In this document: piece by piece, positions 1 to 64,000 of the stretch | How the letters are laid out: every line of letters begins with the position of its first letter | Position numbering within the stretch: position 1 is the first letter of the stretch | Origin: Nitrospira sp. | GTDB taxonomy: Bacteria; Nitrospirota; Nitrospiria; Nitrospirales; Nitrospiraceae | Assembly (NCBI GenBank): GCA_023248215.1 | Contig: JAHFEW010000012.1 | Coordinates: 1-64,000 of the forward strand | Length of the DNA: 64,000 nt | Direction: 5' to 3' | Notes under the pieces: model-generated | Told to the model about the DNA's origin: nothing | The model's input: the letters and a program-made list of their open reading frames with translations, nothing else | Database searches by the model: none | Program-made: the position numbers and the translations under genes

Positions 1-53
1 TCATGTTGCGAAACCATGTGTGACTTTTCACGTAACAGGAGAGGAGAGTGTTG

Positions 54-563
54 ATGGCAACGGTTGTACGAGGAGTCATACTGGTCGGTCATGGCGGGAT
101 TCCGAAGGACTGCCCGCAAGAACTCGTGACGCGACTGAAACGGTTGGAGGCGCAACGGCGAGCCGTGAAGATGCTGCCGACGTCGGAAGAAATCGAGTTG
201 GATACGAAGATCCGCCGTTGGCCGAGGACCGCAGAGACAGAACCCTACCAAGCGGGCCTCGAAACGGTGGCGGCGCGCCTCCGTGCTCAATTGGACGGCG
301 CGCTGTTCGCCGTCGCCTACAATGAGTTTTGCGCCCCGAGGTTGGAGGAATCAGTGGCGGAGCTGATCAAGCAAGGGGCGAACGAGATCACGGTCACCAC
401 CACCATGTTTACTCCGGGAGGATCGCACTCGGAGATCGAGATTCCCGAGATCCTTGAACAGCTCCGGAAACAATACCCGAAGGTCCTACTCCGCTATGCG
501 TGGCCGTTTGATCTGAATCTTGTCGCGAGCACGTTGGCTGAGCAGATCAAACGATTTTCCTAG
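54..563 (+). CDS. CbiX/sirohydrochlorin chelatase-like protein
   Basis: Protein of 169 residues resembling the CbiX/CbiK class of small metal chelatases, which insert cobalt, nickel or iron into sirohydrochlorin-type tetrapyrroles. Visible signs are the early VGHGG motif, which carries a candidate metal-binding His, and a second conserved-type His in GGSHSEIE about two thirds along. Only one chelatase domain is present. The ATG at 54 is preferred over the in-frame GTG and TTG just before it because GAGGAG lies seven bases upstream. No other cobalamin or siroheme gene is next to it, so the metal and substrate cannot be told from context. Family assignment is from motif recognition only. Confidence 0.75.
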   Translation: MATVVRGVILVGHGGIPKDCPQELVTRLKRLEAQRRAVKMLPTSEEIELDTKIRRWPRTAETEPYQAGLETVAARLRAQLDGALFAVAYNEFCAPRLEESVAELIKQGANEITVTTTMFTPGGSHSEIEIPEILEQLRKQYPKVLLRYAWPFDLNLVASTLAEQIKRFS

Positions 564-761
564 TCGTCCCGACGGAGCTGCTCCAGCACCTGAGCCTGGC
601 GGGATGAATGGTAGAACGACCGTCAGCAAATTGTGTTCGTCCGTGAATGACTGATTCCATCTGAACGACGACCTGTGTAAAATCAGCCCTCATTGTAGAA
701 GGGCCCTCCGAACCGCAGTGGCTTGAAGAAGACGGACCTCCAATGGAGCGCAAGACATAGC

Positions 762-1331
762 ATGCTGCAAGATGAACTGATCGCTGCTTTTCACCATACT
801 CAGTCATTCAAGTGGGACCCGAAAGGCGGGTTTAAGCTCGCGTCGGGACTGCTGAGTCCGTTTTATGTCGATTGCCGGACCTTGATGGCCTTTCCCCATG
901 CCCGCCACCTAGTCGCGCAATTGGCCTATGAGGTGACCAAGGATCTTGACGTCGATTGCCTCGGAGGGCTTGAGCTCGGGGCGATCTCCATTGCGACCAC
1001 CATCTCAGACCATGCCTATCGGGCCAAACCGCAGCGAGATTGGCGAACCTTCGTGGTTCGCAAGCAAGCGAAGGCCCATGGACTCGGCAAATTGTTGGAA
1101 GGCGTCGTGATGGCGGGTGATCGCGCCTTGATCGTCGATGATGTTTTGACCAGCGGGGGATCGGTCGTAAAGGCCATTACTGCGGCGCGCGAGGCGGGGT
1201 TGGACGTGAAGGATGCGCTCGTGATTGTGGATCGGAAGGAGCAGGACGGTCGCGCCCGAGTGGAGCAAACCGGGGTGAGGGTCATGAGTCTTCTGACCAT
1301 CGATGATCTCATGAAGGGACGCCCTTTGTGA
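762..1331 (+). CDS. pyrE: Orotate phosphoribosyltransferase
   Basis: Enzyme of de novo pyrimidine synthesis: joins orotate and PRPP to give orotidine 5'-monophosphate in the cytosol. The 189-residue protein has the PRPP-binding signature ALIVDDVLTSGGS near residue 125 and the N-terminal substrate region around SGLLSPFYVDCR, with Lys residues of the flexible loop in VRKQAKAHG. Length fits the family. The ATG at 762 (MLQDEL) is chosen over an upstream TTG because the family start lies here and GGAGCG sits about ten bases upstream. It stands alone between the chelatase-like gene and a convergent lipoprotein gene. Confidence 0.93.
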   Translation: MLQDELIAAFHHTQSFKWDPKGGFKLASGLLSPFYVDCRTLMAFPHARHLVAQLAYEVTKDLDVDCLGGLELGAISIATTISDHAYRAKPQRDWRTFVVRKQAKAHGLGKLLEGVVMAGDRALIVDDVLTSGGSVVKAITAAREAGLDVKDALVIVDRKEQDGRARVEQTGVRVMSLLTIDDLMKGRPL

Positions 1332-1342
1332 CATTCGCCGAA

Positions 1343-1654
1343 TCACTTGCACTGAAATTGAATCCCCCAGCGCCGCTCTTCCACCACGTCGTTCGACCCT
1401 GCGACAGGACTGGCCTGACGTAAGCGACCCTTCGTTTCACCTTCGCGGACGGTCGTGTATCCTCCTGGGCACTTCTGTTCCATGAGGCGCGTCGCTTCCT
1501 TCCGGAATGACGAGAGTAGGTTGCCCTGCTCGGCTCGATAGGGATAGACGACCACGCCCCCGTTGTCGAAGTCTTTCACCATGATCGCCCCCTCCCCGCA
1601 GCCAGAGACAGCCATCAGCATGGCAAGGAAACTCGCTCTTGACCAACTTTTCAT
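1343..1654 (-). CDS. Small putative lipoprotein, unknown function
   Basis: Protein of 103 residues with a lipoprotein signal: basic start MKSWSR, short hydrophobic stretch and lipobox AVSGC, so the mature chain would begin at Cys near residue 19. The mature part contains FDNGGVVVYPYRAEQGN and two further Cys. The ATG at 1654 is preceded by AGGAG. It converges on pyrE with 11 bases between them and is divergent from the rhodanese gene. I do not recognise a named family. Confidence 0.7.
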   Translation of the reverse strand: MKSWSRASFLAMLMAVSGCGEGAIMVKDFDNGGVVVYPYRAEQGNLLSSFRKEATRLMEQKCPGGYTTVREGETKGRLRQASPVAGSNDVVEERRWGIQFQCK

Positions 1655-1715
1655 AGGACTCCTATCATAGAGTGTCCATCGTACATTCTTCCTGCCATGA
1701 GAAGGAGAGGCTACC

Positions 1716-2141
1716 ATGAGATATCTGATCCTGGTCGCATGCGGCGTAATCCTGTGCGGTCTGCTTCTTGATGGACCGCAGGAGACCTTCGCCCACCATT
1801 CCTATGTGCTGAGCGTTCAACAATTACGAGCCGGTCTGGTCAAGGCGCCGTCGACGGCCGCCAAGGGTTTTGTGCTGGTAGACGTGCGGTCTCCGGAGGA
1901 ACATGCCTCCGGTATGATTCCAGGCACCGACCTGAACATCGACTTTCGCGAGCTGAAGGCTCGGCACCGAGAGCTTGGCGCGAAGTTGGATGACCATATC
2001 GTCGTGTATTGCCAGTCCGGCCACCGCAGCAACATTGCCGCAGAGACGCTGGCCGATCTGGGCTATACGCATGTGTACAATGTCGCGGGTAGCATGAACG
2101 CCTGGACCGAAGCCGGGTTTCCCGTCGCGTCTGCTCGGTAG
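1716..2141 (+). CDS. Secreted single-domain rhodanese-like protein
   Basis: Protein of 141 residues with an N-terminal signal peptide (about residues 1-26) and one rhodanese domain. The domain shows VDVRSPEEHASGMIPG and the active-site loop with Cys in YCQSGHRS, so the persulfide-forming cysteine is present and the protein may be catalytically competent as a periplasmic sulfurtransferase. The C-terminal NVAGSMNAWTEAGFP motif is typical. GAAGGAGAGG precedes the ATG. Substrate is unknown. It converges with the NAGPA-type gene. Confidence 0.85.
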   Translation: MRYLILVACGVILCGLLLDGPQETFAHHSYVLSVQQLRAGLVKAPSTAAKGFVLVDVRSPEEHASGMIPGTDLNIDFRELKARHRELGAKLDDHIVVYCQSGHRSNIAAETLADLGYTHVYNVAGSMNAWTEAGFPVASAR

Positions 2142-2152
2142 GTCCGGGGTGG

Positions 2153-3079
2153 TCATCGGCCGCGGGATGACGGTGATGCGGCCGCAGACGGCATGCCGCG
2201 CGTTCCGGCTCGTGGGCTGATGCCGATGACGGCGGGAAGGCCGATGTGCAAGCCCATGTCGCCCTCCAGAAGTGAACGCCACCCGGCCTGCGCCGTCATT
2301 TCCTGGGCGGCGTGGAGTAGGTCGGGACTGGCGATGACATCGGAGGAGGAGCCGCCGTCCATCGCCATCGCCTGCTGAATCGAGGGCATCTGCTGATGCA
2401 GGCAATCGGCGAGGTGGTGAAGCGAGACGATATCGACTGTTTTAATCACGAGAATGGCGCCCTCACCGTCTTCGGCTACCACCGTTTGATGGGCGCGCTT
2501 CCCGCTATCTCGCACCCTGAGTTTTCCGGTCCGGTCGAGCAGCATCAGTGACTGCGCGGCTTCTCGGTAGGTTGGGGCATCTTCTGTAAACCCCTCGAAG
2601 GCCAGGTCGAGTACTCGGGCTTTCCGAAGTCTGCTGTCGGTCGGTTCGGCCGCGAACAACCCTTGCCATGAATGATGTTTCTTGCCGCCGAGGGAACGTC
2701 CCTCTTTCAACAGCAAGCCCAGGTATGAATAGTCCTCACGAAACAACCCTGCATTGAAGAGTACGTACGCGTCGGTGCGTTGCTGCCACTCGTGAATCGA
2801 GAGTGGGGCGTGGAGTCCTTCATCGCGAAAGTGATAAATCGAGAACCGAAATCGTTCCGGGTCGACCTGGAGGATGAGCAGCGCCGGGACCTGAGGGCAG
2901 GCTTTGACGGGGTTCCAGATCGTCACCTGGATCCCCGCGGTCAACCGTTCCCAGGACACCTCGCTCGCAGCCGCCGATCCCGCCTGAGGAAATCCGCCGA
3001 TACAGAGTGTGATCAGACATGCGCACAGACACTTCAGGCGCTGAACGAGCCGTGATGTCTGTGGATGGTTGTCGAGCAT
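2153..3079 (-). CDS. Secreted phosphodiester glycosidase (NAGPA domain) family protein
   Basis: Protein of about 308 residues with a signal peptide (hydrophobic stretch near residues 18-38) and a domain of the phosphodiester glycosidase/NAGPA family, recognised from the motif AMAMDGGSSSDV near residue 240 and the upstream VLFNAGLF segment. Members hydrolyse or bind sugar phosphodiesters, and many bacterial ones have no known substrate. Two starts are possible, ATG at 3094 and at 3079; the second has AAGG about eight bases upstream and is preferred. Probably periplasmic or outer-membrane associated. Single-gene unit. Confidence 0.7.
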   Translation of the reverse strand: MLDNHPQTSRLVQRLKCLCACLITLCIGGFPQAGSAAASEVSWERLTAGIQVTIWNPVKACPQVPALLILQVDPERFRFSIYHFRDEGLHAPLSIHEWQQRTDAYVLFNAGLFREDYSYLGLLLKEGRSLGGKKHHSWQGLFAAEPTDSRLRKARVLDLAFEGFTEDAPTYREAAQSLMLLDRTGKLRVRDSGKRAHQTVVAEDGEGAILVIKTVDIVSLHHLADCLHQQMPSIQQAMAMDGGSSSDVIASPDLLHAAQEMTAQAGWRSLLEGDMGLHIGLPAVIGISPRAGTRGMPSAAASPSSRGR

Positions 3080-3205
3080 CACCCGGCCCTTCATCGATTC
3101 GACACGTGAGGTGCACCAACGGTTCTACGCGACCTCAGTATAAAAAGGATGCGCACAAGGGTCAATTCTGGCGCGAATACCCTGTCGGCGAGTGTATGGC
3201 CCGCG

Positions 3206-4846
3206 TCACGAGGCCCGTGCGGTTCGTGGAACTGAACCGGATGGGGATGACGGGTGTGGGGAGTTCCCGGTTCCCGGCGCGGATGAGTCTAGCAATGCGC
3301 GCACCGTGCGTAGCAGCACGTCTGGGGTGAAGGGTTTCTGTAGAAACGTGGTTCGATGCGGGTCCATGCCTCTATTCACGCAGATGTCGTCCAGATAGCC
3401 GGATATGAAGAGCACCCTCAGATTGGGTTTGATGACGGATAGATGTTGCGCAAGTTCGCGGCCATTCATGTTCGGCATGACCACGTCGGTCAGGAGGAGG
3501 TCCACGTGACAGTTCTGCTGGGTGGCGGTCAGACAGGCTTCGACACCGTTTTTGGCTTCGAGGACCTGATAGCCGATTTTGACCAACTCGTTCCGGACAA
3601 GGTCGCGCACACTGGTATCGTCTTCGACGAGTAGAATGGTCTCCGATCCCTGCCGAAGGCGGCCTTGGGGTTCCATAGCATGCGCCGTCAGGGCTTGTGG
3701 ATTGACGCGTGGAAAATAGAGATCGAAGGTGGTGCCATGTCCGACCTGGCTCCAGACATCGATGCCGCCTCCGCACGTAGTCACGATGCCAAATACGGTC
3801 GACAGCCCCAGTCCGGTGCCCTTGTGCTCTTCCTTCGTCGTAAAAAACGGTTCGAACAAATGCGATAGGACGTCGGCATCCATCCCGCACCCGGTGTCGG
3901 TCACGGTCAATTTGACATACTGGCCGAGCGGCAGCGGTTGGAGGTGGTGCATCGGCGTGCGTGTGAGTTCGGCCTGTGACGTTTCGATCGCCAGCAAGCC
4001 GCCGTTGGGCATGGCATCCCGGGCATTCACGACCAGGTTCATGATGACTTGCTCGAGTTGACCGGGATCAGCCTTCACATGGCCGTCGTACGGATCGGGA
4101 CGGATCACCAGTTGGATGTCTTCACCGATGAGGCGACGGAGCATACTTTCTACATTGCCGACGACCGAATTCAGCGGCAGGACTTTGGGCTCCAGGGCCT
4201 GTTTCCGGCTGAAGGCCATGAGCTGCCGAATCAAGCTTGCGGCTCGCTCTCCGGCTTTCTGCATCTCTTCAATCTTGGCGCGGATGGGATTGCCTGCGGC
4301 GAGTTCTCCCAGGAGTACCTGGCTGTGCCCCATGATCACCGTCAGCAGGTTATTGAAATCATGCGCGAGCCCTCCTGCGAGGCGGCCGACGGCTTCCATT
4401 TTCTGTGCCTGCCGGAACTGTTTTTCACTCACTCGTAGGGCGTCCTCTGCCCGTCTGCGTTCCAGTCTCTCGTCGAGATCACGTAGGGTTCGTTTGATGG
4501 ACGGCACAAGACGTCCCAAGCGTTGCTTGAATATGTAGTCGGTCGCCCCGCGTTGCATCATATCGATGGCGAATTCTTCTCCCTGCGCGCCTGAGACGAA
4601 CAAGAACGGCATGTCGGGGTGCAGGGTGCGCGTGAGGGCGAGCGCGGCGGCTCCGTCGAATCCCGGCACCGAGGTGTCGGCAAGGATGAGGCTGTACCCC
4701 TCCTGTCGCAGCGCGGCAAAAAATTCTTCGCGTGTCTGCGTCTGCTTCGGTTGGCAGAGAATGCCGGCATCTCGCAAGGTCGTGCAAATCAGTTCCGCAT
4801 CGGCGGGATTATTCTCAAGATGGATGAATCGCAGGGGCTCAGTCAT
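3206..4846 (-). CDS. Hybrid sensor kinase, REC-HisKA-HATPase-REC
   Basis: Cytosolic 546-residue protein without membrane segments. Domain order: N-terminal receiver (about 5-120, phosphoacceptor D57 in ILADTSVPG), linker helix, HisKA dimerisation domain (H162 in GLAHDFNNLL), HATPase (N box NLVVNARDAMP near 270-280, G boxes DTGCGM and GTGLGLS), then a second receiver (about 403-520, D454 in LLTDVVMPN, conserved K504). The N-terminal receiver probably takes phosphate or signal from the neighbouring CheY-like protein or kinase. It is the last of three minus-strand signalling genes, with a 35-base gap to the CheY-like gene. The output is unknown since no DNA-binding domain is attached. Confidence 0.92.
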   Translation of the reverse strand: MTEPLRFIHLENNPADAELICTTLRDAGILCQPKQTQTREEFFAALRQEGYSLILADTSVPGFDGAAALALTRTLHPDMPFLFVSGAQGEEFAIDMMQRGATDYIFKQRLGRLVPSIKRTLRDLDERLERRRAEDALRVSEKQFRQAQKMEAVGRLAGGLAHDFNNLLTVIMGHSQVLLGELAAGNPIRAKIEEMQKAGERAASLIRQLMAFSRKQALEPKVLPLNSVVGNVESMLRRLIGEDIQLVIRPDPYDGHVKADPGQLEQVIMNLVVNARDAMPNGGLLAIETSQAELTRTPMHHLQPLPLGQYVKLTVTDTGCGMDADVLSHLFEPFFTTKEEHKGTGLGLSTVFGIVTTCGGGIDVWSQVGHGTTFDLYFPRVNPQALTAHAMEPQGRLRQGSETILLVEDDTSVRDLVRNELVKIGYQVLEAKNGVEACLTATQQNCHVDLLLTDVVMPNMNGRELAQHLSVIKPNLRVLFISGYLDDICVNRGMDPHRTTFLQKPFTPDVLLRTVRALLDSSAPGTGNSPHPSSPSGSVPRTARAS

Positions 4847-4881
4847 GAGCTGTATCGGGATGAAAGTGCCTGAAGAAGGGG

Positions 4882-5349
4882 TTAGGTGGATCGGCCGGTG
4901 GCGCGGCTTGCTCCTTCAGGAGGCGGTTCGTTGATCATTCCCCAGAACACACCGAGCTCTTTGACGGCCTTGAGGAACTGGTGAAACTCGACAGGTTTCA
5001 CCACATAGGCGTTGGCCCCGAGCGCATAACTTTCGACGAGGTCCCGCTCTTCGCGCGAGGACGTGAGCATGACGACCGGGATGGGTTTCAAGGCGGCGTC
5101 GCCCTTGATGGTACGCAGGACTTCGAGCCCATCGACTTTCGGCATCTTCAAATCGAGAAGTACAACGGCTGGATTTCCCTGCAGGCGCGTCTTGAAGTGG
5201 CCACGACAATAAAGATAGTCCAGCACTTCGGCGCCGTCGTGACAGAGGATGACCTTGTCCGCGAGGTGATGTTCTTCCATCGCCGCCAGAGCCAGCTCGG
5301 CATCCCGCGGATTGTCTTCGGCTAGTAAAATAGGTTTGGAGACGGTCAT
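4882..5349 (-). CDS. Single-domain response regulator (CheY/Rcp1-like)
   Basis: A stand-alone receiver of 155 residues: acidic pocket EDN near 11-13, phosphoacceptor D66 in LLDLKMPKVDG, Thr in VVMLTSS and Lys118 in VVKPVEF. The insertion after the first strand and the DYLYCRG segment match the Rcp1 group of regulators that partner with phytochrome-like kinases. Its ATG overlaps the TGA of the upstream CHASE3 kinase, so the two are probably translationally coupled and form a cognate pair. Signal output would be by protein contact, possibly with the downstream hybrid kinase. Confidence 0.93.
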   Translation of the reverse strand: MTVSKPILLAEDNPRDAELALAAMEEHHLADKVILCHDGAEVLDYLYCRGHFKTRLQGNPAVVLLDLKMPKVDGLEVLRTIKGDAALKPIPVVMLTSSREERDLVESYALGANAYVVKPVEFHQFLKAVKELGVFWGMINEPPPEGASRATGRST

Positions 5350-6845
5350 GCTGATGGCCTCGTAATCGGGAGGCTGACGTAAAAGGTGGCGCCTTCGCCG
5401 AGCGCGCCTTCTGCCCAGGTCTTCCCGCCATGCCGGTGAATAATGCGGCGGACATTGGCCAGTCCGATGCCGGTGCCATCGAATTCATCGGCTCGATGGA
5501 GCCGCTGAAAGACTCCGAACAGTTTATTGGCGTAGCGCATATCGAATCCTACACCGTTATCACGTACAAACAACACAGCTTCCTCCTGACCGCTCTGCCG
5601 ACTCCCGATTTCGATGGTGGCCTGAGGCCGGGAGCCAGTAAACTTGATGGCATTGCCGACGAGATTCGCAAAGACCTGCCGTAACATCGCCGCGTCCCCC
5701 GTGACCTCAGGGAGTTGAGCGATTGTCCACGAGATTGCACGATCTTGCAAGTCATGTCGTAGATCGTGCAGCACTGACGCAATCAATTGGTTCAGATTGA
5801 CCGTTCCACGCAGCATTTCCTGCCGGCCCATGCGGGAGAAGACCAGCAGATCGTCGATGAGTTGCCCCATCCTGGTGGCCGACTCAGAAATCGTCTGCAG
5901 GTAGCGTTTGGCCTTGTCATCCAGCGAGACGGTCGCGGCTTTGGCCAAGAGCGAGGCATAGCCGTCGATATGACGCAGCGGGGCCCGCAGATCGTGCGAT
6001 ACGGAGTAGCTGAAGGCTTCCAATTCTTTATTGGCGGCTTCCAGAAGTTCCCCTCGACGTTGGAGTTCGTCGGCGACCCGCCGCCGTTCGGTAATGTCAT
6101 GGCGAATCAGGTAATACACGGCGGCCAGCAGAACGAACAGCAACAGGGCGCCGATGGTCAGCAGGATGATGCTGGAGCGGGTGGTCGTCGTGGATTCTAC
6201 CACGCGCTGCGCGAGGGCTCTGGTTTCGTCCTGTTCCATCTGCACTTGCAGATGCCGAGCGGAATCGAGTTCTGTCTTGGCGACCCCGGCCAAGGCCATC
6301 GCCCGCACCGACTCGAACCCGGTCTCGTTACGCAGTTCGATGGAGGCACGCTCCTTCTGAAGTTGTTGAGCGATCAATTCTTCGAGCTGGTTTACGCGTG
6401 CCCGCTGGGTGCTGATGGCGTCGGTGAGGTCTCGCAGATACCCAAGATATTCCGGTGCGCGCGCACGCAGGGTATTGTAGGAGGCAAGGTAACCGTCGTC
6501 TCCGGTGACCAAGAACCGTCGATGACCGCTCTCGGCGTCATCCATGACTTCACCGGTCGCGGCCAAAAACTGGATGAATTCGTGGCTTCGCTGGTCCTGA
6601 TGGCCGTTGCGGATGAGGACGGTCATGTTGCGGTACGAAATGGCGGATATCACCAGGATGCCGGCAAACACGAGTCCGAAGCCGGCCAGCACGCGATGTT
6701 CAATCGATCTGTTCTGAAATGTGTGAACCAACGGGGCAAGACACGACACCCGTGCCAGGATGCGCTCGCCCCATCGGGAGGCGGGATGAGAGGATTCGCC
6801 GTCGGGGTCGACGGCCTGGTGGCTGTTCGGTTCGTCCATACCCAT
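5346..6845 (-). CDS. Membrane sensor histidine kinase with CHASE3 domain
   Basis: Protein of about 499 residues. Two membrane segments (about 51-70 and 224-247) flank a helical extracytoplasmic CHASE3-type sensor; then a short linker (ITERRRVADELQRR), HisKA with H284 in YSVSHDLRAPL, and HATPase with NLVGNAIKF, DNGVGFD and GTGIGLANV. The kinase core is of the bacteriophytochrome type that uses Rcp1-like regulators, in keeping with the overlapping CheY-like gene downstream. The start is uncertain: ATG at 6845 or 6839 is likelier than a TTG at 7007 that would run into nuoN, but no strong ribosome site is visible. Signal unknown. Confidence 0.88.
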   Translation of the reverse strand: MGMDEPNSHQAVDPDGESSHPASRWGERILARVSCLAPLVHTFQNRSIEHRVLAGFGLVFAGILVISAISYRNMTVLIRNGHQDQRSHEFIQFLAATGEVMDDAESGHRRFLVTGDDGYLASYNTLRARAPEYLGYLRDLTDAISTQRARVNQLEELIAQQLQKERASIELRNETGFESVRAMALAGVAKTELDSARHLQVQMEQDETRALAQRVVESTTTTRSSIILLTIGALLLFVLLAAVYYLIRHDITERRRVADELQRRGELLEAANKELEAFSYSVSHDLRAPLRHIDGYASLLAKAATVSLDDKAKRYLQTISESATRMGQLIDDLLVFSRMGRQEMLRGTVNLNQLIASVLHDLRHDLQDRAISWTIAQLPEVTGDAAMLRQVFANLVGNAIKFTGSRPQATIEIGSRQSGQEEAVLFVRDNGVGFDMRYANKLFGVFQRLHRADEFDGTGIGLANVRRIIHRHGGKTWAEGALGEGATFYVSLPITRPSA

Positions 6846-6996
6846 ACGAGATCCGGGTGGAGTCAATTGCAGGAGCGTGGGCGTCGCTTCGTAAACTGTA
6901 GCGTGGCGCGCTGGTGACTGCAAACCGTATTCTAACAGAGGGTATTGATAAGCGAAGGGATTTGAATGAAATGGTGCGGTGAGACGGGGGCGGTAA

Positions 6997-8496
6997 CTAT
7001 CCTCCAAACGGTGTAACGGGCGGAGGAATAATAGAGGCCGAAGGGGCGACGAAATTGGAAAACATGAGTGTCGCAGCCACGGCCCAATCGAGGAACGGTT
7101 GCGGATAGATACCGATCACGAGGGTTCCGGCAAGTCCGACATAGATCACCGCCCGCAGGGGACCGGTGGTTTTAATGGGAGATGAATCGAGCGGTTCGCT
7201 GATGTACATCCTCTTGACGACGATCAAATAATAGTACATCGAAATGACGATGTTGATGAGCCCGACTGTAATCAGTGTGTAGAGGCCCTCCTTGATCGCC
7301 GCAACAAAAATATAGAGCTTGCCGATGAAGCCGGCAAGCGGAGGGACTCCGGCCAAGGACAGGAGGAAAAGTAGCATGGCAAAGGCCAGAAACGGCGAGC
7401 GTCGGTTGAGTCCGCTGTAATCTTCAATCTCATCGCTTCCCACCGCGTTGCTGATCGCCATAATGACTGCGAAGGCGCCAAGGTTCGCGAAGAGATAGGT
7501 CAGCAGATAGAACAAAATGGAGTCGGTCCCCATTTTGGTCCCGGCGGCCAGACCGATCAGCACATTTCCGATTTGCGCGATACCGGAATAGGCCAGCAGC
7601 CGTTTAATGTTTCGTTGGCTAATGGCCACGATATTGCCGTACGTCATGGAGAGAATTGAGGCCGCGACGATCAGCAATGCCCAGGCTGGTTTGAACGTCG
7701 CCAGCGCCACCAAGAACAACCGCAGCAGAATGGCGAAGGCTGCCACTTTTGGAGCGATCGACAAAAAGGCGGTCACGGGGGTGGGTGCACCCTGGTATGT
7801 ATCGGGGATCCATGAATGGAACGGAACGGCGCCGATCTTGAACCCTAAGGCCGCAAAAATGAGTAGGAAGCCGATGACGAGTCCGGTGGTCGGAGCCGCA
7901 CCGCTCATCTCCGAAAAGACCAGCTTGCCCGTTTCACCGAATACCAGGCTAATGCCGTAGGCCAACAGTCCTGCCGCAAAGACGCCCAGGATAAAAAATT
8001 TGAGCCCTGCCTCGTTCGAGGCCATATCGTCACGCAGATAGGACACCAGCACATAAAATCCAAATGTCGCAAATTCGAGTGTGACAAACAAAGACAAGAG
8101 GTCGTTGGCCGAGACCATGAACATCATGCCCAACGCCGACATGGCGACGAGGAAATAGTATTCGCCTCGAAAGAAGGAGAACCGGTGCACGTAGTCGATC
8201 GACAGAAGAACCACCAAGATTGTCGCCAACAGGATCATGACCTTGAAGAAGATGGCCAGACGATCCAGGACGAACATCTTGCCGAAGAGGGTGCCGGTAA
8301 TGCCGGTGATGTCAAACCAGGCTAAGCAGGCCAGTGTGATGGTAAGTCCCAGAACAGTGAGGTAGGCCACCTGCTCCTGAACGATCCGCTTGAAGGAAAA
8401 ATCGACGATCAGGACGACGCAGAGCCATGCGGTGAGAAACAGCTCCGGAAGCAGGAGCAGCAGATCGCTGGCTGAGAGCGTAAGGGAAAACGTCAT
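6997..8496 (-). CDS. nuoN: NADH-quinone oxidoreductase subunit N (proton pump)
   Basis: Antiporter-like membrane subunit of complex I, 499 residues with about 14 transmembrane helices. It belongs to the same superfamily as NuoL and NuoM and carries the pump-type charged residues within helices (for example the KIGAVPFHSWIPD and YSGIAQIGNV regions). It is the last gene of the nuo operon; its ATG overlaps the stop of the preceding nuoM and AAGGTGA lies upstream. In the membrane arm NuoN sits next to NuoK and the first NuoM. No terminator is visible before the signalling operon that follows on the same strand. Confidence 0.95.
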   Translation of the reverse strand: MTFSLTLSASDLLLLLPELFLTAWLCVVLIVDFSFKRIVQEQVAYLTVLGLTITLACLAWFDITGITGTLFGKMFVLDRLAIFFKVMILLATILVVLLSIDYVHRFSFFRGEYYFLVAMSALGMMFMVSANDLLSLFVTLEFATFGFYVLVSYLRDDMASNEAGLKFFILGVFAAGLLAYGISLVFGETGKLVFSEMSGAAPTTGLVIGFLLIFAALGFKIGAVPFHSWIPDTYQGAPTPVTAFLSIAPKVAAFAILLRLFLVALATFKPAWALLIVAASILSMTYGNIVAISQRNIKRLLAYSGIAQIGNVLIGLAAGTKMGTDSILFYLLTYLFANLGAFAVIMAISNAVGSDEIEDYSGLNRRSPFLAFAMLLFLLSLAGVPPLAGFIGKLYIFVAAIKEGLYTLITVGLINIVISMYYYLIVVKRMYISEPLDSSPIKTTGPLRAVIYVGLAGTLVIGIYPQPFLDWAVAATLMFSNFVAPSASIIPPPVTPFGG

Positions 8497-10148
8497 CGCG
8501 GGGTCACCTTCACAATGGCCTCGCGGGAAGTGGCCAGGGGCACAGCGGGCGAGGCGCCATGTGGACTGTTCATCGGATGCTCTGCGATCGGGACGACCTT
8601 GGTAATTCGGGCGATCAACGGATCGACCCCTGAACGGACGACCGAGTAGAGATGGCCCGGGAAAATTCCGAAGCTGATGCTGACGGTGATCATGATCAGA
8701 AGCGGCAGGCGATCGATGACTGTCACAGCATCGTGCGAGTGGCTGTATTTCTCCGCCATCGATCCATAGAACAGGCCGCGCATCATCTTGAACAAATAGG
8801 CCATAGTCAGCACGATACCCAGAACGGCGACGACGACCTGGAACGGATATTTGTTCCAGCTGCCGACGATGATCATGACTTCGGCGATAAAATTCACGGT
8901 GCCTGGCATGCCGATCGAGGCCATGCAGGCGATGACAAAAGCGGCGGAGATGAAGGGCATTCGATTGGATAGTCCCCCCAGCGAGGGGATGTCGCGGGTA
9001 TGCGTCTGGTCGTAGACCCAGCCGGCCATGGCGAACAACATCCCGGTGGCCATGGCGTGAGCGAACATATAAATGACGGCTCCGCTCAGGCTGATATAGT
9101 CGAGTGCGGCCATGCCGAGGAACACATAGCCCATGTGACTGGAACTGGAATATCCGATCACATACTTGGTGTCTTTCGCATAGTAGGCGACCAGTCCCCC
9201 ATAAATGATGCTGAAGATGCAGAGGACGGCGGCGATCGGCATGAACTCACGAGTCGTCTCGGGCAGGAGTTCGAAGGCGACGCGAATGATTGAGAAATGT
9301 CCCAACTTCATCAACACGCCGGCGTGCAGCATGCTGGTCGCTGCCGGTGCGGCCGCATGTCCGACAGGGGACCAGGAATGCAACGGCCAGATCGGGGCGA
9401 TCGACGCAAATCCGAAGAAGATCAATAGCCAGATGACCGTCGCCAGAGGGCCTGAGAAATGAGCCTGCTCGCGCAGGACCAAAATATCGAAGGTGTTGAG
9501 CCCTGAGAATTTATAGATGAGCAGAATGCCCATCAAGGCCACGACGGCAAAGGCGGAGAGAAACAAGACCAACTTCATGGCTGCGTATTCTTTGCTGTTC
9601 GCGCCAAAATTGAAGATGAAGCCGACGGAGTCCCGTTGTTTCAGGCCTTCAGGGTCTGTCATCTCCAGATACTTCTTGGTGTGACTGCCCCACATGCCTA
9701 GGAGGAGATACATGGGGATGACGGACATTTCATAGAAGAAATACAAGAAGAAGAGATCCAGCGACATGAAGACGCCGATCGTGGCGGCGGCCAGAATCAA
9801 GATCCAGATGTAAAACTCTTTAATGCGATCTTTGATGTGCCATGAGACGAATATGCCGGCGAAGAGCAGGATGGATGAGGCGAGTACCAGGGGAGTGCCG
9901 ATTCCGTCCACACCCAGGTGGAGCGAGATTCCCAACTGACGTGACCATTCAATCCGCTGGATAAACTGAAAGCCGCCTTTGAGTGGGTCGTAGGAATAAA
10001 AGAGATAGATCGAGGCGATCAAGGAGACGAAGGCGGACCCGGCCGCTATGCCTCGCACCAATGAGAGTTGCCGGTTGGAAACGAAGATCAAGGCCAAGGC
10101 CCCGGCAAACGGGGCAAACAAAATGATGAGCAGTGTATATTCAGCCAT
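8493..10148 (-). CDS. nuoM: NADH-quinone oxidoreductase subunit M, second copy
   Basis: Antiporter-like pump subunit of 551 residues. NuoM-type signatures include FFYEMSVIPMYLLLGMWG, with the conserved Glu in a helix, and the lysine-helix region APIWPLHSWSPVGH. It follows another nuoM-type gene directly (7-base gap) and overlaps nuoN, so the operon encodes four large antiporter-like subunits (L, M, M, N) instead of three. The two M proteins clearly differ in sequence, so this is not a recent duplication. The HSWSPVGHAAAP motif departs from the HTWLPDAL of the other copy. Expected to add a pumping unit to the membrane arm. Confidence 0.93.
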   Translation of the reverse strand: MAEYTLLIILFAPFAGALALIFVSNRQLSLVRGIAAGSAFVSLIASIYLFYSYDPLKGGFQFIQRIEWSRQLGISLHLGVDGIGTPLVLASSILLFAGIFVSWHIKDRIKEFYIWILILAAATIGVFMSLDLFFLYFFYEMSVIPMYLLLGMWGSHTKKYLEMTDPEGLKQRDSVGFIFNFGANSKEYAAMKLVLFLSAFAVVALMGILLIYKFSGLNTFDILVLREQAHFSGPLATVIWLLIFFGFASIAPIWPLHSWSPVGHAAAPAATSMLHAGVLMKLGHFSIIRVAFELLPETTREFMPIAAVLCIFSIIYGGLVAYYAKDTKYVIGYSSSSHMGYVFLGMAALDYISLSGAVIYMFAHAMATGMLFAMAGWVYDQTHTRDIPSLGGLSNRMPFISAAFVIACMASIGMPGTVNFIAEVMIIVGSWNKYPFQVVVAVLGIVLTMAYLFKMMRGLFYGSMAEKYSHSHDAVTVIDRLPLLIMITVSISFGIFPGHLYSVVRSGVDPLIARITKVVPIAEHPMNSPHGASPAVPLATSREAIVKVTPR

Positions 10149-10155
10149 GGTCTTC

Positions 10156-11715
10156 TTACTTCGCCGGCATGTGGATGACGCTGTCTACGGAAGCCAGTTT
10201 CGCACGATCTAGCCGATCGACGAGGGCTTGAACTGATCCGTTCATCATTCGCAGGAACGGCGAGGGGTAGAGGCCGATCCACAAGATCATGATCGACAGC
10301 GACAGCGCAATTGTGATCTCCCGCATATGCAAATCCTTGATCGCTGCCGAGACGTTCTTGGTCAGAGGCCCGAGCATCGCGCGTTCGTAATACCAGAGAA
10401 AATAGGCTGCCCCGAAGATGACGCCGAGGACTGCCACGGCTCCATACCACCATTTGGCTTTAAATGCGCCCAGGAGGATGAGAAATTCTCCGACGAACCC
10501 GTTCGTACCGGGCAGCCCGATGGACGCCAGCCCGATCAACAGGAGAAAGGTGGCTAGGAGCGGGACTTGTTTCGCAAATCCTCCGAAGGCAGACAAGTGA
10601 GTACTTTGTTGTCTGGTCGATAAGAATCCCGCCATGAAAAAGAGACCGGCGGTGCTGAATCCCAGGTTGATCATGGTCAACAGGCTGCCCTGCAGGCCTT
10701 GAAAGTTCAGGGCAAAGAGGCCGACCACGACAAAGCCAAGGTGGCTGATGCTGCTGAATGCGAGGAGGCGTTTGAAGTCTGATTGCACCAGCGCCACTAC
10801 CGCTCCGTAGAGAATCGCTGTGAGGGCCAGCACCATCACGATGGAGACCACGCCCTCGCTTTTGGAGGCATCCGGAAGCAACGGGAATGTAAAGCGAAGG
10901 AATCCATAGGTGCCCAATTTCATACCAGCCAGCATGACGGCCATGCCGATGGGGCCTTCCACCAGCGCATCGGGAAGCCAGGTGTGGAATGGGAACACCG
11001 GCGCCTTGAAGGCGAACCCCATGAACATGAGCCAGAAAATCAGAATCTGCTGGGAGAGTGGAATCGGGACGGACAGCAATTGTAGCAGGTCGAACGAGTA
11101 GACGTCGTCGAGGTGATGGGTCACGGCCCACTGGTGATAGTTAATATCGAGCAACGCGATGCCCACCAGCATGAAGACGCTTCCCAGGAGCGTGTAGAGC
11201 ACATACTTGAGTGCCGCGTAATGCCGTTCTGGTCCGCCGCCCCACAACTTAATCAGGAAATAGCTGGGGATGAGCATGAGCTCCCAGAAGACGAAGAACA
11301 AAATCAGGTCGATGGAGACAAAGATGCCGATCGTGGTGGTCTCCAGCGCCAGAAGCGCCATGAAGTAGAGGCGGACTTGGTTGCGCACCGTATCCCAGGA
11401 ATAGATGACGACCAGCACGGTCAGGAAGGCCGTGAGGCCCACAAAGAGCACACTGATGCCATCCACGGCCAAGTGGTACCCGATGCCGAGTGCCGGCATC
11501 CACCGGGCATGTTCGGCGAACTGCATCGCTGCGGAATCCGGCACGAAGCGCAGCAACACGAGGCTCGCAAGTGCGAGTTCCACCAGGGTGATGCCCAAAG
11601 CAGTCGTTTTGACGAGATCTTCGTCTTCGATCAACCAGAGGACGGCCGCCCCTGCCAACGGAAGGAAGATCAGATACGAGAGAATGGGGAACCCAAAACT
11701 GAACTCTTCAAGCAT
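10156..11715 (-). CDS. nuoM: NADH-quinone oxidoreductase subunit M, first copy
   Basis: Antiporter-like pump subunit of 519 residues, close in length to standard NuoM. Shows the conserved VFWELMLIPSYFLI helix with its functional Glu, and APVFPFHTWLPDALVEGP, the most typical NuoM signature in the window. Next come the ALVQSDFKRLLAFSSISHLG helix and a C-terminal membrane anchor. The gap to nuoL is 24 bases and to the second nuoM 7 bases. By sequence this looks like the canonical M subunit and the downstream copy like the additional one, but which sits where in the complex cannot be read from DNA. Confidence 0.95.
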   Translation of the reverse strand: MLEEFSFGFPILSYLIFLPLAGAAVLWLIEDEDLVKTTALGITLVELALASLVLLRFVPDSAAMQFAEHARWMPALGIGYHLAVDGISVLFVGLTAFLTVLVVIYSWDTVRNQVRLYFMALLALETTTIGIFVSIDLILFFVFWELMLIPSYFLIKLWGGGPERHYAALKYVLYTLLGSVFMLVGIALLDINYHQWAVTHHLDDVYSFDLLQLLSVPIPLSQQILIFWLMFMGFAFKAPVFPFHTWLPDALVEGPIGMAVMLAGMKLGTYGFLRFTFPLLPDASKSEGVVSIVMVLALTAILYGAVVALVQSDFKRLLAFSSISHLGFVVVGLFALNFQGLQGSLLTMINLGFSTAGLFFMAGFLSTRQQSTHLSAFGGFAKQVPLLATFLLLIGLASIGLPGTNGFVGEFLILLGAFKAKWWYGAVAVLGVIFGAAYFLWYYERAMLGPLTKNVSAAIKDLHMREITIALSLSIMILWIGLYPSPFLRMMNGSVQALVDRLDRAKLASVDSVIHMPAK

Positions 11716-11739
11716 CGTGTGTCCAAAAACTCCGCTCCG

Positions 11740-13743
11740 TCAGCGTGACGAATAGCCGGTGGAACCGGTTCCGGTCCAGATTAAAAGAATGATGTGAACG
11801 AGAATAAACAATCCGGCCACGATGATGGCCGCATACTGATGCACCATGCCGGTTTGGAGTCGTCGCCATGAGCGGGCCAGTTGGTGGTTGGCATAGCCGA
11901 TAATATTCAAGAATCCGTATATGACGTGCTTTTCAGTCCAGGTAATGGCGGCCGAACTGGCGTCTGTTCCCCGATCGATGGAACGGACAAGGCCGTCGAT
12001 GATGGTTCGATCGAACCAATCGCAGAGCAGCCCCAATCGCTTTGCGGATTCCACAAACAGGGTATCGTAGAGTTCGTCGACATAGTATTTGTTGAGCAGG
12101 GTCGTGTAGACGCTGGGCATGCGTCCGGCCAGCGCATCCGCTGCTGTGGACTGGCCGCTGTAAAAATAATGCGCGAGCCCCCAGCCAAGCAGCGCGATCA
12201 CGGTGGCTGTTCCCATCAAGCCAAACATCAGGGCCGGAGCGGTGGCATGCTCCTCACCGGCTACGCCTGCTACCGAATGGAGGAAATGATGGAACCAGCC
12301 GTTTTCCGGTGGAACACCCGGAAAGCCACCGATCACAGACAGCGTGGCCAAGACCACCAAGGGGCCGATCATCACCATCGGGGACTCATGCACATGCTCG
12401 GCGGTGTGATGATCCAGCCGCGAGGTTCCATAAAATGTGAGATATGTCAGGCGGAACATATAAAACGACGTCAAGAAGGCGCCGATCGCGGCCATGCCGT
12501 AGAGCAGATAGTGCTGGTGGACGAAGGCATGGCCCATGATTTCGTCTTTGCTCCAGAACCCTGCCAAGGGCGGGATCCCTGCGATCGCAATCGTGCCGAT
12601 CAGAAAGAGCGTGTGTGTCCAGGGAATCTTCGACTTCAAGGCGCCCATCTTGCGGATATCCTGTTCCCCTGACAGGGCATGGATGACAGATCCGGCGGAC
12701 AGAAAGAGCAAGGCCTTAAAAAAGGCGTGGGTCATCAGGTGGAAGACCGCGGCCGTATAGGCGCCGAGGCCGCATCCCAGGAACATATAGCCGAGCTGGC
12801 TCACGGTGGAATAGGCCAAGACCCGCTTGATGTCGGTTTGGACCAGCCCGATCGTCGCTGCGAAGAGCGCCGTGAGTCCGCCGATCCAGGCCACGGTCGT
12901 CATGGCAACAGGTGACAGGTCAAAAATTGCGTGATTGCGGACGATCATATAGACGCCGGCTGTGACCATGGTGGCGGCATGAATGAGGGCGCTGACCGGG
13001 GTTGGACCTTCCATGGCATCGGGCAGCCAGGTATAGAGCGGGAGTTGCGCCGATTTTCCAACGGCGCCGACCAACAGGCAGAGCGCGATGGCCGTGGCCA
13101 TTTCAGGCGACAGTTGAGCGGCATTCTGCATGACCTGGGTGTAGTCGAGCGTCCGGAAGTTGACGAACACCAGGAAGATCGCCAGGAGAAATCCTGCATC
13201 CCCGATTCGATTGACCACAAAGGCCTTCGTCGCCGCTTTGGCTGCGGAGACTTTGTCGTAGTAGTAGCCGATCAGGAGATAGGAGCAGAGACCGACGCCT
13301 TCCCATCCGATGAACAGGACGACATAGTTGTTGCCCATCACCAGCAACAACATCGAGACCATGAAGAGGTTCATGTACACGAAGAATCGTGTGAAGCCCG
13401 ATTCTCCATGCATATATCCCACAGAGTACACGTGGATCAGGAACCCCACCCCCGTGATGACCAGCAGCATGATGCAGGTCAGGGGATCGATCAAAAAGGC
13501 GAGATTGATCGTGAGATCGCCGCCGAAGATCCATTTGTACGCGACCACTTCACGGGCAGCTCCCGTTCGCAGGGTGTCCGTGAAGACCGCCAGCGCACAA
13601 AGGAATGAGAGCAGGACGGAACCCCATGCAAACCGGTGCGCCAAGTCGTGGGAATACCGGTGTCCAAAGAGGCCATTGACAAGGACGGCCATCAACGGAA
13701 ACAGGGGAATCAGTTTGACGATCAGATCGATTGAGTCGGACAC
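11740..13743 (-). CDS. nuoL: NADH-quinone oxidoreductase subunit L
   Basis: Distal antiporter-like pump subunit of complex I, 667 residues. It shows the NuoL signatures GWEGVGLCSYLLIG and LPLYTWLPDAMEGPTPVSALIHAATMV (first part quoted within limits of the motif) and a long amphipathic C-terminal part ending in a final membrane anchor (VAGLFILVHIILLIW). It is about 50 residues longer than the E. coli protein (613), which fits a lengthened lateral helix able to clamp a fourth antiporter-like subunit. The start is GTG, just after the nuoK stop, with AAGTGG upstream. Function is inferred from family membership. Confidence 0.95.
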   Translation of the reverse strand: MSDSIDLIVKLIPLFPLMAVLVNGLFGHRYSHDLAHRFAWGSVLLSFLCALAVFTDTLRTGAAREVVAYKWIFGGDLTINLAFLIDPLTCIMLLVITGVGFLIHVYSVGYMHGESGFTRFFVYMNLFMVSMLLLVMGNNYVVLFIGWEGVGLCSYLLIGYYYDKVSAAKAATKAFVVNRIGDAGFLLAIFLVFVNFRTLDYTQVMQNAAQLSPEMATAIALCLLVGAVGKSAQLPLYTWLPDAMEGPTPVSALIHAATMVTAGVYMIVRNHAIFDLSPVAMTTVAWIGGLTALFAATIGLVQTDIKRVLAYSTVSQLGYMFLGCGLGAYTAAVFHLMTHAFFKALLFLSAGSVIHALSGEQDIRKMGALKSKIPWTHTLFLIGTIAIAGIPPLAGFWSKDEIMGHAFVHQHYLLYGMAAIGAFLTSFYMFRLTYLTFYGTSRLDHHTAEHVHESPMVMIGPLVVLATLSVIGGFPGVPPENGWFHHFLHSVAGVAGEEHATAPALMFGLMGTATVIALLGWGLAHYFYSGQSTAADALAGRMPSVYTTLLNKYYVDELYDTLFVESAKRLGLLCDWFDRTIIDGLVRSIDRGTDASSAAITWTEKHVIYGFLNIIGYANHQLARSWRRLQTGMVHQYAAIIVAGLFILVHIILLIWTGTGSTGYSSR

Positions 13744-13744
13744 G

Positions 13745-14047
13745 TTACCACTTCAACAGATTCATTTCATCGACGTTGGTCGAAATCTTGCCGCGGAAGA
13801 CGACAATGATGATGGCCAATCCAATGGCCGCTTCTCCCGCCGCGATGGCAATGATGAAGAGCGCCACGATCTGGCCCTGCATGGAGTCGAGATAATGGGA
13901 GAAGGCGACCAGGTTGATGGTGGCCGCGTTCAGCATGATTTCGACGGACATCAGCACGATAATGAAATTGCGGCGGATCAGCACACCGAGCAACCCCGTC
14001 GCAAACAACACGGCACTCACGGCCACATAGGCGGACAAGGGGATCAT
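13745..14047 (-). CDS. nuoK: NADH-quinone oxidoreductase subunit K
   Basis: Small membrane subunit, 100 residues, three transmembrane helices, with the conserved pair of Glu residues (in LMSVEIMLNAA and AAGEAAIGLA) that form part of the central proton path. Its ATG overlaps the nuoJ stop (ATGA) and it ends one base before nuoL starts, so translation is tightly coupled. Length and sequence are normal for the family. Confidence 0.97.
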   Translation of the reverse strand: MIPLSAYVAVSAVLFATGLLGVLIRRNFIIVLMSVEIMLNAATINLVAFSHYLDSMQGQIVALFIIAIAAGEAAIGLAIIIVVFRGKISTNVDEMNLLKW

Positions 14048-14568
14048 ACGTCGCGCCTCGTCTGGATTGATTTGGGAGCCTTGGCCAGGACGATGGCGCC
14101 GACGATTGCCCCCGTCAGAAACACGCCGATAATTTCAAATTGCAGCAAGTATTCACTGAACATCTTGATGCCGATGGCATGGGCATCTCCGTTCTGCAGG
14201 ATGGCTGCCGTGGAGGCATCGCCTTTTGCACCACTGAAAGGCGATCGCACCAACAAGAACAACAGATACAGCAATCCGATGGCCGCGGGCGCCAGCAGGT
14301 ACGGGGTCTTGGCGTGGAAGTAGCGGTCGTCCGTCTTGAGGTTCAACAACATGAGGACGAACAAGTACAGGACCAAAATGGCTCCCGCGTAGACAATCAC
14401 TTGGACGGCCCATAAGAACTCGGCGTTCAGCATGATGAACAGACCCGAGACGTGGAGCAGCAGGGCCAGGAGCGCCAGGCCGCATTGCACCGGGTGCTTC
14501 AGCGACACGGTCAGAATGCCGGCGACAATACTCACCACTGCGAAATACGCGAAAAACACGAAAGCCAT
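14044..14568 (-). CDS. nuoJ: NADH-quinone oxidoreductase subunit J
   Basis: Membrane subunit of about 174 residues with five predicted helices, including the conserved AVQVIVYAGAILVLYLFVLML helix (given here in part as VQVIVYAGAILVLYLFVLM) whose bulge rotates during turnover. The ATG at 14568 is chosen; a TTG at 14583 that would overlap the nuoI stop is an alternative. Lies between nuoI and nuoK as in most complex I operons. Confidence 0.95.
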   Translation of the reverse strand: MAFVFFAYFAVVSIVAGILTVSLKHPVQCGLALLALLLHVSGLFIMLNAEFLWAVQVIVYAGAILVLYLFVLMLLNLKTDDRYFHAKTPYLLAPAAIGLLYLLFLLVRSPFSGAKGDASTAAILQNGDAHAIGIKMFSEYLLQFEIIGVFLTGAIVGAIVLAKAPKSIQTRRDV

Positions 14569-14579
14569 AACGGTACGAT

Positions 14580-15167
14580 TCAACTCAAATGTTTGGGTTG
14601 TGACTGTGTGGGTTTGAGAACCGACTGCGGAAAGTAATAACGATACTCCCGGCTCTCCTCCGAATTCTTTTCTTGGTTATGGGCATACAGATATTTTTTG
14701 GCGTCCTCAAGATGGCGTTCGCCTATCTCGTAGAGCCGCTTCTTGTCGAAGAGGAGGGTGCGCTTGTCGTGGGTGGAGTATTCGTACATTTTGGTCATCG
14801 CCAGCGCATTGACGGGGCAGGCTTCCACGCAATACCCGCAAAATACGCATTTGGTGATGTCGATATAGAACTCAGTGGCGTAACGCTGCAGAGGACGGTT
14901 GGGGTCTTCATGGCTGATCACCTTGATGCAACGGGAGGGGCAGGCCGCTTCGCAGAGGTCGCAGCCCACGCAGCGCTCATGTCCGTCGTCGTAGCGAAGC
15001 AGTCCTAAGGCGCCGCGGTGGCCGTCTGGGATGGTTCGCTGTTCACGCGGATATTGAAAGGTGATGGGGCGATGGAACATGTGTTTGAAGGTGACCTTCA
15101 TGGCGCCCCAAATTTCGTAGAACAACGCCGCTTCAAGAAGTTTTTTGGTCCACGCCCCGACACTCAT
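14580..15167 (-). CDS. nuoI: NADH-quinone oxidoreductase subunit I, 2x[4Fe-4S]
   Basis: Peripheral-arm ferredoxin-like subunit of 195 residues that hands electrons to NuoB. Two complete cluster motifs are visible: CVGCDLCEAACP and CVFCGYCVEACP. The N-terminal helix (LLEAALFYEIWGAMKVTFKH) docks on the membrane. ATG at 15167 has GAAGGTGG upstream. In most operons nuoH stands between nuoG and nuoI; here only 45 bases separate nuoG from nuoI, so nuoH is absent from its usual place. Confidence 0.96.
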   Translation of the reverse strand: MSVGAWTKKLLEAALFYEIWGAMKVTFKHMFHRPITFQYPREQRTIPDGHRGALGLLRYDDGHERCVGCDLCEAACPSRCIKVISHEDPNRPLQRYATEFYIDITKCVFCGYCVEACPVNALAMTKMYEYSTHDKRTLLFDKKRLYEIGERHLEDAKKYLYAHNQEKNSEESREYRYYFPQSVLKPTQSQPKHLS

Positions 15168-15212
15168 TCTCACCACCTTCTGACGACATCAAAAAGACGA
15201 ACGAGCTTACTC

Positions 15213-17918
15213 TTACGCACCAACCTTTTCAATCTTCACCCGCGTTGACTTGAAGTAGGGCACTCCCGTCACGCTGTCAGCCTCCACGGCCATCAAGTCT
15301 TTTACCGGCGGCTCATTGAAATGTTCCGGATAGAAGCACGACCCAGGCAAGACGTCGGGATCCGACCGTACGCCCAATTGCACGGCGCCTTGCTGGGAGA
15401 TCAGGCGAATGGTGGATTGTTCGTTGAGCCCGAGTTGTTGTAGGTCGGCCGGATTCATCCGCAGACGACCACTGTTCGGCTCGATATTGATAAGCCCTGA
15501 GGCCCGTGTGGACAGTTTCCCGGAGTGATACAGCACTTGCCCGGTCAGCAGGGTAAAGGGCCGCAGGACATCATTCGATGACTGCGACGGCTGGCTGCGA
15601 TAGCGGGTTGCGACCTCGGATGCATAGCCGTTCGACAGATAGGCGTCGGCCGATGGCGCGATACGACGGGGCTGGCCGAGATTGTAATAGCCAGGGAGCA
15701 GCTTCATGATTTCGTTCTGCACGTCTTGCGCGGACTCGTAGGGCCATTCGTACCCGAGGCCGTTGGCCAACGCGGTCATGATATGCCAGTCAGGCAAGCT
15801 TTCCCCAACCTGGTCGAGCGCTTGGCGCACACGCAGGACTTTGCCCTCTAGATTGGTGAAGGTGCCGTCTTTCTCGGCGTAGGTCGCGGCCGGAAGGACG
15901 ACATGCGCCATCTGACCCGTTTCGGTGAGAAAGGGGTCTTGCACGATCAGGAGCTGCAATTTTTCAAGCGTCCCCTTCACATCCAAGGAGGCGGGCAACG
16001 TCGCCAACGGATTTTCTCCGATCACATAGAGGGCCTTGATCTGGCCATTCCGAATGCGGGCCAGAATTTCTAGGAGATTGGCCCCGCTGCCGCTGGCAGG
16101 AAGGGTCACATCCCAGGCCTTACCGAATCGTTCCCGGGCGATGGGGTCATCGAAGCGCGCTTGACCCGGCAAGAACTCCGGCGCAACACCCATGTCGACC
16201 GCACCCTGCTCATTGATTTCTTCGGTCACCGTCGTCACGCCGCATCCTGGTTGGCCCAGTTTGCCGGTCACCCAGGCGAGGTCGATGAGCTTCAGGACGT
16301 TCTGGTAGCCGTTCGGCCGACGGACGATGCCTTCCGCGCACAGCGCGATCGCGCGCGGGGCTTCCGCGAAAATGGCCGCCACTTCTCGAATCTGCCCCAC
16401 CGCAATGCCGGTTTGTGCGGACACCTGATCCAGCGATACCTGCTCCATAGCTTGCTTCAATGCCGCGAATGCCTGCGGATGCCGCGTTGTGCTCGGCTCA
16501 TCGATCAGATCTTGTTCGATGACTGATTTGACGAGCCCATCGATGAGCGATCCTTCCGTGCCCGGTTTCACTAAGAGCGGATGTGACGCGAGCTGCGCGA
16601 TGTTGGTATTGGCCGAATCCACAACGATGACCTGTGCGCTGTAGACGCGGATCGCTTCTTTGATGCGGACGGACGTCAACGGATTGGTTTCTGTAATATT
16701 GGAGCCGATCACGAGCACGGCTTTGGCTTTGGTCAGGTCTTCCCAGTCATTGAGCGGCCGTCCGATGCCGACGGCATGGCGCACGGCATGTACATAATTG
16801 AGATGGCCGTAGCGGGCACTGCTGTCGAGTTGGTTGGTCCGGAACCCGGCGCGCATGAGTTTTTGGAACAGGTACAGTTCCTCGTTTGTGCAACGCGCAG
16901 TGATGAGCCCGGCAATCGATTCCGGCCCGTGCTTGCGGTGGATGTCGGACAGCCGATCGATCACGCTCTGCATGGTGTCGAGCCACGGCGTTTCCGTCAG
17001 CGCGTCGCCTTTGCGCACGAGCGGTTGCCGTAAGCGTTGCTCACTGTCGATGTATTGAAACCCGAATCGTCCGCGGACGCAGATCCCGCCGTGGCCTTTG
17101 CTGGTTTCCGCCCGGTCACCCCATTTATTCTTCCAGGACAGCGGCGAGGTGACTCGAACGACTTCCGTGTCTTTGGTCTCGAGATGCATTTGGCAGCCAT
17201 CGCCACAATAGTTGCATGTGGTCGTAGTTTTCTTCATCTGCCAAGGCTTGTAGAGGTACTTGGAATACTTGTTTGTGATGGCGCCGACGGGGCACACGGC
17301 CAGGCAGTCGCCGCAAAATTCGCAGGACAGCGGTTGATCGCCCTTGGGCACGACTTGGTTGAAGCCGCCCTTCTTCATGAATTGCAAGGCGTCGATCATC
17401 AAGACGTCTTTGCAGACGTTGATGCATTCGGCGCAGGCGATGCAGCGATTCATGTTGAAGTCGAGCACCAGGCTGCGTGTGTCTTCGGGGATAAACTTTT
17501 GCTTGGCATTGGCGAGGTTCGTCACGCCATGCTGAAAGGCCATGTCCTGCAGCTCGCAATGTCCGTCGGCGTCGCAGACGGGACAGTCCAGGGGATGAAC
17601 GGAGAGGTGCTTTTCTACGGCTTTTTTTCGAGCCGCGAACAGATCGTCGCCTTCCGTGCGAACAACCATGCCGGCAGCAGCCTTGGCGGTGCAGGACCTA
17701 ACCGGTGCCTTTTTCCCTTCCTGCATGACCAGGCACATGCCGCAGGACCCGAACGGATCGAACGTATAGTGGTAGCACATGGCGGGAATAATCTTGCCCG
17801 TGCTGGCGATCACATCGTAGAGCGAGACGCCGTCCTTCGCCGCGATCGTCCGTCCATCGATGGACAGTTCAATCGTAGCGGCTTCGACGTCTGGATTGGT
17901 CGCTGGTTTCAAACCCAT
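15213..17918 (-). CDS. nuoG: NADH-quinone oxidoreductase subunit G
   Basis: Large iron-sulfur subunit of 901 residues. In order: an N-terminal 2Fe-2S ferredoxin domain (CYHYTFDPFGSCGMC and a later RSC), the His/Cys motif HPLDCPVCDADGHC, two 4Fe-4S motifs (CIACAECINVC and CEFCGDCLAVC), an additional CNYCGDGC cluster motif, and a molybdopterin-oxidoreductase-like domain with a C-terminal dinucleotide-binding fold. Normally electrons reach NuoG from NuoE/NuoF, but neither gene is in this operon. The donor could be NuoEF encoded elsewhere or another carrier such as ferredoxin. Sits between nuoD (80-base gap) and nuoI. Confidence 0.95.
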   Translation of the reverse strand: MGLKPATNPDVEAATIELSIDGRTIAAKDGVSLYDVIASTGKIIPAMCYHYTFDPFGSCGMCLVMQEGKKAPVRSCTAKAAAGMVVRTEGDDLFAARKKAVEKHLSVHPLDCPVCDADGHCELQDMAFQHGVTNLANAKQKFIPEDTRSLVLDFNMNRCIACAECINVCKDVLMIDALQFMKKGGFNQVVPKGDQPLSCEFCGDCLAVCPVGAITNKYSKYLYKPWQMKKTTTTCNYCGDGCQMHLETKDTEVVRVTSPLSWKNKWGDRAETSKGHGGICVRGRFGFQYIDSEQRLRQPLVRKGDALTETPWLDTMQSVIDRLSDIHRKHGPESIAGLITARCTNEELYLFQKLMRAGFRTNQLDSSARYGHLNYVHAVRHAVGIGRPLNDWEDLTKAKAVLVIGSNITETNPLTSVRIKEAIRVYSAQVIVVDSANTNIAQLASHPLLVKPGTEGSLIDGLVKSVIEQDLIDEPSTTRHPQAFAALKQAMEQVSLDQVSAQTGIAVGQIREVAAIFAEAPRAIALCAEGIVRRPNGYQNVLKLIDLAWVTGKLGQPGCGVTTVTEEINEQGAVDMGVAPEFLPGQARFDDPIARERFGKAWDVTLPASGSGANLLEILARIRNGQIKALYVIGENPLATLPASLDVKGTLEKLQLLIVQDPFLTETGQMAHVVLPAATYAEKDGTFTNLEGKVLRVRQALDQVGESLPDWHIMTALANGLGYEWPYESAQDVQNEIMKLLPGYYNLGQPRRIAPSADAYLSNGYASEVATRYRSQPSQSSNDVLRPFTLLTGQVLYHSGKLSTRASGLINIEPNSGRLRMNPADLQQLGLNEQSTIRLISQQGAVQLGVRSDPDVLPGSCFYPEHFNEPPVKDLMAVEADSVTGVPYFKSTRVKIEKVGA

Positions 17919-17998
17919 GGAGTTACCTCAAGTCAAAAGTAAACGGGCAACAGCAAGACATGTCGGCCCTTACTTTTTCCTTTGTGCTGTATCGGTCT

Positions 17999-19246
17999 TC
18001 ATCGATCGCATTCCCCCATGACGATATCGTATGTGCCGAAGATCGTCACGGCGTCGGCGATCATGTAGCCTCTCGACATATGATCGAAAGCGCCCATATG
18101 GATAAACGATGGAGCGCGGATCTTCAGCCGGTACGGCTTCCCGCCGCCCGTGCTGACGATATAGAAACCCAACTCACCTTTGTGTGCCTCTGTCCCGCAA
18201 TAGATTTCTCCCGGCGGGGCGTTAAACCCTTGAGAGAACAGTTTGAACTGCTGAATCATGGCTTCCAGGTTTGTGAACACCCGTTCCTTTGGGGGAAGGG
18301 TCACGCTGGGCACGTCCGCCATGATCGGCCCATCCTGGATTTGCTCTAGACATTGGCGGATGATCTTGACGCTTTCATAGAGCTCCTGCACGCGAATCCA
18401 GTACCGATCGTAGGTATCACCGTTCTTTCCGACCGGGACACTGAACTCACATTTGGGATAGGCGGAGTAGGGTTCGTATTTGCGAAGGTCGTAATCGACG
18501 CCCGATCCACGGAGAGTCGGTCCGCTTAACCCAAAACTCAAGGCATCCTCTGCCGAAATGACCGCCACACCCTTAGTCCGCGCGAGCCAGATGCGGTTCT
18601 TCTCCAGGAAGATCACGTATTCATCGATCTTCGGCGGGAAGTAATCCAGGAATTGCTTGAGTTTGGCGAACAGAGACGGCGTGAAGTCCCGCTCCACGCC
18701 GCCGATGCGATACCAGCTGGTCGTCAGACGGGCGCCGCAGAGTTCATCGAACCAATCCAATAGAATTTCGCGATCCCGGAAGCAATAAAAGAAGACGGTC
18801 ATCGCTCCGATGTCGAGCGCTTGCGTGCCGAGCCAAAACTGATGTCCGATAATGCGCTGGATTTCTGCGACGATGGTGCGCAGGTACTCGGCGCGATCCG
18901 GCACGGTGATGTTCATCAATTTTTCGACGGCGCGACAATAGGCAAAGTTGTTGTACATCGCGCACACGTAATCGAGACGGTCGGTGTGTGGAATGAACTG
19001 ATGATAGGTCCCTTCCTCGGCCAGCTTTTCCACGCCGCGATGGAGAAAACCCATCACCGGCGTCGACTTGACCAGTCGCTCTCCCTCCAACTCGAGAATA
19101 ACCTTGAGGACTCCGTGAGTGCTGGGATGCTGCGGTCCCATGTTCAGCAGGAGCTCTTCGGTCCGGAGCGTTGGAAGCGTCGCGCTTTCAGGATGCTCGG
19201 GGTCGACCTTATAGACTGTGGTTCGTTGGTCTTCGGACTGTGCCAT
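17999..19246 (-). CDS. nuoD: NADH-quinone oxidoreductase subunit D
   Basis: Quinone-site subunit of 415 residues, homologous to the large subunit of NiFe hydrogenases. Begins the conserved core with NMGPQHPSTHGVLKVI and ends with IVMGECDR, the typical NuoD C-terminus in which the hydrogenase metal-binding cysteines are gone. The conserved HRGVEKL and TDRLDYV segments are present. Separate from nuoC (not fused), 28 bases downstream of it. Works with NuoB to reduce quinone at the base of the peripheral arm. Confidence 0.97.
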   Translation of the reverse strand: MAQSEDQRTTVYKVDPEHPESATLPTLRTEELLLNMGPQHPSTHGVLKVILELEGERLVKSTPVMGFLHRGVEKLAEEGTYHQFIPHTDRLDYVCAMYNNFAYCRAVEKLMNITVPDRAEYLRTIVAEIQRIIGHQFWLGTQALDIGAMTVFFYCFRDREILLDWFDELCGARLTTSWYRIGGVERDFTPSLFAKLKQFLDYFPPKIDEYVIFLEKNRIWLARTKGVAVISAEDALSFGLSGPTLRGSGVDYDLRKYEPYSAYPKCEFSVPVGKNGDTYDRYWIRVQELYESVKIIRQCLEQIQDGPIMADVPSVTLPPKERVFTNLEAMIQQFKLFSQGFNAPPGEIYCGTEAHKGELGFYIVSTGGGKPYRLKIRAPSFIHMGAFDHMSRGYMIADAVTIFGTYDIVMGECDR

Positions 19247-19274
19247 GATCGTTCAGTGATCCAGGAATGTCGCC

Positions 19275-19772
19275 CTAACGGGCTGGCTCATCTAAAAACT
19301 CGAAGGTATCGCGCCATCCTCTGCCACGGAGCGGAAAATCTTTGCGCAAGGGGTAGCCTTCTTCATACTCGTCCGGCATCAAAATGCGGCGAAGGTCCGG
19401 ATGGTTGCGAAACCGGATCCCCATCATGTCGTACACTTCGCGTTCCATAAAGTCGGCGCCCTTCCAAATGTCGGTCAAGGAGTCCACAACAGAGTCCGAT
19501 TCAGGAACCCGTGTTTTTAGGCGGATGCGCTGACGTGTCCGAATCGAATAGACCTCGTACACCACCTCGAAGCGCTCCTCGTCATCCGGCCAGTCCACCG
19601 AGCTCACGTGGACGATGTAATCAAACGTCAAGGAGGGGTCGTCCCTCAGAAATCGGGCCACGTCATGCAAGGCCTCCCGCTTCACGGTGACGGCAACATC
19701 ACCGCGCCACTCCGCCGCCTTGATGAAGGCGCCGGGGAAGGTTTCCTCAATGCGTTTCGCCAGGTGACTCAT
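19275..19772 (-). CDS. nuoC: NADH-quinone oxidoreductase subunit C
   Basis: Peripheral-arm structural subunit, 165 residues, without cofactors. The 30-kDa subunit signature is seen in EREVYDMMGIRFRNHPDLRRILM (quoted in part: EREVYDMMGIRF), followed by the C-terminal GYPLRKDFPL. Lies between nuoB and nuoD with short gaps of 18 and 28 bases. Confidence 0.97.
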   Translation of the reverse strand: MSHLAKRIEETFPGAFIKAAEWRGDVAVTVKREALHDVARFLRDDPSLTFDYIVHVSSVDWPDDEERFEVVYEVYSIRTRQRIRLKTRVPESDSVVDSLTDIWKGADFMEREVYDMMGIRFRNHPDLRRILMPDEYEEGYPLRKDFPLRGRGWRDTFEFLDEPAR

Positions 19773-19790
19773 TGGACTGTTTCCTGCCCG

Positions 19791-20318
19791 TTAGACCTTC
19801 AGGGCGTCCTTCACTTCTTTCGGTTGGGTGAGGAACACACGCTTTTGCATGATGCGCTCTTGGAGTTTCAGAATGCCATCAAATAGGGCTTCTGGAGTCG
19901 GGGGGCAACCCGGCACATAGATATCGACCGGCACGAATCGGTCGACCCCCTGCACCACGCTATAGCTGTCGTAAATATTGCCCGATGTGGCGCACGATCC
20001 CATGGCGATCACGTACTTCGGCTCCGGCATCTGGTCATAAATCTTGCGAATGACCGGAGCCATGCGGCGGCAGACGGTACCGGCAACGATCATAAGGTCA
20101 GATTGGCGAGGGGAAGCCCGAAACACCCCGGCTCCATACCGATCCATGTCATATCGCGAAGAGACGGCGGCGATCATCTCGATGGCACAACAGGCCAGAC
20201 CAAATGTCATGGGCCACAACGAACCCTTTCGGGCCCAGTTGACGGCCTTCTCGACGGTCAGAGTAATGACATCGGGACTACCGTCCTTATCGCGGCCTCC
20301 CAGTTGAATCAATCCCAT
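19791..20318 (-). CDS. nuoB: NADH-quinone oxidoreductase subunit B, N2 cluster
   Basis: Subunit of 175 residues carrying the terminal N2 iron-sulfur cluster next to the quinone. Cluster ligands are visible as the adjacent cysteines in GLACCAIEM, plus GTVCRRMAP and [10 protein letters not shown]; the conserved GSCATSG follows the family pattern. Its ATG overlaps the end of nuoA by ten bases, an arrangement expected for coupled translation. Confidence 0.98.
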
Positions 20319-20692
20319 TCCAAAGCTCCTTTTCGCCAGGCATAGACATAGGCGACGAGGAAGAGTCCGATGAAGATCAACATTTCCACGAGACCGATGA
20401 GACCGATCTTGTTGAAGACGATGGCCCAGGGATACAGAAAGATGACTTCCACATCGAAAATCACGAACAGCATGGCAAAGATGTAGTACCGAACGGGAAA
20501 CGGCATCCGAGCATCAGAAAACGGTTCAGATCCGCACTCATAGGTGGACAGTTTTTCCGACTCAGGATACTTCGGTTGAACGAAATAGCTGATCAATAGG
20601 GTGCCCACGCCAAACGCAAAAGCGATGAACACGAAGAGCAGAATAGGAAAATATCGGCTCAGGTACTCTAAGAGGAGCTCGGAACCAGCCAT
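20309..20692 (-). CDS. nuoA: NADH-quinone oxidoreductase subunit A
   Basis: First gene of the nuo operon; membrane subunit of about 127 residues with three helices. The loop [21 protein letters not shown] contains the conserved ECG motif, and [15 protein letters not shown] is the second family signature. The ATG at 20692 (MAGSELL) is preferred to an upstream TTG; a weak GAGG lies about ten bases before it. A candidate promoter is about 55-85 bases upstream. Confidence 0.96.
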
Positions 20693-20745
20693 GGGCTCGA
20701 ACCTCAACGGGTTTGAGGGCTTATAGGGCTTATAAGGAGGTCGGA

Positions 20746-20775
20746 ATCTTAGCCCCTGCCCATTTTTAATAGCAA
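20746..20775 (-). promoter_or_regulatory. Candidate sigma70 promoter of the nuo operon
   Basis: On the minus strand TTGCTA, an 18-base spacer, then TAAGAT (four of six matches in each box), about 55 bases before the nuoA start. It is the best match I see in the upstream region, but both boxes are imperfect, so it remains a suggestion. Confidence 0.4.
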
Positions 20776-21200
20776 GCGCACAAAGGACCTAGGCCTCTAG
20801 TCCCGAAAGTCCTAGAAAGTGAATACTGTCCAGCAGTTAGGAGGAGAGGCCGAGTGCGGTTAGGAGCGAGCGCGAGGTGCCGTGTTTTTGGGCGTCACGG
20901 CTAACGTGTCAGCGGGTGCGTGGCTGTTCACGGAGCGTGGCATCATCTTGTTGGACGGAGTTCTCAAATCGCTCGGTGGGGATCCGGCACTGATATCCCA
21001 TTCAGAGGCCATGGGCGTTGCGGTCCGAACCTTTATTCTGCGGGGCATTTGGGTGTTGATTCGACGTTTTTCCGTTCCCATGCCCTCACCTCACGCGCTC
21101 CACTCCGCGACTTTTATTTCTACTGAAGACTCACATCGGTAATCATCATATAGTTACAATACACCTGGTGCGCACATGAATCAAACCGTCTAGTGCCGCC
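20776..21200. other. Intergenic region without a supported gene
   Basis: About 425 bases between the divergent nuo operon and the OmpA-family gene. An open frame at 20882-21142 (+) of 86 codons begins with GTG, and an overlapping one on the other strand covers 20860-21081. Neither has a recognisable family or a strong ribosome site, although AGGAGGAG occurs at about 20840 on the plus strand. The + frame contains a mildly hydrophobic stretch, GIILLDGVLKSLGGDPALI. I cannot decide whether a small gene or a decayed one lies here. Confidence 0.35.
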
Positions 21201-21207
21201 CTGTTTC

Positions 21208-21235
21208 TTGACAACCCCCTCCTCTTTGCTAAGGT
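21208..21235 (+). promoter_or_regulatory. Candidate sigma70 promoter of the OmpA-family gene
   Basis: A perfect -35 box TTGACA at 21208-21213, a 16-base spacer and TAAGGT at 21230-21235 as a weak -10, about 33 bases before the chosen start of the downstream gene. The -35 box is convincing and the -10 is not. Confidence 0.5.
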
Positions 21236-21267
21236 TGCTACAGACAACCCTTCTAGGTGTCATCAAT

Positions 21268-22827
21268 ATGAGGACATTACCCATGCGCGCCAGTCTTATC
21301 ATCCTCTCTTGCAGCCTCGCGGCCGTTACGGCCATGCCGGTCCATGCCCAGAACGCCGAAAGCGTGCGGCTGGGTGATGCAGCCCTGACCTTTGCCGCCG
21401 GCTCGATCCGACAGGACATGCCGCTTGATGGTGTCGTCAATGTCATTACCGGTGACAATCAGCTCTCCGGCAACCGAATGATGATCGGGTGGGCGGGGAC
21501 GGATACGCTCTATCTCAAATTGAAGAATCCCGGTGACGCGGCTCTCGGCGATCTGTACACGGTGTACCGGCGCTCACGTAAAGTGTTTCACCCCATCACC
21601 AAACAGTACCTGGGCTATATCATTAATCGGCTGGGAGTGGTGAAAGTCATTCAACTGGATCCGTCACTGGTCGGTGTGCGGGTCGTTCGGTCTTACGCCT
21701 CGTTCTCGCCCGGCGATCCGGTCATGCGGTTCACTCCGCCTTCGACGGAGGACGTTGTCGATGTCGCCTCATCGGCGGGCGACGTCGAGGCCATGGTCGT
21801 CGAGTTGCAGTCCGATAAGAACATGTCTCTCGTGTCGCAGGGAAATCTGGTGTATCTCGACAAGGGACAAGGCGACGGCCTCCGCGGTGGTGATTTCCTG
21901 GAAGTGTTCCGTACGGGCGGCGGACTCCCCGAGCGGAAAATCGGCGAAGTGAAAATCCTCTCGACGGAGCCCCGCACGGCTGCTGCGGTGTTATCCAAAG
22001 CGACGGCTCGGGTCCTGATTGGTGATCGCCTTCGGTCCAAACACGCGTCGCTCGTCGGGGCGATGCAAACCGAAGGCGGAGACTTCGATCTTCCACCAGC
22101 CACCGTGCAACCGGTGATGGCTGGGGGTCTGGACACCGCTTCGGCGCCGTCGAGTGAGCCCCGTGCCCTAAGCAAGGCGCGGATCGAGCGAACTCGTGGG
22201 GTCACCAAGATCAATCTTGATGATCTGGCGGATCAGTTGGAATATGAATCCGGGGAAGTGAAGGTGAAGCCTGCTGGTGTACCGATTCTCGAGCAACTGA
22301 CGGACTACTTGAAGGCGACTGCCGTCCATCAGCAGGTTCGGGTGGAAGGTCATTCCGATAACATGGAAATCGGCCCGACGCTCAAGGGACAGTTTCCGAC
22401 GAATTGGGAATTGTCCAAGGCGCGTGCGGCCGATATCGTGCGATACCTGATCGAGAAGGGTGGGATGGATTCAGCGAAGCTTTCTGCCGTAGGGTATGGG
22501 GCAAGTCGCCCCGTCGCAAGCAATGCGACCGACGAGGGTCGCAAGAAGAACCGCCGCATTGAGGTTGTACTCGAGTCGCCGGAAGACGGACCGCCAGCAC
22601 AGCCGGTGAAGGGGCCGGCGCGTGAGGACCAGCCGAAACCCACGCAGTTTAGCTTTAACGAAATGGGCGTGGCGCCTCCCGATGCACCAGTCGCCGTATC
22701 GACTCCCGCAACTCCGACAGGATCCACTCCTTCGGATGCAGCGAGTGACCATGCCGCTCCTTCGGAAATGACAGCGCCGGCTGCGCCTGCCGGAGGTGAG
22801 TCGACATCGATCACGCCTGGGTTGTAA
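21268..22827 (+). CDS. OmpA-family exported protein
   Basis: Protein of about 519 residues with a signal peptide cleaved after PVHA. The first 270 residues form an unrecognised, probably beta-rich region with LysM-like or SH3-like stretches (LYTVYRRSRKVFHP, GNLVYLDKGQGDG). Residues about 310-440 are an OmpA C-terminal peptidoglycan-binding domain (VRVEGHSDN, LSKARAADIVRYL, GYGASRPVASNATDEGR) followed by a Pro/Ala-rich tail. It should tether the outer membrane or envelope to peptidoglycan. ATG at 21268 or 21283 could be the start; both leave the signal peptide intact. A terminator follows. Confidence 0.8.
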   Translation: MRTLPMRASLIILSCSLAAVTAMPVHAQNAESVRLGDAALTFAAGSIRQDMPLDGVVNVITGDNQLSGNRMMIGWAGTDTLYLKLKNPGDAALGDLYTVYRRSRKVFHPITKQYLGYIINRLGVVKVIQLDPSLVGVRVVRSYASFSPGDPVMRFTPPSTEDVVDVASSAGDVEAMVVELQSDKNMSLVSQGNLVYLDKGQGDGLRGGDFLEVFRTGGGLPERKIGEVKILSTEPRTAAAVLSKATARVLIGDRLRSKHASLVGAMQTEGGDFDLPPATVQPVMAGGLDTASAPSSEPRALSKARIERTRGVTKINLDDLADQLEYESGEVKVKPAGVPILEQLTDYLKATAVHQQVRVEGHSDNMEIGPTLKGQFPTNWELSKARAADIVRYLIEKGGMDSAKLSAVGYGASRPVASNATDEGRKKNRRIEVVLESPEDGPPAQPVKGPAREDQPKPTQFSFNEMGVAPPDAPVAVSTPATPTGSTPSDAASDHAAPSEMTAPAAPAGGESTSITPGL

Positions 22828-22834
22828 TCAATCG

Positions 22835-22882
22835 CGGCGGCTGGCCTCCATCACGGGACGTCGGCCGCCGTTGGTTTTTTCT
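22835..22882 (+). terminator. Rho-independent terminator after the OmpA-family gene
   Basis: CGGCGGC at 22835-22841 pairs with GCCGCCG at 22864-22870; the intervening 22 bases can extend the stem partly. A T-rich run (TTGGTTTTTT) follows directly, eight bases after the stop of the gene. Confidence 0.75.
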
Positions 22883-23001
22883 CTCTGCCCTCCATTCATC
22901 TTCTTGCTGCACCGCACTCATTCGTCTAGTGGGCGTGATCTGAACGTCTCTCTCCAAGAGTCCGTCGTTGTTGCCCCGATCTGGTGTTGCTAGAATGGCG
23001 C

Positions 23002-25383
23002 ATGCTCGACCAGCGTTCGTCCGTGAACCCACCGATCTCTCCTGCTGCCTCCCCAACCTATGTTGATGTGGTGTTGCCTCGCCGCCTCCACCGGCCCTTT
23101 ACCTATGTGATTCCTGCTGAGCTCAAGGGCAAGGTAGTGATAGGGCAATCTGTGATCGTTCCATTCGGGTCCCAAGACCTTCACGGTCTCGTCATTGCAG
23201 TGCATCCTCAGCTTCCGATCGGAGCGCCGGACCGGGGATTGAAAGCGATCCGTTCGCTTGCCGATGCGTCCCCAGACCAGCATCTGACATCGAGTCAGGT
23301 GGATTTGAGCCGCTGGGTGGCCGACCGGTATGCCGCACCGTGGGGCCAATGTATCAAGCTCGTCTTGCCCCCGGTCGGTCAGGCCGGCCGGATTCGGCCA
23401 CGTTATCTGCCGACGGAGCAAGGTTTGTCCTGCCTGTCTTCCCTCGAAGAAGAAGTGGGAGAGGTGGAAATGCAGTTGCTGAAGCGCCTCTCTCGTCGTC
23501 CCAACGGCATCACGGCGGCTACCCTCGCACAAGCCGACAAGTCCCGCGTGACACGAGCGTTGCAGGCGCTGGTCCGAAAGGGATTGGTCTTTCGTCGGGA
23601 TGAGACGGTTACCTGGCGGGCCTCTCGTGCCAAGAAGAACATGACTGAGACGGCAAGACAGGCGCTTCCCGCGAAGTTGGCATTCGACTCCGTGGCACAC
23701 CTTCCAGTCGAAGCGGCATCGTGGCCGGCTACCGTGAGTCAGGTGCTTTCGCAGGGCGCCTTTGTCTCCTTGCTGGTCCAGGGGGTTTGTGACACCAGGC
23801 TTTGGTGTCTGGTGCAGGCCGCTCAGGACACGATTCGTCGTGGGCGGCGCGTGTTGATCATCACGGGTGACGTGGAGAATGCGAGTCGACTGGCCGGAGC
23901 CCTAGCGGCAGCGGGAGAGCGCCCGGTTCTCTTGCACAGCGGCTTGTCGGCGAGAGACCGTGCGGCGGCATGGTTATCGGTGCGGGATCCTTCGACGACG
24001 ATTCTGGTCGGCACCCGCATGGCGACCTTCGCGCCCATTGATCGACTTGGATTGGTGTGGGTGGAGGGAGAGGACGATGCATCGCTCAAAGAGGAGCAGG
24101 TGCCCCGCTACCATGCTCGAGAGGTGGCACGGCGGCGTGCCGCCTGCGATCGAGCGCTGTTGGTCCTGGCCTCGAGCCATCCGTCGCTCGAGAGTTGGTC
24201 GGCGGTACAGCAAGGAGAGATGACGCCCTGTGTCTATCGCGACTCGGCAGCCTTCCCGAGCGTGCAGGTGATCGACCTAAAGGACTACGCAAAGGAGTAC
24301 GCGGCGGGAACGTTGTTGTCGCCCCCTCTGTGTGACGGCATTCGAGAGGCCTTGCGGCAGAACGCCCTGGCGATTGTGTATCTGAACCGCAAAGGGTTTG
24401 CGAGTGTTCTGCATTGCCGAGATTGTGGGGCCATGCCGCAGTGCGATGCCTGTAGTGTCGCGTTGACGTTTTACAAGCGTAACAACCACGTACGATGCCA
24501 TTACTGTGGACGGACGAAACCCGTGCCGGATCATTGCGGGCAGTGCCAGTCTCTCAAGCTGGAACCGGTTGGGTCGGGCACGGAACGTATCGAAGAGGCT
24601 GTTCGGCGGATGTTCCCTCAGGCGCGCGTGGGTCGTGTGGATGGGGAGACGATCCGCCGCCCCGCCGATGCGCGGGCGTTCAATCGTCTGCTTGCCGTCG
24701 GAGACATCGATATTGTCATCGGCACGCAGATGCTGTTTCGGTTGGGCCTTCACTCACAGGCCGCTTTTGTAGCTGTGCCGGATGCGGATGCCGGACTTCA
24801 TGTCCCGGATTTTCGCTCGGCGGAGCGGATGTACCACGGTCTTGTCGATGCGGTCGAACTGGCTCGACCCGCTCACTTAGGAGGAGTGGTCATCGTGCAG
24901 ACTCGCTTTACGGATCATCACGCGATGATGGCCCTTGCCCATGGCGACGATTCGCTCTTTTTCGAGCAAGAACAGGCGTTCCGGCAGATGCTCCAATACC
25001 CGCCCTGTACGCATCTCGTCAGGCTCGATGTGTCCGGTACGCTTGAGCCGGTAGTGGCTCAGGCCGCTGACCGTTGGGCGACTTTGTTACGAGCGGAGGT
25101 CGCGGGCTCTGAAAGGCGGGAATCGAAAGACAGCAGGCGGTCGGCCGTGGCTCAGAGGTTCATCGGTGTGGGGGGGGAAGCGAAAAAGACCGTCATCCTC
25201 GGGCCTTCTCCGGCGCCCCATGCCATGGCTAGGGGCCGGTATTGCTGGCAGATCCTGGTCAAGGCTGTCTCTCTTGAGACAGGAAAGGAGATGGTCATCC
25301 GGACACTTGAAATTCTTGAACGGGGGCCGCGGCGAGGTGGCCTCCGGTTCGATATCGATGTCGATCCGGTTGCCATGGGGTGA
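23002..25383 (+). CDS. priA: Primosomal protein N' (PriA) lacking helicase motifs
   Basis: PriA restarts stalled replication forks. This 793-residue protein keeps the N-terminal 3'-DNA-binding domain (YVDVVLPRRLHRPFTYVIP), the eight-cysteine zinc-binding insert (CRDCG, CDAC, CHYCG, CGQC, about residues 471-515), the GSGTERIEE motif and the C-terminal domain. The ATPase motifs are gone: where E. coli has GVTGSGKTEVY there is QGVCDTRLW (about 23779-23805); DEEHD is replaced by EGEDD (about 24064-24078); the arginine motif SGRAGR is replaced by VELARP (about 24853-24870). It should bind forks and recruit partners but not unwind DNA, as proposed for actinobacterial PriA. The start is ATG 23002 rather than the GTG at 22984. 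Confidence 0.9.
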   Translation: MLDQRSSVNPPISPAASPTYVDVVLPRRLHRPFTYVIPAELKGKVVIGQSVIVPFGSQDLHGLVIAVHPQLPIGAPDRGLKAIRSLADASPDQHLTSSQVDLSRWVADRYAAPWGQCIKLVLPPVGQAGRIRPRYLPTEQGLSCLSSLEEEVGEVEMQLLKRLSRRPNGITAATLAQADKSRVTRALQALVRKGLVFRRDETVTWRASRAKKNMTETARQALPAKLAFDSVAHLPVEAASWPATVSQVLSQGAFVSLLVQGVCDTRLWCLVQAAQDTIRRGRRVLIITGDVENASRLAGALAAAGERPVLLHSGLSARDRAAAWLSVRDPSTTILVGTRMATFAPIDRLGLVWVEGEDDASLKEEQVPRYHAREVARRRAACDRALLVLASSHPSLESWSAVQQGEMTPCVYRDSAAFPSVQVIDLKDYAKEYAAGTLLSPPLCDGIREALRQNALAIVYLNRKGFASVLHCRDCGAMPQCDACSVALTFYKRNNHVRCHYCGRTKPVPDHCGQCQSLKLEPVGSGTERIEEAVRRMFPQARVGRVDGETIRRPADARAFNRLLAVGDIDIVIGTQMLFRLGLHSQAAFVAVPDADAGLHVPDFRSAERMYHGLVDAVELARPAHLGGVVIVQTRFTDHHAMMALAHGDDSLFFEQEQAFRQMLQYPPCTHLVRLDVSGTLEPVVAQAADRWATLLRAEVAGSERRESKDSRRSAVAQRFIGVGGEAKKTVILGPSPAPHAMARGRYCWQILVKAVSLETGKEMVIRTLEILERGPRRGGLRFDIDVDPVAMG

Positions 25384-25389
25384 GGCTCT

Positions 25390-25824
25390 TCAGCTGTGCG
25401 CCCGTTTCTTTCTGTTCCGCAGCGAGACTGGCTCTGTTCCCGGTGGTGGAGATGGTGGGACGTCCCCCTCCCGTACACGTTTGAAAAGTCCGAAGGCAAA
25501 TGTGACCCAGAAGACCGATGAGAAGAGGCCAAAGAGCACGGCGTTCAGAATCGTTCCCATTTGTTCTTCGGTCGGCTGACCCCCTCCCATTCGGATCTCA
25601 ATCATGGTCACAATCGGCCAGGCCATGCTTTCAATCCCGAGCCCCAACGTGGTCCAGGCCCAGACGGTTCCGATGCTCCGTCCCCTCCACCAGAGAAACG
25701 TAGTCGCCACCGCGGCAAAGAGCAGCGTCCAGATCGGAGCCGCCTGCTCCCACATGACGAACGCCCCGATTGCGACGACGATTCCGCCGAGCATCGCGTG
25801 TAATTGCGGAGTCCACCACGTCAT
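25390..25824 (-). CDS. Small membrane protein, unknown function
   Basis: Protein of 144 residues with four predicted membrane helices (about 9-25, 30-46, 53-73, 92-113) rich in Trp, and a basic, Pro-containing C-terminal tail on the cytoplasmic side. No family recognised. It converges on priA with six bases between stops. Start could be ATG 25824 or a GTG nine bases earlier. Confidence 0.6.
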   Translation of the reverse strand: MTWWTPQLHAMLGGIVVAIGAFVMWEQAAPIWTLLFAAVATTFLWWRGRSIGTVWAWTTLGLGIESMAWPIVTMIEIRMGGGQPTEEQMGTILNAVLFGLFSSVFWVTFAFGLFKRVREGDVPPSPPPGTEPVSLRNRKKRAHS

Positions 25825-25948
25825 GATGACCACGTCTTTCCAGTGAATGGGAAATGTAAGCGGCTGTCAGTCTGCGGATCGGCCGGCAGGAAGTCAATGT
25901 GGCGGTCGCGTGCAGTGAAGCAAAGGGAATGGTGGAGGTGGTTGCTGG

Positions 25949-26320
25949 TCAGCCGGCAATCTCGGCTCGCACGGCGTCCAGGAGCTGTTGCATCTCGAAG
26001 GGTTTCTGGAGTGTGCGGCGAGCCCCGAGCATGCGGGCCACATCCAGGAAGTTGAGGATGCCGATCATGTCGCTTCCACCGGTGATGGCCATGATCCTCG
26101 CCTCCGGAAATTCCCGACGGAGTGTCAAAATACTTTCAAGGCCGTCCTGGTCAGGCATGAGGATGTCCATGATCACCAAATCCGCTGGCGACTGGCGGTA
26201 GTGCGTCAGACCTTCTTTGCCGTCACACGCCTCGTGGACATGATAGCCCGCTTGTTCCAGCGTTTCGCGAATGAGCCGGCGGATCGCCTCTTCATCGTCC
26301 ACGATTAAGACCGATGGCAT
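25949..26320 (-). CDS. Single-domain response regulator
   Basis: Stand-alone receiver of 123 residues: acidic DDEE near 8-11, phosphoacceptor D52 in VIMDILMPDQDG, Thr in AITGGSD, and K106 in LQKPFEM. No output domain. It lies 123 bases downstream of the PAS kinase gene on the same strand and is probably its partner or regulated with it. Confidence 0.92.
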   Translation of the reverse strand: MPSVLIVDDEEAIRRLIRETLEQAGYHVHEACDGKEGLTHYRQSPADLVIMDILMPDQDGLESILTLRREFPEARIMAITGGSDMIGILNFLDVARMLGARRTLQKPFEMQQLLDAVRAEIAG

Positions 26321-26443
26321 AACGTTCCTCGCAGGAGTCCTGTGGTGTGAAATTCGAGATGTTAAGGCGCTACGTTATTGAGATGGCTGATATCGGTGCT
26401 TGGATACCGTCCCACGGTCACTGTGAATTTACCGCTCCTTGAC

Positions 26444-28069
26444 TCACTCGGCAAGGAATTCCTTCCGTTCCGTGAGGTTGGAGGTTCTGTCCTGGACCGC
26501 CTCGGTGACCACGACTGAATTGGGATGGAGCATCGCGGGCAGATAGACTTCGATGGTGGTGCCCTGGCCGACTGTGCTGGTAGCACGGAAGGTGCCGCCG
26601 TGCTCGCTCACGATGCTTTGCACACCCGAGAGTCCCATTCCTGTCCCGCCTCCCGAGGAGGTGGCCGTAAAGAACGGATCGCACATCCGGGCCTGGAAGT
26701 CGGGGCTCATTCCGTCGCCGGTATCCGAGACGGCGAGGCGCACGTACTGTCCGGGAGGGAGCGGGAGTTCGTGGCCGTTCACTGGGGTGCTGAGATGGAT
26801 ATTGTCGAGTCGTACCTCCAAGACCCCGCCAGTCGTTCGCATGGCCTGTTCGGAATGAGCCAGTAGACTGACGCACACTTGATGGATCTGGGTCGGATCG
26901 GCAAACACGGGTTTGATTGCGCCAGGGATCCATTCGCGGAGGGTGATGTTCTCCGGTAACCTTCCTCTCAAGATTCGGAGGGTTTCCTTCAGAAGGATGT
27001 CCAGAGAGATCGGCTGTTTGGCGCTGTCTCCCTGGCGCCCGAACACAAGCATTTGCGTGACAAGATCTCGAGCCCGCTTCGAGGCGAGGATGACCTGCTG
27101 CACATGTCCATGGGCGCGACTGTCCGGCACGAGTAATGGCAGGGCCAAGTCTGAGAAACCCAGGATGGCGGTCAGGCAATTATTGAATTCATGGGCGATG
27201 CCGCCGGCCAGCGTCGCAACGGCCGCCATTTTCTTGGCCAGCTGCAGCTGGGCCGCAGTTTCTTTTTGTGCCGTGATATCGGTGACAATCACCTGGACGG
27301 CAGGTTGTCCATCGAAGGTGATCGGGGCGGCGACCATCTCCACATCGACGTGGGTCCCATCAGGCCGTACACATCGTCGCTCCACGGGAGCCGCGGGCGT
27401 TGGCGTGTTGGGGGCCTCTGGCAACGGCAGGGTCTGGAGGAACTCCTCCGGGAAGAATTCCGACAGCGATCGTCCCGCGATGTCTTCCGCCGCTGCGATT
27501 CCGAAGAGTCGGATGCCGGCTTGATTGATGAAAAGGAGCGTGCCATCGGAATGGACGAGGATTGCATGGGGCGACAGTTGAATCAGATTGCGGTACCGTT
27601 CCTCGCTCGCTTGTAGGGCCTCCAATGCCAATTGTCGGGGGGTGACATCGCGGACCATTCCCACGTATCCGGTCGGGGATTCTCCACTGGTGCGCAGCGG
27701 AAAGGCTTCTGCCATGACCCAGCGTACCGATCCATCGGCTCGCTGGAAGCGAAATTCGCGGGAAAAGCTGCGGCCCTCGGTCGTGGCCCGAGACCATTCG
27801 GCACAGATGGGATCATGATCGTCAGGGAACAGGGCGTCGAGCCAGCATTGGCCCGGCTTTGGTGTGGCAGGGAGCCCGGCGATGCGACAGAGCCGTTCGT
27901 TGAGATACAAGGTGCGGCCCTGGGGGTCCGACAGAAAGATGCCGATGGAGGCTTGAGTGGAGAGGGTACGGACGAAGGCCTCGATCGTCGCGAATGCTCC
28001 CGCGGTGGGAAAGGCATCCGTCAATCCGGGTGCCCTCACGCGGCACTCCGTTGTGTGGTTCGAGCGCAC
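26444..28069 (-). CDS. Cytosolic PAS-PAS histidine kinase with unusual N box
   Basis: Protein of about 541 residues without membrane segments: two PAS domains (about 30-145 and 155-270), HisKA with H293 in GGIAHEFNNCLTA, and a HATPase domain with DTGDGMS and GTGMGLSGV. The N box, normally NLLxNAxxAM, reads SLLAHSEQAM at about 401-410, so the Asn that coordinates magnesium in most kinases is replaced by His and the preceding Asn by Ser. ATP binding may be weakened or altered. The start is GTG at 28069 with no good ribosome site, hence uncertain by some codons. A receiver gene follows. Confidence 0.85.
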   Translation of the reverse strand: MRSNHTTECRVRAPGLTDAFPTAGAFATIEAFVRTLSTQASIGIFLSDPQGRTLYLNERLCRIAGLPATPKPGQCWLDALFPDDHDPICAEWSRATTEGRSFSREFRFQRADGSVRWVMAEAFPLRTSGESPTGYVGMVRDVTPRQLALEALQASEERYRNLIQLSPHAILVHSDGTLLFINQAGIRLFGIAAAEDIAGRSLSEFFPEEFLQTLPLPEAPNTPTPAAPVERRCVRPDGTHVDVEMVAAPITFDGQPAVQVIVTDITAQKETAAQLQLAKKMAAVATLAGGIAHEFNNCLTAILGFSDLALPLLVPDSRAHGHVQQVILASKRARDLVTQMLVFGRQGDSAKQPISLDILLKETLRILRGRLPENITLREWIPGAIKPVFADPTQIHQVCVSLLAHSEQAMRTTGGVLEVRLDNIHLSTPVNGHELPLPPGQYVRLAVSDTGDGMSPDFQARMCDPFFTATSSGGGTGMGLSGVQSIVSEHGGTFRATSTVGQGTTIEVYLPAMLHPNSVVVTEAVQDRTSNLTERKEFLAE

Positions 28070-28646
28070 TGGATCATGAGAGAGAATTTCCTTGAATCAA
28101 GAAGTCGTGACATTCACCTTGATGAATGAGTGGTGAGATACGTTGCGGAAAACACTGTCGCGGGATGTCCATATGTCACCGAGTGCAACACTCATCACAC
28201 AATGAATAGGCATGCAAGGACGGTATCATACCACCAAGCGGGACGACGCCGTTAGAGATGATTGATATTTGGCAAGGTAATTTAGCCCTAGAGATCTAGG
28301 GCCATTTGGCTGGGGGGGGGTGAGGGGATGAGGATTGAGGAGTTTCAGTACCTTCTTCAGAAAAATACCGCTGTTTGAATATGGTGCGTTGAAGTGGAGT
28401 TGCTGACAGGCTTGGGAGAGCAACGGTGATTGGCTCGCAGTGGAAGGCGAGCCCTGTTCGCTCCGTTTAGCCAGTCCAGAGGATCTGGAGTGACCTGGAT
28501 TGTGCATCGACAATTCATCAGGCTGAGCTGATTGTCCGAGAGTGCGGGGGACAGAGAGTACTGGAAGAAAAGCGTATAGGAGTGTGATTCATCGCCTCGC
28601 CGCGCGCCATCGATGAAACCTGCGCGGACCAAGCGGATGTTAAGGT
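28070..28646. other. Intergenic region downstream of tRNA-Leu, no supported gene
   Basis: About 577 bases between the PAS kinase start and the 3' end of tRNA-Leu. Short overlapping open frames on the minus strand (28226-28513 and 28357-28632) show no recognisable domains. It contains a perfect 8-base-arm palindrome at 28285-28302 and a run of nine G at 28312-28320. No integrase or attachment-site repeat of the tRNA end could be identified by eye. Confidence 0.5.
28285..28302. repeat. Perfect palindrome next to a G tract
   Basis: GCCCTAGA, two bases, TCTAGGGC: an eight-base inverted repeat with almost no loop. As a symmetric site it is more like a protein-binding operator than a terminator, since no T run follows on either strand. 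Function unknown. Confidence 0.55.
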
Positions 28647-28730
28647 TGGTGCCGAAGGCGGGACTTGAACCCGCACGGCTTGCGCCACACGCCCCTCAAA
28701 CGTGCGTGTCTGCCATTCCACCACTTCGGC
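28647..28730 (-). tRNA. tRNA-Leu (GAG)
   Basis: Minus-strand class II tRNA. Acceptor GCCGAAG pairs with CTTCGGC, and discriminator A plus CCA are encoded. The anticodon stem CACGT/GCGTG encloses loop TTGAGGG with anticodon GAG. A long variable arm and the GGTTCAAGTCC T-loop are present. Confidence 0.97.
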
Positions 28731-28835
28731 GACCGAATTCGTCCTTGTCAACACGTGAAGCGCGATGCGTACAGCGAGGGGCAGCGGTGAAAAATATCGG
28801 TCCGCTGAGTACGCAGCAGGCTTCAGAGAAAGCGC

Positions 28836-28865
28836 ATTATAGAAGTGGTCCAAAATGCTTGTCAA
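28836..28865 (-). promoter_or_regulatory. Consensus sigma70 promoter for tRNA-Leu
   Basis: TTGACA (rc of 28860-28865), an 18-base spacer and TATAAT (rc of 28836-28841): a perfect match in both boxes, on the strand of the tRNA. It lies about 100 bases before the mature 5' end, so a sizeable leader would be removed by RNase P. Confidence 0.85.
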
Positions 28866-28956
28866 TCAACTAGTTGTCCGGTAGAATCTGACGCGTGCTG
28901 CGCGGGCACGTCGCACATCTTCCCACATCACAGAGATCAGCGGGCCAATTTTCGAG

Positions 28957-29652
28957 ATGACACCTCTCTCAGCCCCACATGTTTCGCGCACGAGCCAACA
29001 CACTGCAATCGTGGCGCTCTTTGATGTCGATAACACGCTGCTTCCCGGGCAGGCGAGCGAAGTGCGGTTTTTTCGCTTTCTCTGGAGGCGTGGCCTGGTC
29101 GGATGGCGTGAGCTCTGGGAGAGTGCGGAATGGATGCTGCGTCAAGCGCCTCCGGTCTCATTGCACCCTCTGCGAAAACGAAAGCTCTACCTGGCTGGGA
29201 AGGCCGTGGCCGATATCGAGTCTCTCGCGGAGGAATTCTGTCGCGCCGAGATCTTCCCGCGTCTCTCGGCGCAAGGGTTGTCTCGAATGGATGAACATCG
29301 ACGAGCCGGGCATCAGATCGTGCTGGTGACCGGGTCCCTCGATTTCCTCATGGCTCCGCTTGCCGCGTTGCTGGAGGTATCGGCCGTGCTGGCGGCCAAG
29401 CTTGAGCAGCAACATCGTCTGTTTACCGGGCAGGTCTGCGCTCCACTCCCCTATGGCCCCGGCAAGCGTGAACTAATCAGCCAATTGGCGCAGGAGTCCC
29501 GCATTGATCTGGCGCAGTCGTTTGCCTATGGCGACAGTCCCGGCGATGTCGAGCTTCTCCACATGGTGGGCCATCCGCTGGTCGTGAATCCTATCCGAGG
29601 CATGGCCTCTATCGCACGGCGGAATGGGTGGCCGGTGGCCATATGGAAATGA
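28957..29652 (+). CDS. HAD-superfamily IB phosphatase
   Basis: Protein of 231 residues of the SerB-like HAD-IB group. Motif I is FDVDNTLLPG near 22-31 (nucleophile Asp), motif II is the Thr/Ser in VLVTGSLDFL, Lys of motif III lies in GKRELISQL, and motif IV is YGDSPGDVELL. All catalytic positions are present. The helical cap is of the IB type, so substrates could be phosphoserine-like or phospholipid headgroup molecules; the sequence does not decide. ATG at 28957 has a weak ribosome site. It precedes queE in the same direction with a 41-base gap. Confidence 0.85.
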   Translation: MTPLSAPHVSRTSQHTAIVALFDVDNTLLPGQASEVRFFRFLWRRGLVGWRELWESAEWMLRQAPPVSLHPLRKRKLYLAGKAVADIESLAEEFCRAEIFPRLSAQGLSRMDEHRRAGHQIVLVTGSLDFLMAPLAALLEVSAVLAAKLEQQHRLFTGQVCAPLPYGPGKRELISQLAQESRIDLAQSFAYGDSPGDVELLHMVGHPLVVNPIRGMASIARRNGWPVAIWK

Positions 29653-29693
29653 GTCTGTGGGTCATTCATCGTTGACTCGCTGATGCCATCACC

Positions 29694-30332
29694 ATGATCA
29701 AGGTTACGGAAATTTTTCACAGTATCCAGGGCGAGTCAACGTACGCCGGTCGGCCCTGCGTGTTCATCCGCTTGACGGGCTGTCCGTTGCGCTGCACCTG
29801 GTGCGACACGGCCTACGCATTCTACGGCGGGCGAGACATGGCGATGGACGAGATTGTGGCTGAGGTCCGCCCCTTCGATTGCCGTCTCGTGGAGGTGACC
29901 GGAGGGGAGCCACTGAGCCAGGCCGACTCGTTGGCGCTGCTGACCCGGCTCTGTGACGAGGGATTCGAGGTACTGCTGGAAACCAGCGGCGCGATCGATA
30001 CGGCCGGTGTTGATCGGCGGGTGCATGTGATTCTCGACGTCAAGTGTCCGGGCAGTGGAATGACTGACCGGATGCATTGGCCGAACCTCGAAAGGCTGTC
30101 ACCTCAGGATGAGGCGAAGTTCGTGATCAAAGATCGGGCTGACTACGAATGGGCGCGAGAGGTGGTCCGTCGCGAGGAGCTTTGGACACGCTGTACGGTG
30201 CTCTTTAGCCCGGTGTTCGGTGACGTGGAGGTGCGGCAGCTGGCGGAGTGGGTGCTGGCTGACAAGCTGCCGGTTCGGTTCCAGCTACAACTGCACAAGT
30301 ACATTTGGGCGCCGGACATGCGAGGCGTGTGA
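29694..30332 (+). CDS. queE: 7-carboxy-7-deazaguanine synthase
   Basis: Radical-SAM enzyme of queuosine (7-deazaguanine) biosynthesis, converting carboxytetrahydropterin to 7-carboxy-7-deazaguanine. Of 212 residues, the N-terminus shows FHSIQGESTYAGRPCVFIRL (20 residues), then the cluster motif CPLRCTWC, in which the CxxxCxxC Cys triad is intact. The VTGGEPLSQ motif binds the SAM methionyl group. No other queuosine gene is nearby. The ATG at 29694 lies just before the conserved IKVTEIFHS. Confidence 0.93.
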   Translation: MIKVTEIFHSIQGESTYAGRPCVFIRLTGCPLRCTWCDTAYAFYGGRDMAMDEIVAEVRPFDCRLVEVTGGEPLSQADSLALLTRLCDEGFEVLLETSGAIDTAGVDRRVHVILDVKCPGSGMTDRMHWPNLERLSPQDEAKFVIKDRADYEWAREVVRREELWTRCTVLFSPVFGDVEVRQLAEWVLADKLPVRFQLQLHKYIWAPDMRGV

Positions 30333-30430
30333 GGGCATTCGTCATGCCTGATGAGAGGCGACGTGGACGGCGCGACGTTTTGCGACAGACGATGCGTGAT
30401 CGGTGAATGGCAAGAACGTGGGGAGGATTG

Positions 30431-31951
30431 ATGAAGATGATCGAGGTTGAAGCACAGGTCGGACGGGCGGAGAACGAGGCGGCCGAGGTTCTTGTGTTGC
30501 TCCGTTGTGAGGGAGCGTCAGGGCTCACGCAAGAGGCGGCCGCCATCGATGCTCAACTCGGGGGGCAGCTGGCCAAGTTGATCAAGCGCGGAGAATTCGA
30601 AGGCAAACTTGGCGAAGGGTTGCTGGTCCATACGCAGGGCAAGGCCAAGGCGACCCGGTTGGTGCTGGCCGGGTTGGGAAAGGAAAAGGATCTGCGGCTC
30701 GATGCGTTCCGGCAAGCGTTGGGCTCGGTAGTCAAACGTGTCCGCCAGGCCAAAGTGACGTCGTTTGCCGTGGTGATGCCGGACACACTCCCACACGAGA
30801 CTTCCGTTCTGGATGTGGCGCAGGCCTTGGTTGAAGGGGCCATTCTTGGCAACTATCAATTCACCGCCTATCGCAGCGACAACGGGGCCAAACCGATCGA
30901 CGTCGAACGCCTGACGCTCTACACGTCTCAACGTGCGCAGCTCCCACAAATGACTGAGGGCATCCGGCGCGGGGTGGCGACTGCCGAAGCCACGGTCCTG
31001 GTCCGCGACCTGTGCAACCATCCGTCCAATGTGATGACGCCGACGCGCATCGTCCGTGAAGCCAAGACGGTCGCGAAAGAATCCGGCGTGCGCCTGAAGG
31101 TCCTTGAGCAAAAAGACATGGAGCAGCTCGGCATGGGCGCGCTGCTCGGCGTGGCCCGGGGCAGCCACGAACCGCCGAAGTTCATCATTCTTGAATATAA
31201 GGGTGCGAAGGCAAAGAAGGGAGAACAACCGATCGTGTTGGTCGGGAAGACCATCACATTCGACACCGGCGGCATCTCGCTCAAGCCGGCCGAGAACATG
31301 GAACACATGAAGGCCGACATGACGGGCGGCGCCGAGGTTTTGGCGACGATGCGGGCGGCCGCACGGCTCAAACTGCCGCTGCACCTCATCAGTATTCTGC
31401 CCGTAGCGGAAAATATGCCGGGCGGGCGCGCGATGAAGCCCGGAGATATCGTGACCACCCTATCCGGCAAAACCGTCGAAGTGCAGAACACCGACGCTGA
31501 GGGCCGATTGATTCTGTCCGACGGCTTGGCCTATGCCACCCGCTACAAGCCGGCAGTGTTGATCGATATCGCGACCTTGACCGGTGCCTGCGTGGTGGCG
31601 CTCGGCCAGTTTGCCATCGGGATGTTCGGCAACAACGAGCAGGCGAAAGACCAGGTCCGGAACGCCGGGTTGCGGGCCGGTGAGCGCGTCTGGGAGATGC
31701 CGTTGTGGGAGGAGTATTTCGAGCAACTGCGCAGTGACGTGGCCGATATGCGGAATATCGGGGGCCGAGGCGGAGGCATGATTACCGCCGCCCTGTTCCT
31801 GAGCAAGTTTGTGGGCGATTGCCCGTGGATCCACCTGGATATTGCGAGCACTGATTGGAGCGAGCGGGAGCGAGCGTACCTGCCGAAGGGGCCCACCGGT
31901 ATTGGCACGCGCCTCCTCATTCAATTCCTGATCGACCGCACATTGCCGTAA
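30431..31951 (+). CDS. pepA: Leucyl (cytosol) aminopeptidase, M17
   Basis: Two-metal aminopeptidase of 506 residues that trims N-terminal residues from peptides. The C-terminal catalytic domain has the metal and substrate residues in VGKTITFDTGGISLKPAENM and the family signature NTDAEGRLIL, plus GACVVALG. The N-terminal domain is the usual M17 regulatory fold. ATG 30431 is preferred over an upstream in-frame ATG at 30407 because GGGGAGGATTG precedes it. In some bacteria PepA also acts as a DNA-binding protein; nothing here decides that. Confidence 0.95.
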   Translation: MKMIEVEAQVGRAENEAAEVLVLLRCEGASGLTQEAAAIDAQLGGQLAKLIKRGEFEGKLGEGLLVHTQGKAKATRLVLAGLGKEKDLRLDAFRQALGSVVKRVRQAKVTSFAVVMPDTLPHETSVLDVAQALVEGAILGNYQFTAYRSDNGAKPIDVERLTLYTSQRAQLPQMTEGIRRGVATAEATVLVRDLCNHPSNVMTPTRIVREAKTVAKESGVRLKVLEQKDMEQLGMGALLGVARGSHEPPKFIILEYKGAKAKKGEQPIVLVGKTITFDTGGISLKPAENMEHMKADMTGGAEVLATMRAAARLKLPLHLISILPVAENMPGGRAMKPGDIVTTLSGKTVEVQNTDAEGRLILSDGLAYATRYKPAVLIDIATLTGACVVALGQFAIGMFGNNEQAKDQVRNAGLRAGERVWEMPLWEEYFEQLRSDVADMRNIGGRGGGMITAALFLSKFVGDCPWIHLDIASTDWSERERAYLPKGPTGIGTRLLIQFLIDRTLP

Positions 31952-32024
31952 CTACTGCCAAACGGGCATTGAGTGGTTTGAACGGGACATCGGCCGGTTC
32001 ATCAAATCGTCAGAGTAGGGTGGT

Positions 32025-33176
32025 ATGACATTACGGGAACAGATCGGCCAACTTTTCATGATGGGTTTCACTGGGACCACGGTTACGAAAGACCTGGCCT
32101 CGTTTCTGAAAGCGTACTCACCGGGCGGCGTCATTTTTTTTAAACGCAACCTGGAATCGGTCCAGCAAACCGTCGAGCTCACCAATGGGCTGCAGAAACT
32201 GTCACCCCGCTCGCCGCTGCTCTTCGCGATCGATCAAGAAGGGGGGCGGGTGTCTCGTCTCCCTGGCGAGTTCACAATTTTTCCTCCCTGTGAGCAGCTG
32301 GGGCAGTGCAACTCTTATGAATTGGCCTATTCGGCTGCAGCCATCATTGCGACAGAGTTGCGGGCTGTGGGGATTAACATGAACATGGCCCCGGTGCTTG
32401 ATGTGAACAGCAATCCGGACAATCCCGTGATCGGCGACCGGGCGTTCGGCGCGACGCCCGAGATCGTGGGAGAGATGGGCTTGGCGACCATTGCAGGATT
32501 GCAGGAAAATAAGGTGGTCGCTTGCGGCAAACACTTTCCCGGTCATGGAGACACGGCGACGGATTCGCATAAGGAACTTCCGGTCGTCGACGCGGATCTT
32601 CAACGGTTGCGCGAGACAGAGTTTCCTCCCTTTCAACAGGCGATTCGCTATGGCGTGGCGAGCCTCATGACGGCCCATGTCCTCTATCGGGCGTTAGATC
32701 CGGAGGCCCCGGCGACCTTGTCGTCGGCGGTGATACAGCACCTGCTGCGGGAAGAGTTTCGCTATGACGGGGTTGTCTTCACCGATGATCTGGAAATGCA
32801 CGCCATCATCGATCACGACGGAATAGGCGAGGCGGCTGTCCGCGCGTTTGTAGCCGGATGCGATGTCCTGTTGATCTGTAAGGACCAGGAGCGGGTCATG
32901 GCGGCCATGCAGGCCATGGAGAAGGCCGTGCAAGATGGTCGGATCACTCAGGACAGGCTGGAGCAGTCGCTGGTCCGCGTGGCGCAGCTCAAGGCACGCT
33001 ATCTCCAGCCCTATAAACCGGTGACGATTTCCGATGCGCGCCTGATCGTCGGCTGCCGCTCGCACAAGGTCCTTCTTGATTCGTGGCGCAACGCCTATGG
33101 GCGGGTGCCCAAACCCAAGGCCCTTGAGATCAACGAGCCCGCGGCCTCTCACGATTCCCCGGTGACGCATGTGTGA
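32025..33176 (+). CDS. nagZ: Glycoside hydrolase family 3, beta-N-acetylhexosaminidase-like
   Basis: Cytosolic 383-residue GH3 enzyme; NagZ removes N-acetylglucosamine from anhydro-muropeptides in cell-wall recycling. Visible are FAIDQEGGRVSRL (substrate binding), KHFPGHGDTATDSH, which carries the catalytic Asp-His pair of the flexible loop, and FTDDLEM with the nucleophile Asp. There is no signal peptide. The extra 40-residue C-terminal tail after the barrel is poorly conserved. It follows pepA by 73 bases in the same direction. Confidence 0.9.
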   Translation: MTLREQIGQLFMMGFTGTTVTKDLASFLKAYSPGGVIFFKRNLESVQQTVELTNGLQKLSPRSPLLFAIDQEGGRVSRLPGEFTIFPPCEQLGQCNSYELAYSAAAIIATELRAVGINMNMAPVLDVNSNPDNPVIGDRAFGATPEIVGEMGLATIAGLQENKVVACGKHFPGHGDTATDSHKELPVVDADLQRLRETEFPPFQQAIRYGVASLMTAHVLYRALDPEAPATLSSAVIQHLLREEFRYDGVVFTDDLEMHAIIDHDGIGEAAVRAFVAGCDVLLICKDQERVMAAMQAMEKAVQDGRITQDRLEQSLVRVAQLKARYLQPYKPVTISDARLIVGCRSHKVLLDSWRNAYGRVPKPKALEINEPAASHDSPVTHV

Positions 33177-33383
33177 GGGGTAGGTGTGCTGCTCCCATCT
33201 CTTGTGCGCATGGTGACGGGAACGATCATTCCATCTTTTTTGGAATGAGGGTTCTGAGCTGACTCCTGGCGGGCAACGGGCTCTGTGTGCGCTGATACAT
33301 GGCATAGTCTGCGCTGGATTTTTATCCGGCGATCTGATTCACTGCTGGTCCATTGAAACTGTTCCCTATCATATCGAGGCAGC

Positions 33384-33770
33384 ATGGCCATTAGAAAAGG
33401 CGACATTCTCGACGAACGAAAACGTTTTCCGGATTCTTGTGGCCTCGTGGTCAAGTTTGTCGGCGGCGGCGAGGGATTCCAGAAGCTCTTGTGTTGCGGG
33501 CATGAGTTGACCGAAGAGGATCTGGTGCCTGATATCCTCCCGTCGAGAGGCCGCAAGAAAGGGGCATTGCTTCCTGGAGCTATGCTGGAGGAGAAACGGC
33601 AGTTTGGCGATTCCTGCGGACTGCGCGTCATGGTGATTGACGGGGGAGCCGGGTTTCAAGGGATCGACTGTTGCGGCCATACCATCACGGCTAGGGCGGT
33701 CAACAGCCTGAAGTTCGGTCAACCACGGGAGGAGTCCCCGATTCCCACTGGTCCGGCAGGGCAGGCATGA
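33384..33770 (+). CDS. Tandem desulforedoxin-like small protein
   Basis: Protein of 128 residues made of two copies of a 40-residue unit (about 6-43 and 63-102). Each unit has the pattern ...DSCGLxVxxxxGGxGFQxxxCCGHxxT, with Cys19, Cys37, Cys38, His40 and Cys78, Cys96, Cys97, His99. This resembles desulforedoxin and the N-terminal domain of desulfoferrodoxin (CxxCG...GGG...CCG), but the first Cys of CxxC is missing in both units and a His follows CCG. A metal site with three Cys and a His, or no metal, is possible. The stop overlaps the ATG of the PsiE-like gene, implying a shared job. Family not named by me. Confidence 0.75.
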   Translation: MAIRKGDILDERKRFPDSCGLVVKFVGGGEGFQKLLCCGHELTEEDLVPDILPSRGRKKGALLPGAMLEEKRQFGDSCGLRVMVIDGGAGFQGIDCCGHTITARAVNSLKFGQPREESPIPTGPAGQA

Positions 33771-34291
33771 TGCAACCGCCTGTTCCCGCTGGATCGATCG
33801 AGCGGTCTCGCCGAGCCACCATGCAGTGGTTGCTCGGGTTTATGGATCATCTGGACCGGCTTGGGTATGTCGCGGCGGGGTTCAGCCTGCTCGTCTTGGG
33901 CATGATTATTTTTGCCCATGCCTGGTACGTCTTTCTGATGCGGCCGGTTCAGCTGGGATTGCTTCCTGCCGGGCTCAAGTTGTTGAATGATCTTCTCCTG
34001 GTGATCATTCTTCTGGAATTGTTTCGGACGGTCGTGCGGTTTCTTCAGACAGAGGTATTGGAACTGGAGCCTTATCTGGCGGTGGGCATCATCGCCTGTA
34101 CGCGAAGGGTGTTGACGGCGAGTGCAGAGTTATCCCACCAGCTGGAGCTGGTGGCCAGAGATACCCGGCAGGAGCTCTTTCAGCAGTACCTGATGGATGT
34201 CGGTCTGAACGTGACCGTCATCATCGTCCTCATCTTGGGCGTCTACCTCCTCCGCAAGCGCCCCACTGCTCAGCGCCCTACCCCAGCCTAA
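33767..34291 (+). CDS. PsiE-like membrane protein
   Basis: Protein of 174 residues with four predicted helices (about 35-58, 66-88, 103-122 and 149-167) and the LNDLLLVIILLELFRTVVRFL segment (quoted in part: LLLVIILLELFRTV) typical of the phosphate-starvation-inducible PsiE family. Function of this family is not established. Its ATG overlaps the stop of the tandem desulforedoxin-like gene, so the two are co-translated. The 3' end is Pro/Arg-rich. Confidence 0.75.
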   Translation: MMQPPVPAGSIERSRRATMQWLLGFMDHLDRLGYVAAGFSLLVLGMIIFAHAWYVFLMRPVQLGLLPAGLKLLNDLLLVIILLELFRTVVRFLQTEVLELEPYLAVGIIACTRRVLTASAELSHQLELVARDTRQELFQQYLMDVGLNVTVIIVLILGVYLLRKRPTAQRPTPA

Positions 34292-34382
34292 CTGGGTTTT
34301 TGGGATGGAGCCGGGGATCGATAGGTCGTTCTTGCCCTCTTCCGGCCTCTTGTGGCATCATGCACCTCTTTTGGGAGGCGGG

Positions 34383-34829
34383 GTGGCCACATTGCTCGAA
34401 TATGTGGGGTCGGTGCATATCTATCTCGGGCCGTACCGAGGAAACCCCATTGCGTTATATTTGAGGCGTACGGAAACCGGTTGCCAGATCGGTCCTCGAG
34501 CCTATCCATGGAATGACGTGGTGGGGGCGGGCGAAACTCCCAACAAAGCCGCCGCCGATTTCGAAGAAAAATGGAAGGGCAAAGGGCTGGCTGCCGATAT
34601 GTATTCAGGCCCTTCGTGGGAGGGTGGCATTAAACCGGAGAAGCCTGCTCCACCTAAGCCTGCTGTTCCGCCAAAACCTGCGGCTGCTCCGGCAGCCGGC
34701 GCGCCAACTTCAGGGGTACCCGTTGCCCCGACGGCGGCGGCTGTCGCGAAGCCGACCGCTCCCGCTGCTGCCCCTGCATCAGCAGCTCTCAAGACCGATT
34801 CGGTTACTCCAACCGAGTCGTCCTCCTAG
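34383..34829 (+). CDS. Unknown protein with Pro/Ala-rich tail
   Basis: Protein of about 148 residues: an N-terminal 75-residue globular part (LLEYVGSVHIYLGPYRGN, YLRRTETGCQIGPRAYPW) then a low-complexity Pro/Ala/Lys tail to the end. GTG at 34383 is chosen because GGGAGG lies four bases upstream; an ATG at 34305 would add 26 residues without a ribosome site. No signal peptide and no recognised family. Same direction as the PsiE-like gene, 91 bases downstream. Confidence 0.6.
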   Translation: MATLLEYVGSVHIYLGPYRGNPIALYLRRTETGCQIGPRAYPWNDVVGAGETPNKAAADFEEKWKGKGLAADMYSGPSWEGGIKPEKPAPPKPAVPPKPAAAPAAGAPTSGVPVAPTAAAVAKPTAPAAAPASAALKTDSVTPTESSS

Positions 34830-34854
34830 GTCTCCTTTTCACTCAATCGTGGTG

Positions 34855-36312
34855 TCAGTCAACCGATGGTGCCGGTCGAGGCATGTTCGCGTGTTCGACG
34901 GATAGCCGCGTGGCGAGCTTGCTGTGGCGAATGCCGTAGGCCACATATACGACGATGCCGATGATGGTCCATACAAAGAATCGGACCCAGGTCATCCAGG
35001 GAAGGAAATACATCAGGCCGAGGCAGGCCAGTACTCCCAAAAGGGGAATGACGGGCATAAAGGGCATACGGAACGGCCGCGGATGATTCGGTTTGGTATA
35101 GCGCAGCACCATGATGCCGATACAGACCAAGACAAAGGCGAAGAGGGTGCCGATGTTCGTCATATCAGCTGCCTCGCCGATCGGAATCAGCGCGGCCATG
35201 ACGGCCACGGCTATGCCGGTCAGGTAGGTCGCATGGTGCGGCGTTCGGAAGGTCGGATGGACGCCTGCGAGCCAGGGACCGAGGAGTCCGTCTCGGGACA
35301 TGGCAAAAAAGACTCGAATCTGTCCGAGCATCATCACGACGAGGACACTCGTGATGCCGGCCACCGCGCCAGTCGCCACGATGGCGGCTCCCCACTGAAA
35401 TCCCGCCACGCGCAATCCTTCAGCCACCGGCGCGTGGATATCGATCTTCGAGTAAGGCACCAAGCCGGTCAAGACCGCGGCCACTGCGATGTAGAGTACC
35501 GTGCAAATGCCCAGCGACGCGAAAATCGCGATGGGCAAGTCCCGTTGGGGGTGTTTCGCCTCTTCGGCAGTGGTGGATATGGCGTCGAATCCGATATAGG
35601 CGAAGAAAACAATGGCGGCAGCCGCGCCCACTCCGGCAAAGCCGAATGGCATGAACGGTGACCAGTTGGCCGTGTCAACGGACGACATGCCCACGGTGAT
35701 AAAAAAGACAATCACGGCCAGCTTAATGAGGACAATAATGCCGGTCGCTCGTGCGCTTTCTTTCACGCCGATGACCAAGATGCCCGTGACCAGGAGGACG
35801 ATGATCGCGGCAGGAAGATTCGCGATGCCTCCATCCGAGCCGGGGGCATGGGTGGCCCAGTAGGGCAGTTCAATGCCGCACAGTTTTAGGATGTTGTTAA
35901 AGTACCCGGACCACCCGATGGCGACTGCCACGCAGGCGACGCCATATTCCAAGATCAGGTTCCAGCCTGTCAGCCAAGCCAGAAATTCTCCCAGGGTCGC
36001 ATAGGAATAGGTATAGGCGCTGCCGGCCACAGGAATCATCGCAGCAAATTCGGCGTAGCAAAGGGCGGCAAGTGCGCAGGTGAGGCCAGAGAGAATGAAG
36101 GACAGCATGATTCCAGGCCCCGCTCCAGGCCGGTGCGCATCACCGACAATGGCGGTTCCGATCAGCACGAAGATGCCGGTGCCGATAATAGCTCCGATGC
36201 CGAGTCCGGTCAGGTCCCAGGCTGTCAGAGTCCGTTTCAGGCGATGTTCAGGGGCGTCAGAATCAGCAAGGATTCGTTCGATGGATTTGGTGCGAAACAG
36301 CGGATTGCCCAC
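34855..36312 (-). CDS. APC-family amino-acid permease (CAT type)
   Basis: Transporter of about 485 residues with 12 or more membrane helices. The first helix shows GIGAIIGTGIFVLIG, the consensus APC substrate-binding break, and a later VAGSAYTYSYATLGE motif is typical. It is closest in pattern to the cationic amino-acid transporter group, so lysine/arginine-like or other amino acids are possible substrates. The GTG at 36312 has GAGAGAGG seven bases upstream and matches the usual N-terminus NPLFRTKSIERIL; an ATG 15 codons earlier lacks a site. Confidence 0.9.
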   Translation of the reverse strand: MGNPLFRTKSIERILADSDAPEHRLKRTLTAWDLTGLGIGAIIGTGIFVLIGTAIVGDAHRPGAGPGIMLSFILSGLTCALAALCYAEFAAMIPVAGSAYTYSYATLGEFLAWLTGWNLILEYGVACVAVAIGWSGYFNNILKLCGIELPYWATHAPGSDGGIANLPAAIIVLLVTGILVIGVKESARATGIIVLIKLAVIVFFITVGMSSVDTANWSPFMPFGFAGVGAAAAIVFFAYIGFDAISTTAEEAKHPQRDLPIAIFASLGICTVLYIAVAAVLTGLVPYSKIDIHAPVAEGLRVAGFQWGAAIVATGAVAGITSVLVVMMLGQIRVFFAMSRDGLLGPWLAGVHPTFRTPHHATYLTGIAVAVMAALIPIGEAADMTNIGTLFAFVLVCIGIMVLRYTKPNHPRPFRMPFMPVIPLLGVLACLGLMYFLPWMTWVRFFVWTIIGIVVYVAYGIRHSKLATRLSVEHANMPRPAPSVD

Positions 36313-36375
36313 GCAGTGTCCTCTCTCCGGTCGCGTCACGTCCATGTCCGCTGTCATGGCTGCATGAGCACCGTG

Positions 36376-37152
36376 TCATGATTTTTCCCCAAGTATAGCA
36401 GGTGGGGCATGGAGTGACGGCCGGCGGGAGGCCGCTCGCAAGAATGCCTGAAACAGCCGCCGGTGTAGCAGGTGGCGCTCGAACAGGAATTCGGGGTGCC
36501 ATTGCAGGCCCAAGAAAAATCGGTGCGTGGGGTGTTCGATCGCCTCGACAATTCCATCGGGGGCCGTCGCGCTGGCAACGAGGGCACGCCCGACCGCTTT
36601 CACCGATTGGTGATGCGAACTGTTCACCTGCATGCGAGAGCGTTGGACGATTCGATTGAGGAGACTGCCGGCTGTGATCGAGACGCTGTGGGACACCTGA
36701 GTCGCCGGTGGGCTCTGCCGGTGTTGCAAGGCATCACTCACCTGTGTGGAAATATCCTGATAGAGACTCCCCCCACAGGCGACGTTCATGGTTTGCATGC
36801 CGCCGCAGATGGCCAGGGTGGGGATGCTGTCGCGTATGGCCTGACGGACCAAATTCAGTTCAAAGTCGGATCGCCGCTCAGCCACGACCGGGAACGTGTA
36901 TCGCTGGCGTTCCCCATACAGGGTCGGGTTCAAATCTGGTCCGCTTCCGGTCAGGAGTAGTCCGTCGATCCCTTGGAGGAGGCGTCGACGAGAGGCGCGG
37001 TCGGCCACCAGCGGCAAAATCACTGGCACGCCCCCGAGTTCCTCGATAGCTCGGACGTACCGAGCCCGCAGAAAATACGTCGGTTCCTTGCCTCCCCATT
37101 CCTGACGATCGCCGGCATTGAAGTCGGGCGTGACTCCGATGACGGGTTTCAT
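36376..37152 (-). CDS. Class-I amidotransferase-type hydrolase (peptidase C26)
   Basis: Protein of 258 residues of the gamma-glutamyl-GABA hydrolase (PuuD-like) family. It starts with KPVIGVTPDF, has LLLTGSGPDLNPTLYGE, the nucleophile Cys in LAICGGMQTMNVA, and the His/Glu pair in LQWHPEFLFE. In most members the nucleophile elbow reads CRGxQ; here the Arg is Gly. It follows the small exported protein gene with TAGC between stop and ATG. Substrate unknown. Confidence 0.85.
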   Translation of the reverse strand: MKPVIGVTPDFNAGDRQEWGGKEPTYFLRARYVRAIEELGGVPVILPLVADRASRRRLLQGIDGLLLTGSGPDLNPTLYGERQRYTFPVVAERRSDFELNLVRQAIRDSIPTLAICGGMQTMNVACGGSLYQDISTQVSDALQHRQSPPATQVSHSVSITAGSLLNRIVQRSRMQVNSSHHQSVKAVGRALVASATAPDGIVEAIEHPTHRFFLGLQWHPEFLFERHLLHRRLFQAFLRAASRRPSLHAPPAILGEKS

Positions 37153-37153
37153 G

Positions 37154-37627
37154 CTATCGGATCGGTTCCAAGGGGAGCGGTACGGGTTCCTGTGGAGCGT
37201 ACTCGACGGCGTCCCTTGTGGGCTCAGCCGGGACGCCGAGAAAGCGAATGGGCTTGTCGCCTTTGAGGTGGTCAGGCGTGATGATATAGGTTCCATACAT
37301 ACTGGGGATCCAAATATTTTTCGCCGTTTGTTCGCTGCCTCCCGAGAAACCATAGGCCAATCCGCCGACCACTCCTCCACCGATTGCGAAGGCCAATTTG
37401 AGCGGGAAGTAGATAATGGTCGCCAGAGCGGATCCTGCCTGAATGCCCACACCCGAGGGACTGGCGTCGTTCGACGAGACGGGCACATTGGAGGCACTAC
37501 TCGACTCTTGCGCTGAAACAGGCGCGACGAGGATGGCCACAGAACAGATCATGACCAGACTCAGGACGATGGCGTTCGACCAGAGGCTGCGTCGTCTTTT
37601 GAAGGGCATATTGACAGAGACGTTCAC
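37154..37627 (-). CDS. Exported small protein, glycine-rich membrane segment
   Basis: Protein of about 157 residues with an N-terminal signal sequence (RRRSLWSNAIVLSLVMICSV... cut after VSA) and one central Gly-rich hydrophobic segment (about 64-92). The rest, with YGTYIITPDHLKGDKPIRFLG, is of unknown fold. GGAGG lies eight bases before the GTG at 37627; an ATG six codons later is possible. One base separates it from the downstream hydrolase start, so the two form an operon. Confidence 0.65.
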   Translation of the reverse strand: MNVSVNMPFKRRRSLWSNAIVLSLVMICSVAILVAPVSAQESSSASNVPVSSNDASPSGVGIQAGSALATIIYFPLKLAFAIGGGVVGGLAYGFSGGSEQTAKNIWIPSMYGTYIITPDHLKGDKPIRFLGVPAEPTRDAVEYAPQEPVPLPLEPIR

Positions 37628-37784
37628 GTTGGGTGCCTCCTTCGTGCTGAAGTTCCGATTTCGTGTGAAGAAAAATGAATGCCGATGAGCCGTGCACGAT
37701 TGCGATTGCTTCTCTCTGTCCTTATAACAAATTCACCCCCATTTTCAAACCCCTTCCGGCTTCGCGGCGGTCTCCCCTTCCTCA

Positions 37785-38243
37785 TCAGGCGTTGGGCACG
37801 TCCTCTAGATCGAGCTCGAGACGAATTCGATCGGTTAACTGTTCTGGCTGGTCGTCGATGATGCGATCCAGTTCGGCGCCGAACGCCTCGGCGGCAATCA
37901 TTTGATTCTCCTGCTCAAGTCCCGCGTGAAGGGCCAGATTGAGTGTGCAGGTACAGAAGGCTTGGACGAATAGGTCGTCGGCTCGGCGTGTCACCTGGTC
38001 GTGATCCCCTTGCCCGACTCGTTGCAGGAGCCCACCGAGCCAGGCCGGATACCCGATCCGTTCACGAGCTCGTACGAGGTGGGTCTGGGTGACATCCACT
38101 GCCACTTGCACACCGCCTTTCCAACTCCGTTTCTTCACGTTGAAGACGCATCGCACGTGATCCGGTCGATGCTCAACGGCATCCGGCCCGAAAAAAAACG
38201 TGACGCGGTAGTGAGCCAGGTCCGATGAAGGGGGGGTGCTCAT
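37785..38243 (-). CDS. Uncharacterised protein of about 152 residues
   Basis: No recognised family. Soluble-looking, His/Arg-rich first half and an acidic C-terminus (LDRIIDDQPEQLTDRIRLELDLED). No signal peptide or membrane segment. The ATG at 38243 has no clear ribosome site. It is divergent from the M24 peptidase gene. Whether the frame is translated is not certain, but the opposite strand carries nothing better. Confidence 0.45.
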   Translation of the reverse strand: MSTPPSSDLAHYRVTFFFGPDAVEHRPDHVRCVFNVKKRSWKGGVQVAVDVTQTHLVRARERIGYPAWLGGLLQRVGQGDHDQVTRRADDLFVQAFCTCTLNLALHAGLEQENQMIAAEAFGAELDRIIDDQPEQLTDRIRLELDLEDVPNA

Positions 38244-38291
38244 AAGCAATCGGTCGTCATTGTATCATTGCGCGAGTGCGGAGAGAACAGC

Positions 38292-39557
38292 ATGATTGTC
38301 CAGTGGCATCGATCTCGAAATGACGCTATGATGACGGCCATGGACGCGTCGGCTCGGTATACCGCACGGGTTGCCCGCATTCAGCAGGCCATTCGAGATC
38401 AGCCAGGGCTTGATGGATGGCTGTTTTATGACTTCCGCCATCTCGACCCCATTGCCTACCGAGTGCTCTTGTTGGACACCTCGCTCCATGTGACGCGGCG
38501 CTGGTACTACTGGATTCCGGCACATGGCTCGCCGGTCAAGCTGCAACATCGCATCGAGCCCCATGTCTTGGATGGTCTGCCTGGGGAAGCGCGGACGTAC
38601 GTCTCTTGGCGAGAACAGCAGACAGCTCTGGGCGCCCTCCTTCAGTCCGCCAAGCGGATTTCCATGCAATATTCGCCGCTGAATGCCATTCCGTACCTGT
38701 CGCGCGTGGATGCCGGGACGATTGAGCTTGTGCGCAGTCTGGGTGTTGAGGTGATGACCTCCGCTGATTTAGTCCAGCAATTCGAAGCGGTGTGGGATGA
38801 GGCACAGTTGGTGTCACACCGGGTAGCGGCCGAAGGGTTGCGGTCGATTGTGGACGAGGCGTTTGCGTTTGTGGGGACCTCGCTTGCCGAGCACCGCGGC
38901 CTCACGGAATATGGGCTTCAACAATATATTCTTTCCCGGATGCAGGCTCGTGGGCTGGTGACCTCAAGCCCGCCGATTGCCGCCGTCAATGCCCATAGCG
39001 CGGATCCTCATTATGCGCCGGTTTCCGAAGGGTCCGCTCCCATCCAGCAGGGTGACTTGGTCTTGATCGACCTGTGGGCCAAGCAAGCTGGGCCAGGAGC
39101 CGTTTATGCGGATATTACCTGGACCGGGTTTGTCGGGCAGCCTGTGCCCGCCCGACATCAGGACGTCTTTCAGATCGTCCGACGGGCTCGGGATGCGGCC
39201 GTGACATTCGTGCAAAGTCGTGTTCGGGCCGGTGCGTTCCCTTACGGGTGGGAAGTGGACGACATCTGCAGGCAGGTGATTCAGGACGCGGGTTATGGGC
39301 AGTATTTTGTGCACAGAACCGGCCACTCGATCGGTGAAGAGGTGCACGGTAACGGGGCCAACATCGATAACCTGGAAACGCAGGATGCTCGCCGGTTATT
39401 GCCGGGCACCTGTTTCTCGATTGAGCCGGGGATTTACTTGCCGGGGGAGTTCGGTATCCGAAGCGAACTGGACATATACCTCTCTCCTAAAGATGCGGTG
39501 GTATATGGGCAACCGGTTCAGACCGACCTCGTCGCCATTTCCATTCCTGCCGCATAG
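38292..39557 (+). CDS. M24-family metallopeptidase (Xaa-Pro dipeptidase type)
   Basis: Protein of about 421 residues with the N-terminal creatinase-like domain and the C-terminal pita-bread fold. All five metal ligands are visible: Asp in VLIDLWAK, Asp in VYADITWTG, His in RTGHSIGEEVHG, Glu in SIEPGIYLPG and Glu in IRSELDIYL. Expected to cleave Xaa-Pro bonds at peptide N-termini. Several in-frame ATGs exist; 38292 is chosen because GGAGAGA lies about seven bases upstream. No neighbour suggests a specific substrate. Confidence 0.88.
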   Translation: MIVQWHRSRNDAMMTAMDASARYTARVARIQQAIRDQPGLDGWLFYDFRHLDPIAYRVLLLDTSLHVTRRWYYWIPAHGSPVKLQHRIEPHVLDGLPGEARTYVSWREQQTALGALLQSAKRISMQYSPLNAIPYLSRVDAGTIELVRSLGVEVMTSADLVQQFEAVWDEAQLVSHRVAAEGLRSIVDEAFAFVGTSLAEHRGLTEYGLQQYILSRMQARGLVTSSPPIAAVNAHSADPHYAPVSEGSAPIQQGDLVLIDLWAKQAGPGAVYADITWTGFVGQPVPARHQDVFQIVRRARDAAVTFVQSRVRAGAFPYGWEVDDICRQVIQDAGYGQYFVHRTGHSIGEEVHGNGANIDNLETQDARRLLPGTCFSIEPGIYLPGEFGIRSELDIYLSPKDAVVYGQPVQTDLVAISIPAA

Positions 39558-39602
39558 ATTCATGCTTTTTCCCCCTGGTTGGGTTTTGATCGTCGGCCTT
39601 TC

Positions 39603-39632
39603 TTGACACCTTTTGCATCGGGCAGCTATCGT
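39603..39632 (+). promoter_or_regulatory. Candidate sigma70 promoter of tatA
   Basis: TTGACA at 39603-39608, an 18-base spacer and TATCGT at 39627-39632 (four of six), 70 bases before the tatA start. It lies 45 bases after the preceding stop. Confidence 0.5.
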
Positions 39633-39702
39633 GGTATGTCAGACTGCTGAAGAGCACACTGGCGCTGGGTTGGCCCCTATTTGCCGAGGAAGGAAATCGA
39701 AC

Positions 39703-40557
39703 ATGTTTGGCACTATGGGATTCTCCGAAATGATTATCATCCTGGTTATCGTGTTGATTATTTTTGGGGCTGGGAAACTTCCGCAAATCGGCGAAGGCGT
39801 CGGCAAGGCCCTCAAAGGGTTTAAGAAGGAGGTGAATGACATTCCGCCTCCGGAGGCCACCGTCGAACAGAGTGATCCTGTCGCTGCTCCTGCTCAAACT
39901 CATGCTCAGCCGGTAGCGGAGATTGCTCAGGCAGCTCAGCCGTCAACAGTTCCGCCGGTTCCACCTGCTCCCAAGGCCACCGCTCCGTACACGCCGGGCC
40001 CTGAGTTAACCCCAGGTACTACAGCGGCCCTCATGGCGGCTGGAGGACCGCAAGGTCCGCAAGCGACTCAGTCGGCTAAACCCCGGGTGGCCACCGTCAC
40101 GCCGGGCCAGGCGGCAGCGGGATCGGCGGTCGCACAGAGCCACCAGCCTCCGACGATGGAAGATCGCATGGCGGCTCCGGCGCCTGTTATGCGCGCGCAG
40201 TACCCACCGCTTCCGGCCGGTGCCCAGAGCAAGCCGGTAGCAAAACGGCCCTCAGCTATCGTCAATAAAGATGCCGTGGCTCGCGTGCAGGCGGCCCAGG
40301 CTGCCATGCGGGCGAAAGCCGCACCGCCTCAGCCGGCGGGATTTTCTGCCCACGACATGCAGGGTTTGGGGGAGGGCCTGGGGGATGCGGTGCGGACCTT
40401 CCGTCAAGCGGTGGCCGATGTACGGAGCTCGGTCGATCCTGAAATGCGAACAATTCGGGCGGAGATGGATTCGGCGCAGAAAGAGTTAGAGCAGTCGATC
40501 GAAGCAGCTAAGCAGGCACCCGTACTGGACGATGATCCTCCCGCAAGACCTCTCTAA
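39703..40557 (+). CDS. tatA: TatA-type Sec-independent translocase subunit, extended
   Basis: Protein of 284 residues. The first 45 residues are a standard TatA module: FSEMIIILVIVLIIFGAGKL, hinge, then amphipathic helix PQIGEGVGKALKGFKKEVN. Then comes a 180-residue Pro/Ala/Gln-rich linker and a C-terminal predicted amphipathic helix (GEGLGDAVRTFRQAVADVRS, continuing with DPEMRTIRAEMDSAQKE) that looks like the long TatB helix. TatA proteins are usually below 100 residues. TatA forms the translocation pore for folded twin-arginine substrates; one such substrate is encoded near 50.2 kb. AGGAAGGAA precedes the ATG. No tatC here. Confidence 0.9.
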   Translation: MFGTMGFSEMIIILVIVLIIFGAGKLPQIGEGVGKALKGFKKEVNDIPPPEATVEQSDPVAAPAQTHAQPVAEIAQAAQPSTVPPVPPAPKATAPYTPGPELTPGTTAALMAAGGPQGPQATQSAKPRVATVTPGQAAAGSAVAQSHQPPTMEDRMAAPAPVMRAQYPPLPAGAQSKPVAKRPSAIVNKDAVARVQAAQAAMRAKAAPPQPAGFSAHDMQGLGEGLGDAVRTFRQAVADVRSSVDPEMRTIRAEMDSAQKELEQSIEAAKQAPVLDDDPPARPL

Positions 40558-40575
40558 CATGAACGTTCGGATTCC

Positions 40576-41382
40576 GTGACCCATACGAGGCGTTCCCCAG
40601 TCGTGCCCGCGGCTTTTGCAATCCACCTCATTTTCTGGCTCCTGCTCTGGTCCGTGATGGCGGGGTGCTCTGTCGATGCACCGCCTGCAGGTCCGGATGT
40701 GATGTCGGCGCGGCTGGGCGAGTTGCTTGTCGATCCCAACCCGGAAATGCGACACACTGCAGCAGAAGCCTTGGGAAAAATCGGCCATCAATCTGCGAAT
40801 TCCGGGCTGCGCGCTCTGCTCAATGATCAAGATGCTCGTGTACGGGCGGCTGCCGCTCTCTCGTTGGGTCGGTTGAATGACGCGGAGAGCGGGTCGGCGC
40901 TTATACGTTGTTTGTCCGACTCTGCCGAGACGGTCCGGGAAGCCGCCGCATTGGCTCTCGGTGAGATTGAACCAGCACCGGCTCGGGAGGCGCGGATTCT
41001 TGAGGCGCTTCGCCATCCAGAAGGTCCTGGTCGCATTGCCGCAAGTCGAGCCTTGCTCGGACTGGATACCATCTCTTTTTCAACGGATCTTGTCGGAGCT
41101 CTCGGAGATTCAGACCCGAGACTACGTCAGGGAGTTGCAGCAGTGCTGGGGGAGACGGGGGATGCGCGTGTCATTCCGCATCTTCTGTCACTACTACGGA
41201 AGGATGCGGTCGCAGGGGTGCGGTCTGAGGCAGCATTTCGACTTGGGAAAGTCGGCGATGAGAGCGGTTTGGCGGATCTGGCAGCGGTCGCTGAAGCGGA
41301 TTCGGATCTGGTGGTTCGGGGATGGGCGAGGTGGGCGATGCAACAGATCAAGCAATCGCACGAGTCCGGTTCAGGGAGGTGA
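40576..41382 (+). CDS. HEAT-repeat lipoprotein
   Basis: Protein of 268 residues with a signal segment and lipobox VMAGC (Cys near 31), then five to six HEAT/PBS-type helical repeats, for example LGELLVDPNPEMRHTAAEAL and LRALLNDQDARVRAAAALSL. Likely an envelope scaffold or binding protein. The only in-frame start upstream of the signal is GTG at 40576, without a clear ribosome site. It follows tatA by 18 bases and may be co-transcribed. The 3' end overlaps the convergent PilZ gene by 35 bases. Confidence 0.8.
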   Translation: MTHTRRSPVVPAAFAIHLIFWLLLWSVMAGCSVDAPPAGPDVMSARLGELLVDPNPEMRHTAAEALGKIGHQSANSGLRALLNDQDARVRAAAALSLGRLNDAESGSALIRCLSDSAETVREAAALALGEIEPAPAREARILEALRHPEGPGRIAASRALLGLDTISFSTDLVGALGDSDPRLRQGVAAVLGETGDARVIPHLLSLLRKDAVAGVRSEAAFRLGKVGDESGLADLAAVAEADSDLVVRGWARWAMQQIKQSHESGSGR

Positions 41383-41866
41383 CCAAGTCAATGAGCCGCT
41401 TCTGCGCATCCTGATCGATGTCAGTAAACTGAATCCCCATTCCTGGAAACAGCAAGTATCGTTCGGGCTTTGAGCGTGTCCAGGCGACCTTCGCACGGGT
41501 TTCGAATTTCTCTCCGGGCCGGTCGGGCAAGGCAAAGGCTACTTTCAAGTCGGTGCCGGGTGGCAGCGGAGCACTACTTTCTATAAACATCCCCCCTCCG
41601 CCAATACCGCCCGTGAGGCTGTCGAAGTGCTTGCCATCGGGGCTGACGCAATGGACCTTGATGGCGAGCGGGGCTCGTGGATGCGCACGGCTGTGTGCGA
41701 AACGGGCGTCTTCATCGACCGAAAGAATGTGTTCGATTAAAGTGCCCCAGCCGAGTATGCCAAGGCGCTGGCCTTTTTCGTCAAATAGGGACAAGGTTTC
41801 TTGGTCGCAGTCGATGCCGAGTGTTTTCCCCTGGTGCTCGCGGGTGGCGGTGACGGGAAATTTCAT
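41348..41866 (-). CDS. PilZ-domain protein, copy 1
   Basis: Protein of 172 residues: a 55-residue N-terminal part (MKFPVTATREHQGKTLGID, LGWGTLIEHIL) and a PilZ domain with the RxxxR-type start SRAHPRAPLAIKV, then SLTGGIGGGGMFIES in the place of the D/NxSxxG motif, and a C-terminal VAWT...PGMGIQFTDID. The arginines needed for cyclic-di-GMP are present, but the D/NxSxxG motif is altered to GGIGGGG, so ligand binding is uncertain. Paralogue of the next gene; 64 bases apart. Confidence 0.85.
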   Translation of the reverse strand: MKFPVTATREHQGKTLGIDCDQETLSLFDEKGQRLGILGWGTLIEHILSVDEDARFAHSRAHPRAPLAIKVHCVSPDGKHFDSLTGGIGGGGMFIESSAPLPPGTDLKVAFALPDRPGEKFETRAKVAWTRSKPERYLLFPGMGIQFTDIDQDAQKRLIDLVTSLNRTRAIA

Positions 41867-41930
41867 CTCAGGCTCGGACCTTTCATTTGCTCATTAAATA
41901 CTTGGAAGCGCAGGCCTGTTTCTTGGTCGG

Positions 41931-42455
41931 TTATAGGGGGTCGTTCTGCGGGATACCCCTGACCGAATGGACCAAGCTCAATACTCGGTTCCGCGTTTCT
42001 GGGGCGATATCGGTGAAGCGCACGCCCATTCCCGGACTAAATGTGTATTGATCGGCTTTCGGGCAGACCCAGGCAATGCCGCCTTTTGCCGACAGCCATT
42101 CGCCCGGACTCTCGGGCAGCGTAAACTCCATAGTTAGCTTGGTTCCGACAGCCAATGGCGCAAAGCTCTCGATAAAGAGTCCCCCTCCGCCGATTCCGCC
42201 CGCTCGACTCTCGAATTGAGTGCCTTCCGGGGTAGTGTATTTGACCCGTATGGAGAGCGAGATGCGGGGTTCGGAGCGAGCTTCACGCGGCTGTTGGGGT
42301 TTCCGATAGGTGAGAATCTGATCGACGAGAAAATCCCAAGCCAGGCTTCCCATGGGTTCGCCGTTGATGCCGACCAGGGTGATCATTTCCTTGGCGGAAT
42401 CAACCTCGAGCGTCTTGCCCTTGTGTCTGTTGCTGGATACGACTGGGAATTTCAC
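41931..42455 (-). CDS. PilZ-domain protein, copy 2
   Basis: Protein of 174 residues paralogous to the adjacent one over the whole length (VKFPVVSSNRHKGKTLEVD; EARSEPRISLSIRV; RAGGIGGGGLFIES; PGMGVRFTDIAPE). The same GGIGGGG replacement of the D/NxSxxG motif occurs, and the Arg pair becomes R-x4-R in ARSEPR. The GTG at 42455 is chosen since the paralogue begins at the same place (MKFPV); a TTG 28 codons upstream is unlikely. Probably the first gene of a two-gene unit. Confidence 0.83.
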   Translation of the reverse strand: MKFPVVSSNRHKGKTLEVDSAKEMITLVGINGEPMGSLAWDFLVDQILTYRKPQQPREARSEPRISLSIRVKYTTPEGTQFESRAGGIGGGGLFIESFAPLAVGTKLTMEFTLPESPGEWLSAKGGIAWVCPKADQYTFSPGMGVRFTDIAPETRNRVLSLVHSVRGIPQNDPL

Positions 42456-42600
42456 ACGCGCCGTCCATAGGCCAAGGTACCATTCGGGGGAGCTGGCATC
42501 TTTCCGCAAGTATACCGCACAGGATTGTCTTGTCGACAAAAACCTGAGTTTGGGATTGGTCTAGGCTTGGGAGGCCCGATGAAGAGCTCGTACGAGGCGG

Positions 42601-42628
42601 GAAAAAACGAGGGGGCATAGGCCCCCTC
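42601..42628 (-). terminator. Rho-independent terminator after clpX
   Basis: On the minus strand GAGGGGGC, loop of four, GCCCCCTC, then a run of six T (the A run at 42602-42607 on the plus strand). It lies about 45 bases after the clpX stop and would end the tig-clpP-clpX transcript. Confidence 0.85.
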
Positions 42629-42672
42629 TTGAGCAGCAACTGGTTGGGTGGAAAAAGGACCTCAACGGGCGG

Positions 42673-43929
42673 CTAGGCGCTCTTCACGTCCTTGTCTTGC
42701 TCGAAGATACGAATCGGAGCGTGTTTGCCGCTGATAGCGTCTTCGGTGATCACGACTTCCTTGATCTGCTTCTGCGACGGGGCGTCATACATCACGTCGA
42801 GCATGGCCTCCTCGAGTATCGATCGCAACCCGCGAGCGCCGGTTTTTTGCGTGAAGGCTTTACGTGCGATGGCTCCCAAGGCAGCGTCGGTGAATCGTAA
42901 TTTCACTTTTTCGAATGAGAGCAGCTTTTCATACTGCTTGGTAAGGGCGTTTCTCGGCTCGGTGAGAATACGAATCAGCGCTTCCTCATCGAGTTCATCA
43001 AGCGTTGCGACGACGGGCAGTCGACCGATAAATTCAGGAATCAAGCCGTACTTCAACAGGTCTTCTGGTTGGACATGCGGCAGCAATTCCCCCAGTCGAA
43101 TATCGTTGCGGCCGCGAACATCGGCTCCGAAACCCATCGATTTTCGGTTCATGCGCTGCTCGATAATATGTTCCAGACCGACAAACGCGCCGCCACAGAT
43201 GAACAAAATGTTCGAGGTGTTCACCTGAATGAATTCCTGATGCGGGTGCTTCCGCCCTCCTTGAGGGGGGACGTTCGCAACCGTTCCTTCGATGAGCTTG
43301 AGGAGCGCCTGTTGAACGCCCTCACCCGACACGTCTCTGGTGATAGAAGGACTATCGCTTTTTCTGCTGATCTTATCGATTTCGTCGATATACACGATCC
43401 CGCGTTCAGCGCGCTCGACATCGTAGTCGGAGGCCTGAAGCAGCTTTAGGATGATGTTTTCAACATCTTCTCCGACATAGCCAGCTTCTGTGAGGGTGGT
43501 GGCATCGGCCAGGGTGAAGGGCACATCCAGGAATTTGGCCAGGGTTTGAGCCAATAGGGTCTTGCCCGTACCGGTGGGGCCGATCACCAGGATATTGCCT
43601 TTTTGGAGTTCGACATCGTCGACGTCCTTATCCTTGGCGGAAATGCGCTTGTAATGATTGTGTACGGCGACGGAGAGAATTCTCTTGGCGCGATCCTGCC
43701 CGACCACATATTGATCGAGATGGTGTTTGATTTCGGCAGGCTTCTTCAGCTTTGAAGATATTTCTTCTTTTGCCTCCTCCCAATCCTCTGCGATGATGTC
43801 ATTGCAGAGGTTGACACATTCGTCGCAAATATAGACCGTCGGACCGGCGATCAGCTTACGCACTTCGTCTCGGCTTTTCCCGCAGAACGAACAACGCAGG
43901 TGCCGATCAATCTTTTCTTGCTTAGCCAT
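42673..43929 (-). CDS. clpX: ATP-dependent Clp protease ATP-binding subunit ClpX
   Basis: Unfoldase of 418 residues that feeds substrates to ClpP. N-terminal C4 zinc domain (CSFCGKS and CDECVNLC), AAA+ core with GPTGTGKT, Walker [10 protein letters not shown], pore loop GYVGED, and sensor/arginine motifs in the C-terminal half ([12 protein letters not shown]). The ClpP-docking tripeptide, usually IGF, reads MGF in [18 protein letters not shown] precedes the ATG. 25 bases after clpP on the same strand. Confidence 0.98.
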
Positions 43930-43954
43930 GCTGCCTCCTGTAATCCAAGGTCAA

Positions 43955-44590
43955 CTAGCTCTTGCCGCCGTCTTTCCCCGAATCCGTCGACCCTACGGGT
44001 TTGAGGCTCTTCAGGGGGCGCGTGATGACTTCATCAATCAGTCCATAGCGTTTTGCTTCCTCGCTCGACATGAAATAGTCCCGCTCGGTATCTTGCGCGA
44101 TCTTGTCGAGAGGTTGTCCGGTGTGTTTGGCCATGATTTCGTTCAGGCGTTCACGAATCTTCAGTATTTCCCGCGCGTGAATATCAATTTCGGTCGCCTG
44201 GCCTTGGAACCCCCCCATCGGTTGATGGATCATGACGCGGGCATTCGGCAAGGCATAGCGCTTGCCCTTCGTGCCGGCTGTTAATAGGAATGCCCCCATG
44301 CTCGCAGCTTGGCCCAAGCAGATCGTGTTAATGGCTGGTTTGACGTATTGCATGGTGTCGTAGATTCCAAGTCCGGCCGTCACGCTTCCGCCGGGAGAAT
44401 TGATATATAGATTGATATCCTTCTCAGGGTCCTCGGCTTCCAGAAACAGCAGTTGCGCGATAATCAGATTCGCGAAGACGTCATCGATTGGTGCGCCGAG
44501 AAAGATGATGCGGTCTTTAAGAAGGCGCGAGTAAATGTCATAGGCACGTTCGCCGCGGTTTGTTTGTTCGATGACAATCGGAACTAGCAT
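43955..44590 (-). CDS. clpP: ATP-dependent Clp protease proteolytic subunit
   Basis: Serine peptidase of 211 residues with the complete triad: Ser in [11 protein letters not shown], His in VMIHQPMGG, Asp in TERDYFM. N-terminal [19 protein letters not shown] is typical of the mature protein, so there is little or no propeptide. Forms the two-ring tetradecamer that works with ClpX, encoded just downstream. A weak AAGGA lies before the ATG. 126 bases separate it from tig. Confidence 0.98.
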
Positions 44591-44716
44591 TCAGCTGAAT
44601 CCTTTCCGCTAGAGGCCCTACGAGTAGAAACTTCTTATTTTACCATACGTGTGCCGCCTGGATCGGGTGATCACCGCAAGGGAATTCTGCACCGCGAATC
44701 CATGCGGTTGATATCA

Positions 44717-46042
44717 CTATCCTTGAATCATTGCGTGACGATAGACGAAATCCAAAGCTTTGTCGGCCAAGATTCTGGCTTGAAGATCGTCCAGGGTGTC
44801 TTGCCCTCCGGCCTGAATCATGCGGCGGACTTCGTCAACTGAGAGTTTGACTTCTGCGGCGAGTCTCGCAATTTCATGGTCAAGATCTTCGTTCGTGACG
44901 GTAATGCCTTCCTTCGAGGCAAGCGCTTCGAGGATTAACCCAACCTTCACGCGCCGCTCAGCCTCTGGGCGATACTCGTCCTGGAGTTTCGTGATGTCGT
45001 CTGTCCGAGAGGCCACAGGGGAGGTGTCAAGATTGTCGTCGGATTTGCGCTGACGCGATTGCAACTGTTGCCGAACCATGGCCGACAGCTCTCGCTCAAC
45101 CAACGTTCCCGGCAGTTCAAAATGATGGGTTTCCGCCAGTCGTTTTAAAATCGTGTCCTTGTAGGAATCCTCCATATCTTTCTTCAGGGCCCGTTCCATT
45201 TCGGTGCGAAGCTTGTCTCGAATTTCCTGCAAGGATTCGTAGGGGCCGCAGTCCTTTGCGAATTCATCGTCCAGGGCCGGAAGTTGCTTTTGCTTCACCG
45301 ATTGAATGGTACAGCGGAACGTCACGGTTTTGCCCGCGACCCGTGCATCGGGGTGTGTTGGAGGATAGGCTTGCGGGACCGTAATCGTCTCACCGTCCTT
45401 CTTGCCGACAAGATGAGTCTCAATGTCGACGCCCAGAACAGAGGCGTGCGAGCCCATCTTGTGAAGGTGACCCTCCTTGGTCGTTCCGTCAAGCGGGCTG
45501 CCGTCCAACGTCCCTTCAACGTTCAGCACCGCATAGTCACCCTCAGACAATGCCGTTCCTGCCGGAGCAGGATGCAACTGGGCCATTTGCTCGCGGAGAA
45601 CCTCGATAGCTTTTTCAACTTGTTCGTCCGTCACTGTGCGGTGATCCTGTTTGAGGGAGATGGGGTTGGGAGCTTTGTAATCCCGCAGCTCAATCGTCGG
45701 CTTGATTTCAACTGTGGCGGTAAAGCTGAAGGGCGCATCCCTCTTGACTTTTACTCGCTCCAGCGGCGGGATTTCTACCAGCACGGGGACGATTCCTGCT
45801 TGGCGAATGGCTCGATCGTAGTAGTCTGGGACTAGACTACGAATGACGTCCTCTTCGACAGTCTTCGCATAGCGTTTTTCCAATAACTGTAGCGGGGCCT
45901 TGCCAGCGCGGAAGCCGGGGATGTGAACTTGCCGGTTCAATTCAGAATACGCTCGAACAAAGCGCAGGTTGACTTCGTCTGCTGGGACTTCAATCTTAAG
46001 AGCCCGCTTCATGGGGCCGAGTTCGGTCATTTCCAATTTCAT
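44717..46042 (-). CDS. tig: Trigger factor (ribosome-associated chaperone and PPIase)
   Basis: Protein of 441 residues with the three usual domains: N-terminal ribosome-binding domain ending in the signature GFRAGKAPLQLLEKRY (canonical GFRxGKxP), a central FKBP-type PPIase domain (DYAVLNVEGTLDG, PQAYPPTHPDARVAGKTV), and a long helical C-terminal cradle. It meets nascent chains at the ribosome. ATG 46042 is chosen; GTG at 46054 is an alternative, and a strong GGAGG lies just before both. tig-clpP-clpX is a common gene order. Confidence 0.96.
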   Translation of the reverse strand: MKLEMTELGPMKRALKIEVPADEVNLRFVRAYSELNRQVHIPGFRAGKAPLQLLEKRYAKTVEEDVIRSLVPDYYDRAIRQAGIVPVLVEIPPLERVKVKRDAPFSFTATVEIKPTIELRDYKAPNPISLKQDHRTVTDEQVEKAIEVLREQMAQLHPAPAGTALSEGDYAVLNVEGTLDGSPLDGTTKEGHLHKMGSHASVLGVDIETHLVGKKDGETITVPQAYPPTHPDARVAGKTVTFRCTIQSVKQKQLPALDDEFAKDCGPYESLQEIRDKLRTEMERALKKDMEDSYKDTILKRLAETHHFELPGTLVERELSAMVRQQLQSRQRKSDDNLDTSPVASRTDDITKLQDEYRPEAERRVKVGLILEALASKEGITVTNEDLDHEIARLAAEVKLSVDEVRRMIQAGGQDTLDDLQARILADKALDFVYRHAMIQG

Positions 46043-46103
46043 AGGTCTGTTCACGTCCTCCGAGTACGAAAAGTTGTGGGCGTCACGCAGGGTCTGTGAG
46101 AAA

Positions 46104-46186
46104 TGGTGCGAGAGGGGGGACTTGAACCCCCACGGTTACCCACGAGATCCTAAGTCTCGCGCGTCTGCCAGTTCCGCCACTCTCGC
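46104..46186 (-). tRNA. tRNA-Leu (UAG)
   Basis: Minus-strand class II tRNA. Acceptor GCGAGAG pairs with CTCTCGC, with discriminator A and an encoded CCA. Anticodon stem CGAGA/TCTCG encloses loop CTTAGGA, anticodon TAG. GGTTCAAGTCC in the T arm. 62 bases before the tig start on the same strand. Confidence 0.97.
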
Positions 46187-46266
46187 GCGACGCTGACACC
46201 CGGTTGCTCACTGATGATTCATGCGGAATGCGCCTGCGTGTGGAAAGACCCGTTGAATAATGACAT

Positions 46267-46296
46267 TTTGTACCGTCGATCGAGTATACCTGTCAA
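46267..46296 (-). promoter_or_regulatory. Candidate promoter of tRNA-Leu(UAG)/tig
   Basis: On the minus strand TTGACA (rc of 46291-46296), an 18-base spacer and TACAAA (rc of 46267-46272), about 80 bases before the tRNA. It could drive the tRNA and run on into tig-clpP-clpX. Confidence 0.6.
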
Positions 46297-46460
46297 CCCA
46301 TACGCAGGTGGGTGAGGGAACATGAGCCCCGGCACTCTTTACTGGAGGGTGGTCCTTTACTAGTACCACAATGTCCACGAGGGGTATAATAACGAATCAA
46401 GGGTCAGTCCTGGCAAGCGTACCGATGTAAGGCTCTCTCTTCTGGAAGGAGGAACAGTCC

Positions 46461-47546
46461 ATGGAGCGGAGTTGTTCGACTGCCGCAGCAACTTTCCTCA
46501 TCCTTGTGTTTGGAATGTTCTCCTCGGCTTGGGCCTATCGAGACTACTTCACCGAGGAACAAAAGGCACAATTGGGAAGAATTCAAACCGTTCTCGTCGA
46601 TGCCCTTGCCTTGACCGACAAAGGGGCCGGCAATGCCGATGGCATAAGGGAAGTTGTGATGCGTCGCATGGGCGAACTGGGCTATACGGTCAGTGCGGAC
46701 GCCGGCAGTCCCCATGATGTCCTTGTAAGGGTGAAGTGCGAGCAACGCAAGACTTGGGAAGGGACCGCGTCTGCTGGCGGCGACAATGACTTGCCCGACG
46801 CGCCCTCGCGTTTGTGGAAGGGACCGGCCTGTCAGTTGACCTACGACTTGGGAGGCATGAAGATCAAATGGCAGAAAGAGGTCCGGGCTGAGTTCGAAGA
46901 TGCCGTCCAGGCTGCCCAATCAGCTCACGTTGGCGAGCCCGGGTTATATGCGATGAACGCGCTCCGCGACGCGCTAGAAAAGTATGAGTTTCCCTTGTTG
47001 TTGACGGCTGAGTGGGGACAGCCGGATCGGTTGCTGAAATTGTTGGACGCCCCAGAAGCCAGCCAGCTCCGTAAGCTGAAGATCATTTCCTTGTTGGGTG
47101 AAATGGTGGCAGATGAAGCGTTGCCTCGTCTCACGGAGGCACTCAAGGACAAAGATCTGGCCAAGCAAGCTGCTGTGGCGCTGGGCAACATGGGGAAAGA
47201 AGGGATCCCTGTCCTTATCGATATTCTGAAGTACTCGAAACAGCCGGAACTACAAGCGGCCGCGGCAAAAGGGCTGGGCGATCTCGGCAATATACACAGC
47301 GATTCGAGAGTGGTGCCTCCGCTTCTCGAGATGCTGGACGCGCCAGGTATCGACATCACGGTCCAAACGGAGATCGCCTGGGCATTGGGGCGGGTTCCAG
47401 ACAGGCGATCGGTTGAGCCGCTGTTTGCGCTCGACAGAAAACTGCAGAAGATCCGGAAGGACCCCCCTGACCCTCAGATCAGGAAGCTGAAGGAGGCGGT
47501 GTTCTGGTCGATCAAGCAGGTGTATACGGAAGATCAGTATAGCTGA
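46461..47546 (+). CDS. Exported HEAT-repeat protein
   Basis: Protein of 361 residues with a cleavable signal peptide (to SSAWA). Residues about 30-150 are an uncharacterised alpha/beta domain (TVLVDALALTDKGAGNADG, then a VRVKCEQRKTWEG strand). Residues about 190-350 form HEAT repeats (EMVADEALPRLTEALKDKDL, GKEGIPVLIDILKYSKQPEL). Likely periplasmic and involved in protein contacts. GGAAGGAGGAA precedes the ATG. Similar in build to the HEAT lipoprotein at 40.6 kb but clearly a different protein. It stands alone. Confidence 0.8.
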   Translation: MERSCSTAAATFLILVFGMFSSAWAYRDYFTEEQKAQLGRIQTVLVDALALTDKGAGNADGIREVVMRRMGELGYTVSADAGSPHDVLVRVKCEQRKTWEGTASAGGDNDLPDAPSRLWKGPACQLTYDLGGMKIKWQKEVRAEFEDAVQAAQSAHVGEPGLYAMNALRDALEKYEFPLLLTAEWGQPDRLLKLLDAPEASQLRKLKIISLLGEMVADEALPRLTEALKDKDLAKQAAVALGNMGKEGIPVLIDILKYSKQPELQAAAAKGLGDLGNIHSDSRVVPPLLEMLDAPGIDITVQTEIAWALGRVPDRRSVEPLFALDRKLQKIRKDPPDPQIRKLKEAVFWSIKQVYTEDQYS

Positions 47547-47617
47547 GCCGCGATTGACAATCTTCTAGTCGCTCCTTATCGTGCTCCAGGTTAGCCGTCG
47601 CCGGCTTGGAGTACGAG

Positions 47618-49120
47618 ATGAGCGTCTCATCCCCCTCTGCGTCCCCTCATAACTCGCGCGCTGTTTTCGAACACATCGCACTCCAGATGGCCTCCAGCCT
47701 GGATCTTCAAGTCGTGCTGACGACCATCACTCAAGGTCTGGTGGATGAGCTGGATGCTGCCTTCGCGAGGATCTGGCTCTTGGGTCCGGCGGATCTCTGC
47801 GCACACTGTTATAAGGCTGCGGACTGTATGAACCGCGCACGGTGCCTGCATCTGGTTGCCAGCGCCGGGCTGTATGCCAACCTGAACGGTGAGTATCGGC
47901 GCATTCCGCTTGGAGCATTGAAGATCGGCAAGATCGCTCAGGGCTGGGGAGCACTGTACACCAACAATGTATTAGGCGACGATCGATTGCCGAATAAGGA
48001 GTGGATGAAGGATAACCTTCTCCCTTCCTTTGCGGGATTTCCGCTGATGTTCCGTGGCGAACTCCTGGGGTGCTTGCCATGTTCGGACGGCGGCCGCTGA
48101 GGAACCGATGAATTCGGACGTATGGCCGTCTTTGCTCACGAGGCGGCGATTGTCATTAAGAACGCGCAGCTCTTCGAAGAAGTGGAACGCCTGAAGAATC
48201 GGCTCCAGGCGGAGAACCTCTATCTGCGAGAAGAACTAGAACTCCAACACAATTTTGAGGAGATCATTGGCGACAGTCCTGCTATGAAGGCCGTGTTTCG
48301 CAAGGCTGGGCAAGTGGCGCCGACTGATTCGACCGTGTTAATTCTGGGCGAGACTGGGACCGTCAAAGAACTGATCGCACGAGCTATCCACAATCTCAGT
48401 TCCCGTAGGGAACGCGCTCTTGTCAGGGTGAACTGTGCCGCCATCCCCGCCAATCTCGTTGAGAGCGACCTGTTCGGCCATGAAAAGGGATCGTTCACCG
48501 GGGCGTTGTCCAAACGCATCGGCCGGTTTGAATTGGCCGACGGAGGGACGATCCTGCTTGACGAAGTGGGCGAGCTGCCCACTGAGGCCCAAGCCAAACT
48601 GCTACGCGTGCTGCAAGAACGGGAATTCGATCGGGTGGGTAGCCATCATCCAACCCAGGTCAATGTGCGGGTGATCGCCGTGACAAATAGAGATTTACAA
48701 CAAGCGGTGAAGGCCGGGACCTTTCGGGCCAACCTTCTTTATCGCTTGGACGTCTTCCTAATCGAGGTACCGCCGTTGCGTGCGAGGACTTCCGATATTC
48801 CGCTGCTCGTCCGCTTCTACGCCGGCAAGTTTTCGAAAAAGTTCAGCAAACGATTGGAAGATGTCTCGCAGCGCACGATGGAGCGGCTCACGAAGTATGG
48901 GTGGCCCGGGAATGTGCGTGAGTTGGAACATGTCATTGAACGGGCTGCTATTCTCTCCCAAGGGCCCTTACTCCAGATTGACGAATCGTTCCTGAATACA
49001 CAGATGAGTCAGCCGACACCCGCTGGCACGCTTGAAGAAGTTGAGAAGGCCTACATCATCCAAGTGCTCCGAGAGACCGATTGGGTAGTCGAGGGGGATC
49101 AAGGAGCCGCGGTTCGGGTA
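47618..49120 (+). pseudogene. FhlA-like sigma54 activator, inactivated
   Basis: Remnant of a GAF-AAA+-HTH sigma54-dependent activator. The GAF part (47618 to about 48070) has a frame slip near 48070: the expected sequence after GELLG (VLAMFGRRPL) is in another frame. A second slip near 48100 restores the frame, leaving an in-frame TGA at 48098-48100. The AAA+ domain follows (ATG 48122, [20 protein letters not shown]). Walker A reads GETGTVKE: the Gly before Lys is Val (GTC). GSFTGA, the Walker B segment [10 protein letters not shown] and NREL-type motifs are kept. The C-terminal Fis-type HTH begins ([12 protein letters not shown]) but stops at about 49115, where the frame runs into DsrE sequence. 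The gene cannot make a normal activator. Confidence 0.85.
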
Positions 49121-49452
49121 GATCTGAGGCCCTTGGGCGGGTTTTTAATGCCCTTGCCTTGGCCTCCGAATGTAAACAGAAGAGGGACGACGTGGCCGTG
49201 GTCTTCAATGGCACTGGCACACGGTGGCCGGCTGAACTTGCCAAGCTGTCGCATCCGGCCTATGGCCTCTACAATTCGGTTCGCGATGTGGTTCAGGGGG
49301 TATCCTGTGGATGTGCGGCGGTCTTCGGGGCGACAGACGACGTCAAATCGTGCGGGGTGCCGATGGTAAAGGACCATGCGTTGGCCGGGACGGCCGGCCT
49401 CTTGAGTCTGCGCCGGTACCTGGCTGAGGGATGGCATACGGTGGTGTTTTGA
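49111..49452 (+). pseudogene. DsrE-like protein, 5' end lost by fusion
   Basis: The last ~113 residues of a DsrE-family protein ([54 protein letters not shown]) without its first strand and start. Its 5' end is joined, in a different frame, to the end of the FhlA-like gene. A TTG at 49081 could still give a product with 10 foreign residues, so residual expression is not ruled out. DsrE-like proteins act in sulfur relay or small-molecule binding; the conserved Cys in SCGC is present. Confidence 0.8.
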
Positions 49453-49524
49453 GGCGAGTGTCATGAGATGGTCAGGGAGTAGTCTCGCGACCGTTGGCGC
49501 GCTGAAGCTGTATGGAGGGAGACC

Positions 49525-50125
49525 ACGGCGACCAAATTTCTCGATCTGACATGTACCGAATCAGTGCGTCGTGCGCAGAGCGAGTACTACGGGCATACGG
49601 TCAAGATCACTGGTGCGCGTGAACGCGATCTGTTAGGCCAAGGAGAAACCGAGTTCATTGCCGCTCGTGACAGCTTTTACATGGGCACGGTCAGCGAAAG
49701 CGGGTGGCCGTACATTCAGCATCGCGGAGGGTCCCCTGGATTTCTACGGGTCGTGAATCCGACAACCCTGGCGTTCGCCGACTATAAGGGGAATCGACAA
49801 CTGCTTAGTACTGGCAATCTCTCTGTGAATAACCGCGTCGCGTTGTTCCTGATGGACTACCCGAACCGCGACCGGCTGAAGATTCTCGGCCATGCCCGTG
49901 TCGAAGATGCTCGATCCCAACCGGACCTTCTCGCTCAGGTGACGGATCCGGGCACGCGAGCAAGTGTGGAACGTCTGGTGCTCATCGATTTCGGTCTCCT
50001 TTGACTGGAACTGTACGAAGCACATCACGCCACCGTACTCGCTGACAGAGGTCGAAGAGCTGGCCGGTCAGTTCAGAGCACGGATCGCCGAGCTCGAGGC
50101 ACAGCTTCACGCTGTCAAAACATAG
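49525..50125 (+). pseudogene. Pyridoxamine 5'-phosphate oxidase-like flavin protein, disrupted
   Basis: Reading from 49525 gives TKFLDLTCTESVRRAQSEYY and then the FMN-binding core (FYMGTVSESGWPYIQHRGG, TLAFADYKGNRQ, RVALFLMDYPNRDRLKILG). The expected start codon position, after GGAGGGAGACC, holds ACG instead of ATG. Near 49990 a one-base slip truncates the frame (stop at 50002-50004); the original C-terminus continues in another frame (SFDWNCTKHITPPYS) to a TAG at 50123-50125. Thus the start and the frame are both damaged. Starting at GTG 49564 would give 146 residues without the true N-terminus. Confidence 0.8.
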
Positions 50126-50206
50126 GCGACTCTGCTAAGAGAGATGGCGCGCTCTCCGGAAGGATTCGGTATGTGGCATCTTGTGGACGACGTAGGGAGA
50201 GAGTGA

Positions 50207-51475
50207 ATGACAACGAGGGAGACCAAGACCATGAGTCATATCTCACGCAGACGTTTCTTGCAGTTGTCGGCCATGACCGGCGGGGCGCTGGCGTTTAGTG
50301 ATCTGGCCAGCCAGGTCCTTGGGTTGACAGGCAAGGGGTCGGTTGCCTACGCGGCGGAGCCGATCAAGATCGGGATTCTCGATCCGTTGTCGAGCCCCTA
50401 TAAGACGTCCTCAATCCATGATGTGCATGGGGCGAATGTGGCTGTGGACCTCTTCAATAAACGCGGTGGGGTGTTGGGACGTCCGGTGGTCATTCTCGAA
50501 GCCGATGATGCCTCTAACCCTGAACAGGCCGTGACAGTCGCCACCAAGTTTATCAAGGAAGACCGCGTCGATGTCCTCATGGGAACGTTCAATGGCGACT
50601 GTGCTTTAGCCGTCAGTGCGCTGGCGAAGAAGGAAAACAAATTGTTCATGGTTACCGGGTCCGCTCTTCCTGAGCTGACCGGGGTGGCCTGCAACTCGCA
50701 AACATTCGTGTTCATGCCGAACGCATCGATGCTGGCACAGGCTGTGGTTCCGTATCTGGTGAAGGCCTACGGCACCCGCTGGTACATGCTCACGACTAGC
50801 TCATTGGACGGCAAAACCGCAGCGCAGGCTATGGTCACTGCCGCTCAGGCTCATGGAGTTGAATTTGTGGGCGAGGCCCTGATGCCCTTCGGCTCAACGG
50901 ATTTTACCTCGGCGTTGACGGCGGCAAAGGACAAGCATCCGACCCTCATTGTGCTCAATCTCTACGGGTGGGATTTAGTCAATGCGTTGAAGGGCTACAA
51001 CAAGCTGGATCTGGCCAAAGACAAGGTTGGCATCGGCGGCATGATCAGTGGCGAGCAAATTGGCCGTCCCCTGGGCTATGCGAATAATGCGGGAATCTGG
51101 GGCCTCATCTGGGATCCGAAGGTCAACACAGAGGGATCCAGGCGGTTTATTCAGGGTGTGGTCGATAAGTACAACCATACGCCAACGTCGCGCTGCTACC
51201 TTGGCTATGCCGCCATGACGCAGATCTTGGAGGCGATGCAGCGGGTGGGCACCACAGATACCGATGCGCTCATCAAGGCGCTGGAAGGACACGAGTTTGA
51301 TGGTCTAAAGGAAGGACGATCGTATTTCCGGGCCTCCGACCATCAGCATGTGCAGGATGTGCTTGTCGGGGAAGCCTACGGAAAAGAGCTGGGACTCGGT
51401 CATTACAAGATTCTGGCGACGGTTCCCGGCGACAGTGTGGCGTCGGTTGTCAATCAAGGTGCCTGTCGGCTGTGA
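50207..51475 (+). CDS. Tat-exported ABC solute-binding protein (branched-chain amino-acid/amide type)
   Basis: Protein of 422 residues with a twin-arginine signal (SRRRFLQLSAMTGGALAFSD) followed by a type-I periplasmic binding fold of the Peripla_BP_6/LivK-UrtA family (IKIGILDPLSSPYK, DDASNPEQAVTVATKFI). The Tat signal means it is exported folded. Ligand unknown; amides, urea and branched amino acids are typical of the family. No permease or ATPase gene is next to it, so it is an orphan in this window. GGGAGAG precedes the ATG. Confidence 0.88.
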   Translation: MTTRETKTMSHISRRRFLQLSAMTGGALAFSDLASQVLGLTGKGSVAYAAEPIKIGILDPLSSPYKTSSIHDVHGANVAVDLFNKRGGVLGRPVVILEADDASNPEQAVTVATKFIKEDRVDVLMGTFNGDCALAVSALAKKENKLFMVTGSALPELTGVACNSQTFVFMPNASMLAQAVVPYLVKAYGTRWYMLTTSSLDGKTAAQAMVTAAQAHGVEFVGEALMPFGSTDFTSALTAAKDKHPTLIVLNLYGWDLVNALKGYNKLDLAKDKVGIGGMISGEQIGRPLGYANNAGIWGLIWDPKVNTEGSRRFIQGVVDKYNHTPTSRCYLGYAAMTQILEAMQRVGTTDTDALIKALEGHEFDGLKEGRSYFRASDHQHVQDVLVGEAYGKELGLGHYKILATVPGDSVASVVNQGACRL

Positions 51476-51540
51476 GAAATATGCGTAGACGCGATAGGAG
51501 GGAAGCGTCTTCTGCGCGTGATAGTACTGGGGAGACGGGT

Positions 51541-53184
51541 CTAGCGCGAGGAGCTGAGTGCTGCGAGACGAGCGTTGGCACGCGTCGTCTCTCCGGCCGC
51601 TGAAGCGACGGCAGGGCCCTGGACGATGACCAATTCCAGGCGGCGGTTTTTCTGGCGGCCCTGTTCCGTGGCATTGGATGCGAGCGGTCTCGAATCGGCC
51701 AGGCCCACGGCTTTTGTCCTGTCGGCCGGCATCCCACCATTGATCAACGCTCGGCGGGCATTTTCAGCGCGAGCCCAGGAGAGCGCTTTGTTGTCTGGGA
51801 ATGTTTTCTGAAGCGCTTTGCTGATCGCTTGATTATCGGTATGGCCTGCCACCTGCACGAATTTATCAGAGACCTGTCCTAACACGGTGCCGATCCGTTT
51901 CAGCATGGTCATGCCTTCCGGTGTCAGCGTGGCATCACCGGGCGTGAACAGCCAGTTGGTTGCCAACGCAACGGTTAATCGGTTTCCGTCCTGTTTGACG
52001 GTGATGGTTTTCTGTCCCCTGTCGCCTGGCAATACCTTGAGGAGTTCTTCCTTCATGGTAGCGAAGCTTCCATTCCGAGCATCCGATTGCGCGGTGGTTC
52101 CTTGGGCTGGAGGTGCTTTGCGCCCGTCGTCTTTTCCGGACGAGGCCAATTTTTCCGGGGGTGTCTGCCTCGCGATCTCGCTGAGTGACTGCTTGGCTGA
52201 GCCGAGGTCTCTCGTGTGCGGGGCCGATTGAGACAGTACGGTCTCCTGGCCCACGGGAGACACCCGCGGCGATTCGGCTCCGGAGCTATTGGTCGCAGGC
52301 GATCGCTCGACGGACGGGAGGCGTGGTGTCGTCGTTCCTCCATCCCGTTGCGCGGTGGTAAGCTGGCCGCCCGATGCCGGTCTCTCCTGAGCGCCTTTTT
52401 GCCGCGGGAGAAGATCTCGCGTCTTTTCACTGACCCGCTGTTCGAGCGCCGCGATACGGTGCCTCGCCTGATAGACTTCCGCAATCATGGCGTTATATTG
52501 GGGAACCAACTTGTCTCGCTCTAAGAGCCGCGAGCGAACCGCCTCAAACGCTTGCTCTCGCTCCCTGAGTTGCTGATCGAGGGCGGTGATACGTGCCTTC
52601 AAAGAACCGATCGTTGTGGTCGCGGTCTGCAGCTGGGCCGCGAGGCTGTCCCGTTCGGCGGTTCCTGTACGAGTCGCACGGAGATCGGTGTCTTGGCGGG
52701 TGACGTGCGTTTCCAACTCCGCAATTCGGCGCCGGGCAACCTCGAGATCGGCGACGACGGTCGTGTGGGTCTGGAGGGCGGCTAGGTCTTTTTCGCGCGA
52801 TGCCGATTGTTGCTCGAGTGCCGCGATGCGTTGACGGGCCTGATGCAACTCGTTGGTCGTGACAGCCAACTGACCGGTCAGGCGGTCTCGTTCCGGCCCT
52901 AATTTTCTCAAATCGGTGAGCTCTGCTTCTTTGGCGCTGAGCAATTGATCATAGGACGCTGCGACCGGTCGACTCTCGCGATCCCCCAGTTTGCTTTCGA
53001 GGTCGCGAATGCGGTCATGGAATTCGCCAAGTGTGGCCAGCAACTGGCCTCGCTCCTGCTGAAGAGCCAGGAGTTGTATCTCCGCGGGTGAAGGGCTCGA
53101 TGCGATGGGCTGAACACGCGGGGCGGTTTCACATCCCGTGGCGAGGGAACTGAGCACAATGAGCGTCCATGCAGCTCGTCTCAT
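51541..53184 (-). CDS. OmpA-domain coiled-coil lipoprotein, copy 2
   Basis: Protein of 547 residues: lipoprotein signal with lipobox ATGCE (Cys near 18), a coiled-coil region about 35-275 (LLALQQERGQLLATLGEFHD and following heptads), a Ser/Pro-rich linker, and a C-terminal OmpA-like peptidoglycan-binding domain (AGHTDNQAISKALQKTFPDN, then LADSRPLASNATEQGRQKNR). Predicted to stand off the outer membrane and grip peptidoglycan. ATG 53184 has GGGAG eight bases upstream. Related to the next gene in domain plan. Confidence 0.85.
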   Translation of the reverse strand: MRRAAWTLIVLSSLATGCETAPRVQPIASSPSPAEIQLLALQQERGQLLATLGEFHDRIRDLESKLGDRESRPVAASYDQLLSAKEAELTDLRKLGPERDRLTGQLAVTTNELHQARQRIAALEQQSASREKDLAALQTHTTVVADLEVARRRIAELETHVTRQDTDLRATRTGTAERDSLAAQLQTATTTIGSLKARITALDQQLREREQAFEAVRSRLLERDKLVPQYNAMIAEVYQARHRIAALEQRVSEKTRDLLPRQKGAQERPASGGQLTTAQRDGGTTTPRLPSVERSPATNSSGAESPRVSPVGQETVLSQSAPHTRDLGSAKQSLSEIARQTPPEKLASSGKDDGRKAPPAQGTTAQSDARNGSFATMKEELLKVLPGDRGQKTITVKQDGNRLTVALATNWLFTPGDATLTPEGMTMLKRIGTVLGQVSDKFVQVAGHTDNQAISKALQKTFPDNKALSWARAENARRALINGGMPADRTKAVGLADSRPLASNATEQGRQKNRRLELVIVQGPAVASAAGETTRANARLAALSSSR

Positions 53185-53339
53185 AAGCGCGCTCCCTTGT
53201 ACAGGCGGGCAGGTGGTGTGGATCGCGCGAGGCCGACAGTCGTTCGGCAGAAACCACAGCGGGCAGCAGGAGGAGGCGACTGGGGCCAAGCTGACAGATG
53301 TTGATCAGCTGGTCTGAACAATGCGTGCCTAGCGAATGT

Positions 53340-53397
53340 GGTTAAAATAATGCACGCCCCAAGAACACGCAAGGCACTCTAACGTGTTCTTGGGGCG
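53340..53397 (-). terminator. Strong hairpin terminator between the two OmpA-like genes
   Basis: CGCCCCAAGAACACG at 53355-53369 and its exact complement at 53383-53397 form a 15-base stem with a 13-base loop. On the minus strand a moderately T-rich stretch (TTATTTTAA) follows. It sits 34 bases after the stop of the upstream OmpA-type gene. Confidence 0.75.
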
Positions 53398-53430
53398 GAT
53401 GCAAGACCGCGGCGTCCCGCCGCTCGGTTG

Positions 53431-54654
53431 CTAGTGGCCGACAACGATTTCGACGCGCCGATTCTTCTGTCGTCCCTCGGCTGTCGAGTTGCTGGCGATC
53501 GGCCGGCTGTCGGCATGTCCCTTGGTGTCGATTCTTTCCGCGGCCATGCCGCCGTCGGTCAGCGCTTGGCGCGCGCTTTCGGCACGCGCTTGGGAGAGCT
53601 CAACGTTGGTCGGGAATTTCTTGGCCAACCGTCCCCTGATGGGCACGTTATCCGTGTGACCGGCCACATGAATCGAGCGATCGGGATATTGCTTCAGCAC
53701 GCCACCGATGCGGTGCAATACGTCCGCTCCGCCCGGCTTGAGCGTCGCTTCTCCGGAGTCGAAGAGCAGTGTGGTGGCCAGGCCAAGGGTGAGCTGGTCG
53801 CCCAGCTGTTTCATGGTTACGTGGCCTTTTGCGACTTCGGCCTGGAGGAGTTTCGATAGATCGTCTTTCGCCTCAGCGAGGCTGCTCTTCTGTTGATCGA
53901 GGGCCCCTTTGAGGCCGGCCATTTCCTGGTCTCTCCGCGCGAGTTCACTGTCGAGATCTGACGCCCGCTGTTTGGCTGCGGCAAGGTCGGCGACGAGTTT
54001 CTCCCGATCGCCTGCGGCACCCTTCAATGCCCCCAGCTCGTGATCTCTGGCGTCCAGTTGTCGCTCCAGTTCGGCAATCCGTTGTTTCGCTTGTGCGAGC
54101 TCGGACGACAGGCGATCTCGATCGCCGGCGTTGCTCCTGAGGCCGGCGAGCTCCTGGTCTTTTGAGGACAATTGTCCCTGTAAGGCCGCCAGCTGTCCGG
54201 CGAGACGGTCCTTGTCTCCGGCGGTGCCCTTAAGGGCGGCGAGTTCGTGATCCTTGGCAGAGAGTTGGCGTTCGGCATCGGACAACTGGCTTGCCAGGCG
54301 ATCCTTGTCTCCGGATGCACTCCGGAGCGAGGACAATTCCCGGTCACGCTGGCTGAGTTGGGATTCAAGCTCGGTGGCTCGGGCCTTGGCCTGGTCCAAA
54401 TCGCCGGTGAGCGATGAACGGACTCGGGCGAGTTCCGCGTCGCGCTCGGCGTTCTGGCGTTGAAGGTCGGCGATCTGTTGTTGCAGTTCGGCAATCGTGA
54501 TGTCTCGCGGGTCTGGCTTCGGCGGGATCGGCCGCGCGACCGCTTTCATTTCATTCAGGGCTCGGCTTGCGGTGTCATTGGGCGCAGGAGCTGTGGTGCA
54601 GGCTGCGGCAAGCAGGGCACTCAGCACCACTGGAATAATGCGAACTTCTTTCAT
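53431..54654 (-). CDS. OmpA-domain coiled-coil lipoprotein, copy 1
   Basis: Protein of 407 residues. Lipobox AAACT (Cys near 19), then a coiled coil from about 48 to 260 containing five near-identical units of 29-38 residues based on QLSxxDxELxxLRxxAGDxDRL, and a C-terminal OmpA-like domain (AGHTDNVPIRGRLAKKFPTN, GHADSRPIASNSTAEGRQKN). The repeats would act as a spacer of adjustable length. GGAGGATCGC precedes the ATG; an in-frame ATG further upstream is not preceded by a site. A hairpin terminator separates it from copy 2. Confidence 0.88.
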   Translation of the reverse strand: MKEVRIIPVVLSALLAAACTTAPAPNDTASRALNEMKAVARPIPPKPDPRDITIAELQQQIADLQRQNAERDAELARVRSSLTGDLDQAKARATELESQLSQRDRELSSLRSASGDKDRLASQLSDAERQLSAKDHELAALKGTAGDKDRLAGQLAALQGQLSSKDQELAGLRSNAGDRDRLSSELAQAKQRIAELERQLDARDHELGALKGAAGDREKLVADLAAAKQRASDLDSELARRDQEMAGLKGALDQQKSSLAEAKDDLSKLLQAEVAKGHVTMKQLGDQLTLGLATTLLFDSGEATLKPGGADVLHRIGGVLKQYPDRSIHVAGHTDNVPIRGRLAKKFPTNVELSQARAESARQALTDGGMAAERIDTKGHADSRPIASNSTAEGRQKNRRVEIVVGH

Positions 54655-54725
54655 GCGATCCTCCTTCACAAGCATCGAGGCCGTTGGAGGGTTCCAGGCG
54701 GCACGAATCAATAAGAGTGCACGGG

Positions 54726-55154
54726 TTATAAGTGGCGTGGATTTTTCAAGAGATCCCGAATTTCCGTGAGCAATACCTCTTCCTTCGGCGGAGCAGGAGG
54801 CGGGCCGGGAGGGGTTGTCTTTTTAAGGCGGTTCATTTGCTTGACCACCAGAAAAATCACGAAGGCAAGAATTGTAAAGTCGAGGAGGGTTTGGAGGAAG
54901 ACACCGTAGTTGATGGTGGCCGCTCCGGCGGCTTTGGCGGCCGCCAGCGATTTTCCTTTGGCGTCTTCGGTCAACGGGATAAAGAGGCTTGAGAAATCCA
55001 CTTTCCCCATCAAGAGACCGATGGGAGGCATAAGAATGTCACTCACGACGGAGGACACGATTTTTCCGAATGCGCCCCCGATAATGATTCCTACAGCCAT
55101 GTCGAGCACGTTGCCCTTTACGGCAAATTCTTTAAATTCACCCATCATGCTCAT
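54726..55154 (-). CDS. mscL: Large-conductance mechanosensitive channel
   Basis: Osmotic safety-valve channel of 142 residues with the two membrane helices ([20 protein letters not shown] in the first, [20 protein letters not shown] in the second) and a cytoplasmic C-terminal helix containing a Pro-rich link. The pore helix motif [12 protein letters not shown] is standard. GGAGG lies seven bases before ATG 55154. Ends 71 bases after the copy-1 OmpA gene starts its own 5' side, same strand. Confidence 0.97.
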
Positions 55155-55199
55155 CGTACCACCTCCTTCTGTGAACAGAATACGTGCCCATTGCGCGCC

Positions 55200-56310
55200 C
55201 TACTGTTTTCGACTGGTGTCGAAGCTGTATCCCAGCGTGATCAAGTAAAGGTTATCGGTATCGGAGCCGCCAGGCAGCGGGGTCTTGTTGTACCGCAGGG
55301 TCCATTGAAACCCGCTTACAAGCCTCCCCAGACTTTGAACCGCAAACCGGTGTCCGCCGTTACGTAGAGATCGTTTGAATTGGAGAGCGATTGGAACCCT
55401 TCCTGGAAGTGATACAAGCTGACCTGATCGGTGCCCCATAGCGGCCAGTTCCATTTGACGGCCCATCGGCCTCGTGTGCTGGCTTTATCGTCGGCGAGTT
55501 TGAAATCTTCATTGAAATACGCCGCGCCGGCTTCCGCCCACAGCGTCATATCTTTAAAGATGCCTGAGAGGTCGCCACGATCGAGGAATTGATAGCCGGG
55601 CCCTGAGGCAAGCGCGGTGCGCAACTTCAAATCTTGAAAGGTGTCTTGTTCGAAAGATGCGGAGGCGAACTAATACAACCGCTTCGTGAGAAAAAAGTCA
55701 AGTTTGATGGTGCCGCGACTGTTTCGCACGAGGAGGTTTCCCGCGTCGTCGCCATATATGTAGCGACCGAGGATCGTCAGGCGTAACGACTCACCGCGAG
55801 CGGACAGTTCGCCGCGGAAACTTCCGTTCCGCAGATGGCTGTTTCCCGCCGATTGCGAGAATCCTGCTTGGACAGCTCCGGTGTAGATAACCGCGGGCTG
55901 ATTCATGCCGAGGACGGAATAGAGCGGAATGGCCATCGGGGTTCCCGTGGGGGCGGCCTTCAATATCATCGTGCCGGGCTCACTGGGCTGCGCTGTTCCA
56001 CCTCCGTGGTACCTTCCTTCAGGCTGAAGGGAATGGGACGATTGACCGAGAGTTTGGCCACGTTCGGCCACATGATCTTGACGACATCGTCGCCGGCGGT
56101 CGGTCCGAAACTTGTCTTGATATGTAGTTCATCCGCGACCATGCCGAGGACCTTCCCGTAGATCACGGTGCCGTCTTTGAGGGTGACGACATCCAGTGCC
56201 ACCGGTGCGGGCACGGCATCCGGCGGCGCCGGTGTTTCTGCCCCCATGACCGATGTCGCCAGCGCCATGATAAGCACAGCGGAAGCGAGGTATCCAAGTC
56301 GTCGCGTCAT
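55200..56310 (-). pseudogene. DUF481/YdiY-like outer-membrane protein, disrupted
   Basis: N-terminus with signal peptide (MTRRLGYLASAVLIMALATS), then a small beta domain (VTLKDGTVIYGKVLGMV), then the DUF481 barrel-type region. The gene has three lesions: a frame slip near 55985 (after TTEVEQRSPVSP; the continuation ILKAAPTGTPMAIPLYSVLG is in another frame), an in-frame TAG at 55670-55672 after FFLTKRLY with the same frame going on as FASASFEQDTFQDLKLRT, and a slip near 55325 (LRFKVWGG joins VSGFQWTLRYN in another frame). Ends with LITLGYSFDTSRKQ. Not translatable as a whole unless these are sequence errors. Confidence 0.85.
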
Positions 56311-56652
56311 ATAGTCCTCCTCCTGAGTCTTGCGAATGGCAACCGCGTTCGAGCTGCCCGATGAGTGAGAAACGTTCGCGATGTATAAATGATTCTGCGT
56401 ATGAGATCAACTCGTCGTCGCGAGAGTGCTGCAAAGTCGCCGTCAGGCATGGCTCGTGTCGATCGATATAGGTACATAACGGCATGTCCTGCATGCTGTT
56501 CAGGTGATGTGAGCCATAGGAGATGTGACTCGAAATCCAGTCCGCGTGAGTACTGGGCGAAGTGGTTGGACGTCAGACACGCCCGCAGGTCTGCGCCGTC
56601 GGTCTCGCCATGGGTGATCGAGCACGATTGCATCCCAGTCGTCTGTGCCGCA
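56311..56652. other. Intergenic region, no supported gene
   Basis: About 340 bases between the broken DUF481 gene and the LuxR-type gene. Overlapping short open frames on both strands (56307-56666 minus, 56389-56670 plus) have no recognisable motif and Arg/His-rich composition as expected of spurious frames. I see no RNA gene. Confidence 0.5.
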
Positions 56653-56979
56653 TCATGCGGAGTCATGTAAGGCTGGTGAGTTTCCGCGACCCAATTGCGT
56701 TGTGAGATTGTCGTCCTGTGGGGGCGGCGCTGCGCCGTTGAACGACGGAACTTCGAGCACGCCTTCCAGGAGGGCCAGGCGGAGAAGCTGTGCTGCGTTG
56801 GAGGCGCGGAATTTCCTCATAAGATTGGCACGGTGTGATTCCGCAGTTTTCGGGGCGATCTTCAGCCGGACGGCAATTTCATGACTCGTCAGTCCTCCCC
56901 AGATGTGGTTCAGAGTTTCACGTGCCCGCGCCGTCGGTTCATCCGGCCGCGGGCGTGTGAATGGTAGAACGTGATCCAT
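56653..56979 (-). CDS. LuxR-type HTH protein without receiver domain
   Basis: Protein of 108 residues with a LuxR/NarL-type DNA-binding domain: LTSHEIAVRLKIAPKTAESH, then RANLMRKFRASNAAQLLRLA, matching the recognition helix consensus. The N-terminal part of the domain (usually LTPREREVL) is degenerate, reading TARARETLNHIWGG. There is no receiver or sensor domain. It may be a small stand-alone regulator or a truncated response regulator. No partner kinase adjoins. Confidence 0.65.
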   Translation of the reverse strand: MDHVLPFTRPRPDEPTARARETLNHIWGGLTSHEIAVRLKIAPKTAESHRANLMRKFRASNAAQLLRLALLEGVLEVPSFNGAAPPPQDDNLTTQLGRGNSPALHDSA

Positions 56980-57294
56980 GGTCTTTCCTCGAAGCGGCGA
57001 TCTCCATCTTGAGCCTCGCAGGTGGGAAGAGACGATTCCCCGCAGGGATTCGATCCTGCCAAAGCCATGGTTTGCGGGACTAGCTGTATTAAGCTTCGCG
57101 CCACGAGCCGCGCAATCAGGATCCTATCAGTCACATACGTAGTTATGGTGCCATGACGTGCCGCAATCGATGACGGGAGTCAGGTGGTGAGACGAGGAAA
57201 TATGTGTCGCGCTGTCTCACGTGAGACGAATCGAGACAGAGGTAGAAGAAAAGATAGGCGGGGAAGCTTTAGCTGGCTGGAAGATGGAGTTCGG
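56980..57294. other. Intergenic region, no supported gene
   Basis: About 315 bases upstream of the LuxR-type gene and beyond the stop of the coiled-coil frame. I found no promoter, RNA or gene with support. It could contain the lost receiver part of the LuxR-type protein, but I see no receiver motif in any frame. Confidence 0.45.
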
Positions 57295-57669
57295 TCAGCC
57301 GGCGGTAAGTTCGGTCGTCAGCTGGCTGACGGCATCCGTGCGACTCTGCTCCTCGGGGGTCAGGCGTCCGGTCACATTGTTCACTTCGCTCCGAATGTAT
57401 TGTTCCAACGAGGCAAATCGCTCCTTGAGGTCATTCCGTAATTGGGCGGCTTCTGCCAGAAGTTGGGCTTCCAGGTTGGTGAACCGGTGTTCGTGATCGC
57501 GCACCTGGGCGCCGAACGGGATGTCGCGGATCTTGTCGAGATTGTTGCCGGCCGCATGGTCCTCGGCGAGGGAGGATTCCATCTCGGTCGCAGCGAGACC
57601 GTCGCCGGTGGTCCGATCTGAACGTCGAGTGCGATCGAGGTCCGTCTGCCTTCTCATGTGTCGTCTCAT
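57295..57669 (-). CDS. Small coiled-coil protein, possibly truncated
   Basis: Open frame of up to 124 residues with a predicted coiled coil from about 45 on (DHEHRFTNLEAQLLAEAAQL, RFASLEQYIRSEVNN). The first 40 residues are Arg-rich and may not be translated; ATG at 57579 is a possible later start. The coiled coil ends abruptly at LTTELTAG, suggesting a truncated member of a longer family. No function can be given. Confidence 0.5.
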   Translation of the reverse strand: MRRHMRRQTDLDRTRRSDRTTGDGLAATEMESSLAEDHAAGNNLDKIRDIPFGAQVRDHEHRFTNLEAQLLAEAAQLRNDLKERFASLEQYIRSEVNNVTGRLTPEEQSRTDAVSQLTTELTAG

Positions 57670-57793
57670 TGCTCGCGGTCGTTCTGCCGCAAAAGGGTGC
57701 TAGGGCATTCTGGTGCCATGGAGGCCAACAAGTAAGGCATGCTGCCTGCTGCTGGCGAGGGGCACGGCCCTCTGAGGCGGTGGTCTCCTCTGA

Positions 57794-58594
57794 TTAGGAT
57801 GGATTGAGAAGGCGCACTTCGCGTTGCGGGAACGGGATTTCCACCCCGTCAGCTTGCAATCGCTCGAGGATCGCTTGGTTGAGCTCGATTTGTGCGGACC
57901 CCACGGACGCCACCTGCACCCAGGGCCGGACGGATAGGGTGATGGATGAGTCGGCGAACCCCGTAATGCCGATGATCGGGGCAGGTTCCTGGAGGACCTC
58001 CGGGTACCGGTTCACGAGGTCGCGCAGTACACGCAGCGTGGTGTCGATATCGGTCCGGTAGGACACACCAATGGATAAATCCAGCTGCCGGATCGTGCCG
58101 AAGTTGTGGAGGATTTCTCCGACCACTTTTCGATTCGGAATCACGATGCGGGAATGATCCGGGTGCAGGAGTGTGGTGGTGAAGACGTCGATTTTCGCGA
58201 CGTCGCCATGGACCCCCAAGAGCGCCACATGTTCCCCGACCCGGTAGGGCTTGGTGAAGATGATCGACAGACCGGCCACCACGTTGCTGAGGACGCCCTG
58301 CAAGGCGAGGCCCATGCCAAGACCGGCCACCCCGAGCCCAGCGACCAACGGGGCGATTTGCAGACCGAGTTGATCCAGTGCGATGAGGAGGCCCAGGATG
58401 ACCACGAGGGCTTTGACGAGACGTAGGAGCAGCAGGCGAAGGGGCGGCTCGAGATCCTGCTGGTTGAGCCATCGCTCGAAGAGTCGGCCGACCGATTTGG
58501 CGACGAACAGGGCGGCAATGAGGACGAGGACCGCCCCCATGATTCGGAAGCCATATTGCACGATATATTGGGTGACCAAATTCGTCAGCGACAT
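57794..58594 (-). CDS. mscS: Small-conductance mechanosensitive channel (MscS family)
   Basis: Protein of 266 residues with three N-terminal membrane helices, the Gly/Ala-rich pore helix (PLVAGLGVAGLGMGLALQGV), the following beta domain (VGEHVALLGVHGDVAKIDVF) and the alpha/beta cytoplasmic C-terminus. Shorter than E. coli MscS (286) but complete in layout. GGGAGGCGGC precedes the ATG. 18 bases downstream of the AsmA gene on the same strand, probably one operon. Confidence 0.93.
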   Translation of the reverse strand: MSLTNLVTQYIVQYGFRIMGAVLVLIAALFVAKSVGRLFERWLNQQDLEPPLRLLLLRLVKALVVILGLLIALDQLGLQIAPLVAGLGVAGLGMGLALQGVLSNVVAGLSIIFTKPYRVGEHVALLGVHGDVAKIDVFTTTLLHPDHSRIVIPNRKVVGEILHNFGTIRQLDLSIGVSYRTDIDTTLRVLRDLVNRYPEVLQEPAPIIGITGFADSSITLSVRPWVQVASVGSAQIELNQAILERLQADGVEIPFPQREVRLLNPS

Positions 58595-58612
58595 GCCGCC
58601 TCCCTGTGGATG

Positions 58613-60718
58613 TTACCGTCCGAGCAGCCCCTTCAAGAGGTCCTTGCCTTCTTGTTTGAGGTCTTCCGGCTTCGTGGAGCCTTTCAAGAGGTCTCCGATC
58701 GCGCCTTTGACCTTCTCTTTGACCTGCTCCTGTACCTTGCCGGCAAACATTTTGGTGTCGAGCCCATAGGAAGGGGCCTGCGTGCTCCCGGTAATGAGCA
58801 GCGGGAGCGAGAGACGGCCGCCGCTCAACGCCACTCTCGCAATAGGGGAGCCAGCCGCAATTTTTTGGCTCAAGGCTGGGGAGAGATTCAGATTCAGTTT
58901 CATATTCAAAGAGTGATCGAGGCCGATCGTGCCGCCGCCTGTGGCCTGAAAATCATGGCTGTCCATGAGCAACCGTTGGACGGCGATGAGGCCTTGTTTC
59001 ACGGCGAACTCGCTTTCGATCGTTGAGAAGGCCGTGGCTTTGACATTGTCCAGCGACACGCCCACTACTTTGAGCAATATCGCCGCCTCCTGCAGCAAAT
59101 TAATCCCATCAATCTTGCCCTCTTTCACCGCCACGCGCCCGGTTCCCGCGAGCGCCCTCACGAGGTCGGGATGGGTGAACCCACGCCCGCTTACCGCCAG
59201 CTCGGCTACGGCCGTGCCGCTCATGGAAATCTGATCGGTGCCGACGGCCTGGAGGGCGGGCCCGAGTTGGAGCCCTTGCAGCGAAACCGTGCCGCTGAAG
59301 GGCGGCGTCGTGGTCCCGAGGCCTAGAGTCCCCTGTGTGCGCAGGAATCCGTCAAAGAGTTGGAGCGAGAGATTACTGAGTCGCGCGTCCTGCCCTTTCA
59401 TTTCTGCGGTGGCCTGCAGGTCTTTGATCTCCACTGGTTTTTTTAGCGGGAGTGCCAGCGGAAGGTCCGCGGTATTGACGAACTTTGAACTGGCTGTGAG
59501 TTTGGCCAGTCCGCCGAGGACCGACCCTTTCACATCGATACGTGAGCTTCCCATGGCGACGATCAATCCCAGGTCCGGGACTTCTGCCAGTTCAAGCGGC
59601 GTGGCACCTTCCTTGGGCGGATACTTGGCGCGCAGGCTCACATGAAGGTTTTTCAGTTCAATCGGCTTGGCGAGGGGGATTGCAACCGGCAGGTCCGATG
59701 AATTGATGCTCGCCGACGCGGCCGTCAGATTCGCCATGCCTTTGGCCGCGGTGCCTTTCACATTGATCGTGGAGTCACCCATCACCACGGTCATGCCCAG
59801 ATCGGTCAGGTCTACCTGGCTGCTGGCGGGAGGGGTATCAGGCGGAATCGGGTACTGGGCGTGGAGGGTGAGATGTAGATCCTTGACCTGGACTGGTTTC
59901 GTCAGCGGGAGTTTGACGGGCAGGTCGGCTGTGTCGATTTGCAGGGCCGCGATGGTAGCGTCCAGGTTCCCGCCTAGGGCCCGTCCTTTGAGGCTCAATA
60001 CGATCTTGCCCAGTTCGAGGTTGAAGGCGAATGATTTCAGATCGAGGGTTTCCACGAGTGGTCCGAACGTGCCGTCGAGTCGCATCGGAAGGTTATAGGG
60101 CTGTACGGTGGCGCCCAGGTGTACGGTGGGACTCTCGCCGAGATGCACCGATGTGAGCAGAAACTCGAGATCGTGGACGGTGTACTCCGTCGGTTTCGGG
60201 GTGGATTCGTCGCGGTAGGTCAGTTTTCCGCCGTCGATCGAGACTCGGTCTACAGCAAAGAGGGCCAGGGCTTGGAGCGGACTGCCCGCCGGCTGGCTGG
60301 GCACTTCAGGTTTCGGGGGCGGAGCCGGTGGTTTGGCACCGATGGTGGAAACGTTCAACTGGCCTCGCGCGTTTTTCAGGACGGTGATGACGGGATCGCG
60401 CAGGGTAATTTCCTCCACGTCGACCTTGCCCCCGAACAACGGAAGAAGTTTTACTCCGACATCCAGCGATGAGAGGGACGCGAAGGGGCCGGTGCGGAAG
60501 GCCGGATCGTCCTGGACAATAAATCCGCCGATACGTGCGCCGATGCGCGGCCAGATGGTGAGGCGAATATCCTTGAGTTCGATTTTGCGGTTCAGCGCCT
60601 CTTCGATCAACGGCCGGTAGCGATCTTGGTATTTATTCAGGTCGATGAGGAACGGCAGGGCCACGATCAGGATGATGAGCAACAGAATGACCACACCGAT
60701 CCCGATCAGGATTTTCAT
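58613..60718 (-). CDS. AsmA-family protein with internal repeats
   Basis: Protein of 701 residues with one N-terminal membrane anchor (about 3-26) and an AsmA/DUF748-type repeating beta-groove body, ending in an AsmA C-terminal domain (LAVSGRGFTHPDLVRALAGT, GLDHSLNMKLNLNLSPALSQ). Residues about 250-480 contain two and a half copies of an approximately 80-residue unit around DLPVxxPLxKPVxVKDLxxxL...DLGMTVVMGDSTINVKGT. AsmA-type proteins are thought to bridge the periplasm and carry lipids. It starts an operon with mscS. Confidence 0.9.
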   Translation of the reverse strand: MKILIGIGVVILLLIILIVALPFLIDLNKYQDRYRPLIEEALNRKIELKDIRLTIWPRIGARIGGFIVQDDPAFRTGPFASLSSLDVGVKLLPLFGGKVDVEEITLRDPVITVLKNARGQLNVSTIGAKPPAPPPKPEVPSQPAGSPLQALALFAVDRVSIDGGKLTYRDESTPKPTEYTVHDLEFLLTSVHLGESPTVHLGATVQPYNLPMRLDGTFGPLVETLDLKSFAFNLELGKIVLSLKGRALGGNLDATIAALQIDTADLPVKLPLTKPVQVKDLHLTLHAQYPIPPDTPPASSQVDLTDLGMTVVMGDSTINVKGTAAKGMANLTAASASINSSDLPVAIPLAKPIELKNLHVSLRAKYPPKEGATPLELAEVPDLGLIVAMGSSRIDVKGSVLGGLAKLTASSKFVNTADLPLALPLKKPVEIKDLQATAEMKGQDARLSNLSLQLFDGFLRTQGTLGLGTTTPPFSGTVSLQGLQLGPALQAVGTDQISMSGTAVAELAVSGRGFTHPDLVRALAGTGRVAVKEGKIDGINLLQEAAILLKVVGVSLDNVKATAFSTIESEFAVKQGLIAVQRLLMDSHDFQATGGGTIGLDHSLNMKLNLNLSPALSQKIAAGSPIARVALSGGRLSLPLLITGSTQAPSYGLDTKMFAGKVQEQVKEKVKGAIGDLLKGSTKPEDLKQEGKDLLKGLLGR

Positions 60719-60888
60719 CAGGCACCTCCACTAAAATAGTCCCGCAGTATAGAAACGCCCGACAGATGGGTCAATGGTTGAAGGGCGCGTCCCACGTGTT
60801 GAGCGGTAGGGCGGGACGCCTCGGTTGCCGAGAACCGGCACACCCTCAGGCCCCATGACTGATTGGTTTCTGAAGTCCAGGCCTTACC

Positions 60889-60917
60889 TTGCCGCTCACA
60901 TACCTGCGTGATAAGAT
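60889..60917 (+). promoter_or_regulatory. Candidate promoter of tRNA-Ser
   Basis: TTGCCG at 60889-60894, a 17-base spacer and TAAGAT at 60912-60917, 27 bases before the tRNA. Each box has four of six consensus bases and the spacing is ideal. Confidence 0.55.
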
Positions 60918-60943
60918 GCGATTCCTTAAAGTCGTCCGATCGC

Positions 60944-61033
<90 letters not shown>

Positions 61034-61103
61034 TACAGAGCTCGCTCGATCGCCAGCCACGAGCATGATGGTTGGCGACCGGATAGGACCTACGAGTGTG
61101 ATC

Positions 61104-61204
61104 GGGGCCGGGCCCTGTGCAACAGAACCCTGTGAATCCCGCCAGGTCCGGAAGGAAGCAACGGTAAGCGGTTCGTTCTGTGTGCCGCAGGATCACCTGG
61201 CCCC
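61104..61204 (+). ncRNA. ffs: Bacterial signal recognition particle RNA (4.5S type)
   Basis: The conserved SRP apical core is visible: CAGGTCCGGAAGGAAGCA followed by GGTAAGCGG. The ends pair (GGGGCCGGG at 61104 with CCTGGCCCC ending at 61204), giving a single hairpin of about 101 bases as in small bacterial SRP RNAs. It lies between tRNA-Ser and dnaX, a widespread arrangement. Ends are approximate. Confidence 0.95.
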
Positions 61205-61297
61205 ACTTCTTCGATGACGTATCTCGTGACACGTCATTCCTGAAGCGTCTCAATGACGGACGAGATACGCCTCACGCAGAACGATCGACGCCACAAG

Positions 61298-63172
61298 ATG
61301 GATTATCAAGTTTCCGCGAGAAAATACCGGCCCGGGACGTTTGACGATGTGATCGGGCAGCCGCACGTCGTGCAGACGTTGATGAACTCGATCGCGACGA
61401 AGCGGATCGCCCATGCCTTTCTGTTCTCCGGCACGCGCGGCGTCGGAAAAACGACGGTCGCACGTATCTTGGCGAAGGCGCTCAATTGCGAGCAAGGACC
61501 GACGGGGACTCCCTGTAATGCCTGTGCGAATTGCGTGGAGATTACGCAGGGGACATCGGTGGATGTGGTCGAGATCGACGGGGCGTCGAATACCAGCGTC
61601 GACGATGTTCGTGAGATTCGCGAGAACGTGAAATTCACCCCGTTCCGGGGGCAGTATCGTGTCTATATCATCGACGAAGTGCACATGCTCTCCAATTCGG
61701 CGTTCAACGCTCTATTGAAAACGCTGGAGGAGCCCCCTGCCCATGTCGTGTTCATCTTCGCGACGACGGAAATTCATAAGATTCCCGCGACGATCCTATC
61801 GCGCTGTCAGCATTTCAACTTTCGCCGCATTTCTAAAGTCGAGATTGTGCAGCGGCTCCGGCATGTCGCGGAGGAGGACGGGCTGGCCATCGAAGATCGG
61901 AGCCTGATGGCCTTGGCGCGTGCCAGCGAAGGTAGCATGCGCGACGGGCTCAGTCTGTTGGATCAGATCATTGCTTTCGGCGGCAAGACGATTCGCCATC
62001 AGGATCTTGAGGCCCTGCTGGGCGCAGTTCCTCAGGAACGTGTGCGGGCCATGATCGAAGCCGTGATCGAGCAAGACAGTCCCAAGGCGTTGCAGGTGAT
62101 CGCCGGATTGTTGGATCAAGGGCACGATGTGCGCGCCTACTGCGCCGATCTTGTGGAATACGTGCGGAACATGTTGGTCGCAGCGGTGGTCCCGTCAGGG
62201 CCGGAGTTGCGGGGGCTCATCGAGGCATCTGAAGAGGATCTGGTTCAGTTGGCCCGCGATGCGGAGCGGTTCACCGTCGAGCAATTGCAGGAATTGTTTC
62301 GGATGTGTACGGCGGCGGAAGATAGTTTGCGGGTGAGTGCTCATCCGCGGTTTGTGTTGGAAACGGCGGCGGTGCGCGCCACCCGCCTGTTGCGAGTCTC
62401 CAATGGTCTCGCTGCAGTGACCGTCCTGGCTTCTCAGCCGGACAAACTGTCAGCCGACGGCCGACTGAGCGGCCAAGCGTCTTCGCAGTCGCCGGATAGA
62501 GCGGGGCAGTCTGGCGCGACCAGGGGAGGCGGCACGAGGAGGGTGAGCCAGGATGCAGCAAAGGAGGCGCCTGCTGCCAGCAGGAGCGCTCCGAAGGCAT
62601 CATCAATCATACCTCCTACTGACACGGCAGCATCTTCTGCCCAGAGACCAGCTCCTCGCACGTCGACTCCAGGGATCGCCCCGACTCCATCCGAGCCGGT
62701 TCAGCAGGTACGTGAACCGGCGGCCATTCCCACGGTATCGCCTGCCGCGGTGGACGTGAATTGGGAGCAATTTCAAGAGGCGGTCACGGCGAATCATCCG
62801 AATATCGCACCCTTTCTTGAAATGGGCCGATTGGTCGGCATGGAAGGGCCATTGATTACGCTGGGGTTTGCAAAGCAGGCGACCGTGGCCCGGGCGATGT
62901 TGGAGAAAGAAGACAATCTCCGGGCCTTGGCGGCGTTGGGAGAACGCCTCTACGGTTGCGCATTACGAATTCGAATTGTCGAAGTGACAGAGCAGGAGCC
63001 AGGGGTCGCTCCCACGATGAAGCAGATACGGGTCGCGAAGGAACAAGAACAGCGCCTGATTTTGACGCAACAGGCGAAAGCTCATCCCCTTGTCAAGCAA
63101 GCGCTGGAGATGTTCGGTGGAGAACTGGCGGAGGTTCGGACGACCGCTCCGGTGCAGGAGGTGCAGGAATGA
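61298..63172 (+). CDS. dnaX: DNA polymerase III subunits gamma/tau
   Basis: Clamp-loader ATPase of 624 residues. AAA+ domain with VSARKYRPGTFDDVIGQPHV, Walker A SGTRGVGKTTVA, the zinc cysteines CNACANC and the Cys before them, Walker B YIIDEVHML, SRC motif ILSRCQHF. After the lid and oligomerisation domains (to about 370) comes a 120-residue Ser/Ala/Pro-rich linker and a C-terminal tau-like domain. Start is ATG 61298 rather than the earlier in-frame start at 61253. No obvious slippage site for gamma was noted. The stop overlaps the ybaB ATG. Confidence 0.96.
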   Translation: MDYQVSARKYRPGTFDDVIGQPHVVQTLMNSIATKRIAHAFLFSGTRGVGKTTVARILAKALNCEQGPTGTPCNACANCVEITQGTSVDVVEIDGASNTSVDDVREIRENVKFTPFRGQYRVYIIDEVHMLSNSAFNALLKTLEEPPAHVVFIFATTEIHKIPATILSRCQHFNFRRISKVEIVQRLRHVAEEDGLAIEDRSLMALARASEGSMRDGLSLLDQIIAFGGKTIRHQDLEALLGAVPQERVRAMIEAVIEQDSPKALQVIAGLLDQGHDVRAYCADLVEYVRNMLVAAVVPSGPELRGLIEASEEDLVQLARDAERFTVEQLQELFRMCTAAEDSLRVSAHPRFVLETAAVRATRLLRVSNGLAAVTVLASQPDKLSADGRLSGQASSQSPDRAGQSGATRGGGTRRVSQDAAKEAPAASRSAPKASSIIPPTDTAASSAQRPAPRTSTPGIAPTPSEPVQQVREPAAIPTVSPAAVDVNWEQFQEAVTANHPNIAPFLEMGRLVGMEGPLITLGFAKQATVARAMLEKEDNLRALAALGERLYGCALRIRIVEVTEQEPGVAPTMKQIRVAKEQEQRLILTQQAKAHPLVKQALEMFGGELAEVRTTAPVQEVQE

Positions 63173-63492
63173 AGAGTCCGTTTGGGAACATGTCTAATAT
63201 CTTGAAGCAAGCGCAGGCCATGCAGGAGCAAATGGCCAAAGTGCAGGAGCAAGCGGCAGCTAGGACTGTCTCAGGGACCGCGGGTGGTGGGATTGTGACG
63301 GTGACGGTCAATGGGGCCATGGATCTGTTGAGCGTGAAGATCGATCCGGAGGTCGTGAAGGCCGGGGATGTCGACATGCTGCAAGACTTGGTGGTGGCCG
63401 CCGGCAATGACGCGCTCAAAAAATCCCGCGACATGATGGCCGAAGAGATGAAGGCTGTGACGGGCGGGATGAAGATTCCCGGCCTCTTTTGA
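63169..63492 (+). CDS. ybaB: YbaB/EbfC-family nucleoid-associated protein
   Basis: Protein of 107 residues of the small DNA-binding YbaB family: NILKQAQAMQEQMAKVQEQA, GTAGGGIVTVTVNGAMDLLS and LQDLVVAAGNDALKKSRDMM. Its ATG overlaps the dnaX stop (ATGA) and GGAGGTGCAGGA lies upstream. The dnaX-ybaB-recR order is conserved among many bacteria, and the protein is thought to act as a dimer on DNA, perhaps with RecR. Confidence 0.95.
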   Translation: MKSPFGNMSNILKQAQAMQEQMAKVQEQAAARTVSGTAGGGIVTVTVNGAMDLLSVKIDPEVVKAGDVDMLQDLVVAAGNDALKKSRDMMAEEMKAVTGGMKIPGLF

Positions 63493-63574
63493 GAGTGCTG
63501 GTTCGCTCATTCTGGTTGGGCAGCGTGGATGACCAGCCGCCCTCTTATGCCATCACCACATGTGAACATGCTTC

Positions 63575-64000
63575 ATGAGCGTTGATCAGCAAGGGTTGTT
63601 GGCGAAATTGGTGCGCGAGTTGGTCCGTTTGCCTGGGATTGGCCAGAAAAGTGCACAGCGGCTGGCCTTTCATATTTTGAAGTCGGAACGGGAAGATGCC
63701 CTGCGGCTAGCCGAAGCGATTCAGGCCGTGAAGGATGGGCTGTCGTTTTGTCGCCAATGTCGCAATATTGCAGAAGAAGAGCTCTGCGAGTTCTGCCGGG
63801 ATCCCAAACGGGATCGCAGCAAGATTCTCGTGATTGAGGAACCGAGCACGCTATATGCGATCGAGCGAGCCGGTGGGTACCGAGGTCTGTACCATGTCCT
63901 GCTTGGGGTTTTGTCACCGCTGGATGGCGTCGGGCCATCGGACATTCGCGCAGAGGAACTGCTTGATCGAGTCAAGGCGGGAGGGGTGGAGGAGGTCATT
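63575..64000 (+). CDS. recR: Recombination protein RecR (cut by window end)
   Basis: First 142 residues of RecR, the RecO/RecF partner that loads RecA at gaps. Visible: the helix-hairpin-helix LVRLPGIGQKSAQRLA, the C4 zinc finger CRQC...CEFC (about 57-72), and the start of the Toprim domain (KILVIEEPSTLYAIE, GVLSPLDGVGP). The reading frame continues past 64000, so the protein is incomplete here. ATG at 63575 (MSVDQQG) is chosen from homology; ribosome site weak. Confidence 0.97.
   Translation, partial: MSVDQQGLLAKLVRELVRLPGIGQKSAQRLAFHILKSEREDALRLAEAIQAVKDGLSFCRQCRNIAEEELCEFCRDPKRDRSKILVIEEPSTLYAIERAGGYRGLYHVLLGVLSPLDGVGPSDIRAEELLDRVKAGGVEEVI

Follow-up and report, generated by a model that had tools for sequence, protein, structure and literature searches.

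On the minus strand of the window (the whole 64,000-nucleotide stretch of Nitrospira sp. DNA that was analysed), from position 20707 to 6997, lies a complex I operon with the gene order nuoA-B-C-D-G-I-J-K-L-M1-M2-N (Table 1). Two nuoM reading frames, 7 bases apart and encoding proteins that are 28% identical over aligned columns, are flanked by nuoL and by nuoN, which overlaps M2 by 4 bases. The sequence-only reading had placed L, M, M and N in one operon, with the two M genes adjacent and strongly diverged, and on both counts it was right. The same order is seen again in 20 of 20 regions from other genomes, among them a Manganitrophus-like locus (L078) with two L-like genes in place of one; the L-M-M-N arrangement is therefore not a matter of chance. 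In total the genome has 12 PF00361 matches, and on contig C173 it encodes a second, canonical complex I (locus L019): the subunits of this complex are homologous, but it has a single NuoM, retains E, F and H, has a fused CD, and its NuoL has a shorter lateral helix (HL).

Table 1. Genes and features of the 2M complex I operon (positions in the window; equivalences refer to E. coli NuoM)
Feature	Position	Strand	Remark
NuoA	20309..20707	minus	
NuoB	19791..20318	minus	
NuoC	19275..19772	minus	
NuoD	17999..19246	minus	separate from NuoC (no fusion)
NuoG	15213..17918	minus	formate-dehydrogenase-alpha-like
NuoI	14580..15176	minus	4Fe-4S protein
NuoJ	14044..14583	minus	
NuoK	13745..14047	minus	E36 and E72 present
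NuoL	11740..13743	minus	667 aa; lateral helix HL lengthened
HL helix, predicted unbroken	11857..12090	minus	NuoL residues 552-629; structure prediction
HL extension	11917..11994	minus	~25 residues, NuoL ~584-609
NuoM1	10156..11715	minus	519 aa
M1 Lys237	11005..11007	minus	K234
M1 Leu251	10963..10965	minus	position of H248 (P. denitrificans H246)
NuoM2	8493..10148	minus	551 aa; extra NuoM-family antiporter-like subunit
M2 insertion	9594..9686	minus	M2-specific; TM5-TM6, ~residues 155-185
M2 Ile250	9399..9401	minus	position of K234 (TM7 ion-pair lysine)
M2 His275	9324..9326	minus	TM8, position of L259; M2-specific
NuoN	6997..8496	minus	499 aa; charged E133, K217, K247, K395, all canonical, present

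The locus is, with near certainty, a clade 3-type 2M complex I of Nitrospira species. That system is already known, and the anatomy found here is the published one: CI_1 of N. moscoviensis (Chadwick et al. 2018, as given in passages of PMC6606698) likewise has a duplicated NuoM and a longer NuoL, lacks NuoE, NuoF and NuoH, keeps NuoC and NuoD separate and carries a formate dehydrogenase (FDH)-like NuoG. The window's M2 locus is orthologous to named Nitrospira loci. No anatomical difference from CI_1 was found; the published passages are silent on the pattern of residues in M1 and M2 described below. The earlier attribution of the 2M arrangement to Nitrospira thus holds, while its extension to some rhizobia does not: according to passages of PMC9040806, the rhizobial "green" complex I also has four antiporter-like subunits, but its extra subunit is MrpD-like, two MrpD-like proteins taking the place of NuoL, and there is no second NuoM. 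A single, genuine NuoL is present in the window, scoring 743 bits where the cut-off is 556. Complex_I_3 of Ca. Manganitrophaceae, in which two MrpD-like subunits also replace NuoL (PMC9040806, in part), differs from the present operon in that respect; its M1 and M2 are homologous to those of the window (50% and 55% identity in L078). In the Chloroflexi (Chloroflexus, Anaerolinea; PMC8004040, PMC7117926) two NuoM lie between nuoL and nuoN. The likeness is one of gene arrangement, of convergent origin to judge from the title of Chadwick et al., and the C. aggregans cluster has a nuoH, which the window operon lacks.

M1 and M2 are both true NuoM, on the combined evidence of HMM scores, two trees and a fold search. 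The alternative, that one of them is a member of the Mrp, hydrogenase or another antiporter family that sits in the operon by chance, can appeal to the divergence of M2 (mean identity to canonical NuoM, 33%). It is nevertheless most improbable, and we reject it for either copy. Against the NCBIfam NDH_I_M model (cut-off, 263.8 bits) M1 scores 527.9 bits and M2 413.7, compared with 146.4 bits for the best MrpD-type model on M2. In a 48-row tree (Mrp-like and hydrogenase-type rows taken from this and related genomes) every NuoM, M2 included, falls into one group supported at 95/90, with the Mrp-like, hydrogenase-type, NuoL and NuoN rows outside it, long branches being the caveat; the phylogeny that the sequence-only reading had proposed as a check thus puts neither copy in an unrelated antiporter family. 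The predicted structure of M2 is a full NuoM fold (mean pLDDT 85.5, from a 41-row alignment of which 11 rows are M1), and its top 23 Foldseek matches are complex I/NDH chains of the M/ND4/NdhD type, with MrpD appearing only after them.

How deep is the split? In the 48-row tree M2 is sister to canonical NuoM plus M1 (97/92); in an 80-row tree M1 and M2 each form a single clade (100/99 and 100/100, respectively), with M1 placed among canonical NuoM. The exact depth of M2 is unsure because its branch is long and the 80-row tree carries a long-branch-join warning. A recent duplicate, redundant or decaying, is less probable still than an intruder from another family: apart from the existence of two copies nothing speaks for it, and we discard it in view of the deep split (100% bootstrap for each clade) and of the conservation of M2, which has a full-length open frame and is kept across order and class. 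Over 10,011 locus pairs M1 averages 73% identity and M2 78%, with M2 the more conserved in 92% of them (descriptive figures, since the pairs are related by descent and include duplicated loci), which argues that M2 is not decaying.

Passages of PMC12342949 state that all cultivated Nitrospiraceae and UBA8639 genomes encode a 2M complex I. An M2-type match (at least 75% identity, E 1e-112 or lower) was found in 143 of 147 genomes of the family, the other four (G022, G049, G121, G125) yielding ordinary NuoM-like matches only. In a sample of the phylum 39 of 148 genomes have such a match (at least 56% identity), all of them in one class; four of the remainder match at 35-36%, and 105 are without a match at E 1e-60. 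A search for a second 2M type in Nitrospirota turned up no adjoining NuoM pair in 18 divergent-NuoM regions, several of them cut by contig ends: in one (L216) an L-like gene separates two NuoM-like genes, and L212-L214 have two L-like genes. The closest named relatives of M2 among the matches listed are Nitrospira MAGs, at 96% identity. The names on the best 80 of at least 357 relatives are Nitrospira, Nitrospiraceae, Nitrospirae/Nitrospirota, Nitrospirales, Nitrospiria, Manganitrophaceae and Troglogloeales, with one Nitrosospira and one Nitrospinota label as exceptions whose identities are Nitrospira-like; since only these best 80 were kept, the scan sets no limit to how widely M2 occurs. Among plasmids, 388 records matched M2, all below 60% identity (32-35% among the 25 matches listed).

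Profile matches and gene order reveal no nuoE, nuoF or nuoH in the window operon. The gap between nuoG and nuoI, where nuoH is located in E. coli, is only 36 bases and leaves no room for a concealed NuoH; no frame has NuoH as its best match in any of 149 loci, including 84 in which G, I and M2 are all seen. Elsewhere in the genome PF00146 (NuoH type) matches on contigs C173 (427.8 bits) and C129 (172.7 bits; we read this weaker one as hydrogenase-type), and PF01512 (NuoF type) has four matches, none within the window. In the family PF00146 is found in 142 of 147 genomes (in 136 of them at E 1e-100 or lower) and in 108 of 109 near-complete ones; a genome that is 93% complete (G095) has no match, and a single-contig genome (G073) has one. 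The simplest reading of these matches is that one NuoH may be common to both complexes.

NuoG, at 901 aa, is about as long as E. coli NuoG and the genome's own canonical NuoG, and can be called enlarged, as the clade 3 type is described, only relative to shorter NuoG types. Its best PDB relatives are the alpha chains of Fds-type formate dehydrogenases, and two motifs of these are altered: ARVCHSPT has become ARYGHLNY, and LRGQNNVQG has become VTEEINEQG. Gly371 occupies the position of the active-site Cys and a Thr that of the Arg, the Cys/Sec and Arg being, we assume, the catalytic residues of the FDH alpha chain. With both positions changed, an active formate site is unlikely, and NuoG was dismissed as a working formate dehydrogenase in spite of its high FDH score.

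Three POR_N-type oxidoreductases score above cut-off in this genome. The suggested link to ferredoxin is in keeping with the missing nuoE and nuoF, which passages of PMC6606698 read as pointing to ferredoxin instead of NADH as the electron carrier, a proposal; reverse ferredoxin reduction by the 2M complex is put forward as a hypothesis in passages of PMC12342949, PMC6606698 and PMC7784846.

A lengthened NuoL has already been published for 2M complex I (PMC6606698, PMC9040806, in part). Between two C-terminal NuoL anchors the HL segment measures 76 residues in 86 of 87 2M-locus rows and 102 in one, compared with 51 in the genome's own canonical NuoL and 47 in E. coli. In the structure model (mean pLDDT 80.3, with blocks of ~60-75 in the HL stretch) helices 532-541 and 543-550 precede the long helix. 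Three acids never vary in the 37 rows compared: E604, which lies inside the extension, and D578 and D583 just before it. At 1.5 angstrom per helical residue, the gain of 25-29 residues amounts to ~38-44 angstrom, roughly the width of one antiporter-like subunit. This points strongly to an arm that holds both M1 and M2, with the HL strap extended by roughly the width of one subunit. An aspartate of HL touches ND4 TMH7-His239 in P. denitrificans (PMC9802314, in part). By numbering offset that histidine corresponds to E. coli H241, and its counterpart is present in all scored M1 and M2; HL would accordingly be expected to dock both M subunits.

The two M subunits differ at residues that matter elsewhere (numbering is that of E. 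coli NuoM unless stated otherwise). The TM7 lysine, K234, is present in the window's L, N and M1, in M1 generally (142 of 142 scored; 143 rows, 1 gap) and in 49 of 49 canonical NuoM (48 Nitrospirota rows plus E. coli; H248 is present in 48 of these 49). In M2 an Ile replaces it in all 129 distinct rows scored (of 130; the remaining one has a gap there), so that the TM5 Glu-TM7 Lys ion pair is incomplete, its Glu, E144, being kept in 130/130. Position 259 of M2 is His in 129/129; K265 (129/129), H322 (130/130) and E407 (129/129) are retained, and D246 and L244 are missing along with K234. Its TM5-TM6 segment has 37-43 residues, against 17 in E. coli NuoM and 12-13 in M1. In M1 K265 is kept in 142/142 and H348 is substituted in 135/143. 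The window's own M2 retains E140, K281, H338, H364 and E423 (equivalent to E144, K265, H322, H348 and E407), and its M1 the equivalents of E144, K234, K265, H322 and E407, with Leu at both the H248 and H348 positions. (A point of method: the motifs used to fetch named loci, KEYAAMK and LDLFFL, exclude position 234.) No mention of the missing TM7 lysine was found in those parts of the literature that were searched, Chadwick 2018 not among them, and the word "lysine" is absent from the 2M papers PMC9040806 and PMC6606698.

A reciprocal pattern emerges when the copies are taken in pairs. One M1 and one M2, each of at least 440 aa, are present in 142 of 149 loci, the seven loci without a full M1 or M2 being left out of the count; because the 149 include repeats of one genome region (the window, for example, is also L024), the distinct pairs number 138. 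At positions 234, 248 and 348, M1 reads K, L or M, L and M2 reads I, H, H in 135 of the 142; in the other seven M1 reads K, H, H and M2 reads I, Y, D. The state of R369 tracks that of H248, and in 138/138 distinct pairs the canonical H248, H348 and R369 are each found in exactly one copy: M1 and M2 together make up one full canonical set. The keeper is M2 in Nitrospirales and near relatives and M1 in the Manganitrophaceae-type lineage, where M2, likewise with Ile at 234, has Tyr, Asp, and Leu or Met in place of H248, H348 and R369. The seven reversed loci (L078, L162-L166, L168) group as a single clade among the M1 sequences of the tree and again among its M2 sequences, and the contrast thus goes back to one deep split: it represents about two lineages, not 142 independent events.

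What weight do these residues carry? Passages on E. coli NuoM give K234, K265 and E144 as essential (PMC5061711), and E407K brings the stoichiometry down to 1.5 H+/e- (PMC9271201, in part). For P. denitrificans ND4, passages of PMC9802314 describe the Glu-Lys pair and the terminal Glu as essential, H246F (E. coli H248) as abolishing catalysis, H346Q (H348) as still pumping four protons per NADH, and R367H (R369) as wild-type-like, the E. coli equivalents being set by numbering offset. On these phenotypes K234 and H248 weigh heavily and H348 and R369 little. Even H248 has to be handled with care: at that position the window's NuoN has Tyr and its NuoL no His, so that its loss need not block uptake in M1, and the inference drawn from it is weakened. 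A partial parallel to M2 is HycC of E. coli formate hydrogenlyase, which has Leu at the K234 position and keeps the E144 and K265 equivalents; it belongs to a different complex, and its point mutants are without effect on FHL activity (PMC5061711, in part).

Our main reading, to which we assign a probability of about 0.6, is a clade 3-type 2M complex with both M subunits in the membrane arm, linked to ferredoxin in reverse, and with an M2 that is not a stand-alone canonical pump. NuoH would have to be supplied by another locus, the simplest source being this genome's canonical complex I operon. Lacking NuoE and NuoF, the complex would exchange electrons with ferredoxin, as published, and in nitrite oxidisers it would probably run in reverse, proton-motive force sending electrons from quinol to ferredoxin for the reverse TCA cycle. 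For the last element of this reading, that M2 does not pump canonically by itself, the odds seem to lean slightly in favour, since it has no TM7 Lys of the Glu-Lys switch and each pair holds one canonical set. M1 and M2 would then probably act as one unit, with M1 as the switch and M2, in Nitrospirales, contributing the canonical N-side uptake residues; lateral transfer within the unit could use the retained E144-K265-H322-E407 axis.

If M2 were instead an independent fourth antiporter-like pump, with His275 or water replacing the lysine, the complex would move five protons per two electrons. This is a possibility to be taken seriously, if not the one we would choose: M2 has the equivalents of E144, K265, H322 and E407, is strongly conserved and NuoM-like in fold, HL has grown by about one subunit width, and the fifth proton is a published hypothesis (PMC6606698, PMC9040806, in part). 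Against it stands the universal Ile of M2 where the window's L, N and M1 and all canonical NuoM have a lysine that, in the passages cited above, is reported as essential to the NuoM of E. coli and the ND4 of P. denitrificans. More tentatively, an ancient duplication may have been followed by loss of the TM7 lysine from M2, and of H248, H348 and R369 from M1 in the Nitrospirales line or from M2 in the Manganitrophaceae line, leaving a split pump in which M1 and M2 move one proton jointly or M2 relays laterally. If so, there would be no fifth proton, and the energetics of ferredoxin reduction would need another basis. M2 does retain E144, K265, H322 and E407 and has gained His275, and a modified pumping route could exist; in P. 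denitrificans the stoichiometry does not depend on H348 (PMC9802314, in part). Distinctly unlikely is an M2 that takes no part in proton movement and serves as a spacer, structural or regulatory, with charges that only maintain the electrostatic axis. The loss of K234, D246 and L244 and the TM5-TM6 insertion would suit such a part, but Nitrospirales M2 retains H248, H348, H367 and R369, which are mostly gone from M1, and there would be little reason for a pure spacer to hold on to uptake residues that its partner has given up.

Where does this leave the fifth proton? The extra proton pumping that had been proposed for the 2M complex appears doubtful, M2 being without the TM7 lysine in every scored copy. 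Judged from residues, the fifth proton is unproven and has become somewhat less likely: the absent lysine and the single canonical set per pair make it less secure.

The 2M complex I is the usual explanation for how nitrite-oxidising Nitrospira could reduce ferredoxin for CO2 fixation, an explanation that depends on a fifth pumped proton deduced from gene count. The most useful new aspect of this locus is the M1/M2 residue pattern, which makes the fifth-proton hypothesis testable even as it makes it less secure. One can think of M2 as a natural mutant for testing whether each antiporter-like subunit pumps independently: if it does not pump, five-proton energy balances for the 2M complex would be wrong; if it does, the Glu-Lys switch would not be essential for pumping.

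Within the 2M operon NuoM1 and NuoN each carry a local sequence feature. In NuoM1 of the Nitrospirales the stretch from TM7b to the TM8 lysine is two residues shorter than in canonical NuoM (about residues 250-265 of the protein in the window), a shortening that is absent from M1 of the Manganitrophaceae type; in NuoN of 2M operons (6997-8496 in the window, and its relatives), the position of E. coli NuoN H305 is occupied by Gln in 126 of 128 rows. Separately, complex I operons of three other Nitrospirota genomes (L212, L213 and L214) combine two L/MrpD-like genes with a single NuoM, and are similar, in non-rhizobial hosts, to the green-type complexes.

Genes lying outside the nuo set
Feature	Location	Strand	Remark
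Stand-alone NuoF-type gene	L231 (G000:C6), 3166-4542	minus	one of 4 NuoF-type matches in the genome
CHASE3 histidine kinase, response regulator, hybrid kinase with receiver domain	window, 3206-7007	minus	immediately 3' of nuoN

The stand-alone NuoF-type gene lies two genes from a malate-dehydrogenase-type gene; its product is a possible soluble partner (compare the nuoF-ferredoxin cluster of N. moscoviensis, PMC6606698). At the other location, the start of the CHASE3 kinase gene overlaps the end of nuoN, and the adjoining regulatory set may possibly be co-transcribed, serving in redox or energy sensing.

Follow-up and report, generated by a model that had tools for sequence, protein, structure and literature searches.

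A probable ATP-independent pseudohelicase: the only PriA in a Nitrospirales genome has lost its motor motifs, and its gene is under selection

PriA is usually described as a conserved helicase that initiates replication restart. A 64,000-nucleotide stretch of a Nitrospira sp. genome (contig JAHFEW010000012.1, positions 1 to 64,000; hereafter the window) encodes a PriA with replaced motor motifs, which raises the question of what such a protein can still do at an abandoned fork. The host group, Nitrospira, comprises nitrite-oxidising bacteria. We consider it probable (roughly 0.85) that the sole PriA of this Nitrospirales bacterium is an ATP-independent pseudohelicase that recognises forks and supports the reloading of DnaB, probably together with DciA. 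This reading is carried by the motif loss, the retention of the domains and of the predicted fold, the constraint on the gene and its single copy, all established here by sequence analysis.

The priA gene and its motor motifs

The gene starts at a GTG codon (position 22984; alternative ATG at 23002), and its stop codon ends at position 25383 (Table 1). The preliminary description had given a span of 23779-24876, which covers the helicase core of this longer gene. Membership of the PriA family is clear: TIGR00595 matches the protein with 368 bits against a curated cut-off of 230.35 (370 bits when in-frame neighbours are included), NF004066, the ordinary PriA model, scores 417 bits, and the Pfam domains PF17764, PF18319, and PF18074 are all above their gathering scores, while Pfam reports no helicase domain for this protein. 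Annotation calls for caution, as the NCBI "replication restart helicase PriA" model matches the motorless protein well above its cut-off.

Table 1. Coordinates of the window priA gene, its domains, and its erased and kept motifs
Feature	Position	Strand	Evidence
priA, 799-aa probable PriA pseudohelicase	22984..25383	+	TIGR00595, Pfam domains, AlphaFold model vs solved PriA
3'-DNA-binding domain (3'BD), residues 28-129	23065..23370	+	PF17764, E 3.5e-21
Motif I / Walker A remnant QGVCDTRLW	23779..23805	+	alignment; P-loop gone in AlphaFold model
Kept motif Ib GTRMATFAP	24010..24036	+	95-100% conservation of its key residues in Nitrospirales
Motif II / Walker B remnant EGEDD, replacing DEEHD	24064..24078	+	alignment
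RYHARE, kept half of the fork-junction wedge loop in HD1	24106..24123	+	alignment; loop role PMC10175261
Kept motif IV NRKG (LNRKG)	24385..24396	+	alignment
Cysteine-rich region (CRR), eight zinc cysteines	24415..24546	+	PF18319
Motif VI remnant VELARP, replacing GRAGR	24853..24870	+	alignment
PriA C-terminal domain (CTD), residues 674-795	25003..25368	+	PF18074, E 6.6e-12

Alignment confirmed that Walker A, DEEH, and GRAGR are each replaced where the preliminary description had placed the changes, and the signatures of an active SF2 helicase (Walker A GxxGxGKT, DExH, and Q/GRxGR) are not found. Motifs I, Ia, II, and VI, half of motif V, and part of motif III are gone. The further claim that all core helicase motifs are lost holds for I, Ia, II, and VI and is slightly too strong as a whole, because motif Ib, motif IV, the first half of motif V (GTQM), and RYHAR are retained; in motif Ib the kept residues are G302, R304, F308, and P310 (E. 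coli numbers). The erosion is concentrated in the motor. Across the 41 intact Nitrospirota PriAs, 112 positions reach an identity of 90% or more (30 in motifs, 82 elsewhere); of these, the window PriA keeps 7/30 of the motif positions versus 59/82 of the others (Fisher p 7e-6), and the Nitrospirales PriAs keep 5/30 versus 52/82 (Fisher p 1e-5). Sequencing error, a frameshift, or chance was rejected as the cause, given that the losses recur in all 37 aligned Nitrospirales PriAs and in the Nitrospirota loci of a scan of named genomes.

Outside the motor the protein is well preserved, and the description of an intact DNA-binding domain with eight zinc cysteines was borne out. The cysteines (residues 478, 481, 487, 490, 505, 508, 518, and 521) are invariant in all aligned PriA groups, eight out of eight, and in the 3'BD six of nine highly conserved positions are kept across Nitrospirales.

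Distribution, copy number and origin of the loss

The comparison set comprised 114 PriA proteins taken from Nitrospirota genomes, with E. coli PriA added to the alignment. By the presence of GSGKT, 41 of the 114 are intact. Motifs I, II, and VI are absent from 37/37 aligned sequences of the window's own order, Nitrospirales (families f1 and f2), from two f7 sequences of the same class, and from a second dead clade of 34 sequences (f14, f20, f22-29, f31, f33, and f36). Intact PriA occurs in the sampled sequences of f3, f4, f5, f6, and f8, all in the window's class, and f9, a sixth family of that class, has a full-length TIGR00595 match. Motor loss thus characterises Nitrospirales and a second large clade, and most other Nitrospirota lineages are intact. 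A scan of named genomes agrees: among the best 80 matches, motor loss is seen in all 10 Nitrospirota loci, including Nitrospira moscoviensis (NZ_CP011801), and the best-scoring relatives outside the phylum keep the Walker A lysine, a statement about those 80 matches and not about bacteria at large. Family f35 (L096 / L229, genome G184) has Walker A and DEEQ together with a degraded motif VI (QLAEKVGTGE), and its PriA may be an intermediate state. The arginine of motif VI is normally required for ATP hydrolysis.

A second, complete PriA would have undercut the idea of a motorless restart protein; the window's genome, at 99.96% completeness, yielded none, and its remaining TIGR00595 matches are weak and partial, two of them being Mfd and RecG. 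All 14 single-contig Nitrospirales genomes have exactly one PriA above the cut-off, and in each of these the TIGR00595 match starts at model position 11 or later, past Walker A.

Five genomes of genus g2 in family f1 (f1.g2; G087, G240, G294, G296, and G317) gave no PriA, with best E values of 3e-6 or weaker; one of them, G087, is 99% complete at only 2.0 Mb. Whole-gene loss following motor loss, or gaps in the assemblies, are possible explanations, and the former would make PriA dispensable in those genomes.

Trees built by quick searches with the motif columns removed require two state changes, one in Nitrospirales and one in the second dead clade; the families closest to that clade, f30 and f32, have intact PriA. 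Family f7 groups with Nitrospirales at 96% SH-aLRT in the smaller tree, and its placement is unresolved in the larger one. The replacement residues differ as well: 89% of Nitrospirales have Arg in the column of the Walker lysine, where 85% of the second clade have Glu, and Arg584 of motif VI is Leu in 95% of Nitrospirales and scattered in the second clade. An AU test against a single origin is borderline (p 0.0515), so the case for two losses comes mainly from tree placement, taxonomy, and the differing replacement residues. Together these make two independent motor losses within Nitrospirota likely.

The divergent PriA of Actinobacteria, called a "smaller and very divergent" ortholog (PMC1193525), probably lacks helicase motifs (HAMAP annotation). 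Models of PRK14873, which we take to be this actinobacterial group, score at best 171.5 bits against the window PriA (cut-off of NF011452: 980; the others score lower), which places it outside that group. Since the ordinary PriA models score far higher (417 bits for NF004066), motor loss in the window PriA looks separate from the actinobacterial one, and transfer of an actinobacterial-type PriA finds no support in these scores or in the trees, where Nitrospirales group with their class relatives. A pseudohelicase established by experiment is the PriA of Deinococcus radiodurans, which lacks both ATP hydrolysis and DNA unwinding and still binds ssDNA, forks, and DnaB (PMC4504706). Both proteins have no working Walker A or B and retain DNA binding, which for the window PriA is predicted from its domains, and the D. 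radiodurans genome likewise has no clear PriB or DnaT (PMC4504706). The two differ in extent: in Deinococcus-Thermus the loss falls on motifs I and II (GKT to GRT, and a poor motif II), and the window PriA has been stripped of I, Ia, II, VI, and part of V. They also differ in phylum and in kind of evidence, the ATPase having been measured in Deinococcus and the window PriA being known from its sequence. The suggestion that this locus is a parallel case of helicase-dead PriA therefore stands, given the single copy, the order-wide loss, and the Deinococcus precedent (PMC4504706).

Restart partners and other helicases

From the motor loss the preliminary description had concluded that fork restart needs another helicase. 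This could not be upheld: no helicase was gained among the kinds checked, and E. coli tolerates a helicase-dead PriA (PMC4504706). Such E. coli cells are viable and the protein still assembles primosomes, so the need for a substitute does not follow; in the helicase-dead priA300 (K230R) mutant, restart works without unwinding by PriA (PMC4504706; PMC4752480). Wild-type E. coli PriA, by contrast, is an active 3'-5' helicase that acts with PriB, DnaT, and DnaC, and the loss in the window PriA is natural, extensive, and fixed in an order.

A gained restart helicase, of the Rep/UvrD/PcrA type or acting by a PriC-Rep route, could nevertheless have enabled the motor loss and now do the unwinding, given that duplex lagging strands at forks still need opening and that almost every sampled Nitrospirales genome retains RecG. 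The gene content makes this improbable. No extra UvrD/Rep/PcrA was found in Nitrospirales, which usually have two UvrD-family matches per genome, and their PcrA-like proteins are fewer and poorer than those of intact relatives: the best PcrA relative in the window's genome (G000 C45:63000-65141) reaches 448 bits against a cut-off of 911, and nine other Nitrospirales genomes checked are also without a PcrA-level UvrD match, whereas full-length PcrA in two relatives with intact PriA scores 863 and 924 bits. PriC was above its cut-off in 0/25 genomes. RecG and DciA are equally present beside intact PriA, DciA in 37/37 genomes tested regardless of whether PriA is dead or intact. Among the kinds of helicase covered, the UvrD/Rep/PcrA family and RecG, no gain was found. 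PriB, too, was above its cut-off in 0/25 genomes, and its weak matches, in frames of 126-209 aa, are probably SSB, a PriB paralogue.

RecG varies among other Nitrospirota families. It was undetected, with Mfd-level matches only, in eight of nine f25 genomes, including the single-contig G073, and in five of six f26 genomes; both are dead-PriA families. It was also undetected in both f21 genomes, and the only f21 PriA read (G023) is intact. In E. coli, priA300 suppresses recG defects (PMC4752480). The absence of RecG from f25 and f26 fits such suppression, but f21 is a counterexample, and RecG loss as a consequence of motor death was rejected, no association between the two having emerged from these counts. 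In the single-contig genome G234 (family f2, dead PriA), recG at C1:1762921-1764940 appears to be broken, as its pieces do not share a frame and a TAA interrupts the sequence.

Predicted fold, selection and a proposed role

An AlphaFold2 model of the window PriA, built from 16 aligned sequences, has a mean pLDDT of 81.5 and a pTM of 0.79, with HD1 mostly at 87-95. A comparison with the PDB identifies a PriA fold, the match to solved PriA extending along almost the entire model (Z 29.4-32.1; for 6dcr Z 32.1 over 614 residues, rmsd 3.6), and the six-domain arrangement is shared, at Z 29-32, with the PriA of E. coli (8fak) and that of K. pneumoniae (4nl4). Strand 261-267 runs directly into helix 269-285, leaving no room for a P-loop in the model. 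This bears on the idea of an unconventional nucleotide switch, in which ATP would be bound through other residues and used for conformational control. The strong constraint on HD1 and the prevalent Arg in the Walker lysine column could be read in its favour, but with motifs I, Ia, II, and VI all erased, the P-loop missing from the prediction, and K230R by itself sufficient to abolish the ATPase of E. coli PriA (PMC4504706), we regard such a switch as very unlikely. A cryptic ATPase is likewise at most a slim possibility, since the model retains no P-loop.

Selection on the motorless gene was gauged by Nei-Gojobori dN/dS medians over 18 close Nitrospirales pairs and 23 intact pairs, the pairs not being independent of one another. 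Nitrospirales versus intact values are 0.25 versus 0.27 for the 3'BD, 0.36 versus 0.38 for the WH and linker, 0.21 versus 0.16 for HD1, 0.14 versus 0.18 for the CRR, 0.14 versus 0.15 for HD2, 0.23 versus 0.18 for the CTD, and 0.23 versus 0.20 for the whole gene. Constraint on the motorless HD1 and HD2 lobes thus comes close to that on functional lobes. The protein joins order-wide loss of its catalytic residues to a gene under selection (dN/dS 0.14-0.23), as expected of a pseudohelicase. That priA is a functionless relic, drifting since its motor died, is the least tenable reading and is rejected by these values, so close to those of intact PriA, by a frame open throughout Nitrospirales, and by the invariance of the eight cysteines and many sites unrelated to ATP, even though the motifs are gone and five f1.g2 genomes have no detected PriA.

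The solved structure of E. coli PriA on a fork suggests why the lobes stay constrained, since they themselves grip the fork: HD1 wedges the junction and touches the parental duplex, and HD2, CRR, and CTD form a pore round the lagging-strand ssDNA (PMC10175261). In the pseudohelicase that we propose, the 3'BD would bind the nascent leading-strand end at an abandoned fork or D-loop, the wedge loop of HD1 would sit at the junction, and the pore of HD2, CRR, and CTD would close round the lagging-strand ssDNA. PriA would then be an ATP-independent platform for DnaB reloading, most likely with DciA, which is favoured as the partner because PriB and PriC were undetected in the 25 genomes checked; the contact with DnaB and DciA is deduced from gene content, and DciA is just as present with intact PriA. 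Forks with a duplex lagging strand might be opened by RecG, by the one remaining UvrD-like helicase, or by an exonuclease such as RecJ (5'-3' resection); alternatively, such forks might not be restarted through the PriA route.

PriA pseudohelicases are already known from Deinococcus-Thermus and, as the divergent ortholog, from Actinobacteria. New here are the more complete erasure of motifs, the phylogenetic replication, and the set of intact close relatives; the literature searched, which omits most subscription journals, held no report of a motorless PriA in Nitrospirota. An order-wide, strongly selected motorless PriA alongside closely related intact PriAs in the same class amounts to a natural experiment, in which unwinding would be set apart from the recognition of forks and the loading of DnaB. 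As a tentative generalisation, the motor may have been erased at least twice in one phylum by different substitutions, with selection on the lobes nearly unchanged. Serving as a fork clamp and DnaB-loading pore would then be role enough for them, and ATP-driven unwinding would be an extra that lineages using DciA could give up; once it is gone, some families could also do without RecG.

The 3'BD pocket is less conserved in Nitrospirales than in intact relatives, with R31 and K61 often changed, and recognition of the leading-strand 3' end may be altered as a result.
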